Numbered from the stretch's first letter, positions 1 through 34,550 are shown. The stretch: 34,550 bases of DNA from Nitrospinota bacterium (GCA_035528715.1 DATKYB010000040.1:1-34550); one strand, 5' to 3'. Numbers and translations are program-made. The notes: generated by a model not told the origin, from the letters alone.

Positions 1-297
1 AATCAAAATCTTTCAAAGAGTGAAAAAATGACTTATTCGGGGAAAAATTACATTATAAATACTGTTGATTTATCAGAAGACGGTGATTTAGTAGCATTTA
101 CAAGAGAAAAAAGTCTGATTGAAATAAACGAAAAACATAAACTCTATACAAAGTCCTCAAAAAATGGCTATTTAGATAGTTTGGTAAGAGACATTGCTTT
201 TACAGAAATTGCAAATGATTATAGCGATGGTAACTTAATTATTTTTAACCAAGTCTTTAATGAAATAGCTAGAATATCTGCTCAGATATTTTCTTAA
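1..297 (+). CDS. Hypothetical protein, C-terminal part only (5' end outside window)
   Basis: The frame is open from base 1 with no stop, and the first in-frame ATG (base 28) has no convincing Shine-Dalgarno sequence, so this is probably the last ~98 residues of a longer protein. I do not recognise the family with certainty. The segment INTVDL, then IEINEKHKLY, then a helical tail is reminiscent of the C-terminal ends of GHKL/Hsp90-like ATP-binding proteins, which often carry an 'I-x-I/V-N-x-x-H-P' strand before a terminal helix; this is a weak analogy. The next gene starts only 16 bases after the stop, so the two are probably co-transcribed. Base composition is AT-rich like the next three genes. 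Confidence 0.6.
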   Translation, partial: NQNLSKSEKMTYSGKNYIINTVDLSEDGDLVAFTREKSLIEINEKHKLYTKSSKNGYLDSLVRDIAFTEIANDYSDGNLIIFNQVFNEIARISAQIFS

Positions 298-313
298 TAT
301 TAAGTAATACAAT

Positions 314-1606
314 ATGATTGAAGATAAAGAAGATCTTTTAACGAAGTCTTTCATAAAAGGTTTTATCGAACAAAAGTTTATCCATCATTTTCCTTCTCTT
401 GTAAATTATTCTCAAGATAAATTATTTAGAAAAATAATAATGTATGTTTCAGACTTATATATAGAGAACAGGTCTCTTGAGAATACTGCTAAAAGGTTAG
501 AGATTGAACCAAGATTGTTGAGAGACTTTTTATTGAAGGCCGATAATTTAAATGTGATTAATTATAAATATTTAAAATACAAATCTAAGAAGAAAGATTC
601 TAATTTAGAACTATTTGATAAAGATTACAGCATAAAAAAATTAGATAATATAAAGCTGAACTATGAATATTGGAGAAAAGAAGAAACAAAACGGATTGTA
701 AAACTTTTAAAGAAAAGTTATTCAATTAAAGATGTTGCAAAATCAATGAATATGTCTTTTATGACTATAAGGAATATGTTATTTGCAGAATACAAATGTA
801 ATAATATTACTCAACTTAGAAAGAAATTAAAAATTAAAAGACCTCTCTCACAAAAAAAAATAGAAAAGTTAAAGAAAGTAAAGAAACTTTATGACAAACT
901 CCATACACTACAGAAGACAGCAAATGCTTTGGGTATTACTAGAGAAAGAGTAAGACAGTTGCTTAGAGATGGGGAAAAATATGGTATTTTTAAATATGAA
1001 ATATTTAGAGAAAAAAAGTTTGAGGAACTACTACAAATTTATAATAGAGATTACTTAGTTAGAGAGATAAAAACGACTATTAGTCCATCTAAAATATGCT
1101 TGAGATTAGGTATAACAGAAAGAGAATATTATAACTTATTAGAATATTATAATATAGATTCAAAAGAATATCGTAGATTAGCAAGAATGGGAAAATGGGT
1201 AGAGAAATATACTCAAATAGTTGATACTTTAGGACATCATCCTAGCACTTATGAAATGAGCACAAGAAAAGATTGGAAAACCGTTTGGTCTAAAATTACT
1301 AAATATTGGGGAAATATCGATAATTTTAGAAAAGAATTTGGAATTGAGAAGCCAAAACATAAAATTCATCCCAATACAAGACAGGCCTGGAAGAATATGA
1401 TTGAGAGAAAAAAAGAAATTAAAAGGGAGAATAAAAGAAAAATGCTTGATATTATAAAGGAAGATGGTCCTATTGGTTCTAAATCTATTATGAATAAATT
1501 TGGATTTAAACGTGCCAACGTTTTAATATATATAAATGAATTATTAGAAGAAAATTTAATTACAAGAATAGGTAGTAATGTAAGCACTAAATATATAGCA
1601 AATTAA
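314..1606 (+). CDS. Multi-HTH DNA-binding protein with homing-endonuclease-associated repeat
   Basis: A 430-residue Lys-rich, basic protein that reads as a chain of small DNA-binding modules. Helix-turn-helix-like segments lie near residues 52-76, 135-158, 196-220 (TANALGITRERVRQLL, very like sigma factor region 4) and 255-276. Residues ~293-343 match the homing-endonuclease-associated repeat pattern (GHHPSTYEM, then a W/I/FG-spaced tail ending in FRKEFGI). Residues ~376-428 look like a winged helix (GPIGSKSIMNKF, then the wing). No nuclease, ATPase or other catalytic motif is visible. It sits 16 bases after the preceding partial gene and is followed by 136 AT-rich bases before the FRG gene. 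It is probably a regulator or DNA-recognition subunit of this accessory island; the function is inferred from the fold pattern only. Confidence 0.7.
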   Translation: MIEDKEDLLTKSFIKGFIEQKFIHHFPSLVNYSQDKLFRKIIMYVSDLYIENRSLENTAKRLEIEPRLLRDFLLKADNLNVINYKYLKYKSKKKDSNLELFDKDYSIKKLDNIKLNYEYWRKEETKRIVKLLKKSYSIKDVAKSMNMSFMTIRNMLFAEYKCNNITQLRKKLKIKRPLSQKKIEKLKKVKKLYDKLHTLQKTANALGITRERVRQLLRDGEKYGIFKYEIFREKKFEELLQIYNRDYLVREIKTTISPSKICLRLGITEREYYNLLEYYNIDSKEYRRLARMGKWVEKYTQIVDTLGHHPSTYEMSTRKDWKTVWSKITKYWGNIDNFRKEFGIEKPKHKIHPNTRQAWKNMIERKKEIKRENKRKMLDIIKEDGPIGSKSIMNKFGFKRANVLIYINELLEENLITRIGSNVSTKYIAN

Positions 1607-1742
1607 ATTTTATGAATAACACAAATAGATTTTAGTTAGAATCAAATTATAAAAGAGATAAAAAATATTTATAAATTGTATATAATAATAAATATTGTTT
1701 AATTTAAATTGAGGGTTAAATTATGGAAAGAAAGGATAACAA

Positions 1743-2726
1743 ATGAGTATTGAGAAGAAAAAATTTAATAATTCAGAAAAAGCAATTAGATTTTTGGAAA
1801 ATTTAGCATTTAGCAATGATAATTATATCTTTCGAGGACATCCAAGTAGTAAATATAGGCTACAAACTACTTATTATCGGCATACTTTAAAATATTATAG
1901 TGAAGAATATAGAACTACTATTAATATTGATTTTGACATAAATACAATAATTGACAAGTTTAGAACTGGTCTTGTAAGAAACGATATACCAATTCCTTTT
2001 GATGAGGTAGAGTTTAGAGAGAATCAAGATTGGCTTGAATATGCCCGTCATTATGGAGTCCCTATTCCTTGTCTTGATTTTACATACTCCCCATACATAG
2101 CCTTATTCTTTGCTTTTAATGAATTACATATATCTCACAAAGAAAAAGGCATAGAAAAGTATGTGGTTGTATATGCTTTAAATTTAAATTCACTTTCTTT
2201 TTGGTGGTGTAAATTAGACCTTGAAAAATTGAAGAGAAGGTTAAATAAAGAGTCAAAAGAGTTAACAAAAAAAGATTATGATAGAAATTTAAGAGATTGC
2301 TTAAATGCGTTTTTAAATCCTAATCTTGAAAGAAAGTTGGGTCACCGTTTTCCTGAGAATGAAATAATATTTATTCCTTATCCAAGTAGATATAACAAAA
2401 GAATGCAGAAACAGGCAGGAGCGCTGTTATATGATACCTTAAATCACAAAAGTTATGATTGTGAAGACTTAGAAGGAGTTTTAGAAAACATAAAAGAAAC
2501 ACCTGAAGTTTTACCAGATCGTTCTGAAAAGATATCTAACACTTTAACAAAAATATTCATAAATAAGAAATGTGCTAAAGATGTATTTCAGAGGTTAGAA
2601 TTAATGGAAATAAATGGAGGAAAATTATTTCAGGATGAAAATGGAGTAAGGATGGACGTAGTTAATACATTTCACTATAGCCCCAAAACAAGCTATTTAA
2701 GAGATATTTCTCTCTATAAATATTAA
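1743..2726 (+). CDS. FRG domain-containing protein
   Basis: A 327-residue protein with the features of the FRG family (Pfam FRG). The name-giving motif is at residues 30-32 (YIFRGHPSSKYRLQTT), and the second conserved block is at 99-125 (ARHYGVP, then CLDFTYSPYIALFFAF). The usual family block reads H-x-G-x-P-T-R-L-L-D-W-T; here the Thr-Arg pair is replaced (PIPCLDFT), so the protein is divergent. The C-terminal ~120 residues are not recognised. FRG proteins occur often in bacterial accessory and defence-rich regions and their biochemical activity is not settled. The start is supported by AAAGGA six bases upstream. The HNH gene follows after 41 bases, in the same AT-rich island. Confidence 0.8.
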   Translation: MSIEKKKFNNSEKAIRFLENLAFSNDNYIFRGHPSSKYRLQTTYYRHTLKYYSEEYRTTINIDFDINTIIDKFRTGLVRNDIPIPFDEVEFRENQDWLEYARHYGVPIPCLDFTYSPYIALFFAFNELHISHKEKGIEKYVVVYALNLNSLSFWWCKLDLEKLKRRLNKESKELTKKDYDRNLRDCLNAFLNPNLERKLGHRFPENEIIFIPYPSRYNKRMQKQAGALLYDTLNHKSYDCEDLEGVLENIKETPEVLPDRSEKISNTLTKIFINKKCAKDVFQRLELMEINGGKLFQDENGVRMDVVNTFHYSPKTSYLRDISLYKY

Positions 2727-2767
2727 GACCTTAAAAAAATTATATTACTAATTAATTTAATAGAATT

Positions 2768-3325
2768 ATGGTCTTTTCTGAGAATATAAAAAAGGAAGTA
2801 AGAGAAAAATCAGCTTTTCAGTGCTGTATTTGTCAATCTGTAATACCAGATGTTCATCATATTATTCCTCAAGAAGAGGGGGGTTCTGATACAATAGACA
2901 ATGCAGCTCCTTTATGTCCAAATTGTCATAGGCAACTTGGTAATAATCCTGATCATAGAAAAGTGATTATTCAAGCAAGAGACTGGTGGTATAAGGTTTG
3001 CGAGAAAAGGTTTTCGAATGATAGCGAAACTTTTGAAATGATTAGAGAGATCCATAAAATGCTTCAAAATGTTCAACTTACCAATACAGAGCTGGATGAT
3101 TTAAAAAAGATATTGAAAGATATGAATGATAAAAATATTGACAATTTAACGGATAAAACAAAATTTGTAACAGCATCAAAAGTAGTTAAAGCATCAACCT
3201 GGTCTCAAGAAGAATCCGATGATGATTTTACATATTCAACTTATTGTAAACGATGTGGCTATCAAGCTTTTGGATGGAGACATCGTTCTGAAAAATGCCC
3301 AGATTGCGGCAACATTATTGAATAA
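2768..3325 (+). CDS. HNH endonuclease with C-terminal zinc ribbon
   Basis: A 185-residue protein. The N-terminal half is an HNH nuclease module: zinc-binding C19/C22 and C50/C53 (CCIC, then CPNC), the HH pair at 30-31 (DVHHIIPQEEGG), N45 in the IDNAAPLC segment and H54 (CHRQLG). This HNH type cuts double-stranded DNA with one divalent metal ion. A helical middle (~80-130) leads to a separate C-terminal zinc ribbon with C160, C163, C177 and C180 (YCKRCGYQAF, then KCPDCGNI), a possible DNA-, RNA- or partner-binding element. It is the last gene of the AT-rich accessory island, 41 bases after the FRG gene, so the two may act together. A stand-alone homing-type nuclease is the main alternative. 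Confidence 0.85.
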   Translation: MVFSENIKKEVREKSAFQCCICQSVIPDVHHIIPQEEGGSDTIDNAAPLCPNCHRQLGNNPDHRKVIIQARDWWYKVCEKRFSNDSETFEMIREIHKMLQNVQLTNTELDDLKKILKDMNDKNIDNLTDKTKFVTASKVVKASTWSQEESDDDFTYSTYCKRCGYQAFGWRHRSEKCPDCGNIIE

Positions 3326-3348
3326 TTCATTTTGAATAAATTATTCAA
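3318..3348 (+). terminator. Possible AT-rich hairpin terminator after HNH gene
   Basis: A 9-bp perfect inverted repeat (TTGAATAAT at 3318-3326 and ATTATTCAA at 3340-3348, loop of 13) overlaps the stop codon of the HNH gene and is followed by CTCTTTT. The stem has a single G-C pair and the T-run is interrupted, so termination is only possible, not strong. Confidence 0.3.
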
Positions 3349-3419
3349 CTCTTTTCGTTGATTCCCAAAAATTAGAAATTTAAAATTATATTTGACAGTA
3401 TAATTTAATTAGGTATTAA

Positions 3420-3640
3420 CTTCTCTTTCCACCCTTTTGCTTTTTAGGGATTTTTCCAGAGAATGAGGAGAAAGAGGGAGGGTGTTTGAACGAAGAGAGT
3501 TTCCTTCCTCGCCGAATGAACGCAGAAAAATTCCGTAAAGAAAAGCAACGGGGCACCCTTCTTTAGTTACCTTTCTTGGGTGTGCAAGAAAGGTAAAAAG
3601 GATTTGCTTTTACCCCTCCTTTCGCCTATCCTTAAAAAAT
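3420..3640. repeat. Gene-free stretch with REP/MITE-like palindromic element
   Basis: The stretch 3326-3641 has no credible coding frame. It contains a perfect 12-bp palindrome (arms 3567-3578 and 3585-3596, loop GGTGTG). It also contains an imperfect direct repeat of 18 bases, 14 identical, 30 bases apart (3487-3504 and 3517-3534, both starting TGAACG and ending TTCC). Short imperfect outer inverted ends are visible (TTTTTAGGGA at 3441-3450 and TCCTTAAAAA at 3629-3638). The GC-richer composition differs from the island on its left. This pattern resembles short non-autonomous interspersed repeats found in many bacterial genomes; copy number elsewhere in the genome cannot be seen here. The element ends directly at the start of the next gene. 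Confidence 0.5.
3567..3596. repeat. Perfect 12-bp inverted repeat
   Basis: TTACCTTTCTTG is followed by the 6-base loop GGTGTG and the exact reverse complement CAAGAAAGGTAA. In RNA this would form a stable hairpin, but no T-run follows, so it looks more like the core of a mobile palindromic unit than a terminator. Confidence 0.75.
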
Positions 3641-3641
3641 C

Positions 3642-4043
3642 ATGAATAAAAAGCCGATTATCATATTTGACGGGATATGCAAGCTCTGTAATTTCGCTAT
3701 CGATTTTATCCTTAAGAGAGATCAAAAAAAGGTCTTTATTTTTTTACCCAACCAAGTTATGGCAGGTAAAAAGATTCTTGAGAGATTCGAAATAAAAGAT
3801 TTGGAAGTAAAGTCCGTCTATCTTATTGAAGATAATGAGATTTATCATCAGTCCACTGCCATTTTGCGTATCTTGAAAAGGCTCTCCTTCCCGTGGAATT
3901 TAGGCTATGTCTTTATTGTTATTCCAAGACCGATTCGAGATTTTATTTACAATATCATAGCCAAAAATCGATACCAATGGTTCGGAAAGAGGGATGTCTG
4001 TAGAGTTTTAAGCGAAGAGGAAAAAGGTCGTTTTCTCCTCTAA
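3642..4043 (+). CDS. DCC family thiol-disulfide oxidoreductase (DUF393)
   Basis: A 133-residue protein matching the DCC/DUF393 (YuxK-like) family over its full usual length. The family-defining D-x-x-C-x-x-C is at residues 10-16 (IFDGICKLCNFAID, Cys13 and Cys16), and the C-terminal signature is YQWFGKRDVCRVL near residue 117. The family is predicted to be thioredoxin-fold redox proteins; physiological partners are generally unknown. It has no close co-directional partner: 166 bases separate it from cysK. It directly abuts the palindromic element on its left, and its composition is already that of the core genome, so it marks the edge of the accessory island. Confidence 0.85.
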   Translation: MNKKPIIIFDGICKLCNFAIDFILKRDQKKVFIFLPNQVMAGKKILERFEIKDLEVKSVYLIEDNEIYHQSTAILRILKRLSFPWNLGYVFIVIPRPIRDFIYNIIAKNRYQWFGKRDVCRVLSEEEKGRFLL

Positions 4044-4209
4044 AACCCTTTTTGAATTTCAAATCAATGTTATCTATCAATGTTAATCTTTGACACTTCT
4101 TAAGTTTGATAATAACCTTTATTATAATAACAGCAGAAAATTTTGTATTTTTCTGGAATATTTGAGAGTTTTTTGATAATAATTTTAATAATAAGCAAAG
4201 GAGAAACCA

Positions 4210-5139
4210 ATGGGAAGGATATTTAATGATATAACAGAGACCATTGGAAGAACACCTCTGGTCAGGTTAAACAGGATAACCAAAGATATAGAAGCAACAA
4301 TCGTGGCAAAGCTTGAGTTCTTTAACCCCTTACACAGCGTAAAGGATAGAATCGGTGTCAGCATGATTGAGAGGGCTGAGCGGGATGGATACATCAATAA
4401 GGATACGGTTATTATTGAACCGACGAGCGGAAACACAGGAGTGGCTCTTGCCTTTGTGGCTGCTGCCAAGGGATACAGACTCATTTTAACCATGCCTGAG
4501 ACCATGACCATTGAGAGAAGAAAGATCCTGAGGGCACTTGGAGCAGAGCTTGTTCTAACCCCTGGTCCAGAGGGTATGCCAGGCGCAATAAAAAAGGCTG
4601 AAGAGCTTCAAAAGGAGTATCCTCATTCATTTATGCCCCAGCAGTTCAAAAATCCAGCCAATCCTGAAATTCACAGAAAAACCACAGCAGAAGAGATATG
4701 GAATGATACAGATGGGAAGGTGGATATTTTCGTATCAGGGGTTGGGACAGGGGGAACCATTACAGGGGTTTCTGAGGTAATAAAGAAGAGAAAACCGTCT
4801 TTTAAGGCAATTGCAGTGGAACCAGAGGCCTCACCCGTCCTCTCAGGCGGAAAGCCTTCTCCCCATAAGATTCAGGGTATTGGTGCGGGTTTTGTTCCTG
4901 ATGTCCTAAACAGGGATATGATTGATGAGATCATTCAGGTGAGCAATGACAATGCCTTTGAAATGGCAAAGAGGCTTGCAAAGGAAGAGGGTATCTTTGC
5001 AGGAATCTCCTCAGGCGCTATTTTATGGGCTGCACTGGAAGTGGCAAAGCGAGGGGAGAATAAAGGAAAACTAATTGTTTTTGTTGTCTGCGATACAGGG
5101 GAGAGATATCTGAGTACTCCAATAGCAGAGGAAGCTTAA
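4210..5139 (+). CDS. cysK: Cysteine synthase A (O-acetylserine sulfhydrylase)
   Basis: A 309-residue PLP enzyme that makes L-cysteine from O-acetylserine and sulfide in the cytosol. The PLP-binding lysine is K45 ([11 protein letters not shown]). The substrate loop is [11 protein letters not shown] near residue 76, the phosphate-binding glycine loop is [11 protein letters not shown] near 177, and [11 protein letters not shown] near 265 is the conserved PLP-nitrogen-side segment. Length and motif order are normal for CysK rather than cystathionine beta-synthase, which would add CBS domains. In the C-terminal motif the usual Pro before D-x-G-E-R-Y-L-S-T is Cys ([12 protein letters not shown]). 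The start is set by AAAGGAG eight bases upstream. The SDR gene starts 5 bases after the stop, so they are co-transcribed. Confidence 0.93.
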
Positions 5140-5144
5140 GTCAT

Positions 5145-5885
5145 ATGGACCTTAAAGATAAGGTAGCTTTGATAACAGGAAGCTCCAGGGGATTGGGTAA
5201 AGGGGTTGCGCTTGCCCTATCAAGGGAAGGTACTAAGGTGGTTATCAATTACCACAGGGATGATGGCCCTGCAAAGGGTGTTGTTGAAAAGATAAAAAGG
5301 GATGGGGGAGAGGCAATCTCCATAAAGGCAAACGTTACCAGACCAGAAGAGGTGGAGAGGCTGATATCGGAAATAAAATCAAAGTATGGAAGGCTCGATA
5401 TCCTTATCAATAATGTCGGGCACTTTTTATTCAAAAAGGTCACGGATTTAAGCATAGATGAGTGGAAAAGTTCACTCGAGAGCAATCTCAACAGCGTCTT
5501 TTACTGCACGAAATACGCCCTCCCATTGATGGTGGAAGGTGGATGGGGGAGGATTATCAATATCGCCTTTGCAAGGGGAGATTTGATCTATGCAAAGCCA
5601 ATGACAACCCCCTATGCCATTGCAAAGGCAGGGGTTATTCTCTTTACCAAATCAATAGCAAAGGAGGTTTTTGATAAGGGGATAACGGTGAATGTGATCT
5701 CACCAGGCACAATTGACAAGAGAGAAAAGGAAGGGGATAAGCTGGAGAATATTCCAAAAGACCTCTCTCCTGATAGCCTTGTTAAACCTTCGGAAATTGC
5801 TGAAACCATACTTTTTCTCATTTCAGATAAGGCCTCAAAGATAACAGGGGCAAATATTACAGTGAGTGGTAGTTGGAATCTATAA
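5145..5885 (+). CDS. SDR family oxidoreductase, FabG-like, atypical active site
   Basis: A 246-residue classical short-chain dehydrogenase. The nucleotide-binding TGSSRGLG is at residues 11-18, the NNVG (NNAG) motif at 89-92, and the catalytic Tyr157-x-x-x-Lys161 lies in PYAIAKAG. The C-terminal ITGANITVSG matches the FabG/3-oxoacyl reductase pattern. The position normally held by the catalytic Ser (the S of 'INISS-x-x-G') aligns with Phe142 in INIAFARGD, so the Ser-Tyr-Lys triad is incomplete. It may have shifted specificity, reduced activity or another role; the substrate is unknown. It sits 5 bases after cysK and 17 bases before the M16 peptidase, suggesting one transcript without an obvious shared pathway. 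Confidence 0.85.
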   Translation: MDLKDKVALITGSSRGLGKGVALALSREGTKVVINYHRDDGPAKGVVEKIKRDGGEAISIKANVTRPEEVERLISEIKSKYGRLDILINNVGHFLFKKVTDLSIDEWKSSLESNLNSVFYCTKYALPLMVEGGWGRIINIAFARGDLIYAKPMTTPYAIAKAGVILFTKSIAKEVFDKGITVNVISPGTIDKREKEGDKLENIPKDLSPDSLVKPSEIAETILFLISDKASKITGANITVSGSWNL

Positions 5886-5902
5886 ATAGAGGAGTAAGAG
5901 GA

Positions 5903-7168
5903 ATGTATAAAAAAGATACCTTTGATAATAGGCTTCGGTTTATTACGATTCCCATGAAAAATACCAGTGCGGTTACTGTCCTCATCTTTGTTGGGGCTGG
6001 ATCGAGGTATGAAAACAGGAGGACAAGCGGTCTCTCACACTTTTTAGAGCATATGTTTTTTAAGGGAGGGAAGAAGTATCCTGACACAAAGGCGGTTTCA
6101 GAGGTCATTGATTCTGTCGGGGGTGATTTTAATGCCTTTACCAGCAAGGAATTTGTCGGATATTACGTGAAGGTTGCTTCAAAGCATATTGACCTGGCAA
6201 TGGATGTCCTTTCAGATATGTTGATCGAGGCCAAGTTTGAGGCAAACGAGGTGGAGAAGGAGGGGGGGGTAATTATAGAAGAACTCAATATGTATCAGGA
6301 TATGCCCGTCTACCTTGTTGGAAACGATTATGAGAGGCTTATTTTTGGAGACCAGCCCCTGGGATGGGATGTTATAGGAAGGGTAGAATCTATAAAAGGA
6401 CTCAAAAGGGAAGATTTCCTGCAATATAAGAAGGACCTTTATACCCCTGATAACATTGTGTTAACGATTGCCGGGGATTTTAAATATGATGAGCTAAAGA
6501 AGAAGGTAGAGAGATACTTTAAGTTTAAAGATGGAAAAAAGAGCTATAGTTTTGAGAAGTTTGATAAGGAGAAAATAGGGGGCAGGGTATTTTTGAGGAA
6601 AAAGGATACAGAGCAGGTTCATCTCATATTGGGTGTAGAGAGCTATCCCCTAGACCACCCTGATTATGAGACGTTGCAGGCCATTGGTATTATTCTCGGG
6701 GGGAATATGAGTTCAAGGCTCTTCTTATCCCTAAGAGAGGATAAGGGTTTAGCTTATTACGTAAAGACCGGAAATACAGAATATCTCGACACTGGAAATA
6801 TGTCAACCAGTGCTGGAGTGGATATTAACAGGATTGACTTATCAATCAAGCTCATCATGGATGAATATGAGAGGATTAAGAATGAGGGGGTTGATGAAAA
6901 GGAGTTAGTAAAGGCCAAAGAGTATTACAAAGGCAAAATGATCCTTCGGTTAGAGGATTCTAAGGACGTTGCACAGCTCATAGGGATTCATGAGCTTTTA
7001 TTAAACAGGATAGAAACCCCTGAGGAAGCCATGGAAAAAATGGACAGGGTGACGACAAAAGATATCAAGAGGGTCTGTGAAGATATCTTTAAAAAAGAAA
7101 ACCTAAAACTTGCTTTGATCGGTCCTTATGATGATAGGGAGAGATTTGAAAAGCTCCTTCAAAGTTAA
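5903..7168 (+). CDS. M16 family zinc peptidase (processing-peptidase-like)
   Basis: A 421-residue pitrilysin-clan metallopeptidase of the mitochondrial-processing-peptidase beta type. The inverted zinc motif H-x-x-E-H is at residues 46-50 (SHFLEHMFFKG), with the third ligand Glu126 in the IIEELNM segment, at the family spacing. The C-terminal half is the paired non-catalytic M16 domain (SLREDKGLAYYV near 281). No signal peptide is evident. The start at 5903 is chosen because GGAG lies 8 bases upstream; an in-frame ATG at 5873 would overlap the SDR gene and add non-family residues. Likely cytosolic or processing endopeptidase; the natural substrate is unknown. It follows the SDR gene by 17 bases. 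Confidence 0.9.
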   Translation: MYKKDTFDNRLRFITIPMKNTSAVTVLIFVGAGSRYENRRTSGLSHFLEHMFFKGGKKYPDTKAVSEVIDSVGGDFNAFTSKEFVGYYVKVASKHIDLAMDVLSDMLIEAKFEANEVEKEGGVIIEELNMYQDMPVYLVGNDYERLIFGDQPLGWDVIGRVESIKGLKREDFLQYKKDLYTPDNIVLTIAGDFKYDELKKKVERYFKFKDGKKSYSFEKFDKEKIGGRVFLRKKDTEQVHLILGVESYPLDHPDYETLQAIGIILGGNMSSRLFLSLREDKGLAYYVKTGNTEYLDTGNMSTSAGVDINRIDLSIKLIMDEYERIKNEGVDEKELVKAKEYYKGKMILRLEDSKDVAQLIGIHELLLNRIETPEEAMEKMDRVTTKDIKRVCEDIFKKENLKLALIGPYDDRERFEKLLQS

Positions 7169-7244
7169 TAATATGCTCATCACTTTTTTTATCTCTTTGA
7201 GACCAATTGAATCTGAAAAAAATTAGCTTTTTTTTGATATAAAT

Positions 7245-7249
7245 GGAGG
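7245..7249 (+). promoter_or_regulatory. Shine-Dalgarno deciding a TTG start of the M24 peptidase
   Basis: GGAGG lies five bases before the TTG at 7255 and overlaps the first in-frame ATG (7243), which itself has no upstream Shine-Dalgarno. This favours initiation at TTG. Confidence 0.55.
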
Positions 7250-7254
7250 AAGGT

Positions 7255-8385
7255 TTGGAAGAATATGATGCTATAGTGATAATTGCATCGAGTGAAAAGG
7301 ACTCAAATATCTACTATGCTTCTGGATTTCTCGCTCCTGATCCCTTTATATTCCTTCAACTCCCTGATAAGAGAAAGATTTTGGTAATGAGCGATCTGGA
7401 GATAGAGAGGGCAAAGATACAATCTAAGGCAGATGAGATTTTATCTTCAGCTCACTACATCCAAAAAGCCAGAGAGAAGGGAATAGATTATCCGAGTCTT
7501 TTAGATGAGCTCCATGAGGTCCTTTTGGAGCTTCATTTGAAGCATTTGCTTGTGCCGGAAAATTTTCCCATTGGCTATGGAGATTTCTTAAGAAAAAAGG
7601 GGTATAAAATTAAGTCTAAAAAAGAGCCATTTTTTGAAGAGCGGCTTATCAAGACAGAAAAAGAAATAGAAATAATCGCACAGGTTTTAAAAAATACTGA
7701 AGAGGTCTTTGGATTGGTCGTGGAGGAGATAAAAAAAGCCAGAATTAAAGATAATATTTTATATAGAGGAAAAGAACCTCTTAAATCTGAGGATATAAAA
7801 AGATTAATCAACGAGGAGCTCATGAAGAAACAGTGCGTTGCCCAGCATACCATTGTTGCCTGCGGTGATGATGCCTGCAATCCTCACAATATGGGCAGAG
7901 GTGTGTTAAAGTCGGATGAAGCCATTGTTATCGATATTTTTCCAAGGTCTATTGAAACAGGCTATTTTGCTGATTTTACAAGGACGATTGTTAAAGGAAA
8001 GGCATCAAGGAAACTAAAAAAGCTGTATGATACGGTTTTTAAAGCGCAAGAGAGGGCCTTAAAACTTATAAAAGACGGTGCCTTTACAGATAAGATCAAT
8101 AAAGCTGTCCAGGAGGTCTTTAAAAAAGCGGGGTTTAGGACTGGTGAAATCAATGGAAAGGTTCAGGGTTTTATTCATGGGACAGGTCACGGGGTTGGAC
8201 TTGATATCCACGAGCTACCCAGAATTGGAAGTATTAGGGATAGACTGAAAGAGGGAAATGTGGTTACTGTGGAACCGGGTCTCTATTATTATGGGATTGG
8301 GGGTGTGAGGATCGAAGACCTGGTTGTTGTGAGAAAGGATGGTTGTCAGAATCTAAGTTCTTTTCCTAAGGAGCTCATCATATAG
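7255..8385 (+). CDS. M24 family metallopeptidase (Xaa-Pro aminopeptidase-like)
   Basis: A ~376-residue pita-bread peptidase (aminopeptidase P/prolidase class), which removes N-terminal residues or cleaves X-Pro dipeptides with two metal ions. The metal ligands are visible in order: Asp in VIDIFPR, Asp in YFADFTRT, His in FIHGTGHGVGLDIHE, Glu in TVEPGLYY and Glu in VRIEDLVVV. The N-terminal ~150 residues form the creatinase-type N domain (YYASGFLAPDPF). The frame could start at ATG 7243, but GGAGG is ideally placed for TTG 7255. It lies 86 bases after the M16 peptidase and may be transcribed with it. Exact specificity (aminopeptidase P versus prolidase) cannot be told. Confidence 0.88.
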   Translation: MEEYDAIVIIASSEKDSNIYYASGFLAPDPFIFLQLPDKRKILVMSDLEIERAKIQSKADEILSSAHYIQKAREKGIDYPSLLDELHEVLLELHLKHLLVPENFPIGYGDFLRKKGYKIKSKKEPFFEERLIKTEKEIEIIAQVLKNTEEVFGLVVEEIKKARIKDNILYRGKEPLKSEDIKRLINEELMKKQCVAQHTIVACGDDACNPHNMGRGVLKSDEAIVIDIFPRSIETGYFADFTRTIVKGKASRKLKKLYDTVFKAQERALKLIKDGAFTDKINKAVQEVFKKAGFRTGEINGKVQGFIHGTGHGVGLDIHELPRIGSIRDRLKEGNVVTVEPGLYYYGIGGVRIEDLVVVRKDGCQNLSSFPKELII

Positions 8386-8398
8386 ATGAGATTTCTCT

Positions 8399-8426
8399 TT
8401 GAGTTTTAGCTCCTCGCATTTATTAT
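8399..8426 (+). promoter_or_regulatory. Possible sigma70-type promoter before the diiron protein
   Basis: TTGAGT (8399-8404) and TATTAT (8421-8426) are separated by 16 bases, about 48 bases before the start codon at 8474. The -35 matches four of six consensus bases and the -10 five of six. Plausible but unproven. Confidence 0.35.
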
Positions 8427-8473
8427 TAACAATAGAGACTTTAAATGAAGAAAATTTTAAAGGAGAGCCTTTT

Positions 8474-8983
8474 ATGGAAAAAACCCTTCAAATCATAAAG
8501 ACAGCCATGAAAATGGAAGCTGAAGGAGAAGAGTATTATAAGGCTGCTGCTGAAAAGACCAAAGACCCCAAGGGAAAAGCCTTTTTTCTTGTGCTTGCCA
8601 AGGATGAAAAGGAACATAAAAAGCTATTTAGCGATATCCATCTCTCTTTAAACGAAGAGAAGAAGTGGATGTCCATTAAAACCCCCCTTACAAAAAGGAG
8701 AGTAACACCTTCCTCTATCTTTGATAAAAAAGAAGTAGGAGGGATGAAGGGGGACCCTGATGATATCAAGGCCCTTTTGGTAGCTATTGGGAAGGAGAAG
8801 AAAACCATTGATTTTTATAGAAATGCGATGGATGAGATAGAAGACGAGGATGCCAAGAGATTACTTTTAGAATTGATTGATATAGAAGAGGGGCATCTCA
8901 ATATCCTTAATGGGGAGCTTAATGCTCTCACTGATTCAGGATACTGGTTTGATTTTCCAGAATTTACTGTAGAAGGGATGTAA
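8474..8983 (+). CDS. Rubrerythrin-like ferritin-fold diiron protein
   Basis: A 169-residue four-helix-bundle protein with the two metal-binding repeats of the rubrerythrin/ferritin-like superfamily. The first has Glu residues at 15-20 with E45-x-x-H48 (AKDEKEHKKLF); the second has E108 with E138-x-x-H141 (IDIEEGHLNIL). There is no C-terminal rubredoxin domain, so it is a 'short' rubrerythrin-like protein, possibly working in peroxide or oxygen stress or iron handling with an external electron donor. The start at 8474 is chosen because AGGAG lies 8 bases upstream; a longer frame from 8399 would add non-family residues. The central segment (~60-92) between the two helical pairs is longer than a simple loop. 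Confidence 0.82.
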   Translation: MEKTLQIIKTAMKMEAEGEEYYKAAAEKTKDPKGKAFFLVLAKDEKEHKKLFSDIHLSLNEEKKWMSIKTPLTKRRVTPSSIFDKKEVGGMKGDPDDIKALLVAIGKEKKTIDFYRNAMDEIEDEDAKRLLLELIDIEEGHLNILNGELNALTDSGYWFDFPEFTVEGM

Positions 8984-9107
8984 GAGAAAACATTTAACTT
9001 TCTTTGATTTCATTTCCTTATTTCTTTCCTCATTTTCTAAGTTTTTTATTCAAATCATATATTCATCTGTGTTATTATAATTTTTCTTATAAAAGGGAGA
9101 TATATTC

Positions 9108-9842
9108 ATGTCAAATTTCTTTCTCGCTATTATCTTTGGTTTTGTTGCTGCGCTGGCAAATCTTTTAGGGGGATTGATTGTTTTTAAAAAGGAGTGGAGC
9201 CATCTTTTTTTGAGGTATTTTGTGGCATTAGGTGCAGGGTTTATGTTTGCCGCAGTAATCCTGGAGATGATTCCGGAGAGCATTCGACTGACAAAACTTG
9301 CCCCCATCCTGATATTACTGGGCTACATAGCGGTTAACTTTATGGAGCATGCCATGTCCCATCATATAGATATTGATGACGCAAAACACGACGGAATCAT
9401 GTTTCACTCTTCTGTGGGCACATTTGCCTTTGCAGGACTTCTTTTGCACAGTTTTTTTGATGGGGTGGCTATTGGTTCAAGCTTCATCATCAGCACCTCC
9501 CTTGGAGTCATTATCTTCATGGCCATGGCTCTCCATAAAATACCAGGGGGCTTTACAGTTGCTTCTATACTCATAGCCTCAGGAAAGAGTAAAGGGAGAG
9601 GCTTGGGAGCAGCCGCTGCATTAGGAATCGCGACAATTGTAGGGGTTTTCAGTATTTCGTGGGCTTCTTTTCTGGTAGCATATGGCCTCGCTGTAGCAGC
9701 AGGGGTTACGATCCACGTAGCGGCCTCAGACCTCATCCCTGAAATAAACCAGCACAGGGATTTAAAGACATCATCTATGGTATTTTTAGGTATTTTCTTA
9801 TATTTTATTACCGATCTTTTATTGGAAAAGTTTTTATTATAG
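9108..9842 (+). CDS. ZIP family divalent metal transporter
   Basis: A 244-residue, very hydrophobic inner-membrane protein with about eight membrane helices. The binuclear metal site of ZIP carriers is recognisable: HSFFDGVAIG in TM4 (His114, Asp118) and HKIPGG in TM5 (His143). The usual Glu before or after the Pro is absent, so metal choice may differ from ZupT. A His/Asp-rich cytosolic loop (residues ~81-100, HAMSHHIDIDD and further His) lies between TM3 and TM4, as in many ZIP proteins. It probably imports zinc, iron or manganese. Start supported by AAAGGGAG. It stands alone between two intergenic gaps (124 and 137 bases), next to the diiron protein, which would need iron. Confidence 0.9.
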   Translation: MSNFFLAIIFGFVAALANLLGGLIVFKKEWSHLFLRYFVALGAGFMFAAVILEMIPESIRLTKLAPILILLGYIAVNFMEHAMSHHIDIDDAKHDGIMFHSSVGTFAFAGLLLHSFFDGVAIGSSFIISTSLGVIIFMAMALHKIPGGFTVASILIASGKSKGRGLGAAAALGIATIVGVFSISWASFLVAYGLAVAAGVTIHVAASDLIPEINQHRDLKTSSMVFLGIFLYFITDLLLEKFLL

Positions 9843-9869
9843 ATGATTCAATAGAAATAATTTTTCACC

Positions 9870-9897
9870 TTGACATCTTGTAATATTTATCTATTAT
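9870..9897 (+). promoter_or_regulatory. Strong sigma70-type promoter for the ADH-trxB pair
   Basis: Perfect -35 TTGACA (9870-9875), 16-base spacer, and -10 TATTAT (9892-9897, five of six consensus bases). It is oriented toward the gene at 9980, leaving a ~75-base untranslated leader. This is the clearest promoter in the window. Confidence 0.6.
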
Positions 9898-9979
9898 TTA
9901 ACAATGATATAACAGAAAATCCTTATATTTCAAATTGTTAAATTCCTTTCATTTTACTAAATTTTTAGAGGGCTGAGTC

Positions 9980-11008
9980 ATGAAGGCCATTATCTTTTAT
10001 GAGCATGGCGACATTGATAAGCTCAAATATGAAGATGTGGATACCCCAAGTATATCTCCAAACGAGGTCCTTGTCAGGGTAAAGGCATGTGGTCTTAACC
10101 ATCTGGATTTACTGATTAGAAGCGGTAATCTGGGATTAGAGATACCTCTTCCCCATATAACCGGTTCAGAGATCGCTGGAGAGGTCGCTCGGGTAGGCTC
10201 GGATGTTAAGAATATTAAAGAGGGGGACAGGGTCGTAGTTGATCCGTGGTTTAGGTGCGGGGAGTGTATCAACTGTTTTTCAGGAAGAGACCATTTATGC
10301 TCCTCGAGTGATATTATCGGGCTCTTTAGCAATGGAGGTTTTGCAGAGTATGTCAGGGTTTCTTCGAGGAACATTATCCCCTTACCAGAGGGCTTGGACT
10401 ATAATGATGGTGCTGCCATTACTCTGGCTACCCTTACAGCCTGGCATATGCTTATTAAAAGGGCAAAAGTGAGATTGGGAGAAACCGTTCTTGTTTTGGG
10501 AGCAGGGAGTGGTGTGGGAAGTGCGGCTATCCAGATTGCAAAGCTTTGCGGTGCAAATGTGATTGCTGCGGCTGGGTCTGAAGAGAAATTAGAAAAGGCC
10601 AAGGAGCTCGGTGCAGCAGAAACGATTAATTATAAAGAGAAAGATTTTTTAAAAGAGGTGATGAGGCTGACCTCAAACAGAGGTGTTGATCTGGTCTTTG
10701 AACATATTGGTTCAGATACATGGGAGGGGAGCATGGGGTGTCTAAAAAGAAGAGGAAGGATTGTTACATGCGGAGCCCACAGCGGTGCAACAGTAAATCT
10801 CAACCTCTTTCATCTCTTTTTAAACGAGAATACGGTCTTGGGCTCCTATGGAGGAACAAGATCTGAGCTCTTAAGTATCTTGGAGATGGTTAAGAGGGGT
10901 GCTCTTAGGCCTGTAATTTATAAGACGTTCCCTCTTAAAGAAACAAAAAAAGCCCAAAAGATCATGGAGGAGAGAAAGCAGTTTGGTAAAATCATCATTA
11001 ATCCATAG
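9980..11008 (+). CDS. Zinc-binding alcohol dehydrogenase / quinone-oxidoreductase family protein
   Basis: A 342-residue medium-chain dehydrogenase/reductase. The N-terminal GroES-like domain carries a full structural-zinc lobe (Cys93, Cys96, Cys99, Cys107 in CGECINC and onward), and the Rossmann fold starts with LVLGAGSGVGSAA near residue 167. Of the catalytic zinc ligands, Cys37 is present (ACGLNHLDL), but the usual His of the 'GHE' motif is Ser63 (TGSEIAG). The catalytic zinc is therefore probably missing and the protein more likely acts as an NAD(P)H-dependent quinone/enone reductase-like enzyme that kept its structural zinc. The substrate is unknown. trxB starts 9 bases after the stop, so the two redox genes are an operon under the promoter at 9870. 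Confidence 0.87.
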   Translation: MKAIIFYEHGDIDKLKYEDVDTPSISPNEVLVRVKACGLNHLDLLIRSGNLGLEIPLPHITGSEIAGEVARVGSDVKNIKEGDRVVVDPWFRCGECINCFSGRDHLCSSSDIIGLFSNGGFAEYVRVSSRNIIPLPEGLDYNDGAAITLATLTAWHMLIKRAKVRLGETVLVLGAGSGVGSAAIQIAKLCGANVIAAAGSEEKLEKAKELGAAETINYKEKDFLKEVMRLTSNRGVDLVFEHIGSDTWEGSMGCLKRRGRIVTCGAHSGATVNLNLFHLFLNENTVLGSYGGTRSELLSILEMVKRGALRPVIYKTFPLKETKKAQKIMEERKQFGKIIINP

Positions 11009-11017
11009 AAAGAAGGT

Positions 11018-11953
11018 ATGATGAAAAACATTATTATCATAGGTTCAGGCCCAGCCGGTCTTACAGCAGCCCTTTATACCTCCAGAGCAATGCTTGAGCC
11101 ACTGGTTATAAGCGGCCTTGAGCCAGGAGGACAGCTTACAACGACAACTCAGGTTGATAACTATCCCGGCTTTCCAGAAGGAGTCTTAGGCCCTGATCTC
11201 ATGGAAAATATGAGAAAGCAGGCAGAGCGTTTTGGGACAGAATTTGTAAATGGTGCAGCCACAAAGGTCGATTTATCATCCATGCCATTTAAGTTATGGG
11301 TAGAAGATAAGCTTTTTGAAAGCAAATGCTTCATTATTGCCTCAGGCGCCTCTTCAAGGCTTCTTGGTCTTGAGTCAGAAAAGAGATTAATGGGGAAAGG
11401 TGTCTCGACATGTGCCACGTGTGATGGTTTTTTCTTTAAAGGTAAGGAGCTGGTTGTTGTAGGAGGAGGGGATTCTGCAATGGAGGAATCTCTCTTTCTG
11501 ACAAAATTTGCAACCAAGGTTAATGTTGCGCACAGAAGGAACGAACTCAGGGCCTCTAAGATAATGCAGCAAAAGGCTTTTGACAATGAAAAGATTGACT
11601 TTATATGGTCCAGTGTGGTGGAGGATATCTTAGGGACGGATGAAGGGGCTGTTAGGGGAGTGAAAATAAAAAATGTTGATACAGGAGAGATTTTCGAAAA
11701 GGAGTGTGAGGGGGTATTCATTGCCATAGGCCATATTCCAAATACCCAGTTATTCAAAGGTCAGCTGGAGATGGATGAGAAGGGTTATATTTTTACAAAG
11801 AATGGCACAAAGACCAGTGTTCCCGGTGTATTTGTAGCTGGAGATGTTCAGGACCCTAAATACAGGCAGGCAGTGACTGCTGCTGGATCTGGTTGTATGG
11901 CTGCTATGGATGCAGAGAAGCATCTTGAAGAATTGCATGCAACCAAAAGCTAG
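11018..11953 (+). CDS. trxB: Thioredoxin reductase
   Basis: A 311-residue FAD enzyme that passes electrons from NADPH to thioredoxin in the cytosol. The FAD-binding GSGPAG is at residues 9-14, GGQLTTT at 37-43, and the redox-active pair Cys132/Cys135 lies in CATCDG. The NADPH-binding GGGDSAMEE follows near residue 152 and the C-terminal FAD motif GVFVAGDV near 275. Length and motif order are those of low-molecular-weight bacterial TrxB. Two adjacent ATG codons (11018, 11021) are possible starts; AGAAGG lies just upstream. It is translated 9 bases after the ADH-like gene. No thioredoxin gene is in the window; the DCC protein at 3642 is the only other thiol-redox gene seen. Confidence 0.95.
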   Translation: MMKNIIIIGSGPAGLTAALYTSRAMLEPLVISGLEPGGQLTTTTQVDNYPGFPEGVLGPDLMENMRKQAERFGTEFVNGAATKVDLSSMPFKLWVEDKLFESKCFIIASGASSRLLGLESEKRLMGKGVSTCATCDGFFFKGKELVVVGGGDSAMEESLFLTKFATKVNVAHRRNELRASKIMQQKAFDNEKIDFIWSSVVEDILGTDEGAVRGVKIKNVDTGEIFEKECEGVFIAIGHIPNTQLFKGQLEMDEKGYIFTKNGTKTSVPGVFVAGDVQDPKYRQAVTAAGSGCMAAMDAEKHLEELHATKS

Positions 11954-12014
11954 AATATCTTTGGCCTTAAAATTCAAGGAACTCCTTTAATTTTTTAGAA
12001 AAGGGAAATCGATT

Positions 12015-12191
12015 ATGGAAAAAAAGAAGGTTATTTGTTGTGTTTGTGGAGAATTGAAGGAGCTAAAGGGTATCATGTGCGAAACATGTGCTGATAGGAT
12101 AAGGGAAGATGCAAGGGGGGGGAAGCGCAAAGAAAAGAAGGATGCAAAAAAAGAGATAAGGAGAGAGGGGATTCCTCCCAAGGATGATTAG
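12015..12191 (+). CDS. Small zinc-ribbon protein (58 aa)
   Basis: A 58-residue frame beginning MEKKKVICCVCGEL. It has two Cys pairs, C8-x-x-C11 and C22-x-x-C25, spaced like a small treble-clef or zinc-ribbon knuckle, and a strongly basic tail (GKRKEKKDAKKEIRRE) ending in IPPKDD. GGGA is a weak Shine-Dalgarno upstream. It lies 61 bases after trxB and 30 bases before nuoA, and could be the first gene of the complex I transcript. I do not recognise the family. The basic tail suggests nucleic-acid binding; this is inference. It is real rather than chance because of the Cys spacing, the fit into the gap, and the same strand as its neighbours. Confidence 0.6.
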   Translation: MEKKKVICCVCGELKELKGIMCETCADRIREDARGGKRKEKKDAKKEIRREGIPPKDD

Positions 12192-12221
12192 TCCTTTAAA
12201 TTCTAAGCCATTTACTCTTTC

Positions 12222-12578
12222 ATGTTATTAAAGTTCGCCATCATATTATTGATGTTTCTCATTGTAGGGGCAATCGTTGGAACAATAATCTTGCTCGCCT
12301 CTATTTTGGGTCCAAAAAGAATGACTCCTACCAAGGCAAAACCCTTTGAGTGCGGTCACGAACCCATTGTCCAGCCTGAGGGGAGATTCTCCATTAAGTT
12401 CTTCATTATTGCCCTCCTTTTTGTCATCTTTGATATAGAGATATTCTATCTTTATCCATGGGCTGTTATCTTTAAAGAGCTAGGCTTTATAGGTTTTGTT
12501 GAGATGTTCATCTTTCTCTTTGTCTTGATCGCAGGATTTGTCTATTTATGGAAAAGAGGGGCTTTAGAATGGGAGTAG
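12222..12578 (+). CDS. nuoA: NADH-quinone oxidoreductase subunit A
   Basis: A 118-residue membrane subunit of complex I with three membrane helices. The family loop KPFECGHEP (the conserved Cys loop at the quinone entrance) lies at residues 40-48, followed by FSIKFFIIALLFVIFDIE with the conserved acidic pair in TM2 and YLWKRGALEW at the end. No clear Shine-Dalgarno precedes ATG 12222, which is unusual in this window and may mean coupling to the zinc-ribbon gene upstream. The next gene, nuoB, starts inside its 3' end (10-base overlap), giving tight translational coupling. Confidence 0.93.
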   Translation: MLLKFAIILLMFLIVGAIVGTIILLASILGPKRMTPTKAKPFECGHEPIVQPEGRFSIKFFIIALLFVIFDIEIFYLYPWAVIFKELGFIGFVEMFIFLFVLIAGFVYLWKRGALEWE

Positions 12579-13042
12579 AGAAGACTTTGGATAAAAACAT
12601 CATCTTATCGAAGCTTGATAGGGTGCTAGGTTGGGCAAGGAAATATTCTATCTTTCAGTATCCCTTTGTTACGGCATGCTGTGGCATGGAATATATGTCT
12701 GTTGCTTGCTCGCACTTTGATATCGATAGATTTGGAGCAGGTTTTCCTCGATTTTCCCCAAGACAGGCCGACCTTTTAATGGTTGTTGGTACGATAAGTC
12801 ACAAGATAGCTCCTATTCTAAGAACCGTCTATGAACAGATGTGTGAGCCAAAATGGGTGATTGCTTTTGGGGTTTGCACATGTACCGGTGGATTCTATAA
12901 CAATTATGCTACGGTTCAGGGAATCGATACGATTATTCCTGTAGATGTCTATATCCCAGGTTGTCCCCCAAGGCCAGAGACAGTATTGGATGGACTCATA
13001 AAGCTTCAGGAAAAGATTCAGAATCAAAAACAGGAGATTTAA
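12569..13042 (+). CDS. nuoB: NADH-quinone oxidoreductase subunit B
   Basis: A 157-residue peripheral subunit that holds cluster N2, the last iron-sulfur cluster before quinone. All four ligands are present: the adjacent pair Cys37-Cys38 (TACCGMEYM), Cys103 (GVCTCTGG) and Cys132 (IPGCPPRPE). PVDVYIPGCPP is the NuoB hallmark. The start at 12569 is chosen because AGAGGGG lies 7 bases upstream; an in-frame ATG at 12548 would add seven residues with no ribosome site. It overlaps nuoA by 10 bases, and nuoC follows after 2 bases. Confidence 0.95.
   Translation: MGVEKTLDKNIILSKLDRVLGWARKYSIFQYPFVTACCGMEYMSVACSHFDIDRFGAGFPRFSPRQADLLMVVGTISHKIAPILRTVYEQMCEPKWVIAFGVCTCTGGFYNNYATVQGIDTIIPVDVYIPGCPPRPETVLDGLIKLQEKIQNQKQEI
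13032..13036 (+). promoter_or_regulatory. Shine-Dalgarno that places the nuoC TTG start
   Basis: AGGAG inside the end of nuoB lies 8 bases before TTG 13045. No ATG or GTG start gives a NuoC of normal length, so this site fixes the start. Confidence 0.6.
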
Positions 13043-13044
13043 GA

Positions 13045-13551
13045 TTGAAAGAAGAGGGTTCTGTCTTTGAAAAAATAAAAGAGAAATTTCCTGAAGGTTT
13101 TATCAGCCGACACTCTTTTCGTGGTGATGATACGTTAATCATTCATAGAGAATATCTCTACAGAATCGCTGAATTTTTAAAAGAGAGTGAAGAGTTTCGA
13201 TTTAATATCTTAATGGATCTAACAGCTGTTGATTATCTTGGGAGGGGTTATCGATTTGAAGTTGTCTATCATCTCTATTCCATGGATTTTAATAAAAGGG
13301 TTAGGTTAAAGGTTCCTCTCCTGGAGAGAGAAGCGGTTGTTGATTCCCTTGTACCCCTTTGGTCGTGCGCTAATTGGTATGAAAGAGAGGTCTGGGATAT
13401 GTTCGGGATCAGATTTAATGGACACCCTAATCTAAAAAGAATCCTCCTTTATGAAGAGTTTAAGGGTCATCCTCTAAGAAAGGATTACCCCATTGATAAG
13501 AGACAGCCCCTCATTGGTCCAGGGAGTAAGGAAGATATAAACAGAAAATGA
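13045..13551 (+). CDS. nuoC: NADH-quinone oxidoreductase subunit C (30 kDa type)
   Basis: A 168-residue hydrophilic subunit of the complex I connecting arm. The conserved core is DLTAVDYLG, then RFEVVYHLYS, then WYEREVWDMFGIRFNGHP and HPLRKDYP, the standard NuoC signature (complex1_30kDa). It is a separate NuoC, not fused to NuoD as in E. coli. Translation most likely begins at TTG 13045, two bases after the nuoB stop; the frame is open further back into nuoB, but that extension lies over coding sequence of NuoB. nuoD follows after 10 bases. Confidence 0.93.
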   Translation: MKEEGSVFEKIKEKFPEGFISRHSFRGDDTLIIHREYLYRIAEFLKESEEFRFNILMDLTAVDYLGRGYRFEVVYHLYSMDFNKRVRLKVPLLEREAVVDSLVPLWSCANWYEREVWDMFGIRFNGHPNLKRILLYEEFKGHPLRKDYPIDKRQPLIGPGSKEDINRK

Positions 13552-13561
13552 TGAAAAGATT

Positions 13562-14902
13562 ATGGAAACAACAACTAAAGAATTAAAAACCAAGCATATG
13601 TTTCTCAATATGGGCCCGGCCCATCCAGCCATGCATGGGATTATAAAGATAGTATTGGAGCTGGACGGCGAGACAGTAATCAATGCTGATATAGATATCG
13701 GGTATTTACACAGGTGTTTTGAGAAGCACTGTGAAAATGGAAACTATATGCAGGCTATCCCTTATACGGATAGGTTGAATTATGTTTCACCCCTTATCAA
13801 TAATGTGGGATATGTCATGGCAGTTGAGAAACTCTTTGGAATTGAGGTTCCAAAGAGATGTCAATATATCAGAGTTATCATGAGTGAGATATCGAGAATT
13901 ACAGATCACCTGACCTGTATCGGAGCTTCTGCCATGGAACTGGGTGCCATGACAGTATTTCTCTATATGATGAAAGCCAGAGAATATCTTTATGATTTAA
14001 TAGAGGATGTAAGCGGTGCAAGGATAACCACCTCCTATACCCGAATTGGCGGAGTAAAGGCTGATTTGCCGGATGACTTTAAAGAAAAATGCAGAGAGGC
14101 CCTTAAGGAGTTGAGAAGCGTTTTGGAAGAGGTCCACAGGCTCTTAACCAAAAACAGAATTTTCGTTGACAGGATGAGAGGGATTGGAAAGATATCCCAG
14201 GAATTTGCCCAATCGTATGGGATAACCGGTCCGTTTCTTCGCTCAACAGGCATAGGTTATGATGTCAGGAAGGCAAATCCTTACCTTATTTATGACAGCG
14301 TAGAGTTTAAGATACCAACTGGGATAGAAGGGGATAATATGGATAGATATCTTGTAAGGATGGAAGAGATGGAACAGAGCTCTCGGATCATAGAACAGGC
14401 CTTACGGGATATTCCTGAAGGTTCTGTAAGAGTTGATCTTCTGGATAGAATTATTGAGTCTTCAGAGATGATTGATTTAGCGAAGATGGGCAAGACAAAA
14501 GAGCTAATTCTGACACATTCTAAAGTGGCACCTACCTTGGAAGGTTCTGAAATACAAAGTCATTTCAGGGTAAATGTGGATAAAAGGACCATCGTTATCC
14601 CATCAAAACAGGATACCTATAGCAATATTGAAGGTCTCATGAATCATTTTATGTTAATCATGTACAAGGATGGAATGCAACCACCAGAAGGAGAGGTCTA
14701 CTTTCCTGTTGAGGGGGCAAATGGGGAGCTGGGTTTTTATATCGTCAGTAACGGAACCGACAGGCCGCACCGTGTAAGAGTCAGACCGCCCTGCTTTCCC
14801 ATTATGGCGGCCTTTCACGAAATCATTCAAGGAGATATGGTTGCAGATATTATACCAACCTTTGGATCTGTGAATATGGTAGGGGGAGAATTAGACAGAT
14901 GA
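13562..14902 (+). CDS. nuoD: NADH-quinone oxidoreductase subunit D (49 kDa type)
   Basis: A 446-residue subunit that forms the quinone pocket with NuoB and NuoH. NMGPAHPAMHG opens the protein; His25 and Tyr74 (YTDRLNYVS) match the quinone-head His/Tyr pair of the family. The C-terminal GSVNMVGGELDR corresponds to the normal 'D-x-V-x-G-E-V-D-R' end. It is longer than usual (about 400-420): an extra segment at roughly residues 291-340, Lys/Glu-rich with helix then strand character, precedes the conserved EGLMNHFMLIM block. The last four bases overlap the nuoE start (ATGA), so the two are translationally coupled. Confidence 0.94.
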   Translation: METTTKELKTKHMFLNMGPAHPAMHGIIKIVLELDGETVINADIDIGYLHRCFEKHCENGNYMQAIPYTDRLNYVSPLINNVGYVMAVEKLFGIEVPKRCQYIRVIMSEISRITDHLTCIGASAMELGAMTVFLYMMKAREYLYDLIEDVSGARITTSYTRIGGVKADLPDDFKEKCREALKELRSVLEEVHRLLTKNRIFVDRMRGIGKISQEFAQSYGITGPFLRSTGIGYDVRKANPYLIYDSVEFKIPTGIEGDNMDRYLVRMEEMEQSSRIIEQALRDIPEGSVRVDLLDRIIESSEMIDLAKMGKTKELILTHSKVAPTLEGSEIQSHFRVNVDKRTIVIPSKQDTYSNIEGLMNHFMLIMYKDGMQPPEGEVYFPVEGANGELGFYIVSNGTDRPHRVRVRPPCFPIMAAFHEIIQGDMVADIIPTFGSVNMVGGELDR

Positions 14903-15384
14903 AAAAGGAGATAAGGTTTTCTGAAGAGGCTCAAAGAAAATTGAAAGAGATACTCTCCATCCATGCCAAAATCAGAAAAGAGTCAAGCATTCTGCCCGTT
15001 TTATCGTTAGCTCAAGAGGAATTTGGATATATCTCTCAGGAAGTAGAGGAGTATGTAGCAGATTTATTAGATATTCCAGTGGTTAAAATTCATGAAGTTG
15101 TTACCTTTTATACCCTCTATAACAAAGAGGAGGTAGGAAAATATTTTTTACAGGTTTGCAGAAACCTCCCCTGCACTCTTTCTGGCTGTGGTGAAATTAT
15201 TGATTATCTTTGTGAAAAACTGGGGATTAGAGTTGGTGAGACAACCCCAGATAAAAAATTTACGCTTGTCACCGTAGAGTGTTTAGGGGCCTGTGATACA
15301 GGGCCTAACATGATGATCAATGATGTCTATTACAGAAGATTGAGTAAAGAGAGGATAGACGAGATCCTTGATGAATTGGAGTAA
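14899..15384 (+). CDS. nuoE: NADH-quinone oxidoreductase subunit E (24 kDa type)
   Basis: A 161-residue thioredoxin-fold subunit of the NADH-oxidising module, binding the [2Fe-2S] cluster N1a. The four ligands are Cys87 and Cys92 (QVCRNLPC) and Cys128 and Cys132 (VECLGACDTGP), with the family spacing. Its presence with NuoF and NuoG shows that this complex I oxidises NADH, unlike ferredoxin- or F420-linked versions that lack the EFG module. The ATGA overlap with nuoD gives coupled translation. nuoF follows after 21 bases. Confidence 0.95.
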   Translation: MKKEIRFSEEAQRKLKEILSIHAKIRKESSILPVLSLAQEEFGYISQEVEEYVADLLDIPVVKIHEVVTFYTLYNKEEVGKYFLQVCRNLPCTLSGCGEIIDYLCEKLGIRVGETTPDKKFTLVTVECLGACDTGPNMMINDVYYRRLSKERIDEILDELE

Positions 15385-15405
15385 TTTTTAAGAAAAGATA
15401 TATCA

Positions 15406-16701
15406 ATGGAAGAAGACCTCAGGATATTAACAAAAAATATCAATATTGAAGGATTTACAGGGATAGATATCTATCTCTATTCTGGAGGATACAGGGGATT
15501 AAGAAAGGCCTTAAAGGAAATGAGCCCTGATGAAATTATTGAGGAGGTCAAAAAATCCAACCTAAGGGGTTTAGGAGGAGCGGGTTTTCCTACAGGCGTA
15601 AAATGGACTTTTCTCCCCAGAGAGACGGATAAACCGAAATATCTGGCAGTAAATGTCGATGAGGGAGAGCCTGGGACCTTTAAGGATAGGTATCTCCTTC
15701 TTAATAATCCGCATCTGTTTTTAGAGGGGATTATCATAACATGTTATGCCCTCGACATCCATGTGGCCTACGTATATATAAGGGGTGAATATACAAAACC
15801 TGCAAGGGTTTTGCAAAAAGCGATTGAAGAAGCTTACAGAGAGGGGATTCTTGGTAAAAACATCTACGGAAGGGGATTTGATCTCGATTTGATTATTTAT
15901 AAGGGAGCGGGTGCCTATATATGTGGAGAAGAGACAGCGATGTTGGAATCCTTAGAGGGCAAAAAGGGGTGGCCTCGATTAAAGCCTCCATTCCCAGCCC
16001 TAAGGGGTTTGTTTGACTGTCCCACACTGGTCAATAATGTCGAGACCCTGTGCTTTATCCCTATGATTATAGATATGGGAGGAGAGAAATTTGCAAGGCT
16101 AGGAAGGGAAAAGAGTGGAGGGACAAGGCTTTTCAGTTTAAGTGGACATGTAAATAGGCCGGGATTATATGAATTGCCATTAGGGATTCCCTTAAGAGAG
16201 ATTATTTATGAATATGGCGGAGGAATCAAAAATAACAACAGGTTAAAGGCGATTATTCCCGGGGGTTCTTCTTCGCCTGTGTTGAAGGCTGAAGAAGTAG
16301 ACGTGAATATGGATTTCGATTCAATAGCAAAGATAGGCTCCATGCTCGGCTCAGGGGCTATCATTGTTATGGATGAATACACCTGTATGGTTGAAGCACT
16401 TTACATACTAATCAGATTCTATGCCCACGAGTCATGCGGCCAATGTACCCCTTGTAGAGAAGGGTGTGGATGGATGGAAAAAGTTCTCAAAAGAATTTTA
16501 AAAGGGGATGGCAGGATTGGAGATACAGAAAACCTCTTAAGGATAGCGGCTAATATTCTAGGCAATACTATCTGTCCTTTGGGAGACGCAGCAGCTCTGC
16601 CTGTTCAAAGCTTTATCAACAAATTCAGACATGAGTTTGAATATCATATAAGAGTCAAGAAATGTAATATTGAGTCTAAGTACCCTTTTTTTATTGATTA
16701 A
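15406..16701 (+). CDS. nuoF: NADH-quinone oxidoreductase subunit F (51 kDa type)
   Basis: A 431-residue flavoprotein that takes electrons from NADH onto FMN and cluster N3. The Gly-rich NADH/FMN site is NLRGLGGAGFPTGVKW (52-67), followed by NVDEGEPGTFKDRYLL (83-98) and YICGEETAMLESLEGKKG (171-188). The [4Fe-4S] ligands are Cys344, Cys347 and Cys350 (SCGQCTPCREG) and Cys390 (TICPLGDAA). Length is normal for a stand-alone NuoF without the N-terminal thioredoxin or C-terminal ferredoxin extensions of HydB/NuoF-like bifurcating subunits, which supports a role in respiratory complex I. Confidence 0.96.
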   Translation: MEEDLRILTKNINIEGFTGIDIYLYSGGYRGLRKALKEMSPDEIIEEVKKSNLRGLGGAGFPTGVKWTFLPRETDKPKYLAVNVDEGEPGTFKDRYLLLNNPHLFLEGIIITCYALDIHVAYVYIRGEYTKPARVLQKAIEEAYREGILGKNIYGRGFDLDLIIYKGAGAYICGEETAMLESLEGKKGWPRLKPPFPALRGLFDCPTLVNNVETLCFIPMIIDMGGEKFARLGREKSGGTRLFSLSGHVNRPGLYELPLGIPLREIIYEYGGGIKNNNRLKAIIPGGSSSPVLKAEEVDVNMDFDSIAKIGSMLGSGAIIVMDEYTCMVEALYILIRFYAHESCGQCTPCREGCGWMEKVLKRILKGDGRIGDTENLLRIAANILGNTICPLGDAAALPVQSFINKFRHEFEYHIRVKKCNIESKYPFFID

Positions 16702-16718
16702 ATTTTGAAGGTGTAATC

Positions 16719-18314
16719 ATGCATACGCTGACCATTGATGGCAAAGAGATGAGGGTGGAAAGAGGAACCACTATTTTAGAAGCAGCAAAGAAAATAGGAA
16801 TTGAGATACCCCATTACTGCTATCACCCGGGTCTCAGCATAGCAGGCAATTGCAGGATGTGCCTGGTAGAGATTGAAGGGGTACCAAAACTTCAGATATC
16901 ATGCTATACCCTTGTTTCAGATGGTATTAAAGTTCATACAAGGAGTGAAAGGGTTATAAAGGCACGACAAGCAATCCTTGAATTTTTACTCATCAACCAT
17001 CCCCTGGATTGCCCTGTCTGTGATCAGGCAGGAGAATGCTATTTGCAGATATATTATATGAGACATGGTTTATACAATAGTACCTTTCTCGAAGATAAGG
17101 TAAAAAAGCGCAAAGCTGTTGTCATTGGTCCAACAGTCATCTTGGATTCTGAGAGATGTGTTTTGTGCGGTCGATGTGTGAGATTCTGTGATGAAGTCTC
17201 CAAAAGCTCTGAATTGGGAATATTCAACAGGGGAGATCATTCAGAGATATCAACCTTTCCGAAAAAAGAGTTGAATAACAAATATTCTGGGAACGTTGTG
17301 GACATCTGCCCCGTTGGTGCACTTACGGATAGAGATTTTAGGTTTAAATGCAGAGTCTGGTATCTAAAGGAGAAGCCCTCGATATGTCCTGGGTGCAGCA
17401 ATGGCTGTAATGTCTGGATTCACTATAATGTAGACCGAACTTGTAAGGCCGAAGGAAAGAGGGTGATGCGAATCAAACCTCGGTTTAATGAGGAGGTCAA
17501 CAAATGGTGGATTTGCGATGAAGGGAGATATGGTTATAAATTTGTTGATGATAACAGGATAGAAAAACCTTATATCCGACAACAGGGGAAGTTAATCCCG
17601 GTTTCATGGGATATGGCTATTGAAAGAATTGCAGGTTTGCTTAAAAAATATCCTCCCGAGAGCATAGGTATTGTTCCATCCCCCCAATGTACAAATGAAG
17701 ATAATTTCGTTTTAAAAAAATTATTTTCTGAACATTTGGGTATTAAAAATATCGATTATAGGGTGCCATCTCAACTCAACGTTTATAGTGATGATTTTCT
17801 TATAAGGGAGGATAAGAATCCAAACAGCAGAGGCTGTGAGGAATTAGGTTTATTCCCAAAAGATAAAGGGCTGGAACTTAAAGATATGTTAAGAGAAGCA
17901 GAGAATAAAGAAATAAAGATTCTTTATCTCATGAACCATGATTTAGTAAAAAAGATGGGAAGGGAAGAGGTGGCTTTAGCATTGAGTTCTGTAGATTCTT
18001 TGATTTTTCAAGGGACTAATTTTAACGAGACAGTGGAGTTTGCCGATTTTCTATTGCCCAGTTCAACCTTTGCTGAAAAGGACGGAACTTTTATTAATCA
18101 GAGTGGAAGGGTTCAGAAGATAAATAAAGCCTTGGAACCCCTTGGAGATTCCCTCTCTGAATGGAAAATCTTTGTGAAGATAGCAAGAGAGTTGGGAATA
18201 CCTGTGGAATATGGTGGTCCCGAAGAGATATTTTTTGATATCACAAAAGAAATATCCTCATTTGTGGGTTTAAGCTACTCCTTGATTGGTGATGAGGGAA
18301 TAAATCTATATTGA
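16719..18314 (+). CDS. nuoG: NADH-quinone oxidoreductase subunit G, compact form
   Basis: A 531-residue iron-sulfur subunit that carries electrons from NuoF toward NuoI. The N-terminal ferredoxin [2Fe-2S] uses Cys34, 45, 48 and 62. The His-Cys [4Fe-4S] uses His94 with Cys98, 101 and 107. A further cluster uses Cys147, 150, 153 and Cys197, with Cys157 nearby. A CPGCSNGC motif (Cys223, 226, 230) with Cys266 matches the extra N7-type cluster found in some bacterial NuoG. The molybdopterin-oxidoreductase-like part is much reduced compared with the ~780-910 residues of well-known NuoG, but it still ends in the typical FADFLLPSSTFAEKDGT region near 440-456. AAGGTG sets the start. Confidence 0.93.
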   Translation: MHTLTIDGKEMRVERGTTILEAAKKIGIEIPHYCYHPGLSIAGNCRMCLVEIEGVPKLQISCYTLVSDGIKVHTRSERVIKARQAILEFLLINHPLDCPVCDQAGECYLQIYYMRHGLYNSTFLEDKVKKRKAVVIGPTVILDSERCVLCGRCVRFCDEVSKSSELGIFNRGDHSEISTFPKKELNNKYSGNVVDICPVGALTDRDFRFKCRVWYLKEKPSICPGCSNGCNVWIHYNVDRTCKAEGKRVMRIKPRFNEEVNKWWICDEGRYGYKFVDDNRIEKPYIRQQGKLIPVSWDMAIERIAGLLKKYPPESIGIVPSPQCTNEDNFVLKKLFSEHLGIKNIDYRVPSQLNVYSDDFLIREDKNPNSRGCEELGLFPKDKGLELKDMLREAENKEIKILYLMNHDLVKKMGREEVALALSSVDSLIFQGTNFNETVEFADFLLPSSTFAEKDGTFINQSGRVQKINKALEPLGDSLSEWKIFVKIARELGIPVEYGGPEEIFFDITKEISSFVGLSYSLIGDEGINLY

Positions 18315-18324
18315 GGTTAATTTT

Positions 18325-19407
18325 ATGTTTATTGAACTATTTCTCGCTAGCTTAAAAATAATATTTATCCTGTTCATTGTATTGAGTATTGCTGGTCTTC
18401 TCGGTTGGGTGGAAAGAAAGCAGAGTGCTGTGATGCAGGATCGAATAGGCGCTAACAGAGCAGATATCTTTGGATTCAGGGTAATAGGCCTTTTCCATCC
18501 ATTGGCTGATGCTATAAAGTTAATAACAAAAGAGGATTTTATACCTCCATTTGCTGACAAAGGTCTCCATACCCTAGCACCATTCATGACTTTATTTTTC
18601 TCACTCGTGGCTTTTGCTGTTTTGCCTTTTGGGAGCGAGCTTTACATAAAAGGTCGGGGAATACCCTTACAGATAGTTAATCTGGATATAGGAATTTTAT
18701 ATATATTTGCCATGATGTCTCTGGTTGTCTTTGGGGTGTTAATTGCAGGAACAGCATCAAAGAATAATTATGCGTTTCTTGGTGGAATAAGGGCTGCATC
18801 TCAGATGATATCATACGAGATTATTTTGGGTTCATCCATTATGGGTATTATTATGGCCTATGGTTCCCTTAATCTGATGGAGATTGTTGAGAAGCAGGGA
18901 GACCTCTTATGGGGAATGATTCCCAAATGGGGCATTCTCTTACAGCCCCTAGGTTTTCTCTTGTTTATGACTGCTGTTATAGCAGAGACAAAAAGAATAC
19001 CTTTTGATCTTCCAGAAGGTGAATCAGAGATTATCGGATATCATATAGAGTATAGCGGGATGAAGTTTGGAATGTTTATGATGACAGATTTTGTTGAGAC
19101 GATAATGGCTGCAGGAGTTTTGACCACCCTTTTTTTTGGTGGATGGCAGATACCTTTTCTCTTTAAAGAAGGATTTCTGTTCCCCATGGGAATTACTGTT
19201 AAGCTACCACATTTGATTGTCATATTATTACAGTTTTTATCGTTTTTGATAAAGGTGCTGTTCTTTTGTTGGGTTTTGATGCTTATTCGATGGACATTGC
19301 CTCGATTTCGCTATGATCAAGTCATGAGACTGGGTTGGAAGTTTATGCTGCCTCTATCATTGGCAAATATATTGATTACTGGAATAATAATTATATTATT
19401 TATTTAA
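18325..19407 (+). CDS. nuoH: NADH-quinone oxidoreductase subunit H
   Basis: A 360-residue inner-membrane subunit with about eight helices, forming the quinone channel between the peripheral and membrane arms. Typical blocks are GWVERKQSAVMQDRIGANRA (28-47), DAIKLITKEDFIPP (56-69), ASQMISYEIILG near 158 and the acidic loop IPFDLPEGESEIIGYHIEYSG near 225, all family signatures. GAGGT upstream sets the start. It is the only large membrane subunit of complex I encoded here besides NuoA. nuoI follows after 11 bases. Confidence 0.96.
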   Translation: MFIELFLASLKIIFILFIVLSIAGLLGWVERKQSAVMQDRIGANRADIFGFRVIGLFHPLADAIKLITKEDFIPPFADKGLHTLAPFMTLFFSLVAFAVLPFGSELYIKGRGIPLQIVNLDIGILYIFAMMSLVVFGVLIAGTASKNNYAFLGGIRAASQMISYEIILGSSIMGIIMAYGSLNLMEIVEKQGDLLWGMIPKWGILLQPLGFLLFMTAVIAETKRIPFDLPEGESEIIGYHIEYSGMKFGMFMMTDFVETIMAAGVLTTLFFGGWQIPFLFKEGFLFPMGITVKLPHLIVILLQFLSFLIKVLFFCWVLMLIRWTLPRFRYDQVMRLGWKFMLPLSLANILITGIIIILFI

Positions 19408-19418
19408 TAAGGAAAGTG

Positions 19419-19934
19419 ATGAAGAACGATTCTCTTAGTTTTTGGGAAAGACTTTACATAAAAGAAGTCTTAAAGGGTTTAATTTTAACATCCAAGCATT
19501 TCTTTCAAAACATGAAAGTTCATATCCTTAATCTGTTTGGTGTTAAGACAGAAAGGAAGGGTGCGGTTACGATTCAATATCCTGAGGAGAAAAAATCGCT
19601 TTCAACAAGACATAGAAACTTACATCGCTTAACCGTTAGGGAAGACGATTCACCACGTTGTGTGGCGTGTATGATGTGTGAGACGATATGTCCTGCAAAA
19701 TGTATATATATTGTTGCAGGAGAACACCCAGATCCCAGTATTGAGAAATATCCTGTAAGTTTCGATATCGATCTTGGCATATGTGTCTATTGTGGATTCT
19801 GCGTAGAGGCGTGTCCTGAGGATGCCATCAGGATGGATACAAGGATGTTAGAGATTGCATCGTACAGCAGGGAAGGGATGAAATATAACAAAGAGATGTT
19901 AATGGACCACAATAAATATTGTAAAAAAGATTGA
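19419..19934 (+). CDS. nuoI: NADH-quinone oxidoreductase subunit I
   Basis: A 171-residue ferredoxin-like subunit carrying clusters N6a and N6b. The first [4Fe-4S] motif is CVACMMCETICP (Cys81, 84, 87, 91) and the second is CVYCGFCVEACP (Cys122, 125, 128, 132). An N-terminal amphipathic segment (residues ~8-30) resembles the membrane-surface helix of NuoI. The start at 19419 follows AAGGA; the frame extends back into nuoH but that part is not family-like. This is the last complex I gene in the window: nuoJ, K, L, M and N are not found after it, and an ammonia-lyase family gene follows directly. Confidence 0.94.
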   Translation: MKNDSLSFWERLYIKEVLKGLILTSKHFFQNMKVHILNLFGVKTERKGAVTIQYPEEKKSLSTRHRNLHRLTVREDDSPRCVACMMCETICPAKCIYIVAGEHPDPSIEKYPVSFDIDLGICVYCGFCVEACPEDAIRMDTRMLEIASYSREGMKYNKEMLMDHNKYCKKD

Positions 19935-19942
19935 GAAAAAAA

Positions 19943-21367
19943 ATGGGCTTTAGAAAAGAACATGACAGCCTCGGAGAGAGGGAAATCCCAGAAGATGTCT
20001 ATTATGGTATTCAGACCCAAAGGGCTTTGGAGAATTTTCCTGTTAGTGGAATCAAACCTCATCCCAATTTCATAAAGGCCTCTGTTATGATAAAGATTGC
20101 ATCAGCAAAGACAAATACGGAATTAGGAGTTCTTGATAAAAAAATTGCAGATGCCATTGTTAAAGCTGGATGGGAGGTTATCGATGGGCAGTTTCAAGAC
20201 CAGTTTGTCGTGGATGTCTTTCAGGCTGGTGCAGGCACCTCTCACCACATGAATGTCAATGAAGTTCTGGCAAATAGGGCTATTGAGCACTTGGGAGGAA
20301 AAAAGGGAGATTACAGTGTTGTCCATCCCAATGACCATGTCAATATGGGTCAGTCAACCAATGATGTTTTTCCCACAGCCATGAGAATATCAGTATTGAT
20401 TTCGATTGAAGGATTAATCCCTGTTCTCAAAAAGCTGGAGGAGAGTTTCAGACAAAAGGGGATAGAGTTTGATTCGGTTATAAAGGCCGGCCGTACACAT
20501 CTTCAGGATGCAGCACCAATAAGAATGGGGCAGGAATTCAAAGCCTATTCTTCAATCATTAACAAGGCAATCTCCAATATAGAAGAGGCATTGGAATCAT
20601 TAAAAGAATTGAGTATAGGAGGGTCAGCCGTAGGAACAGGACTAAATACACTTCCTGAATATCAAAAAAGGCTCATACAAAAGCTCAGAGAGATGACATC
20701 ATTTGATCTTGTTGAGTCAAAGGATATGATTGAGGGAATGCAGAGCATGGCTCCATTTGTTAAGCTTTCTGGGACATTAAGACTCCTTTCTATTGAGCTC
20801 ACAAAGATCGCTAATGATATAAGGCTTTTGAGTTCAGGTCCAAAAACAGGTCTTGCAGAGATAAATCTTCCACCCCTACAGCCCGGTTCTTCTATTATGC
20901 CGGCAAAGGTTAATCCCGTTATGGCAGAAGTCTTGAATATGGTCTGTTTTCAGGTTATCGGGAATGATCTTACAATATCAATGGCTTCACAGGCTGGACA
21001 GCTGGAACTCAATGTGATGATGCCTGTTATCATCTATAATATTCTTTATTCAATTGATATCTTGGAGAATGTTTTAGATGTATTTACAGATAAATGTCTT
21101 GATGGAATAACAGCTAATGTAGAGAGATGCAAGAAATACGTAGAGGAAAGCATGGGTTTGGCTACAGCTCTTAACTACCATATCGGTTATGAAAAGGCTT
21201 CTGAGATTGCAAAGGAGGCCACTGCAAAGGGGAAAACGATCAGAGAGCTTTTGATTGAAAAAAATATTTTTTCGAAAGAAGAGATAGAAAAGATACTTGA
21301 TATCCGTTCCATGACAGAACCTGGTATCCCTGGAAGGGATAAAGATAAATCTAAAGATAAGGATTAA
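19943..21367 (+). CDS. aspA: Aspartate ammonia-lyase (class II fumarase/aspartase superfamily)
   Basis: A 474-residue member of the aspartase/class II fumarase superfamily. The signature GSSIMPAKVNP lies near 315-325, and the His-containing GRTHLQDAAPIRMGQEF near 181. Aspartase-type variants are the Ala in MPAKVNPV, the following EVLNMVCFQVIGND, the GQLELNVMMPV segment and the C-terminal MTEPGIPG; fumarases usually read MPGKVNP and 'N-F-E-L-N-V'. The reaction would be L-aspartate to fumarate plus ammonia. The substrate loop GAGTSHHMNVNE differs from the common GTS-x-N-M-N, so a fumarase role is not excluded, and the TCA-type neighbours would fit it. ATG 19943 is chosen; a TTG at 19931 overlapping the nuoI stop is possible. 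Confidence 0.8.
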   Translation: MGFRKEHDSLGEREIPEDVYYGIQTQRALENFPVSGIKPHPNFIKASVMIKIASAKTNTELGVLDKKIADAIVKAGWEVIDGQFQDQFVVDVFQAGAGTSHHMNVNEVLANRAIEHLGGKKGDYSVVHPNDHVNMGQSTNDVFPTAMRISVLISIEGLIPVLKKLEESFRQKGIEFDSVIKAGRTHLQDAAPIRMGQEFKAYSSIINKAISNIEEALESLKELSIGGSAVGTGLNTLPEYQKRLIQKLREMTSFDLVESKDMIEGMQSMAPFVKLSGTLRLLSIELTKIANDIRLLSSGPKTGLAEINLPPLQPGSSIMPAKVNPVMAEVLNMVCFQVIGNDLTISMASQAGQLELNVMMPVIIYNILYSIDILENVLDVFTDKCLDGITANVERCKKYVEESMGLATALNYHIGYEKASEIAKEATAKGKTIRELLIEKNIFSKEEIEKILDIRSMTEPGIPGRDKDKSKDKD

Positions 21368-21392
21368 ATAACAAAAGGGGGTTTTATAAAAC

Positions 21393-22349
21393 ATGAAAGA
21401 TGACGAACTCAAAGGCCTGCTTTATAAGATGATTTATTTAAGGAGATTCGAGGAGAAAGCAGGAGAGATGTATACGATGGGGAAATTCAGGGGTTTTTGC
21501 CATCTCTATATCGGTGAGGAAGCAGTGGCTGTAGGAGCCTTGTCAACAATCAGAGATGATGACTATGTCCTTGCTTCATACAGGGAACATGCCCACTGTT
21601 TGATTAAAGGGAGCGATGGAGGAAGGGTTATGGCTGAGCTTTTCGGAAAAGAGACCGGTGTTTCCAAAGGAAAAGGTGGATCCATGCATCTCTTTGATAT
21701 CGAAAAGAACTTTTGGGGTGGACACGCCATTGTTGCTGGTCACCTTCCTCTGGCTACAGGTATGGGATTTGCCATCAAATACGAAGGAAAAGACCAGGTA
21801 GTTTTGTGTTTCTTTGGAGAAGGTTCTGTTAATCAGGGGACTTTTCATGAATCTTTAAACCTCGCTTCTGTCTGGAAGCTTCCTGTAATCTACTGTATTG
21901 AAAATAACAGATACGGTATGGGAACAGCAGTTGAAAGATCAACTTCATTGTATGATATCTGCCAGAAGGCCTGTGCGTATGACATACCCAATATCCATAT
22001 TGATGGAATGGATGTTTTAAATGTTAAAAAGGCATTTGAAGAGGCGGTTAAAAGGGCAAGGGAAGAGAAAGCCCCCACTTTGATCGAGGCCGTAACATAT
22101 CGGTTTCGGGGTCATTCTATGGCAGACCCTGCGCATTACAGAACAAAGGAAGAGCTTGAGGAGCAGAAGAAAAGGGATCCTGTAGAAGCCTTTAAAAAGA
22201 AGCTTATGCAAAAAAAGGTCATTTCAGAGAAAGATGTAAAGGATATTGAAAAGGAAATAGAGGAAAAGATAAATCAGGCAGTAGAGTTTGCAGATAAGAG
22301 TCCAGAGCCGCCTTTAGATTCTCTTTACGAAGATTTATATATTGAATAG
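21393..22349 (+). CDS. pdhA: Pyruvate dehydrogenase E1 component, alpha subunit
   Basis: A 318-residue thiamine diphosphate subunit of a heterotetrameric E1 that decarboxylates pyruvate and transfers the acetyl group to lipoyl-E2. The ThDP/Mg motif starts with GEGSVNQG (142-149) and ends at Asn171 (CIENNRYGMGT). ENNRYGMGT and YRFRGHSMADPAHYR are typical of mitochondrial/alphaproteobacterial-type PDH E1alpha, where the latter is the phosphorylation-loop region. Together with the beta subunit and E2 that follow at 11-12 base gaps, this is a PDH operon. A G-rich ribosome site (AGGGGG) lies ~11 bases before ATG 21393. Confidence 0.93.
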   Translation: MKDDELKGLLYKMIYLRRFEEKAGEMYTMGKFRGFCHLYIGEEAVAVGALSTIRDDDYVLASYREHAHCLIKGSDGGRVMAELFGKETGVSKGKGGSMHLFDIEKNFWGGHAIVAGHLPLATGMGFAIKYEGKDQVVLCFFGEGSVNQGTFHESLNLASVWKLPVIYCIENNRYGMGTAVERSTSLYDICQKACAYDIPNIHIDGMDVLNVKKAFEEAVKRAREEKAPTLIEAVTYRFRGHSMADPAHYRTKEELEEQKKRDPVEAFKKKLMQKKVISEKDVKDIEKEIEEKINQAVEFADKSPEPPLDSLYEDLYIE

Positions 22350-22360
22350 AGGGGGATTCA

Positions 22361-23344
22361 ATGGCTATTATAACTTTTAGAGAAGCAATCAATCAGGCAC
22401 TAAAAGAAGAGATGCAAAGAGATGAGAAAGTCTTTTTAATGGGCGAAGAGGTCGGTTTTTATCATGGTGCCTATAAGGTAAGTCAGGGTCTTTTAGAAGA
22501 ATTTGGAGAGAAAAGAGTTATCGATACCCCCATTACAGAAGCAGGCTTTACAGGGGTGGGAATCGGGGCAGCCATGCTGGGGCTGAGGCCTGTAATCGAG
22601 ATGATGACATTCAATTTTTCTATACTGGCACTGGATCAGATTGTGAATAACGCTGCCAAACTTCGGTATATGTCAGGGGGACAGATAAAGATACCGATGG
22701 TTATAAGGGGGCCAAGCGGAGCGGCTCATCAGCTTGGAGCACAGCATTCTCAGGCTCTTGAGGCGTGGTATGCCCACGTGCCCGGATTAAAAGTGGTTAT
22801 CCCCTCTACTCCAAAGGATGCCAAAGGACTTTTGAAGTCGGCTATTAGAGATGATAACCCTGTCATTTTTATGGAATCTGAGCTTATGTACGGACTTAAA
22901 GGTGAAGTTCCTGAGGAAGAATATACCATTCCCATCGGTAAAGGCGACATAAAGAGAGAGGGAAAAGATGTGACGATCATCGCCTATTCAAAGATGTTCC
23001 ATCTCGCCATGCAGGCAGCTAGCGAACTTGAAAAAGAGGGGATTAATGCTGAGATCATTGATCCAATGACCATCAAGCCTCTGGATAAAGATATGATTTT
23101 TGAATCAATAAAGAAGACAAATCGATGTGTTATCGTTCAGGAGGGATGGAGATTTTGCGGCGTTGCCTCGGAGATATCAAGTTTAATCTATGAAGAAGTC
23201 CTTGACTATCTTGATGCTCCCGTATCAAGGGTTACAGGGGAGGAGGTTCCCATGCCCTTTGCGAGAAATTTAGAAGAAGCAGCTCTCCCCAGCAAGGAAA
23301 AGATTATAAAGGCAGTAAAAAGTGTTATGTACATTGATCAGTAA
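22361..23344 (+). CDS. pdhB: Pyruvate dehydrogenase E1 component, beta subunit
   Basis: A 327-residue transketolase-like subunit that completes the ThDP site with PdhA. FMGEEVGFYHGAYKVSQGL-type opening (residues ~26-45), DTPITEAGFTGVGIGAA and GAQHSQALEAWYAHVPGLKVV are the expected blocks. The QHSQ-x-L-E-A-W-Y version and FMESELMYG (rather than the LEHK-x-LYR of branched-chain enzymes) indicate pyruvate as substrate. The C-terminal binding domain for E2 (TRVTGEEVPMPFA-like, here SRVTGEEVPMPFA) is complete. It lies 11 bases after pdhA and 12 before the E2 gene; GAGGGGG precedes the start. Confidence 0.93.
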   Translation: MAIITFREAINQALKEEMQRDEKVFLMGEEVGFYHGAYKVSQGLLEEFGEKRVIDTPITEAGFTGVGIGAAMLGLRPVIEMMTFNFSILALDQIVNNAAKLRYMSGGQIKIPMVIRGPSGAAHQLGAQHSQALEAWYAHVPGLKVVIPSTPKDAKGLLKSAIRDDNPVIFMESELMYGLKGEVPEEEYTIPIGKGDIKREGKDVTIIAYSKMFHLAMQAASELEKEGINAEIIDPMTIKPLDKDMIFESIKKTNRCVIVQEGWRFCGVASEISSLIYEEVLDYLDAPVSRVTGEEVPMPFARNLEEAALPSKEKIIKAVKSVMYIDQ

Positions 23345-23356
23345 TGGAGGAAAGAA

Positions 23357-24637
23357 ATGGCCTTTAAAGTTCTGATGCCAAGATTAAGCGATACAATGGA
23401 AGAAGGCAAAATAATCAAGTGGGAAAAGAAAGAGGGAGATAGGGTCGAAAAAGGTGATGTGCTTGCAGAGGTGGAGACAGACAAAGCAAACCTTGAGATG
23501 GAGGCTTATTCATCAGGGATTCTAAGAAAGATAATTTTAAAAGAGGGTGTATCTGCACCAGTAGGAGACCTGATTGCTATTATAGGAGAGAAGGATGAGG
23601 ATATTTCAGATATTGTGAAAGAGGGAAAAGAAAAACCAGCTAAGGAAGAAGAGAAGAAAGAAGAACCCAAAGAGAAGGAGCCGGAAAAAGCAGAAGCGGC
23701 ACCAAAACCAACTGAGGAAGAAAAGAAAGAAGAAAAAGAAGAAATGAAAGAGAAAGAGAAAAAAGAAGAACCGAAAAAGGAAGAAAGAAAAAGGATTTTT
23801 ATCTCTCCGTTAGCTAAAAAGATAGCAGAAGAAGGAGGCTTAGATATTTCAACAATAGAAGGAAGTGGTCCCGAAGGAAGGATTATCAAGAAAGACGTGT
23901 TAAGCACCATTTCAAAAGCGAAAGAGATAAAGCCAGAAATTAAAGAGAAAATTGAGGAATACAGAGAAGAACCTCTTTCTACAATAAGAAAGACAATTGC
24001 AAAGAGACTCACTTTGAGCAAAGGGCCTGTGCCGCATTTTTATGTGACTGCAGAAATTGATATGGAAAGAGCTATCTATTTTAGGAATTCATTGAAAACC
24101 TTGAAAAAAGAAATTCCTGTATCTTTTAATGATATTTTGATAAAGGCCTCAGCCATTGCGCTTGAGAAATTTCCACAAATAAATGCCTCATATAGGACAG
24201 ATAAAATCATTTATTACAATGTTATTCATATAGGGATTGCCGTTGCCTTAGAAGATGGTCTGATAACACCAGTTATAAGAAATGTTGAGAAAAAAACTCT
24301 TTTTGAGGTTGCAAAAGAGAGCAAGGAACTCATAGAAAAAGCCAAGGAGAAGAAGCTGAAACCCGAGGAGTATACAGGTGCGACATTTACCATCTCTAAT
24401 ATGGGTATGTATGACGTTGAAAACTTTTCAGCTATCATCAATCCCCCAGAAGGCGCTATTCTTGCTGTTGGCTCAATCATCAAGAGACCAGTGGTGATTG
24501 AGGATAAAATAGAAATACGAAACAGGATGAAGGTAACGATTTCATGTGACCACCGTATTGTAGACGGTGTAGTGGCAGCTCAGTTTTTACAGGAACTCAA
24601 GATAGATTTAGAGAAGCCTATAGGAATCGTTTTATAA
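23357..24637 (+). CDS. pdhC: Dihydrolipoamide acetyltransferase E2 (pyruvate dehydrogenase)
   Basis: A 426-residue E2 core subunit. One lipoyl domain (1-80) carries the lipoylated Lys43 in ETDKANLEMEA; MPRLSDTMEEGKI is the PDH-type opening. A highly charged linker follows (about 89-146), almost only Glu, Lys and Pro. The peripheral subunit-binding domain lies at ~148-184 (SPLAKKIAEEGGLD, then GSGPEGRIIKKDV). The C-terminal catalytic acyltransferase domain ends with CDHRIVDGVVAAQFL, containing His399 and Asp403. It moves the acetyl group from E1 to CoA, and E3 (next gene) reoxidises the lipoyl group. The charged linker replaces the usual Ala-Pro-rich hinge. GGAGG-like site upstream; 34 bases to lpd. 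Confidence 0.93.
   Translation: MAFKVLMPRLSDTMEEGKIIKWEKKEGDRVEKGDVLAEVETDKANLEMEAYSSGILRKIILKEGVSAPVGDLIAIIGEKDEDISDIVKEGKEKPAKEEEKKEEPKEKEPEKAEAAPKPTEEEKKEEKEEMKEKEKKEEPKKEERKRIFISPLAKKIAEEGGLDISTIEGSGPEGRIIKKDVLSTISKAKEIKPEIKEKIEEYREEPLSTIRKTIAKRLTLSKGPVPHFYVTAEIDMERAIYFRNSLKTLKKEIPVSFNDILIKASAIALEKFPQINASYRTDKIIYYNVIHIGIAVALEDGLITPVIRNVEKKTLFEVAKESKELIEKAKEKKLKPEEYTGATFTISNMGMYDVENFSAIINPPEGAILAVGSIIKRPVVIEDKIEIRNRMKVTISCDHRIVDGVVAAQFLQELKIDLEKPIGIVL
23621..23794 (+). other. Glu/Lys/Pro-rich linker-coding segment in E2
   Basis: Codes for about 58 residues between the lipoyl and subunit-binding domains, dominated by E and K in short alternating runs (EEEKKEEPKEK, EEKKEEKEEM). DNA here is strongly purine-biased on the plus strand, which produces a long false frame on the opposite strand. 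Confidence 0.85.
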
Positions 24638-24671
24638 AAAATTTTTCAACAACAAAAAGGAGAATAATTAC

Positions 24672-26063
24672 ATGGAGAAATTTGACCTCATTATAATAGG
24701 TTCAGGTCCTGGGGGATATGTGGCTGCGATACGAGCTTCCCAGCTAGGGCTAAAGACAGCCGTGGTCGAAGAAGATAAATTAGGCGGTGTCTGTCTTAAT
24801 TGGGGATGCATACCCACAAAGGCATTGATAAAAAACGCAGAGGTTTTGGATCTCTTTAAAAAAGGAAAGCAGTTTGGGATCTCTTATGATAATCTGAGCT
24901 TTGATTTTGGAAGCGCAGTTAAGAGAAGCAGAAAGGTAGCTCTTAAGCTCTCAAAAGGCGTAGAGTATCTCTTCAAGAAGAATAAGATAACACTTTTTCC
25001 AGGACATGCAACTCTAAACAGTTCAAATAGAGTAAAAGTAGAAAAAGACGGGAAGCTTGTAAATGAACTTGAGGCAAAAAATATAATTCTTGCTACAGGT
25101 TCAAGGCCAAAGTCTGTACCAGGTATAAAGATAGATGGTGAAAAGGTCATTACAAGTACAGAGGCGATGGTTTTAGAGGAGGTTCCCAAATCCTTAATTA
25201 TCGTAGGGGCTGGGGCTATCGGTATTGAGTTTGCATATATCTACAATTCTTATGGTTCAGAGGTTACTGTAATAGAGATGCTAGAGAATATTCTTCCTAT
25301 TGAAGATAAGGAAATAACTGAGCAACTGAGGTCTTCCTTCATAAAAAGAGGTGTAAAGATATATACAGGTTCAAAAGTTGCAGAGACGAGGATAGAAGGA
25401 AAGAATATTAAGCTTAAAATGTCTTCTAAGAAAGAGGTCAAAGATATTGTTGGAGAAAAGATACTGGTTGCTATTGGCAGGGATCCTAATATCGAAAATT
25501 TAGGCCTTGAAGATTTAAAAGTGGATACGGACAATGGTTTTATTAAGGTGAATAAAAATTATGAAACAAATATAAAGGGTCTTTTCGCGATTGGTGATGT
25601 TATCGGAGCTCCTCTTCTCGCACACGCAGCATCAGAGGAAGGAATTGCTGCTGTGGAATATATTGCTAAGGGAAAAGAGGCTGGTTTAGATCTTAACAAT
25701 ATGCCTAGCTGTACATATTGTCAACCCCAGGTTGCCAGTATAGGACTAACAGAGGATAAGGCAAGAGAGAAGGGTTTTGATATAGATATCGGAAGATTTC
25801 CCTTCAGGGCTAATGGGAAAGCCCAGGCACTTGAGGAAATGGAAGGGATGGTAAAGATCATCGTAGAGAAAAAATATGGAGAGATTTTAGGAGCACATAT
25901 CCTTGGGTCAGAGGCAACAGAGATGATTGCTGAGATTGGAGTAGCAAAGAGGCTGGAGTCGACGGTTGAGGAGCTGGCTACCACGGTTCATGCCCATCCA
26001 ACACTCTCAGAAGTTGTAGGAGAGGCATCTCTGGATGCTCTGGGCAGGGTAATTCATATTTAA
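24672..26063 (+). CDS. lpd: Dihydrolipoyl dehydrogenase (E3)
   Basis: A 463-residue FAD disulfide reductase that reoxidises dihydrolipoyl groups of E2 and makes NADH. FAD-binding GSGPGG is at 10-15, the redox pair Cys41/Cys46 in GGVCLNWGCIPTKAL, NAD-binding GAGAIGIEF near residue 184, the second FAD motif GLFAIGDV near 304, and the catalytic His442-Glu447 dyad in HAHPTLSE. It has no N-terminal lipoyl domain. It is the only E3 in this window and lies between two different E2 genes, so it probably serves both 2-oxoacid dehydrogenase complexes. Start by AAAAGGAG. Confidence 0.96.
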   Translation: MEKFDLIIIGSGPGGYVAAIRASQLGLKTAVVEEDKLGGVCLNWGCIPTKALIKNAEVLDLFKKGKQFGISYDNLSFDFGSAVKRSRKVALKLSKGVEYLFKKNKITLFPGHATLNSSNRVKVEKDGKLVNELEAKNIILATGSRPKSVPGIKIDGEKVITSTEAMVLEEVPKSLIIVGAGAIGIEFAYIYNSYGSEVTVIEMLENILPIEDKEITEQLRSSFIKRGVKIYTGSKVAETRIEGKNIKLKMSSKKEVKDIVGEKILVAIGRDPNIENLGLEDLKVDTDNGFIKVNKNYETNIKGLFAIGDVIGAPLLAHAASEEGIAAVEYIAKGKEAGLDLNNMPSCTYCQPQVASIGLTEDKAREKGFDIDIGRFPFRANGKAQALEEMEGMVKIIVEKKYGEILGAHILGSEATEMIAEIGVAKRLESTVEELATTVHAHPTLSEVVGEASLDALGRVIHI

Positions 26064-26098
26064 TTAATCTTATATAAAATCAAGGGTTATATTGATAA

Positions 26099-27361
26099 AT
26101 GGAAACAAAGGTAATTTTACCCCAGTTGGGAGAGACAGTTGTTGAGGGGACAATCATAAAGTGGCTCAAAAAAGAGGGAGATTACATAAAGAAGGATGAG
26201 CCGCTTGTAGAAATATCGACGGATAAGGTTGATACCGAGATCCCTTCTCCAGTCAAAGGCAAGATTTCTAAACTTCTCGCAAAAGAAGGAGATACTGTTC
26301 AGGCAGGAGAAGATATAGCTGTTATTGTGGAAGATGAGGAAGGGGCTGAAAAAAAAGAGAAGAAGGGAGAGGAAAAAGGAAAGGAACCGGAAAAAGAAGA
26401 AAAGCCTACAGAGAAAGAAAAGAAAGAGAAAAAGGCAGAAAAGAAATCATCCCTGAAAGGCAAAGGAAAGAAGATCACCCCGGTAGTAGCAAAGATCTCA
26501 TCTGAATTTAATATAGACATAAACAAAATAGAAGGAAGCGGTATCAATGGAAGGGTGACAAAAAAAGACATATTAAATTATCTGGAGCGTGAGGGGATCA
26601 AACAGAGAGAAATCACTAAGGAAGAACCATTAAAGGAAGTGAAGAAGGTAACAGAAGAGGTCAAAACAGAAGAAGAAGAAATTATTGAAATGTCAAGGGT
26701 AAGAAGAAGCATTGCAGAGCATATGGTAAAGAGCAAGCATACTTCTCCTCATGTTACAACAGTAGTTGAGGTTGACATGACAAGGATTGTGGGCTTCCGT
26801 GAAGAGAATAAAGAAAAGTTCCAATCGAAATATAATGTTCCCCTGACATTTACATCCATTATTGTGAAGGCGGTTGTAAATTCTCTAAAGAGATTTCCTA
26901 AAATCAATTCAACTCTTCAAGACAATAAGATTATTATAAAAAAATATTACAATATCGGTATTGCTACGGCAACAGAAGAAGGCCTGATTGTTCCGGTGAT
27001 CAAAAGGGCTGAGAGGCTTGATATTAAGGATATGGCAAAAGAGATATTTAATCTGTCAGAGCGAGCGAGAGAGAAGAAACTTCCTCTCGATTCACTCCAA
27101 GGAGGGACGTTTACCATAACCAATCCTGGTGTTTTTGGGGCCATATTCTCAACACCTATCATTCATCAACCACAGGCAGCTATCCTCGGTGTCGAAGCTA
27201 TTCGAAAGCTACCAGCGGTCATTGATGATGCTATTGCGATCCGATCTATGATGAATCTTTGCCTTTCTTATGACCATCGGGTTATTGATGGCATTGACGC
27301 AGGAAGGTTTTTACAGGATTTGAAAAAGGAGCTAGAAGAAGGATTAAAGCTTGAAGTTTAA
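26099..27361 (+). CDS. Second 2-oxoacid dehydrogenase E2 (2-oxoglutarate/branched-chain type)
   Basis: A 420-residue acyltransferase. The lipoyl domain (1-78) has Lys43 in STDKVDTEIPSPVKG, the version seen in SucB and branched-chain E2, not in PDH E2; PQLGETVVEGTI supports this. A charged Glu/Lys linker (~80-122) leads to the E3/E1-binding domain (~126-162, TPVVAKISSEFNID and GSGINGRVTKKD). The catalytic domain ends with YDHRVIDGIDAGRFL, with His393 and Asp397. Substrate could be succinyl or branched acyl groups. Its E1 partner is probably the pair at 28635-30594; no sucA-type E1 is in the window. It follows lpd by 35 bases and precedes the isocitrate dehydrogenase by 29. Confidence 0.88.
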   Translation: METKVILPQLGETVVEGTIIKWLKKEGDYIKKDEPLVEISTDKVDTEIPSPVKGKISKLLAKEGDTVQAGEDIAVIVEDEEGAEKKEKKGEEKGKEPEKEEKPTEKEKKEKKAEKKSSLKGKGKKITPVVAKISSEFNIDINKIEGSGINGRVTKKDILNYLEREGIKQREITKEEPLKEVKKVTEEVKTEEEEIIEMSRVRRSIAEHMVKSKHTSPHVTTVVEVDMTRIVGFREENKEKFQSKYNVPLTFTSIIVKAVVNSLKRFPKINSTLQDNKIIIKKYYNIGIATATEEGLIVPVIKRAERLDIKDMAKEIFNLSERAREKKLPLDSLQGGTFTITNPGVFGAIFSTPIIHQPQAAILGVEAIRKLPAVIDDAIAIRSMMNLCLSYDHRVIDGIDAGRFLQDLKKELEEGLKLEV

Positions 27362-27390
27362 AAACAGAAGAAGATTGAGAGAACAATAGG

Positions 27391-28383
27391 ATGCATAAAA
27401 TTACGTGGCTTCCTGGAGATGGCATAGGACCTGAGGTTACAGGCTCAACCATTAAGGTTATAAACGCTACGGGTGTAAAGATTGACTGGGAAAGAGTAGA
27501 AATAGGTGAAAAAGTCTTGGCCGAATCGGGAAAACCTTTGACAGATGATGTTTTTGATATTGTCAAAAAGAACAAGATTGCTATTAAAGGGCCCACAACC
27601 ACTCCCATAGTATCTGGCCACTCAAGCGCCAATGTAGCATTAAGAAAGGGGCTCAACCTCTATGCATGTGTAAGACCCATTAAAAGTATATCGGGTATTC
27701 GTTCCCTTTATAAGGATTTAGACATTGTGGTTATAAGGGAAAACACAGAGGGTCTTTATACGGATAAGGAGCAGGAGATTGTACCGGGCGTAGTTGAGTG
27801 TCTGAAAATTGTTACAGAACAGGCATCAAGGAGAATTGCCAGATTCACCTTTGAGTATGCAAAAAAAGAGGGAAGAAAAAAGGTTACTGCGGTTCACAAG
27901 GCCAATATTATGAAGATGACCGATGGCCTTTTTTTAAGCTGTGTAAGGGAGATTTCAAAGGACTATCCTAAGATTCAATACGAAGAGGGTATTGTGGACA
28001 GTACATGTATGCAGTTGGTTACCAACCCTTATCAGTATGATGTCCTGGTCATGGGGAATCTCTACGGGGATATTATCTCTGACCTTTGTGCTGGCCTTAT
28101 AGGTGGATTGGGGGTAGCTCCGGGTGCGAATTTTGGAGATGGATGTGCGATCTTTGAGTCGGTTCATGGAAGCGCTCCAGACATCGCGGGAAAAAACATA
28201 GCTAATCCTATCGCATCGATTCTTTCAGGAGCATTGATGTTAAGATATATAGGAGAAGATTCCGCTGCAAAAAGAATTGAAGATTCAGTTAGAAAGGTTG
28301 TTAAACAGGGAATGCTAACAAAAGATCTTGGGGGCAGTGCCACAACAGATGGACTCACCTCTGCAATAGAAAAAGAACTTTAA
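27391..28383 (+). CDS. Isocitrate dehydrogenase, NAD-type (isocitrate/isopropylmalate DH family)
   Basis: A 330-residue decarboxylating dehydrogenase. The opening WLPGDGIGPEVTGS, the TTTPIVSGHSSANVALRK segment near 70-87, YACVRPIKSI and REN(T)EGLYTD (about 117-125), and GNLYGDIISDL near 223 are the family substrate and metal blocks; FESVHGSAPDIAGK (about 254-267) is the cofactor-site region. The S-x-N-V-A-L-R-K pattern matches isocitrate enzymes of the NAD (IDH3-like) group rather than isopropylmalate dehydrogenase. It would produce 2-oxoglutarate and NADH. It lies between the second E2 and its probable E1, hinting at a link to 2-oxoglutarate use. Homoisocitrate or other beta-decarboxylating relatives remain possible. 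Confidence 0.85.
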   Translation: MHKITWLPGDGIGPEVTGSTIKVINATGVKIDWERVEIGEKVLAESGKPLTDDVFDIVKKNKIAIKGPTTTPIVSGHSSANVALRKGLNLYACVRPIKSISGIRSLYKDLDIVVIRENTEGLYTDKEQEIVPGVVECLKIVTEQASRRIARFTFEYAKKEGRKKVTAVHKANIMKMTDGLFLSCVREISKDYPKIQYEEGIVDSTCMQLVTNPYQYDVLVMGNLYGDIISDLCAGLIGGLGVAPGANFGDGCAIFESVHGSAPDIAGKNIANPIASILSGALMLRYIGEDSAAKRIEDSVRKVVKQGMLTKDLGGSATTDGLTSAIEKEL

Positions 28384-28407
28384 ATTCTTTAAAAATCAGG
28401 AAAGGAT

Positions 28408-28611
28408 ATGAAAAAAGAAAGACAAAAGAGTGATAAAGAAGAAAAAGAGGTTTTATGTGTCAGGATCAAAAGACCTTTAAGTGTGAGAAAGCACAAAACT
28501 TGTCCCTACTGTTTTGGCAAGATATCTGACATAAAATCAAAAAAACACAAAAAATTTTGCGATTATAAAGAAGGAAAGGACAGCGTAGGTTTTGGCTTTC
28601 CATTTGATTGA
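28408..28611 (+). CDS. Small C2HC zinc-finger protein (67 aa)
   Basis: A 67-residue basic protein with one apparent zinc site: Cys32-x2-Cys35-x11-His47-x3-Cys51 (KTCPYCFGKISD, then KKHKKFC). The N-terminal third is Lys/Glu-rich and the C-terminus ends GFGFPFD. I do not recognise a named family. AGGAAAGGA precedes the start; 24 bases separate it from the isocitrate dehydrogenase and 23 from the second E1alpha, so it is inside the metabolic operon. Role unknown: possibly a regulator of the operon or a complex-associated factor, both inferences. The tidy spacing and ribosome site argue that it is real. Confidence 0.7.
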   Translation: MKKERQKSDKEEKEVLCVRIKRPLSVRKHKTCPYCFGKISDIKSKKHKKFCDYKEGKDSVGFGFPFD

Positions 28612-28634
28612 ACTCTTCATAGAGGAAGAAGCTT

Positions 28635-29591
28635 TTGGAGAAGGAAAGACTTCTTAAAAAGATGCATTACTGGCTCAAATTTATCAGAGCCTTTGAAGAA
28701 AGGATCTCCATACTCTACAGACAAGGGAAATTACTGGGAGGAGTCTATTCAGGCATGGGCCAGGAAGCTATTGTTGTCGGAACATGTATTGATCTTAAGA
28801 AGGAAGATTTTATCTTCCCGCTCCATAGAGACATAGGAGCTACTCTCGTAAAAGGGATTGAGCCGAAGATTCTTATGGCACAGCTATTAGGAAAGAAGAC
28901 AGGCCTTTCAAAAGGAAAAGATTCCTATCTTCACGCTGGGGATATAGATCTTGGGGTTATTGGATCTACAAGTATGCTGGGCTCTTCCTTACCTGTTGCT
29001 GCAGGAGTCGGTCTCGCTTTCAAATTGAAGAAGAAGGATAATGTAGTTGTTGCATTTTTTGGAGAGGGGGCCAGTAACAGAGGTGACTTTCATGAAGCCC
29101 TGAATCTGGCAGGGGTCTGGAAACTCCCTGTTATTTTTGTTTGTGAGAACAACTTTTTTGCCTATTCCACACCAATAGAGGCGCAAATGGCAATTGAGGA
29201 CGTCGCGGACAGGGCTTCGAGTTATGGCTTTTCAGGTGTTGTGTGTAGTGGTAATGACCTTATGGCGGTTTATAAGATAGCCAAAAAGGCTATAGATAAA
29301 GCAAGAGCAGGAGAAGGTCCAACTTTGATTGAGTGTAAAACCTATCGCTGGCATGGACACTCAGAACATGACGAAGCGTCTTACAGGGCAAAGGATGAAT
29401 TTTTGGAGTGGAAGAGCAGAGACCCAATACCAAGATTTGAACTCTATCTGGAAGAATTGAAGATACTGGATAAGAAGCTCAAAGAGAGCATAGATAAGGA
29501 TATAAGAGAGGAAATAGATCAAGCCGTAAAATTTGCTGAGGAAAGTCCTTTTCCAGAGGGAAAGGAGACGCTCGATGATATCTACAAGTAA
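28635..29591 (+). CDS. Second 2-oxoacid dehydrogenase E1, alpha subunit (branched-chain type)
   Basis: A 318-residue ThDP subunit, paralogous to pdhA above but clearly distinct. The ThDP motif runs from GEGASNRGDFHEALN (143-157) to Asn172-Asn173 (VCENNFFAYSTP). ENNFFAYSTP and YRWHGHSEHDEASYR resemble branched-chain 2-oxoacid or acetoin dehydrogenase E1alpha more than PDH. Translation begins at TTG 28635 with GAGG 9 bases upstream; no ATG start gives the conserved N-terminus. It is followed by its beta subunit after 22 bases. The likely acyl acceptor is the E2 at 26099. The substrate (branched-chain 2-oxoacids, acetoin or 2-oxoglutarate) cannot be fixed from sequence alone. Confidence 0.87.
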   Translation: MEKERLLKKMHYWLKFIRAFEERISILYRQGKLLGGVYSGMGQEAIVVGTCIDLKKEDFIFPLHRDIGATLVKGIEPKILMAQLLGKKTGLSKGKDSYLHAGDIDLGVIGSTSMLGSSLPVAAGVGLAFKLKKKDNVVVAFFGEGASNRGDFHEALNLAGVWKLPVIFVCENNFFAYSTPIEAQMAIEDVADRASSYGFSGVVCSGNDLMAVYKIAKKAIDKARAGEGPTLIECKTYRWHGHSEHDEASYRAKDEFLEWKSRDPIPRFELYLEELKILDKKLKESIDKDIREEIDQAVKFAEESPFPEGKETLDDIYK

Positions 29592-29603
29592 AGAAAAATA
29601 AAC

Positions 29604-29608
29604 GGAGG
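29604..29608 (+). promoter_or_regulatory. Strong Shine-Dalgarno for a TTG start
   Basis: GGAGG lies five bases before TTG 29614, the start of the second E1beta. The first residues SQITYLEAI align with E1beta N-termini, so TTG is genuinely used. Confidence 0.65.
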
Positions 29609-29613
29609 AAGGA

Positions 29614-30594
29614 TTGAGCCAAATAACCTATTTAGAGGCCATTCGTTGTGCAATGAGAGAAGAGATGAAAAGAGATAAAAATGTCTTTTTGATGGGTGAA
29701 GATATTGGTATTTATGGAGGGGCTTTTCGTGCAACAGAGGGCTTGTATAAGGAATTTGGGAAAGAAAGGGTTATTGACACCCCTATATCCGAATCAGCAA
29801 TTGTCGGAGCTGCTATAGGCGCATCTCTTCTTGGTATGAGACCTGTTGTGGAGATGCAGTTTGCCGACTTTATATCCTGTGCCTTTGACCAGATTGTCAA
29901 TCAAGCTGCTACTATGAGATACAGACATGGTGGCAAGATTTCTGTTCCTATAGTGATACGAGGACCATCAGGCGCGGGGATTCACGGAGCGATATTTCAC
30001 TCACAGAGCCCCGAGGCATGGTTTATCCATACGCCCGGTCTAAAGGTTGTTGTTCCATCCACTCCTTATGACGCAAAGGGACTTTTAAAGGCATCTATAA
30101 GGGATGATAACCCCGTGATTTATCTTGAACACAAATACCTCTACAGAAGAATTAAAGAAGAGGTGCCAAAAGAAGATTTTATAATCCCCTTGGGGAAGGG
30201 TGATATAAAGAGAAAGGGAGATGACATTACACTCATTACTTACGGGGCGATGGTGCACATAGCTCTTGAGGCATCAGATATTTTACAAAAAGCTGGCATA
30301 GAAACTGAAGTTATCGATTTAAGAACCCTCTCGCCTTTAGATAAAGAGATGATAAAAAAATCTGTTTCAAAGACCAGTAAAGTTTTAATACTTCAGGAGG
30401 ACAAAAAGACTTTGGGTATTGCCAGTGAAATCTCTGCTTTTTTAGCTGAGGAATTTTTTGAAGAACTGGATGGCCCTATTATCAGAGTAACGAGCCCAGA
30501 CACACATGTCCCTTTTAGCCCTCCATTGGAAGAGTTTTATCTGCCAGACGTTAAGAAGACTGTGGACGCCGTGAAGAAGCTTGCCGCTTATTAA
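29614..30594 (+). CDS. Second 2-oxoacid dehydrogenase E1, beta subunit (branched-chain type)
   Basis: A 326-residue partner of the preceding alpha subunit. MGEDIGIYGGAFRATEGL, then VVEMQFADFISCAFDQI, GAIFHSQSPEAWFIHTPGLKVV and especially YLEHKYLYRR are typical of branched-chain 2-oxoacid dehydrogenase E1beta. The C-terminal domain (RVTSPDTHVPFSPPLE) is complete and close to the family 'D-T-P-x-P' version. The start is TTG with GGAGG five bases upstream. lipB follows after 19 bases, which ties this complex to lipoyl-group synthesis. It would act with the second E2 at 26099 and the shared E3. Confidence 0.88.
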   Translation: MSQITYLEAIRCAMREEMKRDKNVFLMGEDIGIYGGAFRATEGLYKEFGKERVIDTPISESAIVGAAIGASLLGMRPVVEMQFADFISCAFDQIVNQAATMRYRHGGKISVPIVIRGPSGAGIHGAIFHSQSPEAWFIHTPGLKVVVPSTPYDAKGLLKASIRDDNPVIYLEHKYLYRRIKEEVPKEDFIIPLGKGDIKRKGDDITLITYGAMVHIALEASDILQKAGIETEVIDLRTLSPLDKEMIKKSVSKTSKVLILQEDKKTLGIASEISAFLAEEFFEELDGPIIRVTSPDTHVPFSPPLEEFYLPDVKKTVDAVKKLAAY

Positions 30595-30613
30595 TCCATT
30601 AAACCTTTTGATT

Positions 30614-31291
30614 ATGAAAAAGACATTGAACATATTAAATCTTGGATTTAATGAATACAGCAAAACCCTCGGCCTTCAAAGAAAACTAATGAAACTAAGG
30701 CAGAAAGGTTCGATTGAGGATCTTCTTATCCTTGTAGAGCATAATCATGTTTACACGCTCGGAAGGAGCGGAAAAGAATCCAACCTTCTTTTAGATAAGG
30801 AGTCCTTGAGGAAAAAAGGGATAGAGTTCTGGGAGATAGAAAGGGGAGGAGACATTACCTATCATGGTCCTGGTCAGATCGTCGGCTACCCTATTTTTGA
30901 TTTAACTAATATTAAAAAAGATGTTCACCACTTTTTGAGAAATATTGAAGAGGTTTTGATTCGGGTCCTTAAAGAATATGGTATTGATGGAAAGAGGATA
31001 AAGGGAAAAACAGGGGTCTGGGTCAGAGGGGAGAAGATCGCATCTATTGGGGTAAAGATAAGCCGATGGATAACCTGGCATGGCTTTGCAATGAATGTCA
31101 ATACAGACCTTTCCTACTTTGATGACATTATCCTTTGCGGTTTAAAAGATGCAAAGCCTACTTCTATGGAAAGATTACTTGGAAAAGAATTAGATATGGA
31201 GGAGGTTGAGAAGAAGATAGTGAATTATTCTGTTGTCATATTTGATTACTCAAATATTAAAAAACAAAAGCTAAAAGACCTTATTAGTTAA
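30614..31291 (+). CDS. lipB: Octanoyltransferase (lipoate biosynthesis)
   Basis: A 225-residue cytosolic enzyme that moves the octanoyl group from acyl carrier protein to lipoyl domains; LipA then adds sulfur. Signature RGGDITYHGPGQIVGYP is at 78-93; the catalytic pair is Lys141 (GEKIASIGVK) and Cys175 (IILCGLKDA), matching the Lys/Cys dyad of LipB. Its substrates are the two E2 proteins encoded just upstream, a clear functional reason for the location. ATG 30614 is used; no strong Shine-Dalgarno is visible, and a frame extension from TTG 30581 overlaps the E1beta gene. lipA is not in the window. Confidence 0.95.
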   Translation: MKKTLNILNLGFNEYSKTLGLQRKLMKLRQKGSIEDLLILVEHNHVYTLGRSGKESNLLLDKESLRKKGIEFWEIERGGDITYHGPGQIVGYPIFDLTNIKKDVHHFLRNIEEVLIRVLKEYGIDGKRIKGKTGVWVRGEKIASIGVKISRWITWHGFAMNVNTDLSYFDDIILCGLKDAKPTSMERLLGKELDMEEVEKKIVNYSVVIFDYSNIKKQKLKDLIS

Positions 31292-31321
31292 AATTTATTT
31301 TTTTGATACTAGCTTTTTTGG

Positions 31322-34006
31322 CTAACCTTGATAAGCTTCAAGCTCTTTCTTAAGGCTCAGAACCTCTTCTCTCAATCCTATGCTTATGGCCTCATAATCT
31401 TCAGCACTACTATTGATTTTTAATCCCTTCTCTTTGAGTTCCCCAAAAAGATAATACCGGCCGAAGATGACTTTTACAGGATAGGGTTTTGGAAACCATG
31501 AACCGCGCTTCAAAGCTTGATTTGTTCCACTGATATAGGCAGGAACAACTTTCACTCCTAATTCTTTTGCTAAGATAGCAGCACCTTTTTTAAATTCCTT
31601 AATCTCACCACTAATACTTCTTGCACCCTCGGGAAAGATACAGAGAATTTTTCCGTTTTTTAGCACAAAAGAGGATAATTGCATTGTTTCTACTAGATTC
31701 TTTGATGGGCTTAGAGGAATGACTTTTATTAGCTTAATTAAGTTCCTGATGACTGGAAGCTCAAAATATTCGCGAAAGCTTATAAAGAAGAAATGATATC
31801 TTAGAGACAAAGGTAGAGAACTGAAAAGGACAAATCCATCAAGATAACTTGTATGGTTAGGACAAATAATAATCGCATCCTTCAGAAGATTCTCTCTGCC
31901 GTAAACTTTTAGTCTAAAGAATAACTTAAAAGGAGGATCAAAAATTAGAGAAGCAAATAGCGTAAAGAACCATCCTGTTCTACTTACAATAATAGTGATT
32001 TTATCGAGTAAGTGTTGAGGAGGTTTTGAACTGATAATAGATTCCCACGAACGTTTTTCTACCTTCAGTTGTTTTTTGTCTTCTTGAGATTCCTCTTCAA
32101 TATAATTTATCAGTTCAAAGACCGTCGATAATTTCATAAATTCCTCTTCCTTGGAATCAATAGTAAATTTTTCTTCTAATGTTGCCATTAGCTCTACTCT
32201 TCCCAAGGAGTCGATACCGAGATCGAGTTCTATATGGTCATTTAAGGATATGCCTCTCTCGCCCGTTTTCTTTAAGAGAATATCAATTACTTTTCTTCCC
32301 GTTTCAGATAAATTTTCTTCAATTAATGGTTTCTTTTTTTCAATTCCTTTCAGAAATCTCTCTTCATATATCTTCTTGACCTCATGTCTTTTTATTTTGC
32401 CTAAGCGTGTTTTTGGTAGTTCTTCATTGAGCAGAAAGAAACCTTTGATTCTCTTATGTGGCGAGAGCCTTTCTGAGAAATATTCCAAATCCCACTTTAC
32501 TCTGCCTTGAATATTCGGCTCACCAATTTCTCTCAAATAAGTAAGATCCGGGACAATAACAGCAACTAATTTTTCTTGTTTAGAATCGGGCAGCACACAA
32601 ATTTCTTTTACAGATGGCGCTTGCTGATAATATTTTTCCACTTCATCCGCAGAAATATTCTTTCCGGAACTTAGAACAATGATTTCTTTCAATCTTTCCT
32701 TTATAAAAAGATACCCTTCGCTATCCAGGTATCCGAGATCTCCGCTGTAAAACCACCCGTTTTTAATAGTTTCTTGGGTTTCTCTTTCGTTTTTGTAATA
32801 ACCTTTCATGACATTGGAACCTTTAATCAGTATCTGACCAACCTCCTTCTCGTCTGGGTTCAGAATCTTTATATTAACATCAGGAAGTACTTTGCCTACA
32901 GAACCTATTTTGGGTCTTTTCGGCAAATTTATGCTCACAACTGGTGCTGTTTCAGTAAGGCCATAACCTTCGAGGATTTTGAATCCTAATTTAAAGTAAC
33001 TCCTTGCAAGCTCCTCGTCTAATTTAGCCCCTCCTGAGACAAAATATCGAAACTTTGAACCCATAGCGGATCGGAATTTAGATAAAAGAGGTTTTGCTGG
33101 ATTCATCCCCGTTCTTTCTGAAAACATCCATGAGAGATTTAAAATGAAACGAAAAAATATTCTAAAGAAAAGTGGAATCTTTTCGAGTTTTTTTTCAATT
33201 CCGCTGTAAAAGAGCTGAAGAACTTGAGGCGTAACAGCTAAGATGGTTATTTCTTCTTCCCTGAGACACTTTAGAATCACTTCCGGTTTAAGAGTCTTTA
33301 TATAGGTAATCCTTGCTTGGGAAAAAAGAGGGACAATCAATGTTGCTATAAAAGGAAATGAATGGTGTAGGGGAAGGATAGAAAGGAAATTATCAGAAAG
33401 CCTGGCTATATTAAGCTTTGAAATACTTGAAAAGTTCGAGAAGAAATTTTTATGCGTAAGCATAACTCCTTTAGGAAGTCCAGTAGTGCCTGATGTAAAG
33501 ATAATGGAAGCCAGATCTTCGGGTTCTATACGGGGCAAGCTTATATGACTTGATGGTGCTTTTAAAATTTCAGAAAAACCAATTGATTTCTCAAAAGAGT
33601 CATGTTTTTTATTGATGATAACAATCTTTTGTAAAAAATTAAGATCCTTAAAGTCTTCTAAGCACAGCTTTTCGGATGCAAATATGATCTTGGTTTGAGT
33701 TTGTTCTAAAAAATATTTGATTTCTTTGGTGCCCAGTTCAAAATCTAGAGGGATTGCGATGGCTCCGGAAAATAGAAGCCCAAAGTAACATATGCACCAT
33801 TCCGGGCAGTTCTCTAAAGCAATAGCAATCCTATCCCCTTTTTGGATTCCCTGCATGCAAAGCCAGTTAGCAACCTTCAATGATGAATTGTAGATCTGTC
33901 CATAGGTTAGCTTATGAATCGTATCATCTTCTTTCATTACTATGGATACTCTATCAGAAGAGTCTTTGGCAATCTCTTCAAATTTAGCTGTTAAAGTTGA
34001 AATCAT
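31322..34006 (-). CDS. Fused acyl-adenylating enzyme / carrier domain / PlsC acyltransferase
   Basis: An 894-residue three-part protein. Residues 1-~550 form an AMP-forming fatty acyl ligase: P-loop FTSGTTGLPKG (170-180), GYGLTETAP (347-355), YSGDLGYLDSEGYLF (420-434), KERLKEII (437-443) and C-terminal Lys537 (RLGKIKR). Residues ~565-640 form an acyl-carrier domain with the phosphopantetheine Ser600 in LGIDSLGRVE. Residues ~700-860 form a PlsC/1-acylglycerol-phosphate acyltransferase domain with PNHTSYLD (His718, Asp723) and FPEGARS (791-797). It probably activates a free fatty acid, loads it on its own carrier, and passes it to a glycerolipid or related acceptor, in the spirit of Aas but in a different domain order. 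It is convergent with lipB across 30 bases. Confidence 0.9.
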   Translation of the reverse strand: MISTLTAKFEEIAKDSSDRVSIVMKEDDTIHKLTYGQIYNSSLKVANWLCMQGIQKGDRIAIALENCPEWCICYFGLLFSGAIAIPLDFELGTKEIKYFLEQTQTKIIFASEKLCLEDFKDLNFLQKIVIINKKHDSFEKSIGFSEILKAPSSHISLPRIEPEDLASIIFTSGTTGLPKGVMLTHKNFFSNFSSISKLNIARLSDNFLSILPLHHSFPFIATLIVPLFSQARITYIKTLKPEVILKCLREEEITILAVTPQVLQLFYSGIEKKLEKIPLFFRIFFRFILNLSWMFSERTGMNPAKPLLSKFRSAMGSKFRYFVSGGAKLDEELARSYFKLGFKILEGYGLTETAPVVSINLPKRPKIGSVGKVLPDVNIKILNPDEKEVGQILIKGSNVMKGYYKNERETQETIKNGWFYSGDLGYLDSEGYLFIKERLKEIIVLSSGKNISADEVEKYYQQAPSVKEICVLPDSKQEKLVAVIVPDLTYLREIGEPNIQGRVKWDLEYFSERLSPHKRIKGFFLLNEELPKTRLGKIKRHEVKKIYEERFLKGIEKKKPLIEENLSETGRKVIDILLKKTGERGISLNDHIELDLGIDSLGRVELMATLEEKFTIDSKEEEFMKLSTVFELINYIEEESQEDKKQLKVEKRSWESIISSKPPQHLLDKITIIVSRTGWFFTLFASLIFDPPFKLFFRLKVYGRENLLKDAIIICPNHTSYLDGFVLFSSLPLSLRYHFFFISFREYFELPVIRNLIKLIKVIPLSPSKNLVETMQLSSFVLKNGKILCIFPEGARSISGEIKEFKKGAAILAKELGVKVVPAYISGTNQALKRGSWFPKPYPVKVIFGRYYLFGELKEKGLKINSSAEDYEAISIGLREEVLSLKKELEAYQG

Positions 34007-34077
34007 TAATCTATATTCCTTATTAATTTTTCTGCAATTCTAGTATTAAGTTTTAATTTCTTCCCCTTATTTTATTC

Positions 34078-34550
34078 TTATCTTGCATCCTTATAGTGTT
34101 TAGTAAGTTTTTCAGGTGATACTTTTAAAAAAATATACAAAATAGCTACTATCCAATCCCTCAGTGTTGTGTAAATGAGCCCCTCTTTTAACCACCTTCG
34201 TGGAGATGCCTTGATGGGTGTTCTTAGAAATACAATCTTTCCTATTTTTTTCAGTCTCCTTGATATTTCGATATCTTCCATAAGGGGTATATCAGCAAAT
34301 CCGCCTATCTGCTCAAAGAGCTCTTTTCTTATAAAGAGGCCCTGATCGCCATAGGGGATCCTGGTTATCCGTGATCTCAGATTTGCAACCTTCTCTATAA
34401 TTCTAAAACGAAATGAGGGATGTTCAATGTTTAAAAAGAATGCTCCTGCTGAAACTTGTTTATCATTAAGTCTTTCTCTTATTAGCTCAAACCCATCTTT
34501 TGGTAGGAGACAATCAGCATGAAGAAAAAGGAGTATGTTGCCATTGGCTT
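34078..34550 (-). CDS. Family 2 glycosyltransferase, N-terminus outside window
   Basis: The frame is open to the window edge, so the 5' end (N-terminus) is missing; about 157 residues are visible. Read on the minus strand it begins ANGNILLFLHADCLLP, the Asp-containing metal/nucleotide-sugar loop of GT2 enzymes (HAD in place of D-x-D). It continues through IPYGDQGLFIRKELFEQIGG and IPLMEDIEISRRLKKIGK (the acceptor and catalytic ED-type block), with a hydrophobic C-terminal segment (DWIVAILYIFLKV). This arrangement matches the rSAM/selenodomain-associated GT2 subfamily (TIGR04283-like). The first in-frame ATG at 34281 lies inside the conserved block and is not the true start. It lies 71 bases downstream of the ligase-PlsC gene's start end, same strand, so may precede it in one transcript. 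Confidence 0.85.
   Translation of the reverse strand, partial: ANGNILLFLHADCLLPKDGFELIRERLNDKQVSAGAFFLNIEHPSFRFRIIEKVANLRSRITRIPYGDQGLFIRKELFEQIGGFADIPLMEDIEISRRLKKIGKIVFLRTPIKASPRRWLKEGLIYTTLRDWIVAILYIFLKVSPEKLTKHYKDAR

Follow-up and report, generated by a model that had tools for sequence, protein, structure and literature searches.

A hairpin-forming dispersed repeat at the edge of an AT-rich, defence-type gene island in a Nitrospinota bacterium

The REP/RAYT and TIR/TIRYT systems consist of structured repeats, often paired, that are tied to Y1 (HUH) transposases (PMC3733652, PMC6006769), and the combination of a Y1 domain with Bac_DnaA_C is the make-up reported for subclass 2.1, home of most TIRYTs (PMC6006769, PMC3733652). 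The paired repeats of these systems enclose short spacers, and in the open-licence literature that we searched, no report was found of REP/TIR-type repeats bounding defence cargo. The other close point of reference is the chromosomal integron, an array of small accessory genes, many of them toxin–antitoxin or defence genes, with a folded recombination site on a fixed side of each. Here we describe a repeat that resembles both types of system in part, at the right edge of an island of defence-type genes.

The window analysed, 34,550 nt in length, is an entire contig (G000:C40) of a 2.0 Mb Nitrospinota assembly in 152 contigs, from a poorly sampled class. Base 1 is the contig end and the left part of the island is missing; the first 300 bases showed no overlap with other contigs of the genome. 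An open reading frame (ORF) read-out returned the four genes that the initial annotation had placed at 1–3325, all on the + strand and separated by gaps of 16, 136 and 41 bases. No tRNA was found in the window, which leaves a tRNA attachment site unsupported. Further along, past the right end of a complex I (nuo) cluster, inspection by eye shows one E3 gene surrounded by two pyruvate/2-oxoacid dehydrogenase E1 alpha/beta sets and by two E2-like genes (21393–30594).

The first island gene (1–297, +) is open at the contig's left edge; its C-terminal part, at least 98 aa, belongs to no assigned family and gave no match of note in Pfam, PADLOC, NCBIfam or PHROG. The second (314–1606, +) encodes a 430-aa protein with helix-turn-helix segments at about 122–156, 190–240 and 371–419, matching the models Sigma70_r4 (1.6e-8), HTH_23 (6e-8) and HTH_24 (5e-5). 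Judged from these matches, it probably binds DNA, and it would then serve as a regulator or recogniser; its relatives, on Candidatus Manganitrophus plasmids, are partial (27–33% identity) and unannotated, and apart from them the protein appears to be an orphan. The fourth gene (2768–3325, +) encodes a 185-aa HNH endonuclease with a C-terminal, zinc-ribbon-like CxxC...CxxC element. It exceeds the cut-off of the HNH profile PF01844 (40.5 bits versus 21.4; 3e-10), keeps the motif intact in translation (CCIC..DVHH..N..CPNCH) and also matches the HNH region of IscB (2.4e-10) and the McrA-type chain 6ghc (2.5e-9). No relatives of it were found in plasmids, viral contigs or the 98 genomes of relatives searched, and its structure model, built from the single sequence, was left out of the analysis at a pLDDT of 44. 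The protein is a predicted nuclease that might restrict foreign DNA.

The third gene (1743–2726, +) encodes a 327-aa FRG-domain protein, scoring 61.4 bits against a curated cut-off of 25 for PF08867 (1.6e-16) and 1.6e-31 for the PADLOC candidate PDC-S15, and it agrees with these references in domain, length and invariant residues. All alignment columns invariant in 22 FRG proteins are kept (R31, G32, H103 and D112), and at these positions the protein is intact; it is an ordinary FRG member, unusual by its setting only. A structure model of good quality (pLDDT 80, pTM 0.84) gave no significant PDB match in Foldseek; the highest-ranking hits, which are weak, include ART toxins and RES/NatT. Published work (PMC9503650) counts FRG within the ADP-ribosyltransferase superfamily, as an immune effector suspected of NADase activity. 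The window's protein would most likely be a stand-alone abortive-infection effector of that superfamily which, once triggered, would consume NAD+ or transfer ADP-ribose from it. The distribution of FRG is patchy, with 40 of 386 genomes positive and none of 14 controls.

Composition sets the island apart. Its lower GC content, noted initially, was recovered (25–31% over 1–3000 versus 37–45% for most of the remaining window), and its three complete genes have GC3 values of 0.205, 0.205 (the multi-HTH gene among these two) and 0.222, compared with 0.29–0.47 for the other genes of the window. In a background of 166 ORFs on 20 other contigs of the same genome, none reaches 0.205 or less and one (0.6%) reaches 0.222 or less; because almost no sampled background gene attains the island's values, these are not due to chance. 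Values up to 0.28 are found in 19% of the same background, housekeeping genes among them, and therefore mild AT-richness alone says little. Thus, the initial use of composition as a sign of horizontal acquisition is upheld by the extreme GC3 of the island, whereas low GC3 taken alone carries less weight than had been assumed. An accessory origin agrees with the extreme composition, the patchy distribution and the lack of homologues in two relatives of the class, and the proposed defence flavour is borne out by the PDC-S15 match and by the genome's equivalent islands, which hold AbiE, SIR2, Fic, Mrr and HNH genes. Overall, the cluster at 1–3325 looks like recently acquired, phage-defence-type cargo. 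An assembly chimera at the junction to the 37–45% GC part was also considered and ruled out, since a repeat found genome-wide abuts the right side of the island.

This repeat is the most informative feature of the region. One copy of about 175 nt (3428–3598, +; 167.7 bits with our covariance model R1) is located, its 5′ end facing the island, between the HNH gene and a gene for a DCC1-like thiol-disulfide oxidoreductase (3642–4043, +; PF04134, 6e-28; GC3 0.40), which lies on its 3′ side and is the first gene with host-like composition. The consensus begins TCCCC. Alignment and covariation define a long outer stem at approximately 3428–3566 (+), pairing CCCC..TTTTT with AAAAA..GGGG and holding inner hairpins that carry the loop motif GTTTGA...GAGTTT, and a separate hairpin at the 3′ end, GTTACCTTTCTTG / CAAGAAAGGTAA, at 3566–3597 (+). 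In the alignment, 94.4% of cells pair, compared with 48–64% after a shift of the partner strand by 1–3 columns, and double-change cells number 99 versus 36 in shuffles.

The genome contains 38 BLAST matches and 46 covariance-model matches to the repeat, around 30 of them near full length, along with mosaics in which shorter 5′ pieces are combined with tandem 3′ pieces. Clear relatives occur in genomes G044, G024, G060 and G146, unrelated ones included; every copy was recruited by similarity to that of the window. No match was found in plasmids, the Rfam search of window positions 1–6000 returned no family for the repeat or its surroundings, and a search for published descriptions by the repeat's sequence words returned only unrelated papers among the matches listed. 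A role as a transcription terminator was rejected: genes on the 5′ side point towards and away from the repeat in comparable numbers, which therefore argues for no terminator effect, and no terminator-like site was found.

Around the repeat, foreign-looking genes accumulate on one side. For 30 copies we took, on either side, the nearest mechanically called ORF of 80 aa or more. Low-GC3 genes (0.225 or less) account for 10 of 30 on the 5′ side, as against 1 of 29 on the 3′ side (P = 0.006) and 2 of 166 in the background (P = 9e-8), and this asymmetry is stable over thresholds. The pattern had been spotted on about 20 copies that are included in the test set, and the copies new to the test number only about 8, with three low-GC3 genes on the 5′ side and none on the 3′ side. 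The sole low-GC3 gene on a 3′ side stands between two same-oriented copies and therefore also lies 5′ of the next copy. The 800-bp flanks with a GC fraction of 0.31 or less are likewise distributed 8 to 0, and PADLOC families 31 to 3, in favour of the 5′ side. The 5′-side genes of defence type comprise AbiEii/AbiEi_2 (contig C15), AbiEi_2 (C108), SIR2_2 (C6), a CBASS-type HNH (C25), Mrr_cat (C44), Fic (C82) and the HNH and FRG genes of the window. The 3′ side holds mostly housekeeping genes, such as MreB, ribonucleotide reductase, GlmU-like and RlmN genes, and its PADLOC matches are to PycTM/2TM models only. A 255-aa protein on contig C17 (locus L056, 536–1300) forms the defence-type exception on this side and is probably the source of the match of PycTM type (Pycsar effector). 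Several copies are flanked on either side by ordinary genes, and GC3 reaches 0.64 in one GC-rich 5′ gene. Contig ends are nearer on the 5′ side in 20 of 30 copies (P = 0.035), which hints weakly that strains differ on the cargo side. On contig C108 (locus L159, 4125–7464), five same-oriented copies, four of them short 5′ fragments and one full, alternate with five small genes, one an AbiEi_2-type antitoxin gene, in an arrangement that is integron-like but has no IntI.

The repeat also occurs in inverted pairs with the 5′ ends pointing inward, on six contigs of the genome (C129, C15, C6, C83, C82 and C51). The C51 pair consists of partial copies and encloses the genome's second FRG gene, whose neighbours have no assigned identity (locus L162, 385–4555). 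The C129 pair, of full copies, encloses three AT-rich genes with no Pfam match (locus L155, 4242–6427); by eye, the 252-aa protein of one of these looks like a nucleotide-binding or TIR-like effector. In two unrelated genomes, inverted pairs enclose a HipA_2-like gene (G044, contig C7) and Phd/ParE toxin–antitoxin genes (G060, a single contig; locus L148, 4910–7646), and a transposase gene of Y1_Tnp plus Bac_DnaA_C make-up lies immediately outside the G060 pair. Elsewhere in G044 (contig C15; locus L143, 4428–6468), fragments of the 3′ hairpin separate HepT-like and RelA/SpoT-domain genes. No convincing convergent pair was found: covariance-model matches in the own genome alone give 5 inverted to 0 convergent pairs (P = 0.06), and the inclusion of partial copies and the two other genomes gives about 8 to 0 (P = 0.008), still a small count. 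Our one search for recombinases in the own genome returned only XerC/D-like tyrosine recombinases.

Set against the described systems, the repeat resembles REP/RAYT elements (REPINs, BIMEs) and TIRtrons/TIRYT in being structured, dispersed, intergenic and often arranged in inverted pairs or clusters, and by this analogy it may work like a REP/TIR element. The likeness to TIRYT may extend to the Y1_Tnp plus Bac_DnaA_C gene, although this gene lies outside the pair and was seen in G060 only. However, the repeat measures 175 nt, whereas REPs are palindromes of 20–40 nt, and its pairs enclose whole defence or toxin–antitoxin genes. Because it has neither the GTAG tag of REPs nor, by inspection of its consensus, the GGGGWSAS motif of TIRtrons, we do not file it under either. 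With chromosomal integrons it has in common arrays of small accessory genes and a folded element on a fixed side, but its copies are scattered over many contigs. An integron is excluded because IntI is lacking: the integrase model TIGR02249 gave no match over its cut-off in the own genome, and the two Xer-like hits both skip the model stretch between positions 184–207 and 237. Nor was an attC core pair (RYYYAAC/GTTRRRY) seen on inspection of the repeat alignment.

These observations bear on two questions, whether the island genes form one machine and how they came to lie beside the repeat. The initial annotation had proposed that the multi-HTH, FRG and HNH genes might form one module, and a conserved module is not supported: FRG, HNH and HTH queries of genomes, viral contigs, plasmids and phages revealed no recurrent grouping. 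No HNH motif was found within 1.5 kb of 30 other FRG loci or of the closest relatives, and the nearest FRG relative of full length (41% identity) is encoded by a solitary gene flanked by metabolic ones. A defence system that is rare yet coherent, with the multi-HTH protein as sensor, FRG as effector and HNH as nuclease, would fit the shared strand and composition, the short gaps and the defence association of HNH and FRG individually; given the solitary FRG genes elsewhere we consider it unlikely, and the HNH protein offers no homologues to test it with. The island genes are best read as independent accessory cargo. At the other extreme, old low-GC accessory genes might lie by chance, with no mechanistic link, beside a common intergenic repeat. 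The frequency of the repeat and the 19% of background genes at a GC3 of 0.28 or less would allow for this, yet the island's values are matched by fewer than 1% of background genes, and the 5′/3′ asymmetry recurs over about 30 copies, by which chance proximity is already disfavoured and, in our judgement, very improbable.

The repeats could instead be old residents that serve as a landing pad, with unrelated foreign DNA integrating at their 5′ foot and the cargo not being moved by them. Some IS elements target REPs. Such insertion accounts for the one-sidedness and is favoured by the many copies that lack cargo, including those of G024, which lie between ordinary genes; against it, where inverted copies, partial ones in some cases, enclose a single cargo unit, they resemble the ends of an element more closely. 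We regard a landing pad as possible but doubtful, and modestly prefer a mobile end. On the latter reading, the region holds a patch of cargo gained by horizontal transfer, bounded on the right by a hairpin-forming repeat whose mobility is inferred; we place evenly balanced confidence in this view.

As a mobile end, the repeat would act as a DNA end or recombination site. The substrate would probably be folded, single-stranded repeat DNA, which a Y1 (HUH) transposase like those associated with REP/TIR elements would cleave. Inverted copies would be the limits between which cargo is moved or becomes fixed, and the window's copy would then have its left partner beyond the contig edge. In its broadest and rather unlikely form, the proposal is an undescribed cassette system, present across several phyla, that uses the 175-nt hairpin repeat as its recombination end. 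Driven by Y1 HUH transposases, it would capture as well as shuffle defence and toxin–antitoxin genes by way of folded single-stranded DNA, and in function it would be an integron that works with no integron integrase.

The one-sided build-up of foreign genes at the repeat suggests an undescribed way of gathering defence genes, and it bears on how solitary defence and toxin–antitoxin genes are dispersed and become established other than in prophages, plasmids and integrons. Even as a landing pad only, the repeat would still be a useful marker of accessory cargo. A structured repeat that bounds such genes on one side, with the same polarity in unrelated genomes, would direct the search for new defence genes to the sequence 5′ of it, and would point to a definite candidate, amenable to testing, for the machinery by which such genes are moved.
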